Part shown: positions 1 to 64,000 of the stretch, piece by piece | Numbering within the stretch: the stretch's first letter is position 1 | How the letters are laid out: each line of letters begins with the position of its first letter | NCBI RefSeq assembly: GCF_040958095.1 | Contig: NC_091193.1 | Coordinates: 27,448,953-27,512,952, forward strand | Length of the DNA stretch: 64,000 nucleotides | Origin: Procambarus clarkii | Taxonomy: Eukaryota > Arthropoda > Malacostraca > Decapoda > Cambaridae | Reading direction: 5' to 3' | The notes under the pieces: model-generated | Told to the model about the DNA's origin: nothing | The model's input: only the letters and a program-made list of their open reading frames with translations | The model's database searches: none | Position numbers and translations under genes: made by a program

Positions 1-262
1 AGACCCTCTCTTGAGGTTATCTTGAGATGATTTCGGGGCTTTTTAGTGTCCCCGCAGCCCGGTCCTCGACCAGGCCTCCACCCCCAGGAAGCAGCCCGTG
101 ACAGCTGACTAACACCCAGGTACCTATTTCACTGCTAGGTAACAGGGGCATAGGGTGAAAGAAACTCTGCCCATTGTTTCTCGCCGGCGCCTGGGATCGA
201 ACCCAGGACCACAGGATCACAAATCCAGCGTGCTGTCCGCTCGGCCGACCGGTTCCCAAACC
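1..262 (-). mobile_element. tRNA-derived SINE, Thr-like head (copy 1)
   Basis: Read on the minus strand, a tRNA-like head (about 262-185) carries a B box GGTTCGATCCC and a 7-nt anticodon-like loop with TGT in the anticodon position. It is followed by the body GAGTTTCTTTCACCC, then TAAATAGGTACC, CAGCTGTCACGGGCTGCTTC and a tail ATCTCAAGATAACCTCAAGA. The left end coincides with the window edge. It sits inside DIRS copy 1. The acceptor stem is degenerate, so this is a SINE and not a tRNA gene. Confidence 0.85.
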
Positions 263-1741
263 ACGAACAGGGAAGAAAAGAAACCGGATCAACCCAAAGT
301 GCGTGCCCGGACACCCAAGCACCCCCACATCCCCAAGCCAGTCCGAAGACACCTCCAGGAGGGAAAAGAAGCGCAAGGCCGAAGCCAAGAGACCCCAGGC
401 ACGCAAGTCCTCGGCCACCTGCGCAGCCGACAGGGAGGGGAACCTGCACATGGAGCTGCAAAACGTCCCCCAGGAAAATCTGAACCATCATCGAGACTTT
501 GCGCCACTCAAGTGTGCGGGAATGACAGAAAGAATGCCAAGCCTCCAAACCAAACAGTCCACCAGCCAGGACGACTCCAGAATCCTTTAACGGACCCAGA
601 AAGTGAACGAATTCCCAAACCTGAAATACGACGGATCCATCACCGAGGCGTAATCCGGGTCACGCAGGAGGTAAGACACCAGGACCGCCCGCACCGTAGA
701 CGGTTGGATGCGGGAAGCCGAAAACCTCCAGAAATATGGAACCGACGCATCTGAGGGAACACGAAACCGAGCCTGGGGAGGGGCAGATGCCAAATCCAAC
801 TCATACAGAGAGAAGTGGGGGTGATGGGAAAGAGAACCCCACTCCTTGTAACAATAAACCCCACTCCGAGGGTAGTAAAAGCCAGGCAGGGTCCAGCGGG
901 GCTCAAGGCCCCAAGTCAGCCCCTCCCCAGTCCCAAGATCCCCTCCTCGGGACCCGGGGCCGAGTCATCCCCCAGAGCACCCACCCCTAAAGAAAGAGCC
1001 GGTGCAGCCAAGTAAGCCGAACAGAAGGGGGGTCCACTGGTCAGACCCAGAGGCTTCGGCAGGGAGAGTGGACTCGAATGCCTCCATCGCCACACCGGAA
1101 GGGGCAACCCCTGAGACCGTCCGAGACTCAAGACCATCTAAACCCTGCCCCGACCCCAAAACTCTCAGACGTTTCAGGGCCGGAAGCAGGGGGTGGGGGG
1201 GCCGGGACACACCACAGCAGGGAGAAGGACGAGGGGTGCGCACTGAACCAAGGTCGAAGTGACTCCCACCCCCAAGTCCGGGTCCCTATAAGCAAAACGG
1301 GGCAGCCTCGGGGCATCCGGGTGAGCAACCAACCTAGCGCATTGCAACAACCAAAACGATCATGCAACGCCTGCGCTGCCTGTACCCGTAGAACATCATC
1401 TTGAAATTGTGTAAACTGAGTCACGAGCAGGCAACAGAACTCGCATGACTTGGGGTCGAAGGTGTCACCGACCCAACAGGCAACGTGACGGAGGCAAAAA
1501 CTGTGAGGGTCGCCCTGGGTCAAAGGGACCGAGCAACCCTCGAACTCGCACAAAGCGACGGGGGGACTCCGGGGACACATCCATCGGACCCATGTGCCCC
1601 CTAGGGGATTCCCAGGGTCCTGAGCGCTTAATGAAAACTCACGCCCAGGTAATCCCAGGCAGGGTACTGCTAACTGGAGTTCAAAACTATCAAAGAACTG
1701 TCTAAAGCTGAACCCCAGGGACATGTACACTCACAGGGACC

Positions 1742-1994
1742 TATCTTGAGGTTATCTCGAGATGATTTCGGGGCTTTTTAGTGTCCCCGCAGCCCGGTCC
1801 TCGACCAGGCCTCCACCCCCAGGAAGCAGCCCGTGACAGCTGACTAACACCCAGGTACCTATTTTACTGCTAGGTAACAGGAGCATAGGGTGAAAGAAAC
1901 TCTGCCCATTGTTTCTCGCCGACGCCCGGGATCGAACCCAGGACCACAGGATCACAAGTCCAGCGTGCTGTCCACTCGGCCGACCGGCTCCCGC
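1742..1994 (-). mobile_element. tRNA-derived SINE, Thr-like head (copy 2)
   Basis: Nearly identical to the SINE at 1-262 in head, body and tail, in the same orientation. It interrupts DIRS copy 1: the flanking sequence (ACTCACAGGGACC on the left, a CACCACCAGAA segment on the right) is contiguous in DIRS copy 4 near 31816-31850. The close similarity of the two copies suggests recent activity or duplication. Confidence 0.87.
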
Positions 1995-2579
1995 CCGGGA
2001 GGGGGCACCACCAGAAAACAACTGTGCACAGGTCAGGCACAAAAAAGGGGGAAGCAAGGCAGGCTTTACCCCCTTACAGGGCAAAAACAAAAAGAAATCT
2101 AAACCCTGCAAGAGGACAACGTACCCCAAGGAACAGAGCCAGCTGCTGTAAGTGGTGAAAATAAGCTGCGCAGTACCCTGCGCCCCACCAGTGCAAACTG
2201 CCTCTCACCCTAAGGTGAACCAGGAAGACAAAACCCTAAGCACCCAAAGGGCAGCCAAAAACCGAGCAGTAATACGGCCTAGCAGAGGCAGACCCTGAGG
2301 AACTTGTGGAAGGTAACCCCAAGCACCAAGGGCAGTACTTACAGGGCATCTAGAAACGATAACCCTAGGCGCATGCAGCCCGAGTACTGTAGAATAACTC
2401 CTGTCTTGCGCAACCCCTGGAAGACAGCCACCACACTCAAAGCACAGTGCTGGAAACGCTGGAGCCAAGCACACGACCTCCGCCTCTAGCATCAGCCTGA
2501 GAACTGACAGTAGATAGTCAGCGCGAGGGGTCTGGGGCTCCCCCTTCCCCCCTCACAGGGAGGTGGGGGCTGCTCAGAA

Positions 2580-2930
2580 AGCGGCGCGGCGACGTGTGAT
2601 GTCATGCTCGTTTGCTCGTTTCTTTTAGGGGAGTTCTATCCAGTTGTTCGGCTTTTGGTAGCAATATTTTCACCAGAATAGGGGTTTGTTTTGGGATGCT
2701 TACCTTTCTGGGTGCCTGACGCAGTCGATGGCAGGAATAGAATGCCTCCAACCACACGGGGTTTCTACAGGCCATTGCTCCCCATGCCACTTTGAGGGGG
2801 CCAGGTTCTGGCTCATGGTCCCTAGTAGGCTCACAGAACTCCATACACATGACTGATGCCAAAGTCTGACATTAGCATATTAGCCTAGTAAGCTCCAGGG
2901 AGCCGAAGGGGCCCCCCCCAGAAAATACAT
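2580..2930. repeat. DIRS-like inverted terminal repeat (copy 1, 5' end)
   Basis: A roughly 350-bp terminal unit with the landmark TACCTTTCTGGGTGCCTGAC and ending in AGCTCCAGGGAGCCGAAGG followed by a C run. The same unit recurs at 17620-17951, 18785-19137, 32400-33045, 35420-35762 and 62250-62520. It recurs in the opposite sense at 6835-7345, 12720-13250 and 51668-52010. At 5' ends it is reversed relative to the element and at 3' ends it is forward, so it behaves as an inverted terminal repeat. Confidence 0.75.
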
Positions 2931-4238
2931 GAAGCACAATTAACAACCCTTGGCAGGTGCTGGCACACGTCAAAGTGTGAGCAAATATTTAGAATAGAAG
3001 CAACAAAATATGTTTATATTATTACACGCAAGTTCTCCATTCCCAGATGGGTAAAATATACCTTTTGACCTCCCCAGCTGCCCTTCTTTACCAACAAAGA
3101 CCACATGTTCATTCGAAGATGCTGCCAAACCCCATTTATGAATGAAAAGTTCTTTACACATGACCCACAACTGATGATGTTCAAACATTTCTCTAACAGT
3201 GCTTTACTGATGAACTCTGTTTGAATCACAACTCTACAAGTGCTTCACCCACATGCTACAAATGCAAATAATTGCCAACAGATCCTAAACACCTAACTTA
3301 ATAATATAACTAAAAATGCCCAATTTGCTAATATATAATAATATTAATTCAAATTTGGGAAAATTCCTATATTGAACGAATGGCACGCTAAAATTTATGA
3401 CTGTCTTTAGGGTCAGATGCTGAATGGAATGAACATAGCCTGAGGATGAGTTGTTTGTTGATGGGTGAAATATGCTTCTATACCTTTCCAGAGGTGAAAT
3501 ATGTTTCTAAAACTTCCCAAACGAGTGAAGTATGCTTCTAAGCCTTCCTAGGTCGGTGAAATGATTCTAAACCTTCCCAAATGGATGATGCCTGCTTTGA
3601 AATCTTTGCAGATGATGAAGTATAATTCTAAACCTTCCCAGATTGCCAAGTTAGCTTCTAAACCTTCTCAGATGTGTGAAGTATATTAAACATCATAATT
3701 TGATTGATCACATACATGTTTGCCACTGCAGCAAAACAACTGCTGAGTACAGAGAGGACAAACTACTAAGAATGACATTGAGAAACACCAAGAAGAGAGT
3801 AGACCGTACTGAAGAAGTCTATCTCATCTTGGTGTTCTGTACATCACAACTGTTGAAGTTTTACAATATAGTGTTGGCAAATACTGTACGGTACTGTATA
3901 ATGTTTTGAGAAATTTATATCATTCAATCATCTGAATAAAATTAGATAAATAAAAACACATTTACTTAATTTACTAATTATATTTGATGATTTCAAACTA
4001 ATTTCTCAATTGTAATGAATATTTATGTACTGTATACCTGTACAGAGGGCATGTTCTAATGTTTAGTAAATTCTTAAGTAATTTTAATAGTACGCATCCT
4101 TTATGTGTAGATGTAAACAATGACATTTGGTATTATAATAACAAACATGCCAAGACTAATAGACTAATTTGTAACCAAACTGTCACTACTGCCAAACACG
4201 GTACAACGACAAGCATTAGAATTAGGAACATGACTCAC
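2931..4238. other. Non-coding AT-rich stretch (TRUB2 intron 3 or beyond)
   Basis: No convincing exon or transposon was found. It contains one degenerate tandem array (3440-3690, listed separately). The minus-strand frame at 3014-3229 was examined as a possible TRUB2 exon 4 and rejected because no splice acceptor joins exon 3 in frame. Confidence 0.5.
3440..3690. repeat. Degenerate short tandem repeat, period about 35 bp
   Basis: Seven or eight imperfect copies built around GTGAAGTATGCTTCTAAACC followed by TTCCCAGA or TTCCCAAA. Spacing varies from about 31 to 40 bp and copies diverge strongly, which points to an old array. No coding frame runs through it. Confidence 0.7.
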
Positions 4239-4369
4239 CTTGCCATCATAAAAATGAGTATCTGTGGCCCGACCAAACTGGCCAGAGATGGTGTAAGTGC
4301 GAATTAACCTTCCTTCTCTCACTCTGTGTGTTCCTTTGCTGCCTGAGTTGACTCCGAGCACGCACACTC
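4239..4369 (-). CDS. TRUB2: TRUB2-like pseudouridine synthase, coding exon 3
   Basis: A 131-nt exon with acceptor CATGCAG|GAG and donor GGCAAG|GTGAGT. It starts in the phase left by exon 2 (the split Gly codon completes) and ends in phase 0. The 43 whole codons include VCVLGVNSGSKG and RTYTISGQFGRATD, which match the TruB-fold core of animal TRUB2 just after the catalytic Asp loop (family knowledge: VLVLG..G, then a YTVRG..GKATD-like strand). TRUB2 modifies uridines in mitochondrial mRNA and sits in the matrix. The following exon was not found down to position 1, so the C-terminal half probably lies outside the window. Confidence 0.9.
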
Positions 4370-6186
4370 CTGCATGTTGTGTGTTTGTCAAAGTTAGCAA
4401 GAGTCAGTTACTTATATTGTATATAAACAAAATATAGTAATACACACTGAGTGGTAAATCTTTGCCTTTTCAAACTATTCAACTTAGAATTGCTAATCAA
4501 AAATTCTTTGAATACCACCATGACATTAACAGTCTTATATTCAGACTTGTTCCAAGATCAACAACACTTTCTGTACTCATCAGTCAACTTTCTTTGTTAA
4601 CTCCTTAACTAAATTATCTCACCTCATCTTTATGAAGCACCATCATTCATCTACCATTTAAACATCTCTTAGACAGAACTCAAATAATTTGGCTCTTTCT
4701 AACCTAAATCATGTATGTGACAATTCCTTTAAATCAAATGTAAATGTTTAAATAAGATGTTGAGTGGATCAGACTCCTGTATAAACGTCTACTCTTTTTA
4801 ATAATTAGTAAATATAATGTTCAAGCATGACATGATGTCAGGATATAGCAGGATGCATTCATTTACCACTGAGACTACTATATGCAGGACTTGCCTAGTA
4901 CACACCTGTTTAACCCTCGTGTGCAATGCCAGTGACCAGCAAATTTACACGAGTCTACCGCTGCCCGGTCCATCTCATGGCACTTACACATGTAACGGTT
5001 CTATTGTTACGTAAAGTATGGTGACAAATAAACACAGACACTAAGATACTATATATATATTTGGTCGAATATACAGAAGTACACAGGTGATACTTTGGTG
5101 TGAGTTGAGCGCACTGAGCGTCGGTACAGTATCTCGCAAGTGTCTGCTCTAGACCACACTTGAAAGTAGACTCTGGTTAATGTTTGCTATTCTGCTGCTT
5201 ATATGCTCGGGCAACACCTCACCGTGTTGCCCGGGCAACGCCTCACCTCATTCATCTCCAAAGGTTGACAGGAATATTAACAATGCATTTGGAGCGAGTA
5301 TATTATTGGGATAATCTACTCGCTACACACACATGAACAGCTTCTGGCAGAACACTCACACTGGTGAGTGTTCCCCTCAGGAAGAAACTCCCACTACTAG
5401 AGATGTTGTACTATGAGCAAGCTATACCACCCCCCCTGCCCTAAGGTACTCTTTCACCACATCGTGCACCCTTCTGGGTATACTCTTCAAAGCCCCCCAT
5501 AGCCACATGTACATCAGTTAACCACTCACTTTAGATATTTGCCACCACCTTTTCATCCCTTTACCAGTCTGTCACTTCTTACACAGACTTATTCTAAACA
5601 GGAGGCAACACCCACTGTAGTGATTCCTTAAATACATATTTACATACAGTACATACAATTTGTTCCCAATTTAGGTAAAGATATAGCAAAAATTCACAGC
5701 TGGTTAATGTATGAGATGCCTGTACTGGGAGCATCTCCAACCATTAGGGCTCGTGTATGTAGAGAAATTTGGGGCTTATTTTTTATTTGATGTCCCAATA
5801 TTGATGAAAGGTCATGCCCTCCTCCCCATCCAAAGGAAAATATAAATTAGTTCATAAAATAAGCCACAAAGGCCCCCCTCAATGGCCAATTAAAAGAGAA
5901 GCCTTACTTTTATCTTCATACTTAGGTACCTTAAGTTTAATATGAAAAGGTGCTTTCAAGATATCATTCAGAAACCACTGTACATGAAACATACTACTGG
6001 TATTAAGCCATGTTACAGTAACTATACCTCGGTGTCAGTTGGGACGTTTGTCTGCCATGCAAACAGTTTACCTATGCTGCATGTTGTACACTTCCAAGTC
6101 AAGCAAACATGTTTACTTTAAACCAATTCAATGAAAACCATTGGGATTTCCTACCAGCAATCCCTATGGTTCATATATTTTTTTAC
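4370..6186 (-). other. TRUB2 intron 2
   Basis: The 1,817-nt intron is bounded by GTAAAA at the 5' end and GCAG at the 3' end on the minus strand. It holds a solo LTR-like element (4991-5327). The rest (4400-4990 and 5332-6186) is AT-rich and shows no coding frame or repeat that I recognise. Confidence 0.85.
4991..5327 (-). mobile_element. Solo LTR-like element with 4-bp target duplication
   Basis: 337 bp, beginning TGTAACGGTTC and ending CTCGCTACA, flanked by CACA on both sides (4987-4990 and 5328-5331). A second copy lies in the opposite sense at 32541-32853. Read on the minus strand it starts TGTAGCGAGTAG and contains a TATA-like stretch, then ATATATATAGTATC near its 3' end. The TG..CA ends, imperfect 7-bp terminal inversion (TGTARCG) and 4-bp duplication fit a solo LTR of a Ty3/Gypsy-type element. 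A Ginger-type MITE (TGTNR ends, 4-bp duplications) is the alternative. No internal coding region is present. Confidence 0.72.
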
Positions 6187-6318
6187 CTGAAATATTTTTA
6201 TCAAGATGAAGAGCCCAAGACAACTTTAGGTCCTTTGGTTGATACCTGGAACCCAGCACCAGCGGATGGTCTGCAAAGTTCTCCTTCTGTGTGACCAAAA
6301 GTTTATCCCCAACGCTAC
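6187..6318 (-). CDS. TRUB2: TRUB2-like pseudouridine synthase, coding exon 2
   Basis: A 132-nt exon with acceptor CACACAG|GTAGC and donor TTTCAG|GTAAAA. The first two bases complete a Gly codon begun in exon 1 and the last base begins one finished by exon 3. It encodes FADHPLVLGSRY and LKLSWALHLDKNIS. The HLD-x-x-x-SG motif corresponds to the TruB-family catalytic aspartate loop (RLD-x-x-ASGV in human TRUB2, by family knowledge); the Asp is residue 102 of the assembled protein. The adjacent HPL is also typical of TRUB2. The catalytic residue is intact, so this looks like a live gene. Confidence 0.92.
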
Positions 6319-6834
6319 CTGTGTGCATCATATAAAAGTTCATTCAACAAAATAACAATTGTTGAGTACAGTATAATAATTAAAGATAAGGAAATTACCC
6401 GAAATACTTCAATAATTAACCCTTAGACTGCACAATACATACATAAATGATTTGACAAAAAGCAATTTAACATAAGTTTTCACAACTTGCACAAACACTT
6501 TCCAATTTTTTTTTTGCATAATCAACTAGGCAAATGCTCCAACTTTGTCTATATGATCACAGCGTAACTTGAAAAACAAGAGAATCAAAATTAATTTTAA
6601 AACTGAATATTGAAAACTACAGATTTTCAGTTCAGAATAAAAATTATGAACTATCATTAATATGTTCATTTTATGTTATTATTCTCTAAGAACAGCATAT
6701 GATCTTCATTTTCATCAAAATAGAATATAGGGTTTCAGCATAGTTTACTGTAAAAAAAAATAGTCAATAGGACATTTGAAATATGCGGCAAATTTAGAAC
6801 ATAAAACCAGCGTTGAATGAAATGAAACGCCATT

Positions 6835-7374
6835 TTCTGGGTGAGCCCCAGAGGCTCCCTGGAGCTTATCGGGCTAATGTATGTTATATTAGACCGGGAC
6901 ATTAGCTAAGGAGTTCAGACCTACCAGGGACCAGCACCAGAACCTGGCTCCTTCAGAGAGGTTTCAGGGAGCAATGGCCCTGGAAAACCCCCTTGTGGTT
7001 GGGGTTTTCATTATCTGCCATCGACCGGGGTTAGGCACCCAGAAAGGTAGGCATGACAAAACAAACCCCACATGGTAAAAAACTTAAAAAGAAAATGAAC
7101 AGAGAGGTAGAAACTCCCTACAATCTCAAGGAAACAAGCAAAGATCACACTTTACTGCCGCGCCGATTGTCCGCGCAGCCCTCCCCACCGCGAGAGAGGG
7201 TGGGAGGGGGGGGGGGGGGAGCCCGGACATCACCGCGCCGGCTTGCCTAGCATCAGTTCGGAAGCTAAGCTTCAACCAATGCGAAAAAAACGCCGACCGG
7301 TAGGAGGGAGGGTTGCCAGGAAGCCTCCGGGGCTCACCCAGAAAATGGCGTTTCATTACATTCAAACGCTGGTT
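6835..7374. repeat. DIRS-like 3' terminal region with flanking inverted arms
   Basis: Contains the terminal unit (landmark GGCACCCAGAAAGGTAGGC near 7034). It is bracketed by inverted arms: GAAACGCCATTTTCTGGGTG at about 6825-6845 and its complement CACCCAGAAAATGGCGTTTC at about 7334-7353. A G-run lies at about 7206-7219. DIRS elements are known for inverted terminal repeats with an internal complementary region, and this arrangement is compatible with that. Confidence 0.65.
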
Positions 7375-7399
7375 TTCTGTGGGGAGCTCCTACGGCTCC

Positions 7400-8330
7400 C
7401 TGGAGCTTCATACCCAAAGAGAAGGAAAGAAAGGGCTAACCCGGGAGGCAGCTGCCACAAACTCCGCCACGCGAAGCCGAGATAACAGGCTGCAACCTGC
7501 GACCCAAGGCAACAATAACGCACAGGAGCAGACACGCACATAAAGAATGGGCGGCCAAGAACCCGTGCGACCCTCAAATCCCTGTGCCCGAAATGAGCCC
7601 TAGACGTCACCAACACAGCAGCAAAAGCTGCAAACATCTGAACAGCACGGGCGCAAGGACAGACCGCAAGCTGGAAGACTTAAAAAGTCTGTGGACGACC
7701 TGGGAGACCCGAGCCCTGAAACAGGGGAACGAGGGGAACCGGATCAACCCAAAGCGCATCCCCAGACATGCTACGCAGGTAACGGCAAAAAAGCGCAACC
7801 GGACAACACAGGACGCACCCCCGGCCAAACCAATCAAGCATCAATAACCCAAGAACCCCTCCGGAAAGCAGCCGTCTCGACCGTCGCCAGGACGGCTCAG
7901 GCTGCACACGTACAAACCTACCACCAGTACTAAAGAGCAGAAACCTGAACTGAAGGGGCTACCACAAGCTGAGGAGAAGATAAGAAGGCACCCTGATCAA
8001 GGACCAGGACAACTGAGGTGACACATGAGCAGGCCGGAGGTGAAACAAAACACGAGAAAGCGTAGAAACGGGGCAGATGTAACGTCCACCCGGAATGCAA
8101 GCCAGAGCGGCTCTGCCAGCGCCACACAAAACAAGGCGACAGTAAAAAACATCAAATAACTGTAGTCCTGAAAACCCAAGACAGGACAAGACAACCCGAT
8201 GCGAAAGAGACAACCACCTACAAAGAGCAAGAAAAAGTGCATAGAAATACCAGGAACGTCATACTGTCGCCAAGACGAAGCTCGCAGGTGGGACACCGTC
8301 AACAAAGCCACCTAATCACCACAGAGATGG
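7400..8330 (-). pseudogene. DIRS tyrosine recombinase, copy 2 (frameshifted)
   Basis: Minus-strand fragments match the recombinase of copy 7. They include VSHLRASSWRQYDVPG near 8290, LAEPLWLAFRVDVTSAPF near 8090, and a C-terminal ALWVDPVPLVP segment near 7740. They fall in different frames, so the gene is broken. In DIRS elements this enzyme integrates a circular DNA copy without target duplication. Catalytic residues cannot all be placed in one frame. Confidence 0.65.
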
Positions 8331-8659
8331 TGATACCCGTGTCAAAATACCAGACGCGAAGAGCCGAGGAGAAGGCTGAACCAGTCACGTACAGGACCGA
8401 TCCGACCTGCCGAAAGAGGCGGAGCCGCGGGAAAACGCCCCGGGTTCGGACACCTATCAAGCAGCGTCTGAAAATAAAGCTGGGCCGGCCACCAAGGGAC
8501 CATAAGGACTACTCTCGTGGGAATTGGCTCCAACCGAGCCAGAAACATAAGCTGGACCGGGAGAAGAGGAACAGGTACCCCCACCTCAACCAGTCCTGCC
8601 GAAAGGCATCCACCATGAATGCCTCGCAGGCGGGTAAGGGCGCCACATAGAATGGGCGA

Positions 8660-9280
8660 CGCCTAGACCACGCTGACTCGAAAAAGTCCATGGCCAGGAG
8701 TCCATACGCTGAGACAGCTGTTCGCCAGGACGCAGGACACGCCCCGGACATGAACCTCACGGTTAGCCAAACCCCGAGAATCCAGCAAACGAGCTACTCG
8801 AAGGAACCAACCCCAAAGGTCAACACCTAAGAGAAACCCTGTAGTTCCGGCAAAGAACCGCCAGAGAACAGTTCGAATGGAGCAGAATGGTGGAGCACCG
8901 AGTGACCCAAACCCTTCGAAGCGCAAACCAGACAGCCACGAACTCCCGAACCGTGCTGTGAGCCCGACAGACGGACAGACCCCACCATCCCCAGCCGACC
9001 TGGTGAGCACTGGTCACAAAGCCCCAGCCGAGAGATGACCCGGCCGTGAACACATCGAGCGAAGACTCGTGGAGGTGCCAAAGCACATAACCCTCAAAAC
9101 CCCAAAGAGGAAGCTGGTGATGCAGCACCAGCACAAGATCCCCGGAGGAACGAACCCAACAATTGCAAGAGAGGCGGAAGGGGAGTCTCTGAAGGAACCA
9201 AACAGACGCCGAAACCAAACCCAACCCCGTGGGCAGACCAGCACGTCAAAGTTCAGACTCCCGCGCAACTGCTTGAGCAA
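8660..9280 (-). pseudogene. DIRS RNase H domain, copy 2 (frameshifted)
   Basis: The minus-strand frame includes SLDVFTAGSSLGWGFVTSAH followed by CRAHSTVREFVAVWFALRRV. The same order in copy 7 (LDVFTDTSSFGW, then an HSTMREF segment) marks an RNase H fold with the first acidic residue in VFTD. Here that Asp reads Ala (VFTA), so activity would be lost even with the frame intact. Confidence 0.65.
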
Positions 9281-9920
9281 CCGCTGAGCAAACCCAGGAC
9301 CCCCTCATGAACAGCCGAAGGCGGGACCACAGCCGCAGCATCACATCTGGAGGGAAAGACAAGGAGTGGCCTAAAAGCCCTAAACAAGGCCCAGCCAGGT
9401 CCGAACCCAGGACGGAAACAGATGGAATGGCCTGCAGATCACCAAGAAACCAAACCAGGCGATCTAGAAAGAACCACACCCCCTGGCGAACAGACAAGCG
9501 GACCGACTGGGAGCCCACACCAGCCAGCCGTCGAGGTAGGCCAGACACCAAATCCCAAGCAGACTCAGACAGGGCACCAAGATTCGGTAAAGATGCATAA
9601 ATACACCAAACGCCAATTACAAAATAGGGAAGGCAACAAAAGCGGCAAGCCTGAAGCCCCACCACCAACTGTGCCAGTCCCGGAAAACTGGAGAGGAATG
9701 TGCCAAGAATTGACCTGGAAGTTCAGGGCCACCATCCAGGCACCCGGTCCCAACAGAAGCTGGACAGAAGACAACAGTCCTCCGATGAGGGCATAGAATC
9801 CAGGGCGCAGACTGAAGAAGTCCAGAAGAACCGCAGATTCGACAGGCCCGTGTCTGCATGGAGCAGACGGGAACCCAAAAAGGATGGGGCGGATCGACCA
9901 CGTCCAATGCACCCACTAAG
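9246..9920 (-). pseudogene. DIRS reverse transcriptase, copy 2 (broken)
   Basis: Minus-strand pieces include SSVQLLLGPGAWMVALNFQ near 9745, where other copies have the catalytic palm strand, and the region around the catalytic box near 9535, which reads YLDGWLVWAPS rather than YLDDWLIW. The Asp to Gly change removes a catalytic carboxylate. Several frameshifts separate the pieces. Confidence 0.6.
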
Positions 9921-10127
9921 ATGACATGACGAAGCGCAGGGGAAGAAGCCTACCCCGCCAGCCCTGAACCCCGCAAAGGGGGAGAAGCTGTTCACCACTG
10001 CCACCAGAGGCCGAAAGACAACCAAAAGCGCCCACTAACTACAGGGCCATGCGAGAGTCAACAGAGCAAGCTGCTCCCCTAGCGCCCTGTCAACAGAGAA
10101 GGGAACAGAGCCCTTTCCGAAAGAAAA

Positions 10128-10266
10128 AGTATACATACACATATACATATTATGTATATACACACATCCATATACAATACACATACAAGGTATGTTACCC
10201 ACACGTGCACATACACATGTGCACACACACACCGTGTACACATGTACATGTACATGCATACACATA
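10128..10266. repeat. Imperfect CA/TA microsatellite in DIRS copy 2
   Basis: Mixed TACA/CATA/CACA repeats over about 140 bp, with CACACACACACCG and TACATGTACATG cores. It lies between the RT and gag-like segments of copy 2 and is absent from copies 3 and 7, so it arose after insertion or in this copy only. Confidence 0.8.
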
Positions 10267-13200
10267 CAGGTGAAAAGAAAATTACAAGCCGCCAACCAGT
10301 GGGCAGAGAGAACCACGCCGGCCAGGCGAAGAATGCACAAAACTGCATCAAAAGGCCCACCTCGACAACAAAACCCAAAATCCCAGCACGACCACAACAC
10401 GTGCCAAGACCCAAAAAGATCAGTCTGCAAGCCAGGAAGACCCGGAACTCCAGAAGGCAGAACCGGGTCACACACGAGGAAACAAAGCCCCCTGAACCCA
10501 CAAAAGGGGCCCAAGAGGAAGAAACCTCCGGAACGAAACCAAAGAACCCAAAGGAACCTGGAATCGAACCAGGGGGAACCCAAACCACCACATTTGCCAG
10601 CGGAGATACACCACAGAAGGCAAAGCACAGCCCCCAGACAGAACCCCCAGGGAAACGGTCAAAACAGACTGAAAACCGAAGGACAAGGTGTGGGAGCAAG
10701 CATAACAGTCAGGGACACTGAACCCAAATCCAAGGGCCCAGACCCAAAACACACACAAAATGGTAAACCCGGTGTAAAATCAACACTCAAACGTTCCCAG
10801 AGGAACAGGAAACGGGCAGAAAACACCAGAAAAGCAAAGAAACGACAACAGGAGAATAAAACCCCTGAAAAAGTTGAAAACCTCACTCCCAGACACTCGC
10901 TCGCACACCCAGGCGCATGAAAACAAACAGCAACGCCGCCCTGGTGGCCACGCCAGGAAACCGGAAGAAAAAATGGCCACCAGAACAGAGGGCTGTGACT
11001 GACGCAAAAGATACGAAAACACGCCAGCAAAAGTGGGAAGCAAGCAGACTGGATGGGTGAAAAACTCCGCCCAGAAGCAGAAAACCCAGGCAGGGGCAAA
11101 CCGCCCCAGAACTGCAAGCAGGCATCCCCTACAGCCCCGGGAACCTGCAACAGAGGCCCCGGGGCAGAGCCGTCCTCCAAGCCCTCCGCCCTTAAAGAAA
11201 AGGAAGAGTCCAAGGGAAAGGCAGCAAGAAAGGGCCGCTGGTAAGACCCAGAAGCCTCGGCAGGAGGAACAGGCTCGAAAACCTCCGTCCCCAACCCGAA
11301 CGGGGCAGCCCCCGAAAACCGCCAGTCTCGGCCCCAACCCCAAAACCCGTAGATGGTCTGGAGCCGGGAACAGGGAGGGAAAGGGGCGAACAGCACCTAA
11401 CCAAAACAGGGCGGCTTCGGGGCATCCGAGTGGGAAACCAACCTAGCGTGTTGCAGCAACCTAACCTAGCTTGCAACACGGATGCTGCCTGTACTCTAAA
11501 CAGTAATAACATCAGGAGAGTACTGGAGAACAAGCAGAGAATATCTCTCGCAAGACTTCGGGTCAAGGTGTCAGTAACCCAACAGGCAGCATGATGGAGG
11601 TAAAAGTGGCAACTGTCACCTGGAGACAAGGGCACAGCAACCAACAATCCAGTACAAGACAGGTTGGGACCCGGAAGACACATTCAATGGTCCACCGAGC
11701 CCAGACAGGGGTTTCCAGGGCCTGTAGGCTATCTGCTACGGGAAGCCCGGGCAAGGTGTTGCTAACCGGTTAAAATACCCAAAAATAACAAGAGGGTAGA
11801 GGACAACACTGAAAACCCCTGCAACGTGTACAATCACGAGGGCCTAGCAGAGGGCCACCAAACACTACCAGTGGAACTATAGCCACACTGAGCAGACCCC
11901 CACCAGGCAATTGAAAATAAAACACAATAAAACCCCTGCAAAAGTACACCGTTTCCAGAGGCAACAGGAACCGGTCGCCTCTTAGGTGGCAGGTCGCGCA
12001 ACACCTTGACGCCCTAACCAGCACAATACCAGTCCCTACCCAGGGCCAAACAAGGGCCCCAAGCCCCAGCTGGCCCCAAGGGCAAGGCAAATGCCGAGCA
12101 GCAAGAACCTCTACGGGAATGGTTCCCGAACGCCCCAGGGAAGATAACCTTGTCACGCAAGGGCAGTACTCACAGGGCGCTTAGGGAAGGAAGCCCCTAA
12201 GCACATGCAGCTCCGGCACTGATGAGGTACTCCTGGCCACCGCACAACACAACACATGGCAGTGAATGCCACACAAGGCAAACACCGCCTAGGAAACTGA
12301 GGCCAGAGAAGCGTCTAGCCCAGTTGACATTAGCTTACAAACTGATGCTAGGTCCGGTAGGTAGGTCCGGGGCTCCCCCCTCCCCCTCTTGGGGCGAGGA
12401 GGGCTGCACGGACGATCGGCGCAGCAGTAAAGTGTGATGTTTGCTTGTTTGCTTGTTTCCTTGGAATTGTAGGGAGTTTCTACCTCTCCGTTCGTTTTTT
12501 TGTTTTAAACCACAAGGGGGTTTTCCAGGGCTATTGCTCCCTGAAACCTCTTTGAAGGGGCCAGGTTCTGGCGCTGGTCCCTGGTAGGTCTGAACTCCTT
12601 AGCTAATGTCCTGGTCTAATATAACATACATTAGCCCGATAAGCTCCAGGGAGCCGTAGGGGCTCCCCACATAAAAACAGCGTTGAAGGTAATGAAATGC
12701 CATTTTCTGGGTGAGACCTGGGTAAGACCCGGAGGCGCCCCGGAACTATCCAGGCTGATAGGCTAATGTCAGACTTTAGCATCAGTCATGTGTATGGAGT
12801 TCTGTGGGCGTACCAGTGACCACGAGCTAGAACCTGGCCCCCCTCAGATGAGGCACAGGGAGCAATGGCCTTTAGAAACCCCCGTATGGTTGGAAGCATT
12901 CTATGTCTGCCATCGACCGGGGCAAGCACCCAGAAAGGTAAGCGTCCCAAAACAAACCCCTATTCTGGTGAAAATTGCTACCAAAAGCCGAACAAGTGGA
13001 TAGAACTCCCCAAAAAGAAACAAACAAACGAGCATGACGTCACATGTCGCCGCGTCGCTGTCCGTGCAGCGGGGAAGGGGTAGCCCCATACCCCCATGCC
13101 GAATATCCACCCTTCAGTTCTGAGGCTGGATGTTAAAACATGCAAAAAAAAAAAACAAAAAAATGCCGACCAGGGAGAAGGATGGATGTCAGGGAGCCTC

Positions 13201-13309
13201 TGGGTCTCACCCAGAAAATGGAGTTTCATTACATTCAACGCTGGTTTTCTGGGGGGAGCCCCTGCAGCTCCCCGGAGCTAACTACGCACAGAGGAAAAGT
13301 AGAGGGACT

Positions 13310-14300
13310 TACTCGGGAGGCGGAACCTGCTCACTCCTCAACCCGAAGTCGAGACAACTGGCTGCAACCGCCGACCCAAAGAGACAGACTCGATTAGGCC
13401 CAGGAACGTTCACGAGGTTGCGCGCAGCCAAGACCCTGTTCGACCCCCAAAAACCCCACGCCCGAATGTCACCCCAGGACATGTTGCCAAAGACGGCAGC
13501 AAGAGCAGCGAACTTACCAACGTCATGGGCACGGGGGATAGACCGCAGGCTGGCTAGCCTAAATAACCCTGCAGACGACCTGGTAGACCCGCACCCGCGA
13601 ACAGGATAGAAGGGAGATTGGATCAACCCAAAGCGCGTCCACGGACACAGAAGCCATGGCGCGCAAATAACGGCAGAGGGCCGCAACCAGACACAAAACA
13701 TGATGCACCCCCGACGTAACCAACCAAGCATCAACAACCCAAGGACCCATCTGGAATGCAGCAGTCTCATTCTTTGCCATAATAGAAGGAGACGGCGGCA
13801 GACGAACAAACCGATCACCACGACTGAAAGAGCAGAAACCCCTGCGCCGGAGGAGAGCACGAAGCTTCTCGACTCGACCCCCAGACGCTAATGCCAACAG
13901 GAAAAGAGCCTTCGTGAAACAATTGGGAACCGAGGGGCCACAACAAAACGAGGAGAAGGGAGAAAAGAGAGCACCCGGTCCAATGACCAGGACAGCTCAG
14001 ACGGCGCATGAGCAAGCCGGAGGTGAAACAACGCACGAGACAGCTTGCGAAACGGCACAGAAGTTACATCAATAACTAAAGCAAGGTTCAGCGGCTCCGC
14101 CAGCGCCGCACGATATGAGGTGACAGTATTCGGCATAAGATGACAGTCCTGGAACAACCAAGAGAGAAAGGACAACACCACCTGAACCGAAAGCGAAGCA
14201 CAATGACGAAGTGTCAAAAAGAACCGGAAGGACCGCCAGGAAACCTCATACTGCCACCGAGATGAAGCCCACAGGTGGGACACTAACAAGAAAGCCACCT
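13310..14300 (-). pseudogene. DIRS tyrosine recombinase, copy 3
   Basis: Minus-strand fragments in order: LLVSHLWASSRWQYEVSW (N-terminal core-binding part), ALAEPLNLALVIDVTSVPF, then GPWVVDAWLV, and near 13500 RAHDVGKFAALAAVFGN, which holds the His of the H-x-x-R box but with Gly for Arg. A following WGFWGSNRVLAARNLVNV segment lies where the family's catalytic Tyr would be expected; Asn occupies the likely position. Frame breaks plus these changes make it inactive. The Tyr placement is inference. Confidence 0.6.
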
Positions 14301-14543
14301 GATAACCATAAAGGTGATGATAAACTTAGAGTCAAAAATAACATACGTGAAGACTCGAGGAGAAGATCAAACCAGCCACGTAACGCTCCGATCCAATCTG
14401 TTGGAAAAGGGAGAGCTGCGGGAAAACCTCCAAGTTCAAACACCAAGCAAGCAGCGCCTGAAACTATGGATGGGCCGACCACCACGGGGCCAAGAGAACT
14501 ACTCTCCCCTGGTACGTCTCCAAGCGAGTTAGGACCTGGAGCA

Positions 14544-15172
14544 TCAACTGAACCGGGGGAAAGAGGTACAGGAACCCTCACCTCCATCAACCCTGCTAAA
14601 AGGCATCGACCCCGACGGCCTCGCAATCGGGGAAGGGCACCACATACAGCAGAAGGCGCCGCGACCACTCAGACGAGAAAAGGTCAACCTCGGGGCACCT
14701 GAACGTCTGACAGAGCCAACGGAAGGAGCCGGCATCGACCATCCATTCCGTGGACAGGGGAACGAAGCAAGACTGAGCGTCCGCCAAGACATTGGACACT
14801 CCCTGGACAATGTTGGACACTCCCCGCACATGAACTGCCAGGAGGCCAAACACCAAGAACTCAGCAGACGAGTCACCCAAAGCGACCAGCGCCAAAGAGC
14901 CAAGGACTGCATTGAACCCCCTCGGTTCAGGCAATGAACCACCAGGGAGTAGTCTGAATGGAGCCGGATTGTCGATCCGCGGGCGACCCCAAACCCTCGG
15001 GAGAGCAAACCCACACCGCCAAGAACTCCCGCAGAGTGCTGTGGGCCCGACGGAAGGACGGACCCCACCATCCCTGGCTGGCCTGGTGAGCACTGGTCAC
15101 AAAGCCCCAGCCAAGAGCCGACACATCTGTGAACACATTGAGCGAGGGCTCGGGCAGGCGCCAAGGCACTGA
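14544..15172 (-). pseudogene. DIRS RNase H domain, copy 3
   Basis: The minus-strand frame carries PSLNVFTDVSALGWGFVTSA and FRRAHSTLREFLAVW, matching copies 2 and 7. The VFTD acidic residue is kept here. A single frame continues through SVLADAQSCFVPLSTEW-like sequence only after a shift. Confidence 0.6.
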
Positions 15173-17619
15173 ACCCCGAAAAACCCGAAGAGGAAGCCGG
15201 CGACGCAGCAATCGACGCAAGGCCCCAGGGGGCTGAACCCAGCGATCACGAGAGAGGCAAAAGGGACGTCCCCAAAGGAACCAGAACAGCCGATGATCAT
15301 CGAACAGGTAGACCATCATCGCAAAGTTTAGGCTCCCGCACAGACCCTCGAACAACCGCCGGTGATCCGGGAACCCTCCAGAAACAGGCACATGCAGGAC
15401 AGCAGCTGCAGGAGAGACTCCGGAGGAAGAGACAAAGAAGCGGTCTGAGAATCCAACACGAGACCCAGCCAAGACCGAACTTGGGAGGTATCCAGATGGG
15501 ACTTCCTCCAGTTCACCAAGAACCCAAACCCGGCGAGCTGGGAAAGAACCAAATCCCTGGCTAGCAAGCAAGCTGACCGGCTGGGAGCCCAAACCAGCCA
15601 GAAACCGCATCCCGCAGGATTGGCGCAAAGAGCTTCAACAAGGCAGTCAGCCGACGAGCGAGTCGCTGAGCCCAAGGCACCGGACCCAGAAACGGCCCCA
15701 AGTGTCCCCACATCCTCCTCAAGCCAGTCCAAAGACAGCTCAAGGAGGGAAAAGAAACGCAAAGCTGAAGCCAAGAGGTCACGGGCACGCAAATTCTCGG
15801 TCACCTGCGCAGCCGAAAGGGATGGAACCTGCACATGGAGCGGCACAACGCCAACATTCTGAGGGAAGGGCAGGGGCAAACAAGCACTCATTGAGATGCT
15901 CAAGGTCGCCCCATAGGAAAACCTGAACCACCGTTGAAGCCTCGTGTACAGGAACGATAGAAGGAATGCGAAGCCTCCAAAGCAAACACAGGACAGTTCG
16001 CCAGCCAGGACGACTCAGGAACCTCATAACGGACCCAGAAAGGGAACAATGTCCCAAACATGAAAGACGGATCCATAACTGAGGCATAATCCGGGTCACG
16101 CAGGAGGTAAGACGCTAGAGCTGCCCGCACCGCAGACGGTTGGATGCGGGAAGCCGAAAACCTTCGGAAAGACGAAACCGACACACCCGGGGGAATACAG
16201 AACCGACACACCCGGGGGAACACGGAACCGACACACTCGGGGGGGGGGGGGGGACACGGAACCGAACCCGAGGAGGGGCAGATACCAAATCCAATTTGTA
16301 TGCAGAGGGGGGAAGAGAGAACCCCACTCCTTGTAACAGTAAGCCCCGTTCAAAAGGCAGAAAAACCCAGGCGGTATCCAACAGGGCTCAAGGCCCCTAA
16401 ATCTGCCCCTCCCATGCCACAGGATCCTCCACAGTAGGACCCAGGGCCAAGTCATCCCCCAAAGCACCAGCCTCAAAAGAAAAGGCTGGCGCAGCTGTGT
16501 AAGTCGGACAGAAGGGGGCCCACTGGTCAGACCCAAAGGCTTCAGCAGGGGGATCAGACTCGAATGCCTCCGTCGCCACACCAGAAGGGGCATCCCCCGA
16601 GACTGCCTAAGTCTCAAGACCATCTAAACCCTGCCCCAACTCCGAAACCCTCAGACGTTTTGGGGCCAGAAGCAGGGGATGGGGGGACCAGAACGAACAA
16701 CAGCAGGGGAAGGACCAAGTCACCCCCCCAAGTCCGGGTCCCTATAAGCAAAACGGGGCAGCCTAGGGTCATCCGGGTGAGCAACCAACCTAGCGTGTTG
16801 CAACAACCTAAAGTGCACATGCAATGCCTGTGCCGCCTGTACCCGCAAAAGATCATCATTGGTTTGGGTAAACTGAGTCACCAGCGAGCAGCAAAACTTG
16901 CAGGACTCCGGGTCGAAAGTGTCACCGACCCAACAGGCAGAGTGACAGAGGCATTAACAGTGAGAGTCACCCTGACACAAGGGGACCCCTGGAAGAGGGT
17001 AGATGCCAACACTGAAAACCCCTACGACGTGTACAATTACGGTGGGGGGGGGGGGCCACCAAACAGTACCAGTGGAACTATAGCCACACTAGGCAGACCC
17101 CCACCAGGCAAATGAAAATAAAAACAAAACAAAAAACAGAAAAGTACTCAGTCCCCAGAGGAAACAGGAACCAGTCGCCGTGTAGGTAGCAGGTCGCGCA
17201 ATACCGTGATACCCTAACCAGCACAAAACCAATCCATACCCAAGGCCAAACAAGGGTCCCAAGCCCCAGGCCAGCTGGGGCCCTTGCAAATGCCGAGCAG
17301 CAAGAACCTCTACAGAAATGGTTCCCAAACGCCTCAGGGAAGATAACCCTGTCACACAAAGGCAGTACTCACAGGGCGCTTAGGAAAGGAAGCGCCTAAG
17401 CGCATGCAGCCCCGGCACTGATGAGGAACACCTGGCCACCGCATAACACAAAACACGGCAGTGAGCGCCAAGATGGAAAATACCGCCTAGGAAACCGAGG
17501 CCAGAGAAGTGTCTGTCCCGGTTGACAGAACTGGAGTGCTATGCAGCCAGCGTGGTGAGGTCCGGGGCCCCCCTCCCCCTCTCGGGGAAAGGAGGGCAGC
17601 ATGGATGAGCGGCACGACG

Positions 17620-17951
17620 GTGGTGTGTTACGTTTGCTTGTTAACTTGTTTCCTTGGGATTGTAGGGAGTTCTACCTCTCTGTTCAGTTTTTGTTGTTAG
17701 TTTCTTACCATGTGGGGTTTGTTTTGTGATGCCTACCTTTCTGGGTGCCTAACCCCGGTCGATGGCAGATAAGGAAGACCCCCAATCACAGGGGGTTTTC
17801 CAGGGCCATTGCTCCCTGAAACCTCTCTGAAGGGGCCAGGTTTTGGCTCATGGTCCCTGGTAGGTCTGAACTCCATGGCCAATGTCCCGGTCTAATATAA
17901 CATACATTAGCCCAATAAGCTCCAGGGAACCGTAGGGGTTCCCCTCAGAAA
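17620..17951. repeat. DIRS-like inverted terminal repeat (copy 3, 5' end)
   Basis: Terminal unit with GCCTACCTTTCTGGGTGCC at about 17730 and ending AAGCTCCAGGGAACCGTAGG. It belongs to a subtype with TCTAATATAACATACATTAG near the end, shared with 12600-12650 and 19078-19098. The other subtype (2580, 32400, 35420, 62250) has ACACATGACTGATGCCAAAG there. Confidence 0.72.
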
Positions 17952-18111
17952 AAATTATAAGTCCCAAGTTTTGCGAGTTGTGACTAATTTATTTGTTGAC
18001 CAATTTCATTCTCTCTTCACATAGTTAGGAAAACATATGCATTCTCCAGGATGTAAAGGTTACAACAAAATCAGATAATAAACAAAGGAGAAAAAAAAAA
18101 TAAAATCTTAA

Positions 18112-18778
18112 CACTTTCGCGTTGCTCTAGAGCGGCACCAATTTTTCTCGAGTCCGCATAACTGACTCGTTCACGAGTCACGAGAAAAAATATTTCTATA
18201 AAATCCATTTTTTATCCGATCGACTTGGGGATACTTTCAAAATGCGCGCCATGAAATTCCCATTCTCCCCAAATAAAAATGGTGTACAACAAGTCTAAAC
18301 TTGACAAACCTGAAGAGTAGAAACATTTCGTCGCTGTTTGGCGCTCACGGCTAGTGATCGACGTAGTTTTTTATTTGGTGCCGGTCTAACGCATCCTTGT
18401 GAGACATTTTATACTTATGTTCTTCTAGAACATTCTATTACGAACATATTGCTACAAAAATGAAATACGTACATCGAAAATTAAGGTCAGAACAGTGAAA
18501 AAGAGTATACACTTTTCAATAGGGGTCTCGCCGATGTGCTGTCGGGTGTGCGGTAACGGGTAACACTTCCGCCACTTCTCACACTCTTCCTGGTGGGCCG
18601 CGACCATGATTTTACATTTATATGCATATGTCCGTGTAGGGAATTTTATTGCTATCTCAGTGATACCAAATCTGACGCTGTAGGACAAGTGTGGAGTTGA
18701 CAACCCTGAAAAAGAGTAGAAATATTTCGTCGCTGTTTGGCGCTCACGGCTAGTGATCGAGCTAGCTAGTTGATCTCT
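18112..18778. mobile_element. piggyBac-type MITE (CACTTTCGCG family), 3'-truncated
   Basis: Starts at TTAA (18108-18111) with CACTTTCGCGTTGCTC, the same terminus as the complete copies at 45358-46419 and 53226-54119. It contains repeated internal blocks such as TTTCGTCGCTGTTTGGCGCT (18328 and 18729) and GCTCACGGCTAGTGATCGA. The right terminus is missing, because the sequence runs into a solo DIRS terminal repeat. It has no coding capacity. Confidence 0.75.
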
Positions 18779-18784
18779 GGGCAT

Positions 18785-19137
18785 GGAGGGCTGTGCGGAC
18801 GATCGGCACAGCAGTAAAGTGTGATGTTTGCTTGTTTCCTTGGGATTGTAGGGAGTTTCTATCTCTCTGTTCGGTTTTTTGTTTTAGTTTTTTACCATGT
18901 GGGGTTTGTTTTGTTATGCCTACCTTTCTGGGTGCCTAACCCCCGGTCGATGGCAGATAAGGAAAACCCCAACCACAAGGGGGTTTTCCAGGGCCATTGC
19001 TCCCTGAAACCTCTCTGAAGGGGCCAGGTTCTGGCGCTGGTCCCTGGTAGGTCTGAACTCCTTAGCTAATGTCCTGGTCTAATAGAACATACATTAGCCC
19101 GATAAGCTCCAGGGAGCTGTAGGGGCTCCCCACAGAT
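18785..19137. repeat. Solo DIRS-like terminal repeat
   Basis: A complete terminal unit in the sense of 17620-17951 (with TTGTTATGCCTACCTTTCTG and TCCTTAGCTAATGTCCTGG) but with no DIRS coding region attached. It may be the product of recombination between terminal repeats, or a truncated insertion. Confidence 0.7.
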
Positions 19138-19149
19138 AAATGTGTAAAA

Positions 19150-19641
19150 ATACTTGCTCTTAAAATCATTATTTCCCTACCATATCACAGCTTTGTTAGG
19201 GTGATATTCTTCAAGAAAACTTTGCACTTCTCCTCAGTTTGCACACATTTCTTTTATTAAAGAACTAGATTTAGGGATACCAAACTTGGTAGCAAGAGCA
19301 GACATGCAGGCACCACATTCATATTTTGCTATGAGTTCTTTCTTCATCTCAATCGTGGTTCTAACTAATTTTCTTTTTGATTGGCTGTTATCATTAACTT
19401 TCACTCTCTTAGGTGCCTTGGCAACTTATTTACACTAAGCATATAAAAAATATCTGAGAAAGTTTAGAGAAGTCTAGTGGTGGTGTGCACTGAACGACAG
19501 CTATGGTTAAACTGACTCATCAGGGACAAGTGTTTACGTGCGAGTGCCGAGCAAACGGACAAGTACTGAACGTGAACACAGCATCCACGTGCCGAAATAT
19601 TAGAGTTGGGAGCTGTTCGAGTACTGAGGTTCCTCTGTACT
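19150..19641 (-). mobile_element. Tigger/pogo-type DNA transposon fragment
   Basis: Read on the minus strand it starts with the terminus CAGTACAGAGGAACCTC (19641 inward), typical of Tigger elements. After an untranslated lead comes a frame with APKRVKVNDNSQSKRKL and then RTTIEMKKELIAKYECGACM (about 19410-19295), continuing SALATKFGIPKSS. This is the N-terminal psq-type helix-turn-helix of CENP-B/Tigger transposases. The element is lost after that, with no DDE domain. It lies about 230 bp downstream of TRUB2 exon 1, within intron 1. Confidence 0.72.
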
Positions 19642-19870
19642 GCAATTAAAGTATAAAACATTGCAAACAATAGTCACAATAACATGGCTGAAAATTAGAC
19701 ACCCAGCCAATAAATCTGAAAATAAAGAATTGGAACATTTCAGTTCATTCTGGACTATTAACAAATCAATAATGATAATGGTCTAGGAGAGACCAAAAGT
19801 CTTCAATCCTTTATTATCAGATTTTGAGATTGGGTGGCAATAAAACATTGAAGAACAGTAGTGTACAAAC

Positions 19871-20057
19871 CTTCAATAGCCACAAGTGGTCTTGGTGGTC
19901 GTGGTTCTAACACATTCAGGTCCCGACACAGGTTGCCTACTACAACATTCCTCACAAATTTAATAGACATATCAGCTGGCTTGTAAACACAAAACACACC
20001 CTGAAGCATATTCCACGCCTCAGGGCCATAAGTAACGAGCCTCGTCAAATTGGCCAT
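19871..20057 (-). CDS. TRUB2: TRUB2-like pseudouridine synthase, coding exon 1 (start)
   Basis: ATG at 20057-20055, then 62 codons plus one base, ending at donor GAAG|GTTTGT. The protein begins MANLTRLVTYGPEAWNMLQG and continues VFCVYKPADMS, the YKP motif of TruB enzymes that opens the catalytic domain (family knowledge). The split Gly codon joins exon 2 exactly. With exons 2 and 3 it gives 150 residues of the catalytic half. The start lies only 249 bp from the stop of the C15orf61 homologue, so the promoter must be in or near that gene's 3' region. No clear TATA box is evident. Confidence 0.92.
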
Positions 20058-20306
20058 ACTTTATAGAATCGTGTCACTATTAAAACTGGAATTCATTCAT
20101 GGAGCATTTATAAAATTATAGACGTATACATTACCTAAATTTTATAATCACAAATAATTTTGATTAAAATATTTTAATGACATGACTAAATATGAAGCCA
20201 TTTATTTACATAACTGTTCTGATCACTTTAATATGCTGAATTAGATCACATTAAAACCCACTCAATTAATGCCTCTCACAATAAGGACCAGTTTAAAAAC
20301 ACTGGT
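20058..20306 (-). promoter_or_regulatory. 249-bp spacer between the two host genes
   Basis: It must hold the 3' UTR and poly(A) site of the C15orf61 homologue and the 5' UTR and promoter of the TRUB2-like gene, unless the transcripts overlap. A consensus AATAAA is at 20201-20206 on the minus strand, about 100 nt after the stop codon. The region is AT-rich without clear promoter boxes. Confidence 0.6.
20201..20206 (-). terminator. Polyadenylation signal AATAAA
   Basis: AATAAA on the minus strand, 101 nt downstream of the C15orf61-homologue stop and about 145 nt upstream of the TRUB2 ATG. It is a plausible cleavage signal for the upstream gene, by position only. Confidence 0.55.
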
Positions 20307-20434
20307 TTAATGCAAAGCATTTCTGTCCTCTTCATATAGGAAATAAACTGGCACTGTGCCACTGGGTGTGTGGACGTCTTCCTGGCAGCGGATCAGCAGG
20401 CAGGCAGCACAGCCATAGGCCAAGCAGGGAATAC
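20307..20434 (-). CDS. C15orf61: C15orf61 homologue (DUF4528), coding exon 3 and stop
   Basis: 128 nt after acceptor TTCAACAG|GTATTC. The first two bases complete the Gly codon started in exon 2, followed by 41 codons and TAA (20309-20307). It encodes IPCLAYGCAACLLIRCQEDV then HTPSGTVPVYFLYEEDR. The human protein has a GIPTLLYG..L run and a TVYFLNKED-type C-terminus at the same place (family knowledge). The hydrophobic stretch may be a short membrane segment. The exon is too short to stand out as an open frame; it was found by joining phases. Confidence 0.93.
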
Positions 20435-20694
20435 CTGTTGAATAAAGGCACTGCTTTTCTTCCACAAGTATGCAAGGGATTCTACATATACTGTATATAA
20501 TTTTGAAACATATATATACATAGATAATTACTGTGCAAATGTTTATACTGCTCCAGTATCTATCTTGAAATTCTTATCCTTAGAGTTATTCATAGGTTTT
20601 TATTTACAGTACAGGTATCATCAGACTATATAAGATAAGTCTGTTGGATTTAAAATTATAAACATTGAAATTTTTAATACGCTATTGTAATTAC

Positions 20695-20827
20695 CTAAAT
20701 TTATTACTTTTATGATGCGGAATAAATTGTCATCTGAAGAGAGATCTTCATGTGGCCTCTTTGAGCAGTGGTACTTGATGTATGGCCAACATCCTGTCCT
20801 TAGTACATGATAATTGACTCCATCAAC
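20695..20827 (-). CDS. C15orf61: C15orf61 homologue (DUF4528), coding exon 2
   Basis: 133 nt between acceptor TTACCAG|GTTGAT and donor TTTAG|GTAATT; it starts in phase 0 and ends with one base of a Gly codon. It encodes [20 protein letters not shown] then [10 protein letters not shown]. The NYHVLRTGC-[FW]-P-[FY]-IKYHCSK block is the hallmark of the C15orf61/DUF4528 family. The function of the family is not established; human C15orf61 is a small protein with a predicted secreted or mitochondrial location. Confidence 0.95.
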
Positions 20828-21174
20828 CTGGTAAGAAAATATATGCATTATGTAAGTACACGTAAATATAAACTGTATGGCCATAATTTCAACATTCAGA
20901 CCTGTGGACACCATTGAATTCAATACGTAGGGACAATATCTTTTAATGGGAGGTAATAGAATTTTCCAGTACAACCAGGAGAGTAGATGAAGATTGGCGT
21001 CGGAGTATTGTCTTGAAGACTATAATCTAAAATCAAAAGATTGAGAGGCTTCCATGGCAAAAACAGTACACAGCCTCAAATTTCTGAATCTCACCCAGAA
21101 AATATTCACGCATCAGCATATTAAGTAGGCCATGGGAGAGCAACAACGGGTTGTCCCATCATTTGTCCCGGGGG

Positions 21175-21375
21175 GCCTCGTAGCCTGGTGGATAGCGCGC
21201 AGGACTCTTAATTCTGTGGCGCGGGTTCGATTCCCGCACGAGGCAGAAACAAATGGGCAAAGTTTCTTTCACCCAGAATGCCCCAATTACCTAGCAGTAA
21301 ATAGGTACCTGGGAGTTAGTCAGCTGTCACGGGCTGCTTCCTGGGGGTGGAGGCCTGGTCGAGGCACCACCCGGC
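21175..21375 (+). mobile_element. tRNA-derived SINE with well-preserved Lys(CTT)-like head
   Basis: The head (21175-21244) has a perfect 7-bp acceptor stem (GCCTCGT with ACGAGGC), an anticodon arm CAGGA-CTCTTAA-TTCTG giving CTT, and a perfect T arm GCGGG-TTCGATT-CCCGC. It runs directly into the SINE body (CAGAAACAAATGGGCAAAG, then TTTCTTTCACCC, TAAATAGGTACCTGGGAGTT and CAGCTGTCACGGGCTGCTTC) shared with the copies at 1, 1742 and 38165, whose heads differ. It lies sense-opposite to the host gene in intron 1. It could still be transcribed by Pol III. Confidence 0.85.
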
Positions 21376-21589
21376 CCAACGAAAAGAAACTGCAGGGGGC
21401 AGGAGAGGAAGAATGGAAGCCACAACCACCTGCATACAGGGCAACCCAAAAGCTGGAACTGCCAAACAAGAAGATGAAAACTCAGGACCAGAACCGAACA
21501 CAGAGGCGGTGCAAAAGCAGGAAACTGAGCATGGACAAAGTCCAACCTAGCATTAGTAGAGCCAAGAAGCACATACTAAAACACACAAC

Positions 21590-22473
21590 AAATAATCAGC
21601 AAATTGAAAGAAAGTGTATGCAACACTTGAGTAACAGTTTTAGGTCTCGAGGGGTTAGTAAAAGATTTATGCAAGGACAAGAATTAATTGGAAACAAATT
21701 GCAAAGCCATGGAAGAGGAAAATAAACTTTTAAAAATAGCTATGGAAGAAGTTAAAGCAAATTTAAACATAAATAATTACGATAGGTTAGGTAAGGAAAT
21801 TCAACAGGAAAAACAGCTTTTGTTAGTACAGATGGAGGAGGTTACACAGGGAATAGAACAGTGCAAGAAAGATATGCAACTCACCTATGCACAAGTGCCA
21901 GGGAGAAGGAAAAAAGAGAAGAAGCAGTAAAGGACGCCAAACACTACAGCAACCAGGATAAAACAAACATTAGACTGGAAGTGAGAAAAGAACTAACATC
22001 TAACCCGTAGTTGCAGCACAACACAGTTGATCGAAGTCCCTGATAATTTTTGGTTGCAAAGAAAAGGAGATAACATCTAGGTCAGAAAGAGCTATACAAG
22101 AAGAGAAAGTAGTAGATAAAATTGTTGGCCTCGTGGAAGGTCTACCATAGAGAATGTCTGCGACTACAGGAGGATTGGAAAGGACGTAAAAGGGAAAGAT
22201 CGACCTTTGAGGATCACCCTAAACAGTGCCAAAGAGATGGAAGAAGTACTAACGAATGCTAGAAAATTACAAAGTGATGAGGAAGGGAAAGTATGGTCGT
22301 TAAAACGAGATCTTTCAAAGCAAGACAGAGAGAAGCTAAAACTGAACCTCGTCGAGCCAAAACATCTAAATGAGAGCAAGAATGAAGAAGGAATCAATTC
22401 ATTTTTCTACAAAGTGATAGCGGTAGGCAGGCCAGTAAAATGGTACAAAAAGACAAACCAACAAAATCACTAG
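21590..22473 (+). pseudogene. LINE family B ORF1-like region (broken)
   Basis: Lys/Glu-rich coiled-coil pieces: EEVKANLNINNYDRLGKEIQ near 21750, then after stops VWSLKRDLSKQDREKLKLNL (about 22290-22350) and NSFFYKVIAVGRPVKWYKK just before a stop at 22473. This resembles ORF1 proteins of CR1-type LINEs (coiled coil plus a nucleic-acid-binding C-terminus). ORF2 starts about 37 nt later. Several stops interrupt it. Confidence 0.6.
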
Positions 22474-22509
22474 AGAAAGGGGTAGTGAAGAATAAGGGAA
22501 AGGGGGAAC

Positions 22510-23097
22510 ATGTTCCTGAAAATTGCATACACCAACATTGATGGAGTGAGATCAAAGATACTGGAGTTAAGTGATGTAATAGAGCTGCAGACACCAGATA
22601 TTGTTGCACTCATGGAGATAAAATGTGATGATGATATTTTAAATGAGGTCATATTCCCAAGAGTCTACTCAGTCTGGAGACAGGACAGAAAAATTAGGAA
22701 AGGCGGTGGCATTGCTGTGCTGGTGAAAGAACACCTAAAGGTAAATGAAATAATGATTGCCAATCCACAAGAAGTTGACATAATAGCACTAGAGATCTGC
22801 AGTCAGGATGATAAACTAAAGATCATAAATGTATATAGTCCATCGTCATGCAACACATGGCCAAAGGAGGAGCTGGATAATAAACGAGAGGGTCTTAAAA
22901 CAATAATGAGAGAGATTATAGCGAGACCTAATATAGATAGATCACGACTGTTGGTATGCGGCAACTTCAACTTGAAATCCATAGACTGGGAGACGTATGA
23001 AGCTAGAACAGAGGATTTTTGGACTTGTAGATTCGTAAACCTCATCCTGGAAACATTCATGTTTCAACATGTTGAACATGTAAAATACATGACAACA
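22510..23097 (+). pseudogene. LINE family B endonuclease domain (truncated ORF2)
   Basis: Starts MFLKIAYTNIDGVRSK and carries the apurinic-type endonuclease signatures: N in YTNIDG, E in ALMEIKCDDD and the RKGGGIAVLV strand. The usual GDFN box reads CGNFNLKS, an Asp to Asn change at a metal-binding position. The frame is cut at a TTAA (23098-23101) by the element at 23102-27919, and no RT follows. CR1/Jockey superfamily by domain type. Confidence 0.75.
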
Positions 23098-24031
23098 TTA
23101 ACCCTTTAACTGCGCAACGCGCCTGCAGGCCCAGGCTTCGGGTGCGCAGCGCGCCTCTGGGTGTTTTTATTTTTCACGTTCCATTCAAAACTCCCGCGGC
23201 TACATGGGGCTCACATCAGCTTCCTCAGGGCTCTTGTAAACAGATGCCATCCTAAAAAAAAAATCATGGTCCACATTGCCGGGTGTCAGAGCCTCAGTAG
23301 TGAGTGAGCAACCAAGGCTGGCGCTCGCAGCATGAGCGCACAGCACTGCTGTTCAGCGTGTGACCACAGCATCGCCTAATTTTGTCAAAATATATATATA
23401 ATCTGTTTTATTTAGCCATGATAGTATTATAGAAGAGCCCGAGTGTGATAATGACTGGGTACAATGTTCAAATATCAGTGATTCAATGCTGTTCACGATG
23501 TTCACAGTGCTAACCTCAGCACCACAGCATTATTTCGTCCATCTATGAATCTTCAAACGACTTTTTAGGTTCCTTTTCAAAATAAACTTGTGGTCAATTA
23601 TTCATTTACAGGTATTAGTGACCAGGATTGTGGTTATAATGAGCGTTGTGTGTAGGAAGGAGGAATTTTGGTGAGGGAGGGAGGAAGGGAGAGAATTGAG
23701 GTAGCCTCAATGTGTGGCAGTAACTCTTGTTTTGCTCACTGAACTAGCTTCGTGGTTCGCTATGGGGAACACACACGTACATGGGTATATACAGTCTGTG
23801 TGAATAGTGTAATAACAGCACCAGGAGTATGTTGTAAGGAGCTATTTTGGTGAGAGGTGACGTCGTAATCGTGGCGTCGTCTGCTCTCTGCTGTGATTTG
23901 TCATGCAGTGTATGGTGGCCACTGTACTGTTTGGACACAATACCAGCTTACTTGCATAGTTCTGGTAAATAAAACATGTAGAGAGGTATATATAACATGT
24001 GTAAATCGTGTAATAAATACAATAACAGTAT

Positions 24032-24400
24032 GGTGGAAGGAGCAATGTTGGCGAGTAAGATGTTGGAGTGAGGGAGGGCTGGCTGGGTGTGGCTGCTCAC
24101 ACTCGCGATGTTCTAAGTGTGTTGATGGTGAATGTATATAGTGTGTGACAGTGTATAGTGTGTACATATGTTGTAAATCTACATAAATGAACATGAAACA
24201 TTGGTGTGAATAACTGTATGATTTGGAGGAGCAATGTTGGCGAGTAAGATGTTGGCGGAGTGAGGGAGGGCTGGCTGGGTGTGGCTGCTCACACTCGCGG
24301 TGTTCTGAATGTATTGATGGTGAATGTATATAGTGTGTGACAGTGTATAGTCTGTAAATAGATTGTATATATACATAAATTAGCATGATACATGGTAAAT
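24032..24400. repeat. Two-copy tandem repeat, period about 190 bp
   Basis: Units start at about 24036 and 24225 with GGAGCAATGTTGGCGAGTAA and share GGCTGGCTGGGTGTGGCTGC and TGATGGTGAATGTATATAGT. A more diverged third unit may lie at 23820-24030. It is internal to the TTAA-bounded element. Confidence 0.8.
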
Positions 24401-24439
24401 ATGTGCAACATATGTGTACACAAGTGTCATGCACAAGTG

Positions 24440-27400
24440 TCTTGCCGAAAAAGTCTCCCATTCAAACTATCACTAATAGAGTAACCTCATTCATCTTTGC
24501 CAACATACAAGGACTGAAAACAAGAACAAACAACAAAGTACAGTTCATAAATGGCCTCCTCACGGAGTCAAATGCAGTATTTGGAGCTTTCACAGAAACC
24601 CATGCAGGGGAATTGTTGGACAGTGAGATCTGGATTCCAGGATATAACCTATACAGGTGTGATAGGAAAATTAGGTCACATGGAGGAGTGGGTCTGTATA
24701 TTAGGGAAGACCTTGTATGCTCGGAGCTCCTAAACGTTACAAATGAGGTGGTAGAGGTACTGGGATTAAAAATAGAGAAAATAAATTTAGTGATTATACT
24801 AATATACAAACCGCCAGATGCAACGGCTGAGGAATTCACAGAACAGATAAGCAAAATTGAGAATAGCCTTGATAATTTGGAGAACCCGATACCTGATATT
24901 ATCTTCCTAGGTGACTTCAACTTGCCTAGTCTCAGGTGGAAAATAGCAAACAATAATATTATACCAGGAAATCTATCAGGACCTAACCAACCACAGATTA
25001 GAGAACTACTTAGATTCTGTGACAAATTTTCACTCAATCAGCAGATATCGGAGCCAACGAGAAATTAAAATATTCTAGATCTGGTCTTTACGAACAATGA
25101 AGACATTATCAGAGACATTACGATATCAGATACCACATACTCAGATCACAAACTCATTGAAGTGCAAACGACCATCAATACTCAGAATAGACCTAAAACG
25201 TTGATAAAGCGAGAGGGGCTATTCAGTAAATTCAATTTTAATAATAAAAGGATAGACTGGGAGATAATAAACAGGGAACTTACAAACATTCCATGGGGAA
25301 CTGTTCTAAATAATACAAGTCCTACAGAAGGAATAGAAAAACTGACTTCAGAAGCGTATCAAGTCTGTCTGAAACATGTTCCTTTGAGGAAAGCCAGAAA
25401 GAGATCTAACGTAGAAAGAGAACGCAGACGACACTATAAACGCAGGAAAAAAATAACAGAACTGCATATGCAGACACGAATTTCCCGTCAAAGAAGGAAT
25501 AATTTAAATAGGGAGATTGAAGAAATCGAGTGGAAATTGAAACACTCATATGAAACTGAAGAAAGGCAGTTAGAACAGAAAGCGATTCGGGAAATAAAGA
25601 AAAATCCAAAATATTTCTTCTCATATGCGAAATCAAAAGCAAAAACCACTGCCAGTATTGGACCTATTCGTACAAGTGAAGGTTCATACACGGAGGATGA
25701 CAAAGAAATTAGTGAAATCCTAAAAAAGCAGTATGAGGACATGTTTAGCACTCCAATAAACAACATGAAGGTGGAAGATCCAGACAATTTCTTTATGCGG
25801 GATATTCAAACCCCTGTAAATATAACTGATATAAACACGAGCGCACTAAATTTTGAAAAAGAAATTGAAAACATGCCTATGCACTCGGCCCCAGGTCCAG
25901 ACTCATGGAATTCAATATTTATAAAGAAATGCAAAGTGCCGGTAGCACAGGCACTCAGTATAGTGTGGAGGAAGAGCTTGGACACGGGGGAGATACCAGA
26001 TGCACTTAAAGTAGCAGACATAGCCCCTCTACACAAGGGAGGGAGCAAAGCATTGGCAAAAAATTATAGACCAGTTGCACTAACATCGCACATCATAAAA
26101 GTATTTGAGAGAGTGATTAGGAGTCAGGTCACCAATTTCATGGAGACCAATGACCTTCACAACCCAGGTCAACATGGATTTCGAGCGGGAAGATCGTGCC
26201 TCTCACAGCTACTTGAGCATTACGACAAAGTCACTGAGGCATTAGAAGAGAAACGGAATGCTGATGTGATATACACGGACTTCGCAAAGGCTTTCGATAA
26301 ATGTGACCATGGCGTGATAGCACACAAAATGAGGTCAATGGGAATAACCGGTAAAGTAGGACGCTGGATACTCAGTTTTCTGTCAAACAGGACTCAGCGA
26401 GTAACTGTCAACCATATAAAATCTAGTCCAAGTGCAGTGAAAAGCTCTGTACCTCAGGGTACAGTCCTTGCACCGCTGCTTTTCCTTATTCTCATATCAG
26501 ATATAGACAAAAATACAAGTCACAGCTTCGTATCATCCTTTGCAGATGACACAAAAATCAGTATGAAAATTACCTCGGCTGAGGACATTGAAAAACTTCA
26601 AGCTGATATTAATAAAGTTTTCGACTGGGCATCAGAAAATAACATGATGTTTAACAGTGATAAATTCCAGGTACTCAGGTACGGTAAAAATGAGGACCTT
26701 AAACATAATACAGAGTACAAAACACAATCAAATGTACCCATAGTAGGAAAATAGCATGTAAAGGATTTGGGAATAATAATGTCTGACGACCTAACGTTTA
26801 AGGAGCATAACCAAGCATATATTGCGACAGCCAGAAAAATGATAGGATGGATTACGAGAACTTTCAAATCCAGGGATCCCATCACAATGGTTGTACTCTT
26901 CAAGTCACTTGTGTTGTCCCGTCTTGAGTACTGCTCAGTACTCACTTCCCCCTTCAGAGCAGGAGAGATTGCTGAAATAGAGGGAATACAGAGAACATAT
27001 ACGGCACGCATAGACGCAATAAAGCACCTAAATTATTGGGATCGTCTCAAAGCCCTCCAAATGTACTCACTAGAAAGAAGACGAGAGAGATATCAAATAA
27101 TATACACCTGGAAGATACTGGAGGGCCAAGTACCAAATCTACACAGTAAAATAACAACGTACTGGAGTGAACGACATGGAAGAAAATGTAGAATAGAACC
27201 AGTGAAGAGCAGAGGTGCCATAGGCACAATCAGAGAACACTGTATAAACATCAGAGGTCCGCGGTTGTTCAACGTCCTCCCAGCGAGCATAAGAAATATT
27301 GCCGGAACAACCGTGGACATTTTCAAGAGGAAACTAGATTTATTCCTCCAAGGAGTGCCGGACCAACCGGGCTGTGGTGGGTATGTGGGCCTGCGGGCCG

Positions 27401-27515
27401 CTCCAAGCAACAGCCTAGTGGACCAAACTCTCACAAGTCGAGCCTGGCCTCGGGCCGGGCTTGGGGAGTAGAAGAACTCCCAGAACCCCATCAACCAGGT
27501 ATCAACTAGGTATGC
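24440..27515 (+). pseudogene. LINE family A ORF2 (endonuclease + RT), two in-frame stops
   Basis: One reading frame from about 24462 to 27471, broken only by TAA (25066-25068) and TAG (26752-26754). The endonuclease has FANIQGLK, FTETHA, FLGDFNLPS and SDHKLI (25141-25155), so all metal-site motifs remain. The RT has YRPVALTSHI, HGFRAGRSC, YTDFAKAFDKCDH, SVPQGTVLAPLLF and the catalytic FADD (26539-26550), followed by a C-terminal zone ending GLGE. The 3' end carries short GTATCAACTAGGTA-like repeats. CR1/Jockey superfamily, 5'-truncated. At the second stop other copies read Gln (TAG from CAG), which points to a nonsense mutation. Confidence 0.9.
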
Positions 27516-27923
27516 ACGTAACACAGTGTCCTCAGACAGTATGGATCTTTTACTGCCATAATATTGTGTACGTGTTCATTATACATAGGATTATCACGTA
27601 AAAACAAATAAAATGTATTTGGAACTGTGCGCAAAAAATGAACAAAAATATATTCGCGGCAACTCGCGCGCCCCGCCTCGAGTGCCCCACCGGCCCCGGG
27701 AGCTTACTGCACGGGCGAACAGGGAATGATGACGTCACACGCCAACTTACGGACCCCATAGCAGCCAAAGTAAGTACAAGTTCAAAATTTTTTTGACATA
27801 CCCATACTGGGGGAAGGGTTTTTGACACTTTAAAAAAACAAAAGAATTTTTTCAAGAAAATTTATTTCCTGCGCACTGGGGGGGGGGGTGTCATATTTAT
27901 AGGCCGCGCAGTTAAAGGGTTAA

Positions 27924-28641
27924 AATACACATGTAAACATGTGTATAACATTTGGTATCTCGCTCGTCTCCTTTCTAATGAGTACATTTGAAGAGCTTTG
28001 AGACGATCCCAATAATTTAGGTGCTTTATCTCGTCTATGCGTGCCGTATATGTTCTCTGTATTCCCTCTATTTCAGCAATCTCTCCTGCTCTGAAGGGGG
28101 AAGTGAGTACTGAGCAGTACTCAAGATGGGTCAACACAAGTGATTTGAAGAGTACAACCATTGTGATGGGATCTCTGGACTTGAAGGTTCTCGTAATCCA
28201 TCCTATCATTTTTCTGGCCGACGCAATACTTGCCTGGTTATGCTCCCTAAACATTAGGTCGTCGGACACCATTATTCCCAAACACTTGACATGCTGTTTT
28301 CCTACTATGGGCAGATTCAATTATGTTTTGCACCTTGTATTATGTTTCAGATCCTCATTTTTGCCATATCTGAGTACCTGGAATTTATCATCGTTAAACA
28401 TCATGTTATTTTGTGCTGCCCAATCGAAAAGTTTGTTAATGTCTGTTTGTAGTTTTTCAATGTCTTCAGCAGAGGTAATTTTCATGCTGATTTTTGTATC
28501 ATCTGGAAAGGATGACACGAAGCTGTGACTTGTATTTTTGTCTATATCAGATATGAGAATAAGGAACAGCAGTGGTGCAAGGACTGTACCTTGAGGTACA
28601 GAGCTTTTAACTGCGCTCGGACTAGATTTTACTTGATTGAC
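27924..28641 (-). pseudogene. LINE family A RT fragment
   Basis: The minus strand matches LINE A from the RT catalytic region to mid C-terminus. The catalytic box reads SSFPDDTKIS, an Ala to Pro change in FADD. A frameshift separates this from VGKQHVKCLGIMVSDDL. It ends abruptly at the TTAA of the neighbouring piggyBac-type element (27920-27923). Confidence 0.85.
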
Positions 28642-28942
28642 CCGTATGCAGAGAATAACTAGGCGTCTTCCTCATATCAGAAATCAGAACACCCCCCCCT
28701 CCCTCCAGTATGTACGGGGCCCCGGACAGGAAGATAAGAGGAGTGAGAGGTGAAGTACCCGAGAGAAAATGGACGTGGAACATCACATGTGTGTACACCG
28801 TCCATGATAAAACAAACTCCCACGGTGCATGCGCAGGACGAATGGGGTCTGAACCGCACAACCCGCCTGGCGGGGAGGGCGCCAACAAGGAGTATTTGAG
28901 GAATATTAGCAGTGCTGAGACAGAGCACGGAGAGAAGATATA

Positions 28943-30495
28943 CTGTAACCCCGCGATTATCCGGGATTCGAACATCCGAAAAACGCCCTTATACGGCCAA
29001 AATCGTGAACGGATAAAGTTATTACAATATCCGGCCAAAATAGCCACAGGGACCGGATTAAAGCAGGTTTTCTGCAGAAATTACACTATCCGGTCAGTCC
29101 CCCCAGATAATCGTGCCTTTGTCCGTATATGAAAACATGAGGCAGGCCATACGGTATTAATCCCGTCTGCCCGAGACTCGAGGCGCATGGTGTAGGTGGG
29201 GGTGGGGTGGGTGGGTGGTGTTGGGAGGGTGGGAGGGGTGCGTCAGGAGGGACTACCTGGGTACAGGAATTACCATTAATTTTAGAACAATTAATCATAG
29301 CCAAAAACAAATAAAATAACTACTAGTAATTATGTAATAACAAATAAATAAGTTTCCTAAAAGCATTGTGCACAGGCTGAAGTTTCCTTAAAAAATATTG
29401 TGAATTTTTTTCCTCCTGGCGGCCTACATAACGCGTTATGGCTGCCCCAAGTGGACCTGTCCAACACTGGTCAACCCATGTGCGTCCGTCCCTCGTGTTA
29501 TACACAGTGCTGCGCCATTAGTGAAATATTTTTTTAAATAACTTTTTTATTTTCATAGTAACTTTGAACATTTTTGGCCAAGACTATGTCTGGTAGCAGC
29601 ATCAATCGTTCTGGAGGTGTTAAGAGGAAGAAAGTTGTCCTAACAATTAAAGACAAGTCACAGTTATACGCCTCAACCAGTGCGGCCTCACAGTGTTGCG
29701 CCATTAGTGAAATATTTTTTTAAATAACTTTCTTAATTTTCATAGTAATTTTGAACATTTTTGGCCAAGAATATGTCTGGTAGCAGCATCAATCGTTCTG
29801 GAAGTGTTAAGAGGAAGAAGATTGTCCTAGCAATTAAAGACAAGTTACGTGTTGTTCAAACAGTGAGGCGTCACAGGCAGCCAAGCGCCTTCAACAAGTG
29901 AGGCGCCACAGGCAAGCCAAGCTCCTTCAACAAGTGAAGCATTATAGGCAAGCCAAGCGCTTTCAACAAGTGAGGCGCCACAGGCAAGCCAAGTGCTTTC
30001 AACAAGTGAGGCGCAAGCAAGCACCTTTAACAAGTGAGGCGTCACAGGCAAGCCAAGCGCCTTCAACAAGTGAGGGCATGCAAGCGCTTCAACAAGTGAG
30101 GTGCAAGCAAGCACCTTCAACAAGTGAGGCCTCACAGGCAACCCAAATGCCCTCAACCAGTGAGGCTTCAGCAGCTGGCAGTCAAAACTAACTTAGCTTA
30201 ATGAACTGTACAGTAATTTTAAGTGTTAATTTTAGTGTTGTGTTAGTATAGGTTACGTAAATTGTTAAGAATTTTTAACTTCAAGATGTGTGGCATCAAT
30301 CAAGAAGACGAACACCAACAAGGTAAGTTGAGGTTTCTAGTTGAATATTTAATAATTGTATGTGGCAAGGCAATTCAAATTATGTTGTTTGTAGTATAAA
30401 AATAGTTGGAAATGGTCACTTTTGGACTCGTAGGTGAAAAAGTACCATTATCCGAAAAATGTGATAATCCGGCTGGGGGTCCTTCCCATATAGTC
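28943..30495 (+). mobile_element. pogo/jerky-like DNA transposon remnant with internal deletion
   Basis: The left end has CCGCGATTATCCGGGATTCG near 28951 and further ATCCGG repeats; the right end has ATTATCCGAAAAATGTGATA then ATCCGGCTGGG (30447-30480), as in pogo-superfamily elements with ATTATCCG-rich termini. Near 29773 lies MSGSSINRSGSVKRKK then IVLAIKDKLRVVQT, the start of a CENP-B-type DNA-binding domain. An earlier, more diverged duplicate lies near 29587. At 29850-30190 is a repeat encoding TSEA-type motifs and a C-terminus ending SEASAAGSQN. The DDE catalytic domain is missing. Confidence 0.65.
29850..30175. repeat. Minisatellite, period about 36 bp, in the jerky-like element
   Basis: About eight copies built on TTCAACAAGTGAGGCG, CACAGGCAAGCCAAGCGC, with shorter variants (GTGAGGCGCAAGCAAGCACC). 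In the last copies the frame reads PSTSEASQA, so the array may have grown from a short Ser/Thr-rich coding repeat of the transposase C-terminus. Confidence 0.85.
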
Positions 30496-30499
30496 TGGA

Positions 30500-33045
30500 T
30501 GATCGAGTGGAGACAGTACGTACAAAAGAACGAGCCAATACTGAAAACCAAGACGAGGCACGGAAGAGGACCAATGAGTCCTAGAGAGGACTGGAGGTAA
30601 GCCTCCCTGGAAGACAACAGACTTTTCAATAATACAGGAAGCATAGAAGACCTTCAGAACCTTCGAGATCCTACAGAAGCAAGCACAAAATCACGAAGGC
30701 TCATAAAGGCACTGTCGCACCCCGAGACCACAGGTCATGCAGAACCCTGATACGAGGGGAACATGACCCTGGCATGACAGAGAAGTCCTGTCCCAAAGAA
30801 GAAGGGTGAGAAAACGGAGAAAAGTACCCACCGATAGGACGGAACCAACGGACCCGAAGGGATAAAGAACCGAACCCGGTGAGGGGCCGACGCCCAACAA
30901 CATGTATGCAAAGGGGGGGAAAGGAAAATCCCACTCCCCGTAACCGCAAGCCCCGCTCAGAGGGTATAAAAACCCTGGCAGGGTCCAACGGGGCCCGAGG
31001 CCCTGCAAGTCAGACCCTCCGCAGCCCCAGAAACCTCCATGGCAGACTGGTGCTGAGCTGTCCCCTTAATGCCCCAGCCTCACAAGAAAAAGCCGGGGCA
31101 GCTGGAAAAATACTAAGGAAGGGAGCCCACTGGCAGACTCATACAACACGGCTGGAGGAACAGGCTCGAATGACCCAGACGCTACCCTGAAGGGGAATTC
31201 CCCGAGACCGCCCAAGTCTCAAGACCATCGAATACTTGCCCCGACCCCGAATCCACAAACGGAGAGGATCCGGATGCAGGGAGGAAAGGGGGGGGGGGAC
31301 CAGACTAGACTACAACAGGGGAAAGACAAGGGGGTGAGGATGGAAACAAAACCGAAGTGACCAACACCCCCAAGCCCTGGCACAACAATCATAACAGGGC
31401 AGCCTCGGGGCTTCCGGGGAGCAAAGAACCAAGCGCATTGCAACCACCTGAACCCAACGGGCAACACCCGTGCTGCCTGCACCCGCATAATCAGCATAAG
31501 ACTGGGCAACTGAGTCACAAACAAGCAACAAAACTCGCAGGATTCCGGGTCGAAGGTGCCACCAACCCAACAGGCAGCAGACGGAGGAAAAAACAGTGAG
31601 TCACCCTGAGACAAAGGGACAGAGCAACCCTCGAACCTACACAAAGCAAGGGGGGAATCAGGGGTCACATCCATCGGACCCACACGCCCCCATGGGGATT
31701 CCCAGAGTCCTGAGACGGAACTCACGCTCTGGTAAGCCTAGGAAGGGTACTGCTAACCGGCGCCCAAGTCTACCAGACAACTTTCTAAGAACTGAACGCC
31801 CAGGGACGTGTACACTCACGGGGACCAAGCAGGAGGTACCACCAGAAGAGACAGGAGTACTCAATACAAAGGGGACAATAACCAAGGCAGACCCCCCTAC
31901 CAGGCAGGCAAACAAAAAGAAAAACAAAACCCCGCAAGAGAACAGCATACCCAGGCAGAACAGAGCCGGCTGCTATGATTGGTGAAAACAAGCTGCGCAG
32001 TACCCTGCGCCCCTTACCAATGCAAACTGCCTCCTACCTTAAGGCAAACAAGGGAGACAGAACACCTTAGCACACAAAGAGAAGCTGAAAACCAAGCAGT
32101 AAACGGCCTAGCAGAGGCAGAACCTAAGGAACTTGTGGAAGGTGGCAACAAGCCCCAAGGGCAGTACTTACTGGGCACCTAGGGAAGGGAGCCTTAGGCT
32201 CATGCCGCTCAAGTACTGAAGAATCACTCCTGGCTCACGCACCACCTAGAAGACAGTCACCACACACAAGGCACAGTGCAGAAACAACCACTGGAGCCAG
32301 AGCACACAACTTCTGCCTATAGCATCAGCCTCAGAACTGAGGTGTGGATGGCCGGCGTGGGGGTCTGGGACTTCCCCTCCCCCCTTCCGGGGAGGGGGGG
32401 GGGGAGCTGCGCAGACGGCGACGTGTGACGTCATACTGTTTGCTCGATTTTGTTTGGAGAGTTCTATCCACTTGTTCGGCTTAATACGGGTTTGTTTTGG
32501 GACACCTACCTTTCTGGGTGCCTAACCCGGTCGATGGTAGTGTAGCGAGTAGATTATCCCAATAATATACTCGCTCCAAATATAGTGTTAATATTCCTGT
32601 CAACCTTTGGAGATGAATGAGGTGAGGTGTTGCCCGAGCAATATAAGCAGCAAGAATAGCAAACATTAACTAGTCTACTTTCAAGTGTGGTCTAGAGCAG
32701 ACACTTGCGAGATACTGTACCGACGCTCAGTGCGCTCAACTCACACCAAAGTATCACCGGTGTACTTCTGTATATTCGACCAAATATATATATAGTATCT
32801 TAGTGTCTGTGTTTATTTGGCACCATACTTTACGTAACAATAGAACCGTTACAGTAGACATAGAATGCTTCCAACCACACAGCGGTTTCTATAGGCCATT
32901 GCTCCTCGTGCCTCTGTGAGGGGGCCAGGTTCTGGCTCGTGGTCCCCGGTAGGCCCACAGAACTCCATACACATGACTGATGCCAAAGTCTGACATTAGC
33001 ATATCAGCCTGGATAGCTCCAGGGAGCTGACAGGGCTCCCCCAGA
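30500..33045 (-). mobile_element. DIRS-like retroelement, copy 4 (5' part only)
   Basis: On the minus strand: 5' terminal repeat (32400-33045, split by the LTR-like element at 32541-32853) and gag-like region down to about 30500. The RT, RNase H and recombinase are absent. The gag-like part matches copy 1 (for example CAACCTAGCGCATTGCA-like and GGGCAGCCTCGGGGC sequences). It is sense to the host gene. Confidence 0.75.
32541..32853 (+). mobile_element. Solo LTR-like element (second copy)
   Basis: 313 bp, TGTAGCGAGTAG to ACCGTTACA, flanked by GTAG at 32537-32540 and 32854-32857. The uninterrupted DIRS terminal repeat at 35563-35580 reads GATGGCAGACATAG, so the insertion site is directly visible. 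It is the same family as 4991-5327 in opposite sense, lacking about 24 bp in the GTTGCCCG-containing segment that is partly duplicated in the other copy. Confidence 0.8.
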
Positions 33046-34035
33046 AAAAATATTTTTTGGACATTGGTGAAAGTAACAGATATTATCATTGGGTAATGTA
33101 TATTGTTATATATCTATGATATATAACAAAATAGAGCATAATAACATAATTACTCATTATTATTGGTGTTATTATGTATTACTCAGCAATGTTACAAAGG
33201 CACCTGCTGCATATCTACTTTGTGGACACTTCTAACTACTATTCTTCTTTGTGCATCGGACAGGTGCTTGCACCTCTTTATTACTGCATTATCCCTCAGT
33301 TCCAGTTAATAAGAACTGTTCTCCTTATCAACAAAACATTTTTCTATTTTAAAAAATTTGTCTAAAATACATTTCTGAAAATATTGGGATGAAACTTTCA
33401 TGACGCTGAAGGGGGCATTAGATTTCGATTTCCCCAAAAATGAATTAAATGAAAACTGGTTCGATTTCAATCAAACTTTTTTAACAAGTTGTACATGAAA
33501 AGAGTTTCATCTGGCCCAAGTCTCAGCATCGGAGCATAAATAGGAAGGGAGAAAAAAATATTGAAGTAGGTGTCAAAATTATTCCAAAATGGTCAAAAAC
33601 GATTATCAAACACAAGTGTCAACTGAAATAATATCTATGACTCTCAGCTATCACAATAGCATATATTAAAAAAATATTATAATTAGTTTTATTAGAAAAA
33701 AATTTAAGTTAAAGTTTTTTTTTTCAAAATATTTTTTTTTTTATTGGACGATTTGCATGCAACGTATACACCTGACTGCACAGAAGTCTATCTGTAAGGG
33801 TGCCAATTTGGAGAAAACTGGTTGATGTCAACCTCAGCCACAGATGGCAGCACCTTAGACTATTATTTTCATATTTATTTTCAAATAACATAAACGTTCA
33901 AATAACTTTTTCATTTTTTATTCAATTTACATGAAACTTACACCTTGTATGTAAAGTGTATGTCTCTAAAATCGGTTGTTAGCTTTTTTTCAAGTTCATT
34001 TATTGATTTTATAATAGCAATAAACATGACATATT
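33046..34035. other. AT-rich stretch without recognised features
   Basis: No exon, transposon domain or tandem array was recognised. A long T run with A-rich flanks lies at about 33715-33745. It could be host intron or an unclassified non-autonomous element. Confidence 0.5.
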
Positions 34036-35762
34036 TGGGAAGGAAGGGGGCCACTGGTCAGACCCAGATGCTTCAGCAGGAGGAACCGGCTCGAATTCCT
34101 CCTTCGCCACCCTGGAAGGGGTATCCCCCCCGAGAATACCAGAGTCTCCAAACCAACTATGTGTACATACTGACCTGACTCCGAAACCCTCAGATGCTTC
34201 GGAACTGGAAGCAGGGGGAAAAGACAAGAATGAACCAGAGCTGGAGAAGGACTAGAGGACGCGGACTGAACCAAAGTCGATGCAACTATCACCCGCAAGT
34301 CCAGATCCCTATAACCAAAACGGGGCAGCCTCGGGGCTTCCGTGTCAGCAACCAATCTAGCGCATTGCAGCAACCTAAAACGAGCATGCAACGCCTGCGC
34401 TGTCTACATCCGAACAGTGTCATCAGTGGACTGGGTGAACTGAGTCACAAACAAGCAACAAAACTCGCAGGACTTTGGGTTGAAGATGTCACCATGCTCG
34501 TTTGCTCGTTTTCATTTGGGGAGTTCTGTCCACTAGTTCGGCTTTCAGTAGCAATTTCTTAACCAGAACAGGGATTTGTTTTGGGGCGCTTACCTTTCTG
34601 ACAGCATGACAGAGACAGAAACAGTGAAGATCACCCGGAGACAAGGGGACCGAGCAACCCTCAAACTCGCACAAAGTGAGAGAGGACCCAGGGGTCACTT
34701 CCATCAGACCCATGCATCCCCGTGTGGTTTCCCAGGGCTCTTAGACAGAACTCACACTAAGAGAAGCCCAGGTTGAGTACTGCTGCTAACTGGTGCTTAA
34801 AGTTACCAACAAAACTGCTAAAGCCGTCCCCCCCCGTCCAGGACATGTACACTCACAGGGGCCCAGATGGGGAGACCACCAAGATACAATCGGGTGAGAT
34901 CAAAACCAAGGGGCAGAACCCCCAACCAGGCAAGAAAACAAAAATAAAAGGAAACCCCCGCAAGAGGACAATGTACCCAGGGGGAACAGAGCTGGCCACT
35001 ATGAGAGATGACAACTAAATGCACAGTACCCTGCGCCCCAACCAGTGATGACTACTATGCCCTACCCAGAGGCAAACAGGGCTGAATGAAATGCCCCAGC
35101 TGACTCCAAGGGAGGCCAATCAGCAGGCAGCAAAAGACCTTGCGGAGGTATCCCCCAAGGTGACTTGTGGAAGATAGGACCAAGCTCCAAAGGGCTTACT
35201 GGGCACCTAGGGAAGGTGACTATAGGCACATGCAACCTGAGTACTTGTGAATGGCTCGTGCACCACCAAGAACAGCACTCACACCACATGGCACATAACT
35301 GGAAATAGAGTCGCACGACCTTGCCAGCCTCACATCAGTCACAGAACTGGGCTGTGGATAGCCATTGTGGGGGTCTGGGGCTTCCCCCTCACAGCAAGGG
35401 GGAGCTGAGCAGACAGCGGCACCTTGACATAATGACGTCACGCTCATTTACTTGTTTTCATTTGGTGAATTCTGTCCACTAGTTTGGCCTTCAGTAGCAA
35501 TTTCTTAACCAAAATACGGGTTTGTTTTGGGGCGCCTACCTTTCTGGGTGCCTGACCTGGTCGATGGCAGACATAGAATGCTTCCAACCACACGGGGGTT
35601 TCTATAGACCATTGCTCCTCGTGCCTCTGTGAAGGGGCCAGGATCTGACTCGTGGTACCCGGTAGGCCTAATAACTCCATTCGCTTTGACTGATGCCAGA
35701 GTCTAATTCATTCATATCAGCCCGGATAGCTCCGGGAAGCCGAAGGGGCTCCCCCACAGAAA
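34036..35762 (-). mobile_element. DIRS-like retroelement, copy 5 (5' part only)
   Basis: On the minus strand: terminal repeat (35420-35762) and gag-like region to about 34036. A second, partial terminal-repeat segment (34492-34610, with TTTGCTCGTTTTCATTTGGG and TTACCTTTCTGACAGC) is embedded in the gag-like part, indicating an internal rearrangement. The terminal repeat ends only about 50 bp from the splice donor of C15orf61 exon 1. Confidence 0.75.
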
Positions 35763-35812
35763 AATAAACAAAATGTTTAGATAAAAATCAATGTGAATTG
35801 GTATTGTCTTAC

Positions 35813-35989
35813 CTGCCAATTAAAGTGTGAATATCCTCTCTGATCACTGGTTACATCTTTGTACTTAACAAAATATGATGTCCAGTGTGGTAACTGCCTT
35901 TGTCTTAGATGAGTGGTGAGCACGAGGGATGCTGCAGGCTTTACCTTGCGTGCACACTTCCACACACTCAGGCTCTGGCTCACATGCAT
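35813..35989 (-). CDS. C15orf61: C15orf61 homologue (DUF4528), coding exon 1 (start)
   Basis: ATG at 35989-35987, 59 codons, donor TTGGCAG|GTAAGA in phase 0. It starts [20 protein letters not shown] and continues [20 protein letters not shown] and GYSHFNWQ. The family has VLT.HL.QR.LPHWTSF and G.SHFNW at the same positions (family knowledge), so the join [13 protein letters not shown] is convincing. The basic, Trp/Cys-containing N-terminus could be a targeting sequence (inference). Total length 145 residues against about 157 in human. The start was chosen as the only in-frame ATG before the conserved block. Confidence 0.93.
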
Positions 35990-36073
35990 GTGACCCTCTG
36001 CAACACATTCAGTTTGGTGGGGTTAGTTCTGACTGAACTGGTTCTTGCCACCACCACCTAGTTCATATTACAC

Positions 36074-36118
36074 CCACTCCAAGGATGAATGGTTCACTGC
36101 CCCTCATCCTTGGAGTGG
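36074..36118. repeat. 15-bp perfect inverted repeat upstream of C15orf61 homologue
   Basis: CCACTCCAAGGATGA (36074-36088) and its complement (36104-36118) with a 15-nt loop, 85 bp upstream of the start codon. It may lie in the 5' UTR or core promoter. A role is not shown. Confidence 0.7.
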
Positions 36119-36175
36119 TAGTGAACAATTATTACAATACCACATAATTACCACATTTCCCACCCTCGGGACACA

Positions 36176-37725
36176 CAAACATGCCTCACCCTCAGGACTT
36201 GCCTCACCTTCAGGGGTGAGACACCCCAACATCCAGGACACACCCTCAGGTCACACGCCTCACCCTCAGGACACACACACCTCACCCTCAGGACACACAC
36301 ACCTCACCCTCAGGACACACACGTCTCACCCTCAGGACACACGCCTCACCCCTCAGGACACACACCTCACCCTCAGGACACACACACCTCACCCTCAGGA
36401 CACATGCCTCACCCTCAGGACACATGCCTCACCCTCAGGACACATGCCTCACCCTCAGGACACACGCCTCACCCTCAGGACACACGCCTCACCCTCAGGA
36501 CACACGCCTCACCCTCAAGACACACGCCTCACCCTCAGGACACACGCCTCACCCTCAGGATACACGCCTCACCCTCAGGACACATGCCTCACCCTCAAGA
36601 CACACACCTCACCCTCCGGACACACCTCACCCTCAAGACACACACCTCACCCTCAGGACACATGCCTCACCCTCAAGACACACGCCTCACCCTCAAGACA
36701 CACACCTCACCCTCAAGATACACGCCTCACCCTCAAGACACACACCTCACCCTCAAGACACACGCCTCACCCTCAAGACACACACCTCACCCTCAAGACA
36801 CACGCCTCACCCTCAAGACACACACCTCACCCTCAAGACACACACCTCACCCTCAAGACACACGCCTCACCCTCAAGACACACGCCTCACCCTCAAGACA
36901 CACGCCTCACCCTCAAGACACATGCCTCACCCTCAGGACACACGCTTCACCCTCAGGACACACAGGGCTCATGCCTCACCCTCAGGACACTCAGGGCTCA
37001 CACAGCAGGCCTCAGGACACTCAGGGCTCATGCCTCACCCTCAGGACACTCAGGGCTCACACAGCAGGCCTCAGGACACTCAGGGCTCATGCCTCACCCT
37101 CAGGACACTCAGGGCTCACACAGCAGGCCTCACGACACTCAGGGCTCACGCAGCAGGCCTCACGACACTCGGGGTTCACACAGCAGGCCTCAGGACACTC
37201 AGGGCTCACACAGCAGGCCTCACGACACTCAGGGCTCACACAGCAGGCCTCACGACACTCGGGGTTCACACAGCAGGCCTCAGGACACTCAGGGCTCACA
37301 CAGCAGGCCTCACGACACTCAGGGCTCACACAGCAGGCCTCACGACACTCGGGGTTCACACAGCAGGCCTCACGACACTCAGGGCTCACACAGCAGGCCT
37401 CACGACACTCGGGGTTCACACAGCAGGCCTCAGGACACTCAGGGCTCACACAGCAGGCCTCACGACTCAGGGCTCACACAGCAGGCCTCATGACACTCAG
37501 GGCTCACACAGCAGGCCTCAGGACACTCAGGGCTCATGCCTCACCCTCAGGACACTCAGGGCTCATGCCTCACCCTCAGGACATTCAGGGCTCACACAGC
37601 AGGCCTCATGACACTCAGGGCTCACGCCTCACCCTCAGGACACTCAGGGCTCACACAGCAGGCCTCATGACACTCAGGGCTCACGCCTCACCCTCAGGAC
37701 ACTCAGGGCTCACGCAGCAGGCCGC
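36176..37725. repeat. Two-domain minisatellite (20-bp then 30-bp units)
   Basis: From about 36240 to 36960 roughly 37 copies of CACCCTCAGGACACACGCCT with small variants (GGACACATG, AAGACACAC). From about 36960 to 37725 a 30-bp unit predominates: CTCACACAGCAGGCCT joined to CAGGACACTCAGGG. Both share CCTCAGGACAC, so the second array probably derives from the first. Long open frames through it (up to 482 codons) exist because the units lack stop codons; they are not genes. Confidence 0.95.
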
Positions 37726-37786
37726 CGCACACTGCGCCGCGCCACAACTGTACGGTCAGTACACAAATTATTGGTCACTATTAAAA

Positions 37787-37820
37787 CAATATAATGCTAG
37801 CAACAGCTAGCATTATATTG
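37787..37820. repeat. Perfect hairpin, 14-bp arms
   Basis: CAATATAATGCTAG, loop CAACAG, then CTAGCATTATATTG. It lies just beyond the end of the minisatellite. Confidence 0.85.
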
Positions 37821-38383
37821 CTCCCTAGCATTACGTAAATAAAATAGAAGTGTGGTAAGTATACTCACAATAATGTTGGTGCTAAATGTGGAACATGATC
37901 AAACACATTTATACTCTGAAAGTGTCATTTTATAACGAAATTCGAGGCTGGTGTGTGGGAGGCCGGCCCCGGGGGCTGTGTTGTGGGGCGACTTGTCCAC
38001 CACTGTGGCCACCTGGGGGAGTGTTGCTCACAACACTTGTTACAACACCTGCTCCTTTACAACACTTGTCACCACCCAGCACCGCACCTTGTGTGTATGT
38101 GGCTTCAAGTTATTATAGAGAGTGCGCAAACCACAATATTGGAGTAAGTGTTAGGTAGCAGTGTGAGAGGGCTACGACTTAACACGGCTGAGTGGACAGC
38201 GCTCGGGTTAGTAGTCCTGAACGTCTGGGTTCGATCTCGGGCGGAGGCAGAAACAAATAGGCAGAGTTTCTTTCACCCAGATGCTCCTGTTAACCTAGCA
38301 GTAAATAGGTACCTGGGAGTTAGACAGCTGCAACAGTCTGCTTCCTAGAGGTGTGTGTGTGTGTGTGAAAATCAGGATTAAGG

Positions 38384-38769
38384 GGTCCGTCTATTTACCA
38401 CAAGCTACCACAAGCTTCATATAGCTTCCTGGCAATACGTTAGTAATGAATAAATATGATATGTTAGGTTAGGCTGACCTAACCTGACCTGACCTAACCT
38501 AACCTAACCTAACCTAACCTAACCTAACTTAACCAAACTAAACCTAACCTAACCAACTAAACCTAACCTAACCTAACCAACGCTTTGATCGTCGACTTGA
38601 TTTGGCGTCACCAGCTCTTTTTGTCTAATTTCTTTATAAAAAGATACTTTTTCAGATTAAAATTATGTTTTTTCGTGTTGTGCATTCAGTACCAACATTA
38701 TAACGAGAAAATATATCATGTTTATTCATTACTAATGTATTGCCAGGAAGCTTTGTGAAGACGGACCGA
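38384..38769. mobile_element. hAT-like foldback MITE carrying TTAGG repeats
   Basis: 386 bp with ends GGTCCGTCT and AGACGGACC(GA) and a longer inverted block GCTTCCTGGCAATAC then TTAGTAATGAATAAA near both ends. It is flanked by the 8-bp direct repeat GATTAAGG (38376-38383 and 38770-38777), which duplicates SINE sequence. An 8-bp duplication fits the hAT superfamily. The centre (38462-38581) is (CCTAA)n, and no coding region is present. Confidence 0.75.
38462..38581. repeat. Interstitial telomere-type repeat (TTAGG/CCTAA)n
   Basis: GTTAGGTTAGG, then a switch to CCTAA repeats (about 16 copies with variants such as CCAACTAAA). TTAGG is the usual arthropod telomere unit. The strand switch makes an imperfect inverted repeat. 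It lies inside the foldback element, not at a chromosome end. Confidence 0.85.
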
Positions 38770-38844
38770 GATTAAGGACTTGCCCGAAACGCTGTATGTG
38801 CTGGTGGCTGTACAAGAATGTAATAACTCTTGTGTTTATGTATG

Positions 38845-38849
<5 letters not shown>

Positions 38850-38922
<73 letters not shown>
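38850..38922. repeat. (TA)n microsatellite
   Basis: About 36 TA units between the SINE tail and the Penelope terminal region. Isoleucine/tyrosine-rich frames through it are artefacts. Confidence 0.95.
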
Positions 38923-38929
<7 letters not shown>

Positions 38930-39091
38930 TAGTATATTTTGGTAGCAGTCTTTCCTGTAGACATATATTATTAAATATGACCGAATAAGTGAGATTAATA
39001 ATTCTAACACGAATTTTCTCTATCTTTCTTATGTTTCTTTTCACTGTTGATGGTAATTCAAAGATCAATTCTCCAAAATTCATTTTTATTT

Positions 39092-39152
39092 CTAGTCTGA
39101 CGCGACACTTGAGTACGTTTCGTAAAACTTATTACATTTTCAAAGACTTTAG
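39092..39152 (-). ncRNA. Hammerhead-ribozyme-like motif in Penelope terminal repeat (degenerate)
   Basis: Minus strand: stem I strand AAAGTCT, core-like TTGAAAA, hairpin GTAATAAGTTTTAC, GAAA, then a short stem-loop ending GTCGCG, TC and AGACTAG, which pairs with AAAGTCT. Hammerheads need CUGANGA; here it is UUGAAAA. Stem III is eroded compared with the copy at 41799. Probably inactive. Confidence 0.45.
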
Positions 39153-39339
39153 TTTACAAACACACAACTGAAATTGAATAGAGCTTTACACATCTTCGAG
39201 GTTTATATCTACATTTGGGTGAGGTGGATGAGGTGAAAAACGAACTTTCAACAATGGGTATTCAATGGGTATTAAATTCCAACACAAGACAGAACACGAA
39301 ACAATGGGTATTGAATGGAAGTAATTGTAGAAAGCCTAT

Positions 39340-40098
39340 TGGTCCATATTTCTTGATGCTTCTATATTGGAGCGGAGTCTTGAAGTGGGTAGAATATAGT
39401 TGTGCATTAATTGGCTGTTGATTGCTGGTGTTGACTTCTTGATGTGTAGTGCCTCGCAGACGTCTAGCCGCCTGCTATCGCTGTATCTATTGATGATTTC
39501 TGTGTTGTTTGCTAGGATTTCTCTGGTGATGGTTTGTTTGTGGGAAGAGATTATGTTCCTTAATGGAGCCCTGTTGCTTATGCATCGTTAAACGCCTGGA
39601 AAGAGATGTTGTTGTCTTGCCTATATACTGGTTTTTTTTGAGGCTTACAGTCCCCAAGAGGGCATTTGAAGGCATAGACGACGTTGGTCTCTTTTAAAGC
39701 GTTCTGCTTTGTGTCTGGAGAGTTTCTCATGAGTAGGCTGGCCGTTTTTCTGGTTTTATAGTAAATCGTCAGTTGTATCTTCTGATTTTTGTATGTAGGG
39801 ATAACGTTTCTACTGACAATATCTTTCAGGACCCTTTCCTCCGTTTTATGGGCTGTGGAAAAGAAGTTCCTGTAAAATAGTCTAATAGGGGGTATAGGTG
39901 TTGTGTTAGTTGTCTCTTCAGAGGTTGCATGGCGTTTCACTTTCCTTCTTATGATGTCTTCCACGAAACCATTGGAGAAGCCGTTGTTGACTAGAACCTG
40001 CCTTACCCTACAGAGTTCTTCGTCGACTTGCTTCCATTCTGAGCTGTGGCTGAGGGCACAGTCGACATAAGCGTTAACAACACTCCTCTTGTACCTGT
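39340..40098 (-). pseudogene. Penelope-like GIY-YIG endonuclease region, one frameshift
   Basis: The minus frame reads SSEWKQVDEELCRVRQVLVN, NGFVEDIIRRKVKRHA, RNVIPTYKNQKIQLTIYYKT and VVYAFKCPLGDC. One extra base in the A run at about 39631-39638 then shifts the frame, after which YIGKTTTSLSRRLTMHKQQG and SIKEH follow, and a C-terminus INSQLMHNYILPTSRLRSN. The Y..KC / YIGKT / R..H pattern is the GIY-YIG nuclease of Penelope elements. Apart from the homopolymer slip it is well kept. Confidence 0.82.
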
Positions 40099-40140
40099 AT
40101 TAATCTCACTTTTTTGGTCATACAGTATTTAATAATATAT
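40099..40140 (+). repeat. Inverted fragment of Penelope terminal repeat plus (TA)n
   Basis: TATTAATCTCACTTTTTTGG and TCATACAGTATTTAATAATA match the ORF-start region of the terminal repeats at 38980 and 41690 but in the opposite sense, next to a short TA run. It suggests an inversion or a head-to-head copy at the truncated 5' end. Confidence 0.55.
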
Positions 40141-40251
40141 ATATATATATAAAAGTTTGTGAGGGTACCACCTCTGGTGCCAATGTGGGGACCCATAGCC
40201 TCGGAGAAGAAAATAAAAACCTCACATTCCTTATGTACATTCTTGTATATG

Positions 40252-40253
40252 CA

Positions 40254-40284
<31 letters not shown>

Positions 40285-40290
40285 AAAAAA
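40252..40290. repeat. (AAAT)n microsatellite
   Basis: About eight AAAT units followed by an A run. Confidence 0.9.
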
Positions 40291-40399
40291 AGTATTCAGA
40301 GGAGACCTTGTGGTTTCTCACTGAACACTAATCTTATCTTCTCCTACCACCCCCATTCTTTTGTATGTACACGTATATATTTACTTTATTTGAACTTTG

Positions 40400-41221
40400 T
40401 TACAATGCAGCGATTTGCGTTGCTGTTCGAACTCCGAGGCCCCCAAGTCTTACGGGAAGAGAGGCTTTTTTCCACTGTAGGTCATCGAGAGAGAGGTTAA
40501 GGGCTTTTTCTAGCATTGATTTCAGTAACCGGTCATACTCACTTAGTTTTTGGCTACAGTAAGATGGTGAACACCTCAGAAAGTAGGTTAACCTGGGGAG
40601 GGACAGACATCTGGTGATGAGGTAGAGTGCATCATGAGCATCAACATCCTCAATCCACCCATCCATCCTCTTAACCCCTGCACTGCTCACCCATTTTCGG
40701 CAAAAATGTCTTGGTGTAATTCTCAAGGATATATTTCTGTTATTTTTATAATTGTTCAGGTAAAGTTAATGTCAAAATGTTTCCAAAGTCAACTATTTCC
40801 ATTTCAAAACAGAAAGAGTAATGAAAACATTTAAAAATATTAAAATATAGCCTAATTAAAAAACAAAAAGCACAAATCTCAGAGCGCCTAAAGGCGCGTT
40901 GCGCAGTGCAGTGGTTAAGGTCGGCGATTTTCTTATCAAGGACCTCATCGATGGCTTTCAACCCCAGGGGAGCTCCTAGGAGTGTGCTGTCTTCAGGTTT
41001 AGTTTTATGGATATTTGGCAGAAGACCCTCTATTCTCTCTACGATGCCCTGGTTGGAACATATTATTTCACATTTAGAAGGGTTCAGGGTGAGGCCTAAA
41101 ACTGCACCTTGCTCCTGGATTTTTCTGATGTCCTCCAGGATTGAGTCTTGGGAACCAGCTAGGGTACCATCATCCAAGAACCAGATGTTAAGCTCGCTGG
41201 ACAGGACCTCTGGACAGGATG

Positions 41222-41222
<1 letters not shown>
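40400..41222 (-). pseudogene. Unclassified reverse transcriptase with FLDD box, split by a MITE
   Basis: The minus frame includes ELNIWFLDDGTLAGSQDSIL then LGLTLNPSKCEIICSN (41222-40919). After the inserted MITE (40675-40914) it continues RMDGWIEDVDAHDALYLI, RCLSLPRLTYFLRCSPSY and KASLPVRLGGLGVRTATQIA. WFLDDGTLAG is the RT catalytic strand, LNPSKCE the following strand and LPVRLGGLGVR a thumb/connection motif. It differs from LINE families A, B and C (FADD) and from Penelope. I do not recognise the family with certainty. The 5' side is cut by a (TA)n array. Confidence 0.7.
40675..40914. mobile_element. piggyBac-type MITE, 240 bp, inserted in an RT pseudogene
   Basis: Ends CCCCTGCACTGCTCA and (complement) CCACTGCACTGCGCAACG, flanked by TTAA at 40671-40674 and 40915-40918. 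It splits a continuous RT frame, so the insertion is certain. It has no coding capacity. Confidence 0.85.

Positions 41223-41295
<73 letters not shown>
41223..41295. repeat. (TA)n microsatellite
   Basis: About 36 TA units abutting the RT pseudogene and a palindrome. Confidence 0.95.
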
Positions 41296-41299
<4 letters not shown>

Positions 41300-41396
41300 A
41301 ACAAGCCAGAATGGTCCCCTGGACAATATGCAACTGAAAAACACAAAAGTGTTTTCAGTTGCATATTGTCCAGGGGACCATTCTGGCTTGTTCGCA
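41296..41396. repeat. 101-bp near-perfect palindrome
   Basis: Arms of 49 and 48 bp around a 4-nt AAAA loop; the only difference is one extra A in the left arm (41336-41340). It begins TGCGAACAAGCCAGAATGG. It directly follows a TA array. Confidence 0.92.
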
Positions 41397-41635
41397 TTTG
41401 TGTTCCTCACGTGTGCCCCTAAGAATGAGGTGATTTGGTAAAATGCTATGCCCAAGATAACTATCCGAGTGCCGGCGGTGGGGTGGTTCAAATAGCCTCG
41501 GCTATCACCTCATTATGTCCGGTCGTGATGGTCAAGTGGATTAAGGCGTCTTGTACGTACCAGTTGCGTTGCTTCTGGGAGTATGGGTTCGAGTCACTTC
41601 TGGGGTGTGAGTTTTCAGTTATATATATATATATA

Positions 41636-42000
41636 TTAGTATATTTTGGTAGCAGTCTTTCCTGTAGACATATATGATTAAATATGACCGAAAAAGTAAG
41701 ATTAATAATTCTAACACGAATTTTCTCAATCTTTCGTACATTACGCTTCACTGTTGGAGGTAAATCAAAAATCAATTCTCCAAAATTCATTTTTATTTCT
41801 AGTCTGACGCGACACGGGCGCGTTTCGTAAAACTTATTACATTTTCAAAGACTTTAGTTCACAAATACACAACTGAATAGAACTTACGTATCTCCGATTT
41901 TATATCTACATTTGAGTGAGGTGGAAGGGGTGATGTGGCATTAACACAAGACAGAACAAAATGTGGTATTAATAGGGTATTAATTTCATCAACACAAGAC
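41636..42000 (-). mobile_element. Penelope-like terminal repeat (second copy)
   Basis: The minus strand encodes MNFGELIFDLPPTVKRNVRK and IEKIRVRIINLTFSVIFNH, matching the repeat at 38923-39290 with mainly silent or conservative changes, which suggests past selection on the ORF start. Upstream of it lies a better-preserved hammerhead-like motif (41799-41857). It ends in TA-rich sequence on both sides. Confidence 0.75.
41799..41857 (-). ncRNA. Hammerhead-ribozyme-like motif in Penelope terminal repeat
   Basis: Minus strand, in order: stem I strand AAAGTCT; core TTGAAAA (consensus CTGANGA); stem II GTAA-loop-TTAC; invariant GAAA; stem III CGCG-CCCGTGT-CGCG; TC cleavage dinucleotide; AGACTAG closing stem I. 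The topology, GAAA box and stem III are right. Two core positions deviate, so activity is doubtful. Penelope elements are known to carry hammerheads at this location. Confidence 0.55.
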
Positions 42001-42017
42001 ATCAACACAACACAAGA

Positions 42018-42018
<1 letters not shown>

Positions 42019-42096
<78 letters not shown>
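42019..42096. repeat. (TA)n microsatellite
   Basis: About 39 TA units. It is one flank of the LTR-like element that starts at 42097. Confidence 0.95.
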
Positions 42097-42936
<840 letters not shown>

Positions 42937-43004
42937 ATATAAAAATACACTCGCTTCTTTCTTACAATCTGCTTCCACCCAGTGCATTATTCACATTCAT
43001 TATG

Positions 43005-44360
43005 CACTCTTAATTATAGACCTGTATCATTGACAAGTGTAATAGTCAAAATATTGGAAAAAATAATTAAAACTAAATGGGTAGAACACCTGGAGAGAAA
43101 TGATATAATATCAGACAGACAGTATGGTTTTCGATCTGGAAGATCCTGTGTATCGAATTTACTCAGTTTCTATGATCGAGCAACAGAGATATTACAGGAA
43201 AGAGATGGTTGGGTTGACTGCATCTATCTGGACCTAAAAAAGGCTTTCGACAGAGTTCCACATAAGAGGTTGTTCTGGAAACTGGAAAATATTGGAGGAG
43301 TGACAGGTACGCTTCTAACATGGATGAAAAATTTTCTGACTGATAGAAAAATGAGGGCTGTGATCAGAGGCAATGTATCGGACTGGAAAAATGTCACAAG
43401 TGGAGTACCACAGGGTTCAGTTCTTGCACCAGTGATGTTTATTGTCTACATAAATGATCTACCAGTTGGTATACAGAATTATATGAACATGTTTGCTGAT
43501 GATGCTAAGATAATAGGAAGGATAAGAAACTTAGATGATTGTCATGCCCTTCAAGAAGACCTGGACAAAATAAGTACATGGAGCGCCACTTGGCAAATGG
43601 AATTTAATGTTAATAAATGCCATGTTATGGAATGTGGAATAGGAGAACATAGACCCCACACAACCTATATATTATGTGAGAAATCTTTAAAGAATTCTGA
43701 TAAAGAAAGAGATCTAGGGGTGGTTCTAGATAGAAAACTATCACCTGAAGACCACATAAAGAATATTGTGCAAGGAGCCTATGCCACGCTTTCTAACTTC
43801 AGAATTGCTTTTAAATACATGGATGGCGATATACTAAAGAAATTGTTCGCGACTTTTGTTAGGCCAAAGCTAGAATATGCAGCAGTTGTGTGGTGCCCAT
43901 ATCTTAAGAAGCACATCAACAAATTGGAAAAGGTGCAAAGACATGCTACTAAGTGGCTCCCAGAACTGAAGGGCAAGAGCTACGAGGAGAGGTTAGAGGC
44001 ATTAAATATGCCAAAACTAGAAGACAGAAGAAAAAGAGGTGATATGATCACTACATACAAAATAATAACAGGAATTGATAAAATCGATAGGGAAGATTTC
44101 TTGAGACCTGGAATGTTAAGAACAAGAGGTCATAGATATAAACTAGCTAAACACAGATGCCGAAGAAATATAAGAAAATTCACTTTCGCAAACAGAGTGG
44201 TAGACGGTTGGAACAAGTTAGGGGAGAAGGTGGTGGAGGCCAAGACCGTCAGTAGTTTCAAAGCGTTATATGACAAAGAGTGCTGGGAAGACGGGACACC
44301 ACGAGCGTAGCTCTCATCCTGTAACTACACTTAGGTAATTACACTTAGGTAATTACATGC
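43005..44360 (+). CDS. LINE family B reverse transcriptase, 5'-truncated but open
   Basis: Open from before 43005 to the stop at 44308-44310 with no disruption. Motifs in order: [70 protein letters not shown] (catalytic FADD at 43492-43503), then [31 protein letters not shown] and a C-terminus [20 protein letters not shown]. The 3' tail is two or more copies of ACACTTAGGTAATT. CR1-type non-LTR retrotransposon. The 5' end is cut against TA repeats. The intact frame suggests a young copy. It cannot move by itself without the missing endonuclease. Confidence 0.9.
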
Positions 44361-44544
44361 ACTCCATGCATCCCCTCTTACATATTAATAATACTCTACA
44401 CTAATAAGAATTTTATTCACATAAAATAGGGTAGAGTACTGTGCTTGATAATTGATAATAACTTGTTATTGTTAAGAAGATAGTGGAATAGTACTGAAAT
44501 TTATTGCTATAAAGTATATTTTTATAATGCCCGTTGTATATCAC

Positions 44545-45090
44545 TTAAAAACTCTACGACCTGACAAGGGTTCGAATCTATATTGCCAGGGCTCACCCCT
44601 TGATGTACACAGCACCACGACCACTTCATTCACTGCTTTTCAGAAAGTTCTACACTGGGCAACAAAAATCATTCCAGAACCCAGTCGTCTCCTATACTGC
44701 ACCAGGAATGGTTGAAGGCAATGGGGCTAACAACACTGCAAACTCAATATGCCAGGGCTGATCACATTGAAACTTTAAAAATATTGAACAATTTGAAGGA
44801 TGTTGAGCCAGACTACTTGTCCAAAAGGTCAGATATAACACAAACAAGGAGCAACGGTTTCAAGCTCAACAAGCTACAATGTAGGACAGAAAACAGATAC
44901 TTTTTCACAGATACAGTTATAAATCAATAGAACTGCCTACCCACTGAAGTCATAATTAAGTGCCAAAACAATACTAAATTTTAAAATCCAGCTTGATAAA
45001 CTTATCACAAGAAATGAAGAAGAACCTTTGACAAGCCGCCAGCTTCCTGTCCTCGACGAGGCCACTAGAGAGATTGATGGCCCTTGGGTA
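44545..45090 (+). pseudogene. LINE RT C-terminal fragment (diverged)
   Basis: Contains KAMGLTTLQTQYARADHIET, LKILNNLKDVEPDYLSKRSD and TRSNGFKLNKLQC, followed after stops by WNSLPTEV-like sequence. This is the terminal region of non-LTR RTs (DLIE.FKILN..., then INQWN.LP). It is more decayed than LINE B, and the subfamily is uncertain. Confidence 0.6.
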
Positions 45091-45357
45091 AATTTAGATA
45101 AATATAGTGTTTTGGGAATATGTAATCTCATATACAATATAAAAGATGCACTATATGCTACTGTAGTATAATTAAGTGCCATTGCAACTCATCATCTTGT
45201 TAAGATAGTACTGGACTTGTTTTAACAATGTGGACCATCATACATATATTGGTATAATGGACAATTAGAAAGTAAAATACATTATGGTATTATTGAATTT
45301 GGACAAACCATAAAACATTTTGTATTAATGTTGCTAATGAACCCTAACCTAGCTTAA

Positions 45358-46419
45358 CACTTTCGCGCTATCCGGACGCATCGGCGCGTCCCGTTTCGTC
45401 TAACGTAAACGCATAGTGGACATAAAGTTGAGTCCTCTTTTAAAATATTTGTATAAAATTCAATTTTTATCCGATTTACTTTGGGTTTGTTTCAAACTGC
45501 GCGCTATGAGGCTCTCTTTCTCACCACTAGGCTGCATGGTACAATAAGTTCATGAAAGGTGTGGATAACTTCGATCAAATGGTATTTTGTCCCAAACGGG
45601 TTGCAGGTGGGTGAATTTAGCCGTTTATACTGGTAATGCTTCCCCCATATCATGTATTATATGCATATGTCTGTTTAGGGAATTTTATTCCGATCAATAT
45701 ACAACCAAAAATAACTGTGTGCAACAAGTATAAACTTGACAAACATAACAAAAGTAAAAACATTTCGTGTGTGTTTGACGCTCACTGATATGTTCCAGCG
45801 TTGTTATATATTTGGCGCTATTCTAACTTACGCTTTGTTGATATTTTTTACCTATGGGCACATAGAACATTCTATTGCGAACACATTGACACAAAAATGA
45901 ATGACGTACATAGAAAATTAATGTCATGAGAGTGAAATAAGTATAAACTTTCAAAGCGCCGTGCGTCGTCCCGTCACCGATACCGGGTAACAATTTCACC
46001 ACTTCCCACACTCTTGCGGGCGGGCCGCATCATTATTCTACGCTTATATTCATATCACCGTGTTGGGAATTTCATTGCGAGTCCATTGATACCAAAATTA
46101 ACGCTGTAGAACTAGTGTGGAGGTGATTACAATCCCAAGAGTAAAAACATTTTGTTGCTGATGGGCGCTCACGGCGAGTCATCTTCGTAGTTATTTATTT
46201 GGTGCTGGTATCCCTATACGTTTTCGTGACTTTTTTTACTGATGTTCTTCTAGAGAATTTTATTGCGAACACGTTGGTACCAAAATGAAATACGTAGCAT
46301 GAGAACTAAGGACAGAAGAGTAAAAAGAGTATACACATTTTTGTTTTTACGCTTAAGCGATAAAAACGCAGCGCGCACATTCGGTTGGCTGAGTGACCTT
46401 TGCGGAGAGCGCAAAAGTG
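45358..46419. mobile_element. piggyBac-type MITE (CACTTTCGCGC family), complete, 1062 bp
   Basis: TTAA at 45354-45357 and 46420-46423. Ends CACTTTCGCGCTATCCG and (complement) CACTTTTGCGCTCTCCG, two mismatches in 17. Internal blocks repeat several times: GGGAATTTTATT or GGGAATTTCATT, then TGCGAACAC, GATACCAAAAT and AAAACATTTCGT or AACATTTTGTTG at about 200-bp spacing. No coding capacity. Confidence 0.88.
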
Positions 46420-46423
46420 TTAA

Positions 46424-47010
46424 TCATACTAGGCTTAATACTTATTATTTGTAGCCTAATACAGTACACACATGTGCTATACTAAGCCTAGCAATACTTA
46501 CGTTTAAGTTTAATTTTTAGCTTTATTTTTTCTGGGCTCTATAAAGTGATTAGTACCAAAATCTACTGTCTAATTGTCCATTATGTTAATATATGTATGA
46601 TGATCCATATAATCACAAAATATAGTATCTAAACAGGAGGATGGGGTGGTCATTGAGACATTTAAGTTACTAGGTTAATTTACAAAACAAGTTAGGTCAA
46701 AACAATCTATATCATATCATCAAAAGGTCCATTATGACTCACAAAAGGTATGAGTTTCAAGCTGATTAAGTTTCTTTGTTAAACAGGCACTAAGCCCATG
46801 GAACTACCTGTATTTCTGTTAGAGTTGTAGACAGATATAAAAAAAAAAAAACAGTGCTACACTCCAAAGCACAGCTGGAAATCTCGTCAGGAAGAATGCA
46901 GGATGTTCATAAGCCACTGGCATAAAAGTCTACACCATGTCTAGCTACACAGTACAGTAATGGCTATCAGGTAATTAAAGTACAGTATTATGATGTCCAT
47001 TTTAATGATA
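46424..47010. other. AT-rich stretch without recognised features
   Basis: No exon or transposon domain recognised. Confidence 0.5.
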
Positions 47011-47011
47011 G

Positions 47012-47262
47012 CAGTCCGTGTGGTGTAGTGGTAAGACACTCGCCTGCCATTTCGTGAGCGCTTTGTTCTGGGTTCGTATCCTGGCTGGGGAGGATTACTA
47101 GGTGTCAATCCCTAACTGTAGCCTCTGTTTACCTAACAGCAAAATATGTACCTGGTTGTTAAACGATTTGGCGGGTCATATTCCGGAGAACATAGGATTA
47201 AGGACTTGCCCAAAACGCTATGCATGCTAGTGGTTGTACAAGAATGTAAAAACGTATGTAAA
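47012..47262 (+). mobile_element. tRNA-derived SINE, Gly(GCC)-like head
   Basis: The head has GTGTAGTGGTAAGACACTCG (A box) with CTCGCCTGCCA in the anticodon arm, as in Gly(GCC) tRNA, and B box GGTTCGTATCC. The body includes CTGTTTACCTAACAGCAAAA, GTACCTGGTTGTTAAACGAT and the 3' part GGATTAAGGACTTGCCCAAA, TGTACAAGAATGTAA. Confidence 0.82.
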
Positions 47263-47785
47263 AAAAATGATAAATTTGGATTTTCCTCTCATCTCTTAGA
47301 AAGGTTCTTATATCATAGCAGTATAGAGTTGTGCTATAAACTTTCACATACTCATGTATATGTTTTGAGTATTGTACTGTATATTATTTTGCTATGTATT
47401 GAAACTGTATTAAATCATGTTGGCAGTTGTAATATCTAATGATATTTGATCTTGAATTACTGTAGAGTACACACCAATTTATTTGTTGTTGCATGCACAG
47501 TGAGATTTAATTCCTCTTCATAAATTCCTGCAGACAATAATGGTTAAATGAGCTGTGAGAGAAGATATCCTTTATCAGACTGAACAATCTGATGTTTCAG
47601 GAAGCTTGGGAATCAAGTGGAGTATATCTTCCTCCCTGTACACCTGAGAAGTGATCATCTTATTGGTAGGCAGCCAAGACAGTTGGCCCATGTTGGCAAG
47701 AAGTGGTGGACGCACCCACCTGTGTTCCTCTCTTCTTCTTCCCAACATTTTCCATCCAAATACTACTATTTGGAGGACCAAAATA

Positions 47786-47836
47786 ATGGGAAAGAACAAA
47801 GCTAAAGGAAACTCCTCAAAGGGAAAAAATGAGCAG
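47786..47836 (+). CDS. Candidate first exon, RBIS-like N-terminus (17 codons)
   Basis: ATG at 47786-47788, encoding MGKNKAKGNSSKGKNEQ, then donor GAGCAG|GTATAT. The highly basic MGKNK-type start with phase-0 donor resembles the first exon of RBIS (C8orf59), a ribosome-biogenesis factor that begins M.KNK.KG and continues VF.VA in the next exon (from family memory). No such second exon was found to the right. The acceptor at 47948-47958 (TTATTCACAG) joins in frame but gives an unrelated sequence. Weak call. Confidence 0.35.
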
Positions 47837-48246
47837 GTATATAAGCTAAGCTGTGTTGTATGCCTTCAGATCAACCTTGCTCGTTAGTCTGACAGTAACA
47901 AGATGTTAATACTTTACTCTTTAAATTGTATATTAAATTTCCATTTTTTATTCACAGAAGTGTTTCATAAAGCCATCAGAGAATTCACCCCAGTTATATA
48001 TCGTCTCTAGTGAGCTTTTCACCTTTGGGATATATATATACTTTCTGCACTTTGTCATTATGTTTTCCTTTCTTAGTAGAAAGTTAGATATGAAGTAAGT
48101 TTGCTGTGACTGATTCAAGAATAGTACAGTGATTTTTAATATGCAACAATAACAGTAATAATAATAATAATTAATAATACGCAATGAAATTACACTAACA
48201 TAATGTATCAATAAGAAAATCAGTTAGAGCAATGTGGAGTTTTTTT

Positions 48247-48530
48247 TTTTTTGAGATATATACAAGAGTTGTTACATTCTTGTACAGCTACTAATACACG
48301 TAGCGTTTCGGGCAAGTTCCTGGAATACGACCCCCGCCGTGAAGAATCGTGTTTACAATCAAGTACCCATTTTACTGTTGAGTCAAACAGAGCCTACAGT
48401 TAAGGATTTGCGCCCAGTAAATCCTCCCCGGCCAGGATACGAACCCATGACAAAGCGCTCGTGGAATGCCAGGTGAGTGTCTTACCACTACACCATGGAG
48501 ACTGTCTTACCACTACACCATGGAGACTAT
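48247..48530 (-). mobile_element. tRNA-derived SINE, Gly-like head, with A-box duplication
   Basis: Minus-strand copy of the family at 47012: GTACAAGAATGTAAC near 48275, CTTGCCCGAAACGC near 48305, B-box region near 48435 and A box near 48490. The 25-bp 5' part of the tRNA head (48504-48528) is exactly duplicated at 48479-48503. A T run at 48240-48251 (A tail on the minus strand) is at its 3' end. Confidence 0.8.
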
Positions 48531-49539
48531 TTATTTGAACTCTCGACCTAGGTACCCAGGTTGAGGGCTCGAATCCAAAGCTCCAGTTGATTATCTCAGT
48601 AATAATAATAATAATAGTAATTATTAATAATAATAACAATAATACTATTACTCTTATTGTGATTATGAAAAACTAGTGTTAAAACTATTGATCTCTTTGG
48701 ACACCGCTCACGTCCACTTTTTTTCTCTCGAGTCCTAGCCCTGAACTGCGCTCACGTCCAATACAAAAATATTTGTATAAAATAAATTTTTTGTCCAATC
48801 GACTTTGGGATAGTTTCAAAATAAGCTCGTTTAAAGTGCGCACAATTTGATACCAGAATGAAAGATGTAACACGAAACTTGATGTCAGAACACTTGAAAG
48901 ATTATAAATACGTTTTTGGTCAAAATTTTAAAATATTTGTTAAAATTCTATTTATTGTGCTATTATTATGGGACTAGTTTTAAAATGTGCACCTTTACAT
49001 TGCAAACAATTTGATAACAAAATGAATGATCTAACACAAAAATTTGTCAGAACACTGGAAAGATATAAATAATTTTGTGATGATGAGCATCCAAAATTAA
49101 AATATTGGTTAAAATTCCAGTTATTGCGCTATTATTATGGGACTAGTTTTAAAATACCTGCCTTTATATTGTGAACAATTTGATACCAAAACGAGTGACG
49201 TAATACGAAAATTGATGCTATCAAACTGAACGAGTATACACATTAGGGTACAGGTGTGATAATTGGTTCTCGTTCATGGCTAACTTTAGGCTTTGCTAAG
49301 GGGGAGTCACACTGGGCTTTTGGACAATATATGCATATACACCTGTAGGAAATTTAATTGCGAACACATTGATACCAAAACGAACGACATAGCACGTGAA
49401 TTAAGGTGAGAAAACTGAAACAAGTATACACATTTTACTGATTTTTTGCACTTACAGGTAACTTTTGCCGACTTTAGGCTTTGCTGTGGGGAGTCAAGCT
49501 TGGCTGTTGGACCTTATATGCATATATATATATATATAT

Positions 49540-49712
49540 GACAATGTCATACCACGGAGGAAAAATGAAACAGGAATTTCCTTAAGTACTTTCGTATATT
49601 AAATACATCTTCAGAAGGTCCTGGACCTTCGGACCTTCTGAAGATGTATTTAATATACGAAAGTACTTAAGGAAATTCCTGTTTCATTTTTCCTCCGTGG
49701 TCTGACATTGTC
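49540..49712. repeat. 173-bp palindrome with 82-bp arms
   Basis: Arms 49540-49621 and 49631-49712, loop of 9 nt, one mismatch in 82 bp (T at 49550 against the complement of C at 49702). It starts GACAATGTCAT; the right arm contains CTGAAGATGTATTTAATATA then CGAAAGTAC. It follows a TA run and precedes another. Confidence 0.93.
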
Positions 49713-49745
49713 ACATTCTTAATCACGTGTTTATTTTCGTGATAT

Positions 49746-50978
<1,233 letters not shown>

Positions 50979-51026
<48 letters not shown>

Positions 51027-51033
51027 TATATAC

Positions 51034-51107
<74 letters not shown>

Positions 51108-51120
51108 GTATATATATATG

Positions 51121-51219
<99 letters not shown>

Positions 51220-51226
51220 GTATATA

Positions 51227-51312
<86 letters not shown>
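50979..51312. repeat. (TA)n array, right of Tigger
   Basis: About 330 bp of TA with scattered TACATA or TGTATA interruptions. Apparent Tyr/Ile frames on both strands are artefacts. Confidence 0.95.
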
Positions 51313-51317
<5 letters not shown>

Positions 51318-53225
51318 CTGTAGGGAATTCTATTGTGAACACAATGATACCAAAACGAGTGACGTAGCACGAGAATTAAGGTGAGAAACTGAAACGAGTA
51401 TACACATTTAGTGTCGCCGAGCGCTCACCTGCACCTCCAAGGGTACTTCGTGCATACGCGTGGAGTGCATGCCCGGGGCGCGATACTGTTAAAAATATTT
51501 GTTAGTATAATATAACATGCTGAGTGCAGTTCCTTTATTATACATCTTCTATGTTTACATCACATAACATATCTCTCTGCAGCAGTATTCTCTCCATGTA
51601 TCTTTTTTTTCCTTTCCATAGCCTCTTTGAAATTTTAAATGAATTGTGCAGCACCTCTCTTTCTCCTCCATTTCTGGGGGGAGCCCCGTCGGCTCCCCCG
51701 AGCTATCCAGGCTGATATGGATATATTAGCTTTCTGGCATCAGTCAAAGTGCACGGAGTTCGGTGTACCGGAAACCATGACCAAGTACCTGGCCCCCCCC
51801 CTCAGAGAGGCACGAGGAGTAATGGCGTATAGAAACCCCCATGTGGTTGGGAGCATTCTATATCTGCCATCGACCGGATCAGACACCCAGAAAGGTAGGT
51901 GCCCCAAAACAAATCCTTATTCCGGTGAAAATATTGCTACCAAAAGCCGAACCAGTGGACAGAACTCCCTTAAATGAAAATTAGCAAACTAGCATGACGT
52001 CATCACGTTGCCGCGCTGCCGTCTGCTCAACCTCTCCCTCCCCGGGAGGGGGGGAAGGGGGAGCCTCAGACCCCCTGCGCCGGCGCTCCAACCGGCAGTT
52101 CTTGGCTGATGCGATTCTGGAGAAGTCGTGTACCTCTGGCTCCAGTCTTTTGTCTCATTTCTGTGCCTTGTGGTGTTGGCTGTCTCTACAGGTGGTGTGT
52201 GAGCCAGGAGTAATATTCCATGGTACTCAGGCTGCATGCACCTAGGGTTCCCCTTCCCTAGGTGCCCAGTAAGTACTGGTCTTGCGGCTTGGGGCCTCCT
52301 TCTACAAGTTACCTTGGGATCTACCTCTACTGTGTCTTTTACTGCTTGGTACTTGGCAGCCCTTAGAGTCAGCTGGGGTTTCATTACCCTTGTTTTCCAC
52401 TGGATAGGAGGTAGTTTTTGTCACTGGTAGGGGCACAGGGTACTGCACAGCTAGTTATCATTTATTATAGCAGCCGGCTATGTTCCGCCTGGGTACGTTG
52501 CCCTCTTGCAGGGTTTTTCTTTTGATTTTGTTGTTCCTGCCGGTGGGGGGTCTGCCGTGTCCATTCCCCTTTTCTGTTGTTGGGGTCGGTGTCTATTCTT
52601 CTGTGTATTGGTGGTATCCCCCCACTAGGCCTCCGTGAGTGGACACATCCCAGGGGTTCAGTTTTTAGAAGTTCGTTTGGTAGACTTGGGCACTAGTTCT
52701 CAGTACCCTCCCTGGGCTTACCTTAGCGTGTTAAGAAGGCTAAGGGCCCTGGGAAACCCTGCGGGGACTCCATGGTTCGATGTATGTGACCCTTGAGTCC
52801 CCTCTCGCTTCGTGCAAGTTTGAAGGTGGTTCTGTCCCTTTGTCTTAGGGTGACACTCACTTGTTGTGCCTCCGCCATGCTGCCTGTTGGGTCGGTGATT
52901 CTTATGGCTCTGAGTCGTATGACATTCCTGTGCGTGCATGCTCCAGTTCACCCTTGCTATTGGTCATGTTCTGAGGGTGCAGGCAGCAGCTGTGTTGCAT
53001 GCTGGGTTCTCTTGCTACATTGCGTTGAGTTCATCGCTACCACGGATGCCCCGAGACTGCCCCGTTTTAGTTTTGGGGCCCAGTTTTGGGGGTGGGCGTC
53101 ACTTCGCCTTGGTTCCTTCTGCCCTTCCTTCCCTCTTCTGTTGTGTGTCCGGTTTTCCTCTCCCTGGCTTCCGGCCTCGACCCATCAGTGGGTATGGAGG
53201 CGGGGTGGGGTCTAGTTGGTGTTAA

Positions 53226-54119
53226 CACTTTCGCGCACTTGACGCAGTGAAAAAAAACTTGCCCCTTGTGCGTGCGGCATTTCAGACGATCGAGCAGCAA
53301 CACTTAGTGTATAGTCACTTGTCACTTAGTCTCTTGTCACTGTCCCAACGTTAATTTTCGATGTACGTATTTCATTTTTGTACCAATGTGTTCGCAATAG
53401 AATGTTCTAGAAGAACATAAGTATAAAATGTCACCAAAACATGAGTTAAATCAGCACCAAATAAAAAACTACGTCGATTACTCGCCGTGAGCGCCCAACA
53501 ATAACGAAATGTTTCTACTATTTTCAGGGTTGTCAACTCCACACTTGTCCTACAGCGTTAATTGTGGTATCACTGAAATTGCAATAAAATTCCCTACGCG
53601 GACATATGCATATAAATATAGAATCAATGTCGCAGCCCACCCACAAGAGTATGGGAAGTGGCCAAAGTGTTACCCGGGGCGGCATATCGGTGAAATCCGC
53701 ATTGAAAAGTGTATATTCAATTCACTGTCCTGACGTTAATTTTCGATGTACATATTTCATTTTTGTACCAATGTGTTCGCAATTGAATGTTCTAGAAGAA
53801 CATAAGTATAAAATGTCACATAAGGATGCGTTCGACCGGCAACAAATAAAAAACTACGTCGATTATACTCGTTGTGTCAATAATACAATTGTTGTTTTAC
53901 CACGATGATTCAATGCCATGCCGTTCTCCCAAATAAGCTCTTCGGCTATTAGAGAAAACGTAAATTTCATGGCGAACATTTGTAAACTATCCCCAAGTAG
54001 ATCGGATAGAAATTGGAATTTATACAAATATTTTTTCTTGAGACTCCAGCTGGAGTCACTTATGCGGACACGAGAGAAAACTTGGTAATGATGTCTGGCG
54101 CCACCGCTGCGCGAAAGTG
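53226..54119. mobile_element. piggyBac-type MITE (CACTTTCGCGC family), 894 bp
   Basis: TTAA at 53222-53225 and CTAA (decayed TTAA) at 54120-54123. Ends CACTTTCGCGCACTTG and (complement) CACTTTCGCGCAGCGG. It carries internal repeats such as TTGTACCAATGTGTTCGCAA (53379 and 53764) and GAACATAAGTATAAAATGTC. It is inserted in DIRS copy 6. Confidence 0.88.
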
Positions 54120-54792
54120 CTAAGACTCTGGCGGTTTCGAGGGTGTTCCCTTCCGACGTGGCGGTGGAGGCATTCGAGCCTGTTCCTCTCGCTGATGTGT
54201 ATGGATTTGACCAGTGGACCCCCTTCCTTAGTGTTTTTCGGCTGCCCTGGCTTTTTCTTGTGAGGTCGGGGCTTTGGGGGGATGGCTCGACTCTGGGTCC
54301 TCGGCGTGAGGTTCCCAGGGTGGGAGAGGGGTTGCCTTGGGAGGGGGGGCCTTAGGCCCCGTTGACCCCGCCGGGGTTTTTGTACTCTCGGAGTGGGGCT
54401 TGGTGTTACAAGGAGAGGGGGGGTTCTCTTCGCTCCCTCCTCATACGATTAGACTTGATATCTACCCCTCCCGGGGTTCCGTTCCGTGATCCCGCGTGTT
54501 CCTCAGTTCCGTCCTTCCGGAACGGTTTTCAACTTCCCTCTGTCGGTGGGGGGGGGGGATTTCCCTGTACGTTGTTTAGGTTCTCGTTAGGTGCGTCGGC
54601 CCTTTCGCCGTTCGTCCCATTGACGTGGCGATGGGGGAAGGCTCGCATCTGGTCCCACAATTTGTGGACCTTCGGGTTGTTTCATGCGGCCTGCGGTGGC
54701 GTTGGGTAGCTCCTCCTCCTTTAAGGGGTTGGGGCTGGCGGGGCGGGCCTCTTCTCCTGTGTTCTGTCGAGTCTTCTCGGAGTTTAATAGAT

Positions 54793-55230
54793 TTAGTGTA
54801 ATTACCTAAGTGTAATTACCAAAGTGTAGTTACAGGATGAGAGCTACGCTCGTGGTGTCCCGTCTTCCCAGCACTCTCTGTCATATAACGCTTTGAAACT
54901 ACTGACGGTCTTGGCCTCCACCACCTTCTCCCCTAACTTGTTCCAACCGTCTACCACTCTGTATGTGAAAGTGAATTTTCTTATATTTCTTCGGCATCTG
55001 TGTTTAGCTAGTTTATATCTATGACCTCTTGTTCTTAAAGTTCCAGGTCTCAGGAAATCTTCCCTATCGATTTTATCAATTCCTCTTACTATTTTGTATG
55101 TAGTGATCATATCACCTCTTTTTCTTCTGTCTTCTAGTTTTGGCATATTTAATGCCTCTAACCTCTCCTTGTAGCTCTTGCCCTTCAGTTCTGGGAGCCA
55201 CTTAGTAGCATGTCTTTGCACCTTTTCGGA
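54793..55230 (-). pseudogene. LINE family B 3' fragment inserted in DIRS copy 6
   Basis: The minus frame has [60 protein letters not shown] and ends WEDGTPRA, almost identical to 43930-44310. It is followed by the TAATTACACTTAGG-type tail (54793-54835). It is a 5'-truncated insertion. Confidence 0.92.
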
Positions 55231-55929
55231 TTCGCTTGGGTGTGGTCGAATCAACCTCATTCTCCGGTGGGTTCCTTCCTGTTTCCGGCACCGACACGGG
55301 ACTGAGCGAACCTCCGGTTCATTCGGGACAATTCCCATCTGGACCCGTGGGTTTCTTGCCCCTCCTTTTGAATGACTACTCTGTCCCAGGTCCGTCTTCT
55401 GTTTAAGCCGGGCGCTTGGATGGTGTCCCTGGACTTCTAGGACGCATATTGGCTCGTCCCGATTCATCCCGGTTTCAGGAACTAGATCGGTTTGGTTGTG
55501 AGGGCGTCCCGGTTACTGCCTTCATTGCCTTCCATTTGGATTGTGTCTGGTGCCTCGCGTTTTTACATGCCTTCCTCGGGTCATGGTGGCCCACCTGTGT
55601 CTGTTAGGTGTTCGGGTTCTCGCCTCCCTCGACGACTGGCTGTTTGGGCTCCCAACCGGTCCGTGTGTCTGCTCACCGGGGAATTAGTTCTTTCTTGGCT
55701 CACCGGATTCGGGTTCCTGGTTGTAGTGAAGGAAAGCTAACTCTTAATATAATGATATTTAATTGACTAAATTGAATTACTCGAAGGACCACCCTATTTT
55801 TACTGAAAAGGGAAACAGATAACTAGTGTAATAAAAAGGACTGAGATACCAGTGCCTGTGGATAATGTAATCATCAAGAATTATTTGTTGAATATTAATG
55901 AACTGTAAGAATAATTATTATTCAAGAAT

Positions 55930-56490
55930 TAAACCTTCCCAAACTTCACAATTGGGGGTTAATACTAGAAGATGAATTACTCCTAGTACACTTTAAAAAC
56001 TTGTGTAAGGAATCGTTCAGGACCCTGTATACCACTTATGTAAGACCAATCCTGGAGTATGCAGCTCCAGCCTGGAGTCCATACCTAGTTAAACACAAGA
56101 CAAAGTTAGAGAAGATTCAGCGGTATGCCACCAGGCTCGTCCCGGAACTGAGAGGAATGAGCTACGAGGAAAGGCTAAAGGAGCTGAACCTCACATCCCT
56201 GGAAAACAGAAGGGTAAGGGGAGACATGAAAACCATCTACAAAATTCTCAGGGGAATTGACAGGGTGGACAAAGACAAACTCTTTAGCAAGGGTGGGACT
56301 CGAACAAGGGGACACAGGTGGAAACTTAATACTGTACCCAGATGAGCCACAGAGATGTTAGAAAGATTTTTTTCAGTGTCAGAGTAGTTAATAAATGGGA
56401 TGCATTTGGAAGTGATGTGGTTGAGGCTGACTCCATACACAGTTTCAAATGTAGATATGATAGAGCCCAGTAGGCTCAGGAATCTGGCTT
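55930..56490 (+). pseudogene. LINE family C RT C-terminal fragment
   Basis: Frame 56001-56345: TLYTTYVRPILEYAAPAWSP, KLEKIQRYATRLVPELRGMS and RGDMKTIYKILRGIDRVDKD. After one frameshift near 56340 it continues FSVRVVNKWDAFGSDVVEAD and SIHSFKCRYDRAQ. It is related to LINE B but distinct. It lies between DIRS copies 6 and 7. Confidence 0.75.
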
Positions 56491-57420
56491 TCACCAGATG
56501 GGGTGAAAGCTTGGGATCGGGACAGGGTTTAGATGGTCTTGAGTCTCGGGCGGTCTCTGGGGATGCCCCTTCCGGTGTGGCGACGGAGGCATTCGAGTCC
56601 TATCTCCCTGCCGAAGCATCTGGGTCTGACCAGTGGACCCCCTTCTGTTTGGGTTACTCAGCTGCACCGGCTTTTTCTTTATGGGCCGGTGCTCTGGGGA
56701 ATGACTTGGCCCCGGGTCCCGAGGAGGGGGATCTTGGGACTGGGGAGGGGCTGACTTGGGGGCCTTGGGCTCCGCTGGATCCCGCCTGGGTTTTTCTACC
56801 CTCGGAGCAGGGCTTATTGTTACAAGGAGTAGGGTTCTTTCCCCCCCCCCCCTCTGTGTTCAAGTTGGATTTGGCGTCTGCCCCTTCCCGGTTTCGGTTC
56901 CGTGTTCCCTCGGGTGGGTTGGTTCCGTCTTTCTGGAGGTTTTCGACTTCCCACATCCAACCGTCTGCGGTGCGGGCAGTACTGGCGTCTTACTTCCTGC
57001 ATGACCCCGGATTACGCCTCGGTGATGGATCTGTCGTCTTTCAGGTTTGGGAATTCGTTCTCTTTCTGGGTCCGTTATGAGATTCCGGAGTCTTCCTGGC
57101 TGGCAGACTGTCTTGTATTTACATTGGAGGCTTGGCATTCTTTCTGTCACTCCTGCACGCTTGAGTGGCCCGAGGTCTTGACGGTGGTTCAGGTTTTCCT
57201 GGGAGGGCCACCTTGAGCACCTCAATGAGTGCTTGTTTGCTCCTGCCCTTCCACGGGATGTTGGCATTGAACAGCTCCATGTGCAGGTTCCCTCTCTGTC
57301 CGCTGCGCTGGTGGCCGAGGACTTGTGTGCCTGGGGCCTCTTGGTTTCGGCTGTGTGCTTCTTTTCCCTCCTTGAGCTATCTTTGGACTGGCTTGGAGGG
57401 GATGTGGGGGTACCTGCTTG

Positions 57421-59097
57421 ATACCTGCTTGATGGGGTTCTGGGAGTTCTTCTACTCCCCAAGCCCGGCCCGAGGCCAGGCTTGACTTGTGAGAGTTTGG
57501 TCCACCAGGCTGTTGCTTGGAGCGGCCCGCAGGGCCACATACCCACCACAGCCCGGCTGATCCAGAACTTCTCTTAGAAAACAGTCCAGATTTCTCTTGA
57601 AGATGTCCACGGTTGTTCCGGCAAGGTTTCTTATAGTCGCTGGAAGGACGTTGAACAACCGCGAACCTCTGATGTTTATACAGTGCTCTCTGATTGTGCC
57701 TATGGCACCTCTGCTCTTCACTGGTTCAGTCTTGCATTTTCTTCCATATCGTTCACTCCAGTACATTGTTATTTTACTGTATAGATTTGGGACCTGGCTC
57801 TCCAGTATTTTCCATGTGTATATTATTTGGTATCTCTCTCGTCTCCTTTCTAGAGAGTACATTTGGAGAGCTTTGAGACGATCCCAATAATTTAGGTGTT
57901 TTATCTCGTCTATGCGTGCCGTATATGTTCTCTGCATTCCCTCTATTTCAGCAATCTCTCCTGCTCTGAAGGGGGAAGTGAGTACTGAGCAGTACTCGAG
58001 ATGGGACAACACAAGTGACTTGAAGAGTACAACCATTGTGATGGGATCCCTGGATTTGAAAGTTCTCGTAATCCATCCGATCATTTTTCTGGCTGACACG
58101 ATATTTGCTTGGTTATGCTCCCTAAACGTTAGATCGTCGGACATCATTATTCCCAAATCCTTGACATGCTGTTTTTCTACTATGGGAAGATTCGATTGTG
58201 TTTTGTACCTTGTATTATGTTTCAGATCCTCATTTTTGTCGTACCTGAGTACCTGAAATTTATCACTGTTAAACATCATGTTATTTTCTGCTGCCCAATC
58301 GAAAACTTTGTTGACATATGCTTGTAGTTTTTCAATGTCTTCAGCAGAGGTAATTTTCATGCTGATTTTTGTGTCATCTGCAAAGGACGACACGAAGCTG
58401 TGACGTGTATTTTTGTCTATATCAGATATGAGAATAAGGAACAGTAGCGGTGCAAGGACTGTACCTTGAGGTACAGAGCTTTTAACATCGCTTGGACTCA
58501 ATTTTATCTGATTGACTGTTACTCTTTGTGTTCTGTTTGACAGGAAATTGAGTATCCAGCGTCCTACTTTTCCAGTTATTCCCATTGACCTCATTTTGTG
58601 AGCTATCACCCCATGGTCACATTTGTCGAATGCCTTTGCAAAGTCTGTGTATACAGCATCTGCATTTTGCTTTTCTTCTAGGGCTTCTGTGATTTTGTCA
58701 TAGTGGTTGAGTAACTGTGACAGACAGGATCTTCCCGCTCTAAATCCATGTTGTCCTGGATTGTGCAATTCATTGTTTTCCATAAAACTAGAAATTTGAT
58801 TCCTAATCACTCTTTCAAACACTTATTATGTGTGATGTTAGTGCAACTGGCCTATAATTTTTTGCCAAGGCTTTACTCTCCCCCTTGTGCAACGGAGCTA
58901 TATCTGCAGATTTAAGTGCTGCTGGTATCTCCCCTGTATCCAGGCTCTTTCTCCATATTACGCTGAGTGCTCTCGCTACTGGCACTTTACATTTCTTTAT
59001 GAATATTGAATTCCATGAGTCAGGCCCAGGAGCTGAGTGCATAGGCATATTGTCAATTTCTCTTTCAAAGTCTTCCGAGTTTGAGGTAATATCCGCA
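57421..59097 (-). pseudogene. LINE family A, 5'-truncated insertion in DIRS copy 7
   Basis: The minus frame runs from EREIDNMPMHSAPGPDSWN (near 59060) through YRPVALTSHI, one single-base deletion near 58825, FMENNELHNPGQHGFRAGRS, YTDFAKAFDKCDH, SVPQGTVLAPLLF, SSFADDTKIS and the C-terminus ending AWPRAGLGE (stop 57452-57454). The tail is two or three copies of a TATCAAGCAGG-type repeat at 57421-57440. It has one frameshift and no nonsense codon after it, and is less decayed than the host DIRS copy. Confidence 0.92.
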
Positions 59098-59564
59098 CCA
59101 TCCGGGTGCTCGGGACCGTTCCAGGGTCCGGTGCCTTGGGCTCGGCGGTGAGCGCGTCGTCTGCCTTGTTGAAGCTGTTTGTGCTGATCTTGCAGGATGC
59201 GGTTTCCCCTGTTCTACGCTTCCTGGCTCGCGTGTCGGCAGGTGGTGCTTGTCTCCTCCTTGGAATCGGCCTGGGCCCTGGCTCCTAGGATGTCTTTGCC
59301 TTTTTGTCCTTTGCTTTTTGCTCATTTGGCCATGGTGCAGTATATTCAGGCTGCTTCAGCCAGTTGCCATCCTATGTCTGACTTGTTCGTTCTCCTGGGG
59401 TCCCGGGGGGGAGGGCCTTTCTGGGGAGGTCGTGCCAGGGCTCAAGGTCCCACTCGTCGTGGCTCGCCACAGGAGCCAGTTTCGGGTTCGGCTCTGCCTA
59501 CAGACCCACCTTCGTCTGGTCAGCACAGTGCTCGCTCTGTGCGAGGTTCTGGTTCTCGTAAGGG

Positions 59565-60520
59565 ATGCCGCCGGCCCTTTCGCGGTTCGCCCCATTGACG
59601 GGGCGATGGGGGGGAGGTTTGCGCTGTTCGCTCACCCTTGGTCCCACAATTTGTGGGCGTTTCGGGTCATTTCCTTCGCCCTGTGGTGGCGTTGGGTGGC
59701 CGTCTCCTCCTGCGAGGGGTTCAGGGCTATTGGGGCAAGCCTTATCTCCTGCGCTCCGTCATGTCGTCTTGGAGTGGGTTCACTTTGGCGTCATCAAAAC
59801 GACGTCGTCCCTCAGATGTGTTTCCCATCTGTTTCCAATGCCGAAATGGGACTGTGCGGACCTGAGGTTCATTCTGGACTTGTCCCGTCTGAACCCCTGG
59901 GTTCATTGCCCCTCCTTTTGGATGATTACGCTGTCTCAAGTTCGGCTCCTGTTAGAGCTGGGTTCTTGGATGATGTGTTCAAGTGACTTACGTGGGTCGT
60001 CATGGCCTGTCTGCGTCTGTTAGGTGTCCGGGTGTTGGCCTACCTCGATGACTGGCTGATTTGGGTGCCCAGCCGGTCCAGTTGTCTGCTAGCCAGGGAT
60101 TTGGTGCTTTCCCATCTCGTCGGGTTCGAGTTCTTAGTGAACTGGAGGAAGTCCCATCTGGTTCCCTCCCAGGTTTGGTCATGGCTGGGTCTTGTGTGGG
60201 ACTCTTGGACCGCTTCCTTGTCTCTTCCTCCGGAGTCTCTCCTCCGGCTGCGGTCCCACCTGAGCTTGTTTCTGGGGGGCTCCCGGGTCACTCAGCGGTT
60301 GCTCGAGGGTTTGTGCAGGAGCCTGAACTTCACGATGATGGTCTACCCGCCGGGTCGGGTTTGGCTTCGTCAGCTGTTCTGGTTCCTTCAGGGACGTCGC
60401 TTCCGCCTTTCTCGCGATCGCCGGGTTCGACCCCCAGGGGTCTTGCATTGGCTTCTGGGTCCCGGGCTTCCTCTTCAGGTTTTTTGGGGTTCAGTGCCTT
60501 GGCGCCTACCCGAGCCCATG
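59565..60520 (+). pseudogene. DIRS reverse transcriptase, copy 7
   Basis: Contains WDCADLRFILDLSRLNPWVH then LSQVRLLLELGSWMM (59845-59950), the N-terminal RT motifs, in one frame, and VLAYLDDWLIWVPSRSSCLL with the catalytic YLDD at 60041-60052 in another. Later pieces are LVNWRKSHLVPSQVWSWLGL and SLSLPPESLLRLRSHLSLFL. The palm part expected between the two (the DAYWHVPIHP region and the next strand) is missing, so it is inactive. Confidence 0.75.
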
Positions 60521-61060
60521 CTTGATGTGTTCACGGACACTTCGTCTTTCGGCTGGGACTTTGTGACCAGTGCTCACCAGGCCAGCCAGGGGCGGTGTGG
60601 GCCGTCCTTCCTTTCGAGCCCACAGCACGATGTGGGAGTTCGCGGCGGTGTGGTTTGCACTTCGGAGGGTTCGGGTCGCCTGCGGATCGACGATCCGGCT
60701 CCATTCGGACTGCTCCCCGGTGGTTCATTGCCTGAACCAAGGGGGGGTTCGATGCGGTCCTTGGCTCTTTGACGCCGGTCGCTTCGAACTCAGCAGAACT
60801 CGTCTGCTGCATTATTTGGGTTTGGCTCTCCTGGCTGTTCATGTGCGGGGAGTGTCCAATGTTTTGGCCAACGGCCTGTCGCGTTTCGTTCCCCCTATCC
60901 ACGGAATGGACAGTCAATGCCGACTCCTTCCGTTGGCTCTGCCAGACGTTCGGGCGCCTCGAGGTGGACCTCTTCGCATTGGCGTGGTCGCGACACTTCC
61001 CCCAGTATATTGTGCCCTTCCCTGATTGCAAGGTCGTCGGGGTCGTTGCCTTTCGGCAGG
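60520..61060 (+). pseudogene. DIRS RNase H domain, copy 7
   Basis: MLDVFTDTSSFGWDFVTSAH (60522 onward) keeps the first acidic residue. After a frameshift come AHSTMWEFAAVWFALRRVRV and RLHSDCSPVVHCLNQGG, then VHVRGVSNVLANGLSRFVP. Continuation in three frames shows at least two indels. Confidence 0.7.
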
Positions 61061-61289
61061 ACTGGTCGAGGTGGGGGTTCCTGTTCCTCTTTCCCCCCGG
61101 TTCAGCTGTTGCTCCAGGTCCTGAATCACTTGGAGATCTACCAGGAGAGAGTAGTCCTCTTGGCCCCATGGTGGCCTGCCGGCCCAGCTGAGGTTTCAGG
61201 CACTGCTTGCCCGGTGTCCGAACCCGGAGGTTTTCCCGCGGCTCCGCCTCTTCCAACAGATCGGCCCAGTGCATCACATGGCTGGTTCG

Positions 61290-62240
61290 ATCTTCTCCTC
61301 AAGTCTTCGCGTATGGTCTTTTTGACATGGGTTTATCATCATCTCTATGGTGATCAGGTAGGTTCTTTGTTGGTGTCCCACCTGAGGGCTTCGTCTCGGC
61401 AGCAATATGAGGTCTCCTGGTGGTTCTTCCGGTTCTTTTTACGTCTTTGTCGTTGTGCTTCGCTTTCTGTTCGGGTGTTGTTTTCCTTTCTCTCTTGGTT
61501 GTTCCAGGACCGTCACCTTATGACTAACACTGTTGCCTCGTATCGTGCGGCGCTGGCGGAGGCGTTTCAGCTTGCTTTCGGTATTGATGTTACTTCTGCA
61601 CAGTTTCGCAAGCTGTCTCGTATGTTGTTTCACCTCCGGCCTGCTCATGCGCCACCTGAGCCGTCCTGGTCTTTGGACAGAGTGCTCTCTTTTCTTTCTT
61701 CTCCTCGGTTTGTTGTGGTCCCTTCCATTCAGGATAGTTTCTCCAAGGCTCTTTTTCTATTGGCATTGGCCTATGGGGATTGGATTGGGGAGCTTCATGC
61801 TCTTCTCCGGCACGAGGGTTTCTGCTCCTTTGGTCTTCGTGATGATTTTGTTCGTTTGCAGCCGTCTCCTTCTTTTCTGGAAAAGAATAAGACTGCTGCT
61901 TTCCAGAGGGGTCCCTGGGTTGTTGATGCTTGGTTGGTCAGGCCGGGGGTGCATCGTCTTTTGTGTCCAGTTGCGGTTCTTCGCCGTTATTTGCGCGCCA
62001 CGGCTTCTGTGTTTTCGGATGCGTTTTGGGTTGATCCGGTTTCCCTTCTTCCCTGTTCACGGGTGTGTGGGTCTCCCAGGTCGTCTGCAGAGTAGTTAAG
62101 GCTAGCCAGCCTGCAGTCTATCCCCGTGCCCATGACGTTCGTAAGTTCGCTGCTTTTGCTGCCGTCTTTGGCAACATGTCCTGGGCTGACATTCCGGCAT
62201 GGGGATTTTGGCAGTCGAACAGAGTCCTGTTTGACCCAGG
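61290..62240 (+). pseudogene. DIRS tyrosine recombinase, copy 7
   Basis: A continuous frame from 60917 to 62095. Pieces include LLVSHLRASSRQQYEVSWWF (core-binding), ALAEAFQLAFGIDVTSAQF, IGELHALLRHEGFCSFGLRD and GPWVVDAWLVRPGVHRLLC. After a shift at about 62090 comes RAHDVRKFAAFAAVFGN, the H-x-x-R box. The first catalytic Arg is expected just before the ELHALL segment, where GDWIGEL stands, so it may be lost. No convincing active-site Tyr follows, because the sequence passes into the terminal repeat at about 62250. Confidence 0.7.
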
Positions 62241-62249
62241 CTTTTGGGA

Positions 62250-62537
62250 GCAATTTTTACCAGAATAGGGGTTTGTTTTGGGATACCTTTCTGGGTGCCT
62301 GACCCGGTCGACGGCAGACATAGAATGCTTCCAACCACACGGGGGTTTCTATAGGCCATTACTCCCCATGCCTCTCTGAGGGGGCCAGGTTCTGGCTCAT
62401 GGTCCCCAGTAGGCCCACAGAACTCTATACACATGACTGATGCCAAAGTCTGACATTAGCATATCAGCCTGGATAAGCTCCGGGGAGCCTCCGGGTCTCA
62501 CCTAGAATATGGTGTTTCATTACAGTCAATGCTGGTT
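62250..62537. repeat. DIRS-like inverted terminal repeat (copy 7, 3' end)
   Basis: Terminal unit in the forward sense (CAGAATAGGGGTTTGTTTTG near 62262, then a CACATGACTGATGCC segment), ending with the GTTTCATTACAGTCAATGCT motif that also closes the terminal region at 7374. It is directly fused to piggyBac sequence at about 62537. Confidence 0.75.
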
Positions 62538-64000
62538 TTATTTTTCACGTTCCATTCAAAACTGGTGTGTGGGGATGCGGTTACGAAATGGATGCCGTGG
62601 GGCCCCCAGTGATCATCCGCCATCTTGAAAAAAATCCCAACATTTCCCGCGGCCGTGGGGAGCCTCTGTTTCAAAGCAGCAACCATGTCTGATGCATCAT
62701 TTACGAGCTCCCACTCCATGGTCACCTGCGGTCATGGGGAAAATGACTCTCTGAGTAGGAGATACGCGACATTTTGTATGATGACGGTGCTATGGATGAT
62801 GACTTCGACTATGATCCAGAGAATTACCTTACACAGGACTGATGCGAGTGAGGGAGAGACTGAGGTGGATGATGTCGTTAGCGTGTACGGTACACGTGTC
62901 TCGCCGCCTTGGGTCAACTCCGTTATCATCACCACCACCATGTATGTCCCCAGATGCAAGTTTACTCAGTGATAGTACATGCAATGAACCTTTCTTGGAC
63001 TTCAGTGACATAGGCTCCAATACAAGTAGTGTGGACGACCCGAGTACGAACAGCGAGGGTGTTACCAGGCGGGATTTTGCTGCCTCAGCAACACGTTGCG
63101 GCAGGCGGCAGCGTGTCTTTCAGCAACAGGACAATGACGACAGTGGCCCCTTTACATCAGGTGTTCGTGGTAGGCCTACGATACATAGATCAGCCATATC
63201 TCCTACCATATCCTCTCGCAGCTCCAGCACCAGATGGATGTAGATGATGCAGATGTAGTCATGTTTTTGGTGCTCGTGGTGGTGGTGGCCGTGGTGTTTG
63301 CACCAAAACCAAACCCCCGGGTGAACTTGTGTGGGAGGATTGTGTCACATTTGTGCCACAAATACCAACGTTTAATGCTACTGATGTTGGTGTTACACCA
63401 TTATTCCTGTATACAGGTGATGATATGGCAGAAATAGACTATTTCCTGGTGTATTTCGACAACGAATTCATGACCCATCTTGTGACTGAGACAAACCGAT
63501 ACGCTCACAACCTCATAGACGCCGGCATTTTACCTGCCTCACGCCTCACACGATGGAAGGATACCACAATTGAAGAAATGTACCGGTTTCTTGCATTCAG
63601 CATGATGATGAAGCACCCCGAGAAAACCGTTGTCCAGGATCAGGATTATTGGAGCAAAGACAGCCTTGTTCCATCGCCTGGGTTCAACCGATATATGTCA
63701 CGTGATAGGTTCCTGTTGATTCTCAGGTGCCTGCATTTCGAGAATAATGCAAATGAGGACAGACACGACAGGCTGTGGAAGGTACGGAAGGTGTTCAGTG
63801 ACATAAGAGGCAAGTTCTGTGATTATTTTGTACCTGGACAGAATGTGGTAATCGACGAATCGCTAGTACTGTTCAAGGGGCGACTGGCATTCAAGCAGTA
63901 CATCCCATCAAAGCGCCACCGTTTTGGACTCAAGTTTTTCGTGCTGTGCGACTGTGAGACTGGTATCGTCATGGACATGATTCTGTATTCTGGTACAGAC
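62538..64000 (+). mobile_element. piggyBac element, 5' part (continues beyond window)
   Basis: Starts with TTTTTCACGTTCCATTCAAA, shared with the TTAA-bounded element at 23165, but without the terminal TTAA-CCCTTT, so the left end is missing. A frameshifted N-terminal acidic region (IRDILYDDGAMDDDFDYDPE near 62759-62818) precedes the transposase core at 63248-64000. Confidence 0.82.
63248..64000 (+). CDS. piggyBac transposase core (open to the window end)
   Basis: An open frame from 63248 (just after TGA at 63245-63247) to the last base: GARGGGGRGVCTKTKPPGEL, PLFLYTGDDMAEIDYFLVYF, NEFMTHLVTETNRYA, DTTIEEMYRFLAFSMMMKHP, FNRYMSRDRFLLILRCLHFE, then VVIDESLVLFKGRLAFKQYI and CETGIVMDMILYSGTD. This is the PGBD-type DDE transposase: Asp in IDES (63854-63856) and in the GIVMD strand fit the first two catalytic residues. 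An in-frame ATG is at 63425. The C-terminal third and Cys-rich domain are outside the window. It is uninterrupted here, so possibly young, but the upstream N-terminal segment has a stop and frameshifts. Confidence 0.88.

What the first reader, a model, noticed from the sequence alone, without database searches (positions are those of the whole stretch)
20307..35989. Complete C15orf61/DUF4528 gene split by a 15-kb repeat-filled intron
Three short minus-strand exons (177, 133 and 128 nt) join with exact phases (0, then 1) to give 145 residues with all family hallmarks ([31 protein letters not shown]). None would be called from open frames alone. Intron 1 contains at least nine insertions from six element classes. 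The function of the family is unknown.
Basis: partly seen in the sequence, partly recalled or inferred. Interest (0 to 1): 0.75.

Follow-up and report, generated by a model that had tools for sequence, protein, structure and literature searches.

The report
Ordinary crayfish C15orf61 mitochondrial gene
This is the normal crayfish version of a small, very conserved animal gene for a probable mitochondrial protein, cut into three exons with one long repeat-filled intron, which is not surprising in such a large genome.

Summary
Three minus-strand exons (35989-35813, 20827-20695, 20434-20307) join in phases 0 and 1 to a 145-aa protein that matches Pfam DUF4528 with E = 3.5e-64. An identical protein heads a cluster read from 5 public contigs of at most 1,673 nt, far shorter than the 14,985-nt intron 1, so spliced transcripts most likely exist. 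The nearest named relative, Procambarus clarkii C15orf61-like, differs at one residue: the window is from a crayfish and the gene is already known. Best reading of function: a mitochondrial accessory partner of ATP synthase. It rests on published human complexome data (PMC10434966), a presequence-like N-terminus in 34 of 34 aligned proteins and one hydrophobic segment. Human knock-outs had no significant OXPHOS defect. One small new inference: most cut-short vertebrate isoforms break at the codon, and fit the phase, of crayfish intron 2, so that intron is probably ancient.

The parts
35813..35989 (-). Exon 1 coding part (177 nt, codons 1-59): presequence-like N-terminus, PHWTS and SHFNW motifs; donor GTAAGA
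   Evidence: its open frame scores 68.1 bits on DUF4528; gap-free alignment from the Met to Panulirus P0003; nearest in-frame stop is the 12th codon upstream of the Met
20828..35812 (-). Intron 1, 14,985 nt, phase 0, GT..AG, about 67% covered by the repeats annotated here
20695..20827 (-). Exon 2 (133 nt): [16 protein letters not shown] and the start of the hydrophobic segment
   Evidence: its open frame scores 83.7 bits
20435..20694 (-). Intron 2, 260 nt, phase 1 (splits the Gly codon of NLG|IP); position and phase inferred to be shared with mammals
20307..20434 (-). Exon 3 (128 nt including stop TAA): rest of the hydrophobic segment, C-terminal VYFL..E
   Evidence: its open frame scores 43.0 bits
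34040..35766 (.). Second copy of the GC-rich repeat family in intron 1; the matched part ends 46 nt from the exon 1 donor site
30838..33052 (.). First copy of the GC-rich repeat family in intron 1, split at 32540/32856 by a 0.3-kb insert that is 90% identical to 4991-5328
24379..27512 (+). Non-LTR retrotransposon in intron 1 (endonuclease frame 24379-25068, reverse transcriptase frame 25069-26754); 25852-27512 is 88% identical to 59069-57411
27938..28641 (-). Inverted partial copy of the same retrotransposon (90%)
22120..23109 (+). Retrotransposon endonuclease piece (Exo_endo_phos in 22489-23106, E 5.6e-9; the open frame 22120-22473 before it had no Pfam match and is included by position only)
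21175..21364 (+). tRNA-derived SINE; similar copies (84-86%) at 1799-1975, 64-238 and 38227-38353
24021..24393 (+). Tandem duplication of a 192-nt unit
29503..30170 (+). Tandem arrays: 187-nt unit x 1.8, then 36-nt unit x 9.5

Best explanation
It is a functional orthologue of animal C15orf61 (Pfam DUF4528) in a crayfish of or near Procambarus. It is transcribed from the minus strand and spliced from three coding exons. The 15-kb first intron is passively filled with mobile elements and is simply removed. The 145-aa product most likely enters mitochondria through its positively charged N-terminus. It probably attaches to the inner membrane by one hydrophobic segment (residues about 97-118) beside a small beta-sheet domain, and acts as an accessory partner of F1Fo-ATP synthase rather than as an essential subunit. 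Shown here: the gene model, the family, the conservation and the presequence-like charge. Shown by others for the human protein: mitochondrial evidence and co-migration with ATP synthase. Inferred: that the crayfish protein does the same, its inner-membrane attachment, and its accessory role. The gene model itself is near certain; the confidence below is for the whole statement.
For: Exact joined frame; DUF4528 E = 3.5e-64; an identical 145-aa protein (P0001) heading a 90% cluster of 2 sequences on 5 contigs, the longest 1,673 nt, and P. clarkii XP_045581946.1 with one residue different. In 221 fetched proteins, P0001 included, Y65, L68, R69, G71, P74 and K77 are the same in 221 of 221, and P34, T37, F56 and H79 in 220 of 220 with a letter there. 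N-terminal extension before P18 in 34 aligned proteins: 160 K/R against 7 D/E in 672 residues, 34 of 34 net positive, 27 of 34 with no acidic residue; the rest of these proteins has 457 K/R against 374 D/E in 4,354. Best 19-residue hydropathy window of at least 1.6 in 26 of 34. AlphaFold2 best model mean pLDDT 88.3, pTM 0.80. Passages read in PMC10434966: C15orf61 co-migrates with ATP synthase (their score FrC 6/8) across replicates and studies, was seen to do so earlier by Morgenstern et al., and is listed as mitochondrial in MitoCarta 3.0. Passages read in PMC7046634: its abundance correlates negatively with respiratory conductance in mouse heart mitochondria. A passage read in PMC8185549 names it among the hits of an imaging screen in OPA1-mutant fibroblasts.
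Against: HEK293T knock-outs showed no significant change in the activity of any of the five OXPHOS complexes, with complex I somewhat lower, so co-migration may not mean a working partnership. The same passage notes an annotation as a secreted protein. 8 of 34 aligned proteins have a hydrophobic window below 1.6, so a true membrane span is not certain. Of the five structure models one had a mean pLDDT of only 50.0, the others 81.2 to 88.3. Nothing was measured in crayfish. Copy number in the genome could not be tested.
Confidence: 0.6

Rival explanations
1. The same gene, but the product is a mitochondrial protein that only happens to run at the size of ATP synthase on native gels and works elsewhere (for example on complex I or in membrane upkeep).
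For: Knock-out leaves OXPHOS activities without significant change, complex I tending lower; named among the hits of a mitochondrial-shape screen; complexome profiling has limited resolution (general knowledge).
Against: In the CompaCt analysis it was the only cluster member that is not an ATP synthase subunit with a score as high as 6/8, consistent across replicates and studies.
Confidence: 0.3
2. The locus is a non-functional or retired copy (pseudogene) and the working gene lies elsewhere.
For: The genome could not be searched for a second copy.
Against: The frame is intact, introns are kept (so it is not a processed copy), splice sites are canonical and there is one substitution against P. 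clarkii over 145 residues. An identical protein is known from contigs too short for the intron.
Confidence: 0.02
3. The three pieces are chance matches and not one gene.
For: None found.
Against: Each exon's open frame alone matches DUF4528 above the cutoff, in order, on one strand and in compatible phases.
Confidence: 0.001

Closest known systems
Procambarus clarkii uncharacterized protein C15orf61-like (XP_045581946.1, P0002)
   Same: 145 aa, 144 of 145 residues identical
   Different: One residue: V in the window, I in P. clarkii at position 133; its exon structure was not seen
Vertebrate C15orf61 (for example Lepisosteus P0115, Moschus P0142, mouse isoform 2 P0200)
   Same: 53% (P0115) and 55% (P0142) identity; an intron at NLG|IP inferred at the same codon and phase in mammals
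   Different: Longer N-terminus; crayfish intron 1 is perhaps absent in mouse (inferred only from P0200 being listed from a metagenome collection too)
Pfam PF15031 DUF4528
   Same: Profile positions 1-125 of 126 matched, 214.8 bits
   Different: No difference was noted

Membership tests
C15orf61 / DUF4528 (PF15031) | Full-length profile match above the curated cutoff | tested here: met
   214.8 bits against 27, profile positions 1-125 of 126
C15orf61 / DUF4528 (PF15031) | Conserved core Y-x-x-L-R-T-G-x-x-P-x-x-K-Y-H (pattern drawn up here from the alignment) | tested here: met
   Present in the window protein; Y65, L68, R69, G71, P74, K77 in 221 of 221 fetched proteins, H79 in 220 of 220, T70 in 219 of 221, Y78 in 219 of 220
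Mitochondrial (presequence-bearing) protein | Basic N-terminal extension almost without acidic residues | tested here: met
   4 K/R and 0 D/E in 17 residues here; 34 of 34 aligned proteins net positive
Mitochondrial (presequence-bearing) protein | Found in mitochondria | not testable with these tools
   Published for human and mouse only (passages read)
ATP synthase subunit or accessory | Physical association with the complex | not testable with these tools
   Human co-migration published; not tested in crayfish
ATP synthase subunit or accessory | Similarity to a solved ATP synthase subunit | tested here: inconclusive
   Sequence and profile searches of solved chains gave nothing below E 0.25; the fold comparison gave only weak rows
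Functional spliced gene | Transcript joining the exons | tested here: met
   Indirect: identical 145-aa protein in a cluster whose longest contig is 1,673 nt; the contig DNA and any reads were not seen

The most novel reading that the evidence does not exclude
The nearly unchanging polar residues on neighbouring strands (N57 219 of 220, N64 220 of 221, R69 and K77 221 of 221, H79 220 of 220; H55 207 of 220 and H66 209 of 221) mark a binding or catalytic site. C15orf61 would then be a ligand-binding or enzymatic regulator that sits on ATP synthase rather than a structural add-on. That they lie on neighbouring strands is read from the strand ends of the model; coordinates were not measured.
Probability: 0.1. 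Interest if true: 0.6.

Novelty: already known. Interest (0 to 1): 0.15.

Why it matters
It confirms a gene model that was read by eye and adds a clean decapod member of a family whose job is still open. The residue counts and the inferred ancient intron are small aids for whoever takes up C15orf61. It changes no view of genomes or of mitochondria.

Tried and rejected

Papers. 'DUF4528': 0 papers. 'C15orf61': 17 papers listed, of which I read passages in three. The mouse name 2300009A05Rik (recalled): 3 papers, listing only. Listings only, which gave nothing more on C15orf61. The Morgenstern et al. proteome paper is not held and is cited only through PMC10434966. Passages on intron length were read in two decapod genome papers from the listing.

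Considered and dropped: a disulfide or metal site at C72/C80. Of 220 proteins with letters at both positions, 206 have both Cys, 4 have lost only C80, 3 only C72 and 7 both. Losses tend to go together, but single losses exist in several similar sequences, so no pairing is claimed. No tree was built. The proteins were the 120 listed of 341 hits for the window protein plus the 109 hits for P0036, of which 101 were new, 221 in all; the other hits were not seen.

Limits of the intron-position inference. Of 53 matched pieces that end before profile position 135, 40 end at 104 exactly, 6 more at 103 or 105, and 7 elsewhere (100 to 111). 33 of 53 continue with Glu-Trp after the Gly. The named sources are mammals and two birds; the two birds break at or near LKA, a few residues earlier, which does not fit. 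Others continue differently, as alternative exons would. Related mammals make few independent events, and no genomic DNA of them was seen.

Full report
What is there. On the minus strand, 35989-35813, 20827-20695 and 20434-20307 join to 438 nt: 145 codons from ATG, then TAA. Introns begin GT and end AG; intron 1 falls between codons (phase 0) and intron 2 splits the Gly codon of NLG|IP after its first base (phase 1). The nearest in-frame stop is the 12th codon upstream of the Met and no other in-frame Met lies between. The protein matches DUF4528 with E = 3.5e-64 over profile positions 1-125 of 126.

Is it expressed as joined? The protein search lists an identical 145-aa protein (P0001) that stands for a 90% cluster of 2 sequences on 5 contigs, the longest 1,673 nt. 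Intron 1 alone is 14,985 nt, so these contigs cannot be this genomic stretch; they are most simply transcripts. I did not see their DNA. The nearest named protein is Procambarus clarkii XP_045581946.1, different only at residue 133. Panulirus ornatus is 79% identical and of equal length. Together with a TTAGG array at 38477-38578 (arthropod telomere repeat, recalled), this puts the window in a crayfish of or near Procambarus.

The exons are not invisible to open-frame analysis: the three open frames alone score 68.1, 83.7 and 43.0 bits on DUF4528, cutoff 27. In intron 1, I annotate 11 segments (10 elements or arrays) that cover 9,986 of 14,985 nt: a tRNA-type SINE, an endonuclease piece, an endonuclease-reverse transcriptase element and its inverted partial copy, tandem arrays, two copies of a GC-rich repeat family and a nested 0.3-kb repeat. 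The last two families have no name from any call, so 'six classes' is unproven. One repeat ends 46 nt from the exon 1 donor. A 15-kb intron is not striking: the Cherax quadricarinatus genome paper (passages read, PMC10106460) gives 78.69% repeats, an average gene length of 40,182.55 bp and, in the five homology-based sets whose rows I saw, average introns of 8.8 to 31.5 kb. The spiny lobster paper gives a shorter average intron, 6,300.84 bp (passages read, PMC11193758), so 15 kb is long but of the same order.

A probably ancient second intron. Among 221 fetched proteins, 53 matched pieces stop short of profile position 135; 40 of 53 stop at 104, the Gly of NLG, and 46 of 53 within one position of it. 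Five proteins resume the profile at 98-103 after an inserted stretch (P0157, P0158, P0161, P0162, P0167). After the Gly, 33 of 53 continue with Glu-Trp. Read back with the rule that introns begin with GT, this is G|GT GAG TGG, a phase 1 donor GTGAGT that was not spliced; phases 0 and 2 do not fit. Crayfish intron 2 has the same codon position and phase. So the intron probably predates the split of arthropods and vertebrates. This is inference from peptides, whose named sources are mammals and two birds, and the birds break a few residues earlier. Intron 1 may be younger, because the mouse isoform 2 protein (P0200), which spans its position, is also listed from a metagenome collection, where DNA is usually read without splicing. 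That is weak.

How it most likely works. The stretch before P18 has 160 Lys/Arg and 7 Asp/Glu in 672 residues over 34 aligned proteins, against 457 and 374 in 4,354 residues in the rest. This is the charge pattern of a mitochondrial presequence. A hydrophobic segment lies at about 97-118; its best window is below 1.6 in 8 of 34. The best model (mean pLDDT 88.3; one of five models only 50.0) shows a helix, beta-strands, two short helices over the hydrophobic segment and two final strands. Published work, of which I read passages: human C15orf61 co-migrates with ATP synthase (FrC 6/8) and is in MitoCarta 3.0, but HEK293T knock-outs had no significant change in OXPHOS activities, and an annotation as a secreted protein also exists (PMC10434966). 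In mouse heart mitochondria its level correlates negatively with respiratory conductance (PMC7046634). It was also named among the hits of an imaging screen in OPA1 fibroblasts (PMC8185549). I therefore commit to a mitochondrial accessory partner of ATP synthase, at about 0.6, with the gene model itself near certain.

The core. In the 221 proteins Y65, L68, R69, G71, P74 and K77 do not change, and H79 is kept in 220 of 220. The two conserved cysteines C72 and C80 look dispensable: 14 of 220 proteins have lost one or both.

Verdict. A correct and well-read ordinary gene; interest 0.15.

Noticed in passing
window 36241-37723: Two adjoining minisatellites (20-nt unit x 35.8, then 30-nt unit x 26.1) begin about 250 nt upstream of the start codon, in the likely promoter or 5' UTR region; their length may vary between animals and affect expression.
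   Followed up: no
window 6840-7095 and 17688-17944: Inverted repeats about 90% alike, some 10.6 kb apart, flank a GC-rich, A-rich stretch; related ends recur at 12508-12668, 18902-19141, 32488-33048, 35518-35766 and 62249-62507. Possibly a DIRS-like element family (recalled, not tested).
   Followed up: partly
window 42943-44307 and 57455-58822: Further long reverse-transcriptase open frames (RVT_1 E 2e-33 and 4.6e-24).
   Followed up: partly
window 49706-50662: Open frame with CENP-B_N and HTH_Tnp_Tc5 domains, probably the N-terminal part of a pogo/Tigger-type transposase (type recalled).
   Followed up: partly
window 38477-38578: Array of the arthropod telomere-type repeat TTAGG/CCTAA (5-nt unit x 20.6) inside the window.
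   Followed up: no
proteins P0170, P0189, P0190, P0217 (unnamed sources): A divergent group of DUF4528 proteins that has Ala in place of both C72 and C80 and a changed PHWTS motif.
   Followed up: partly
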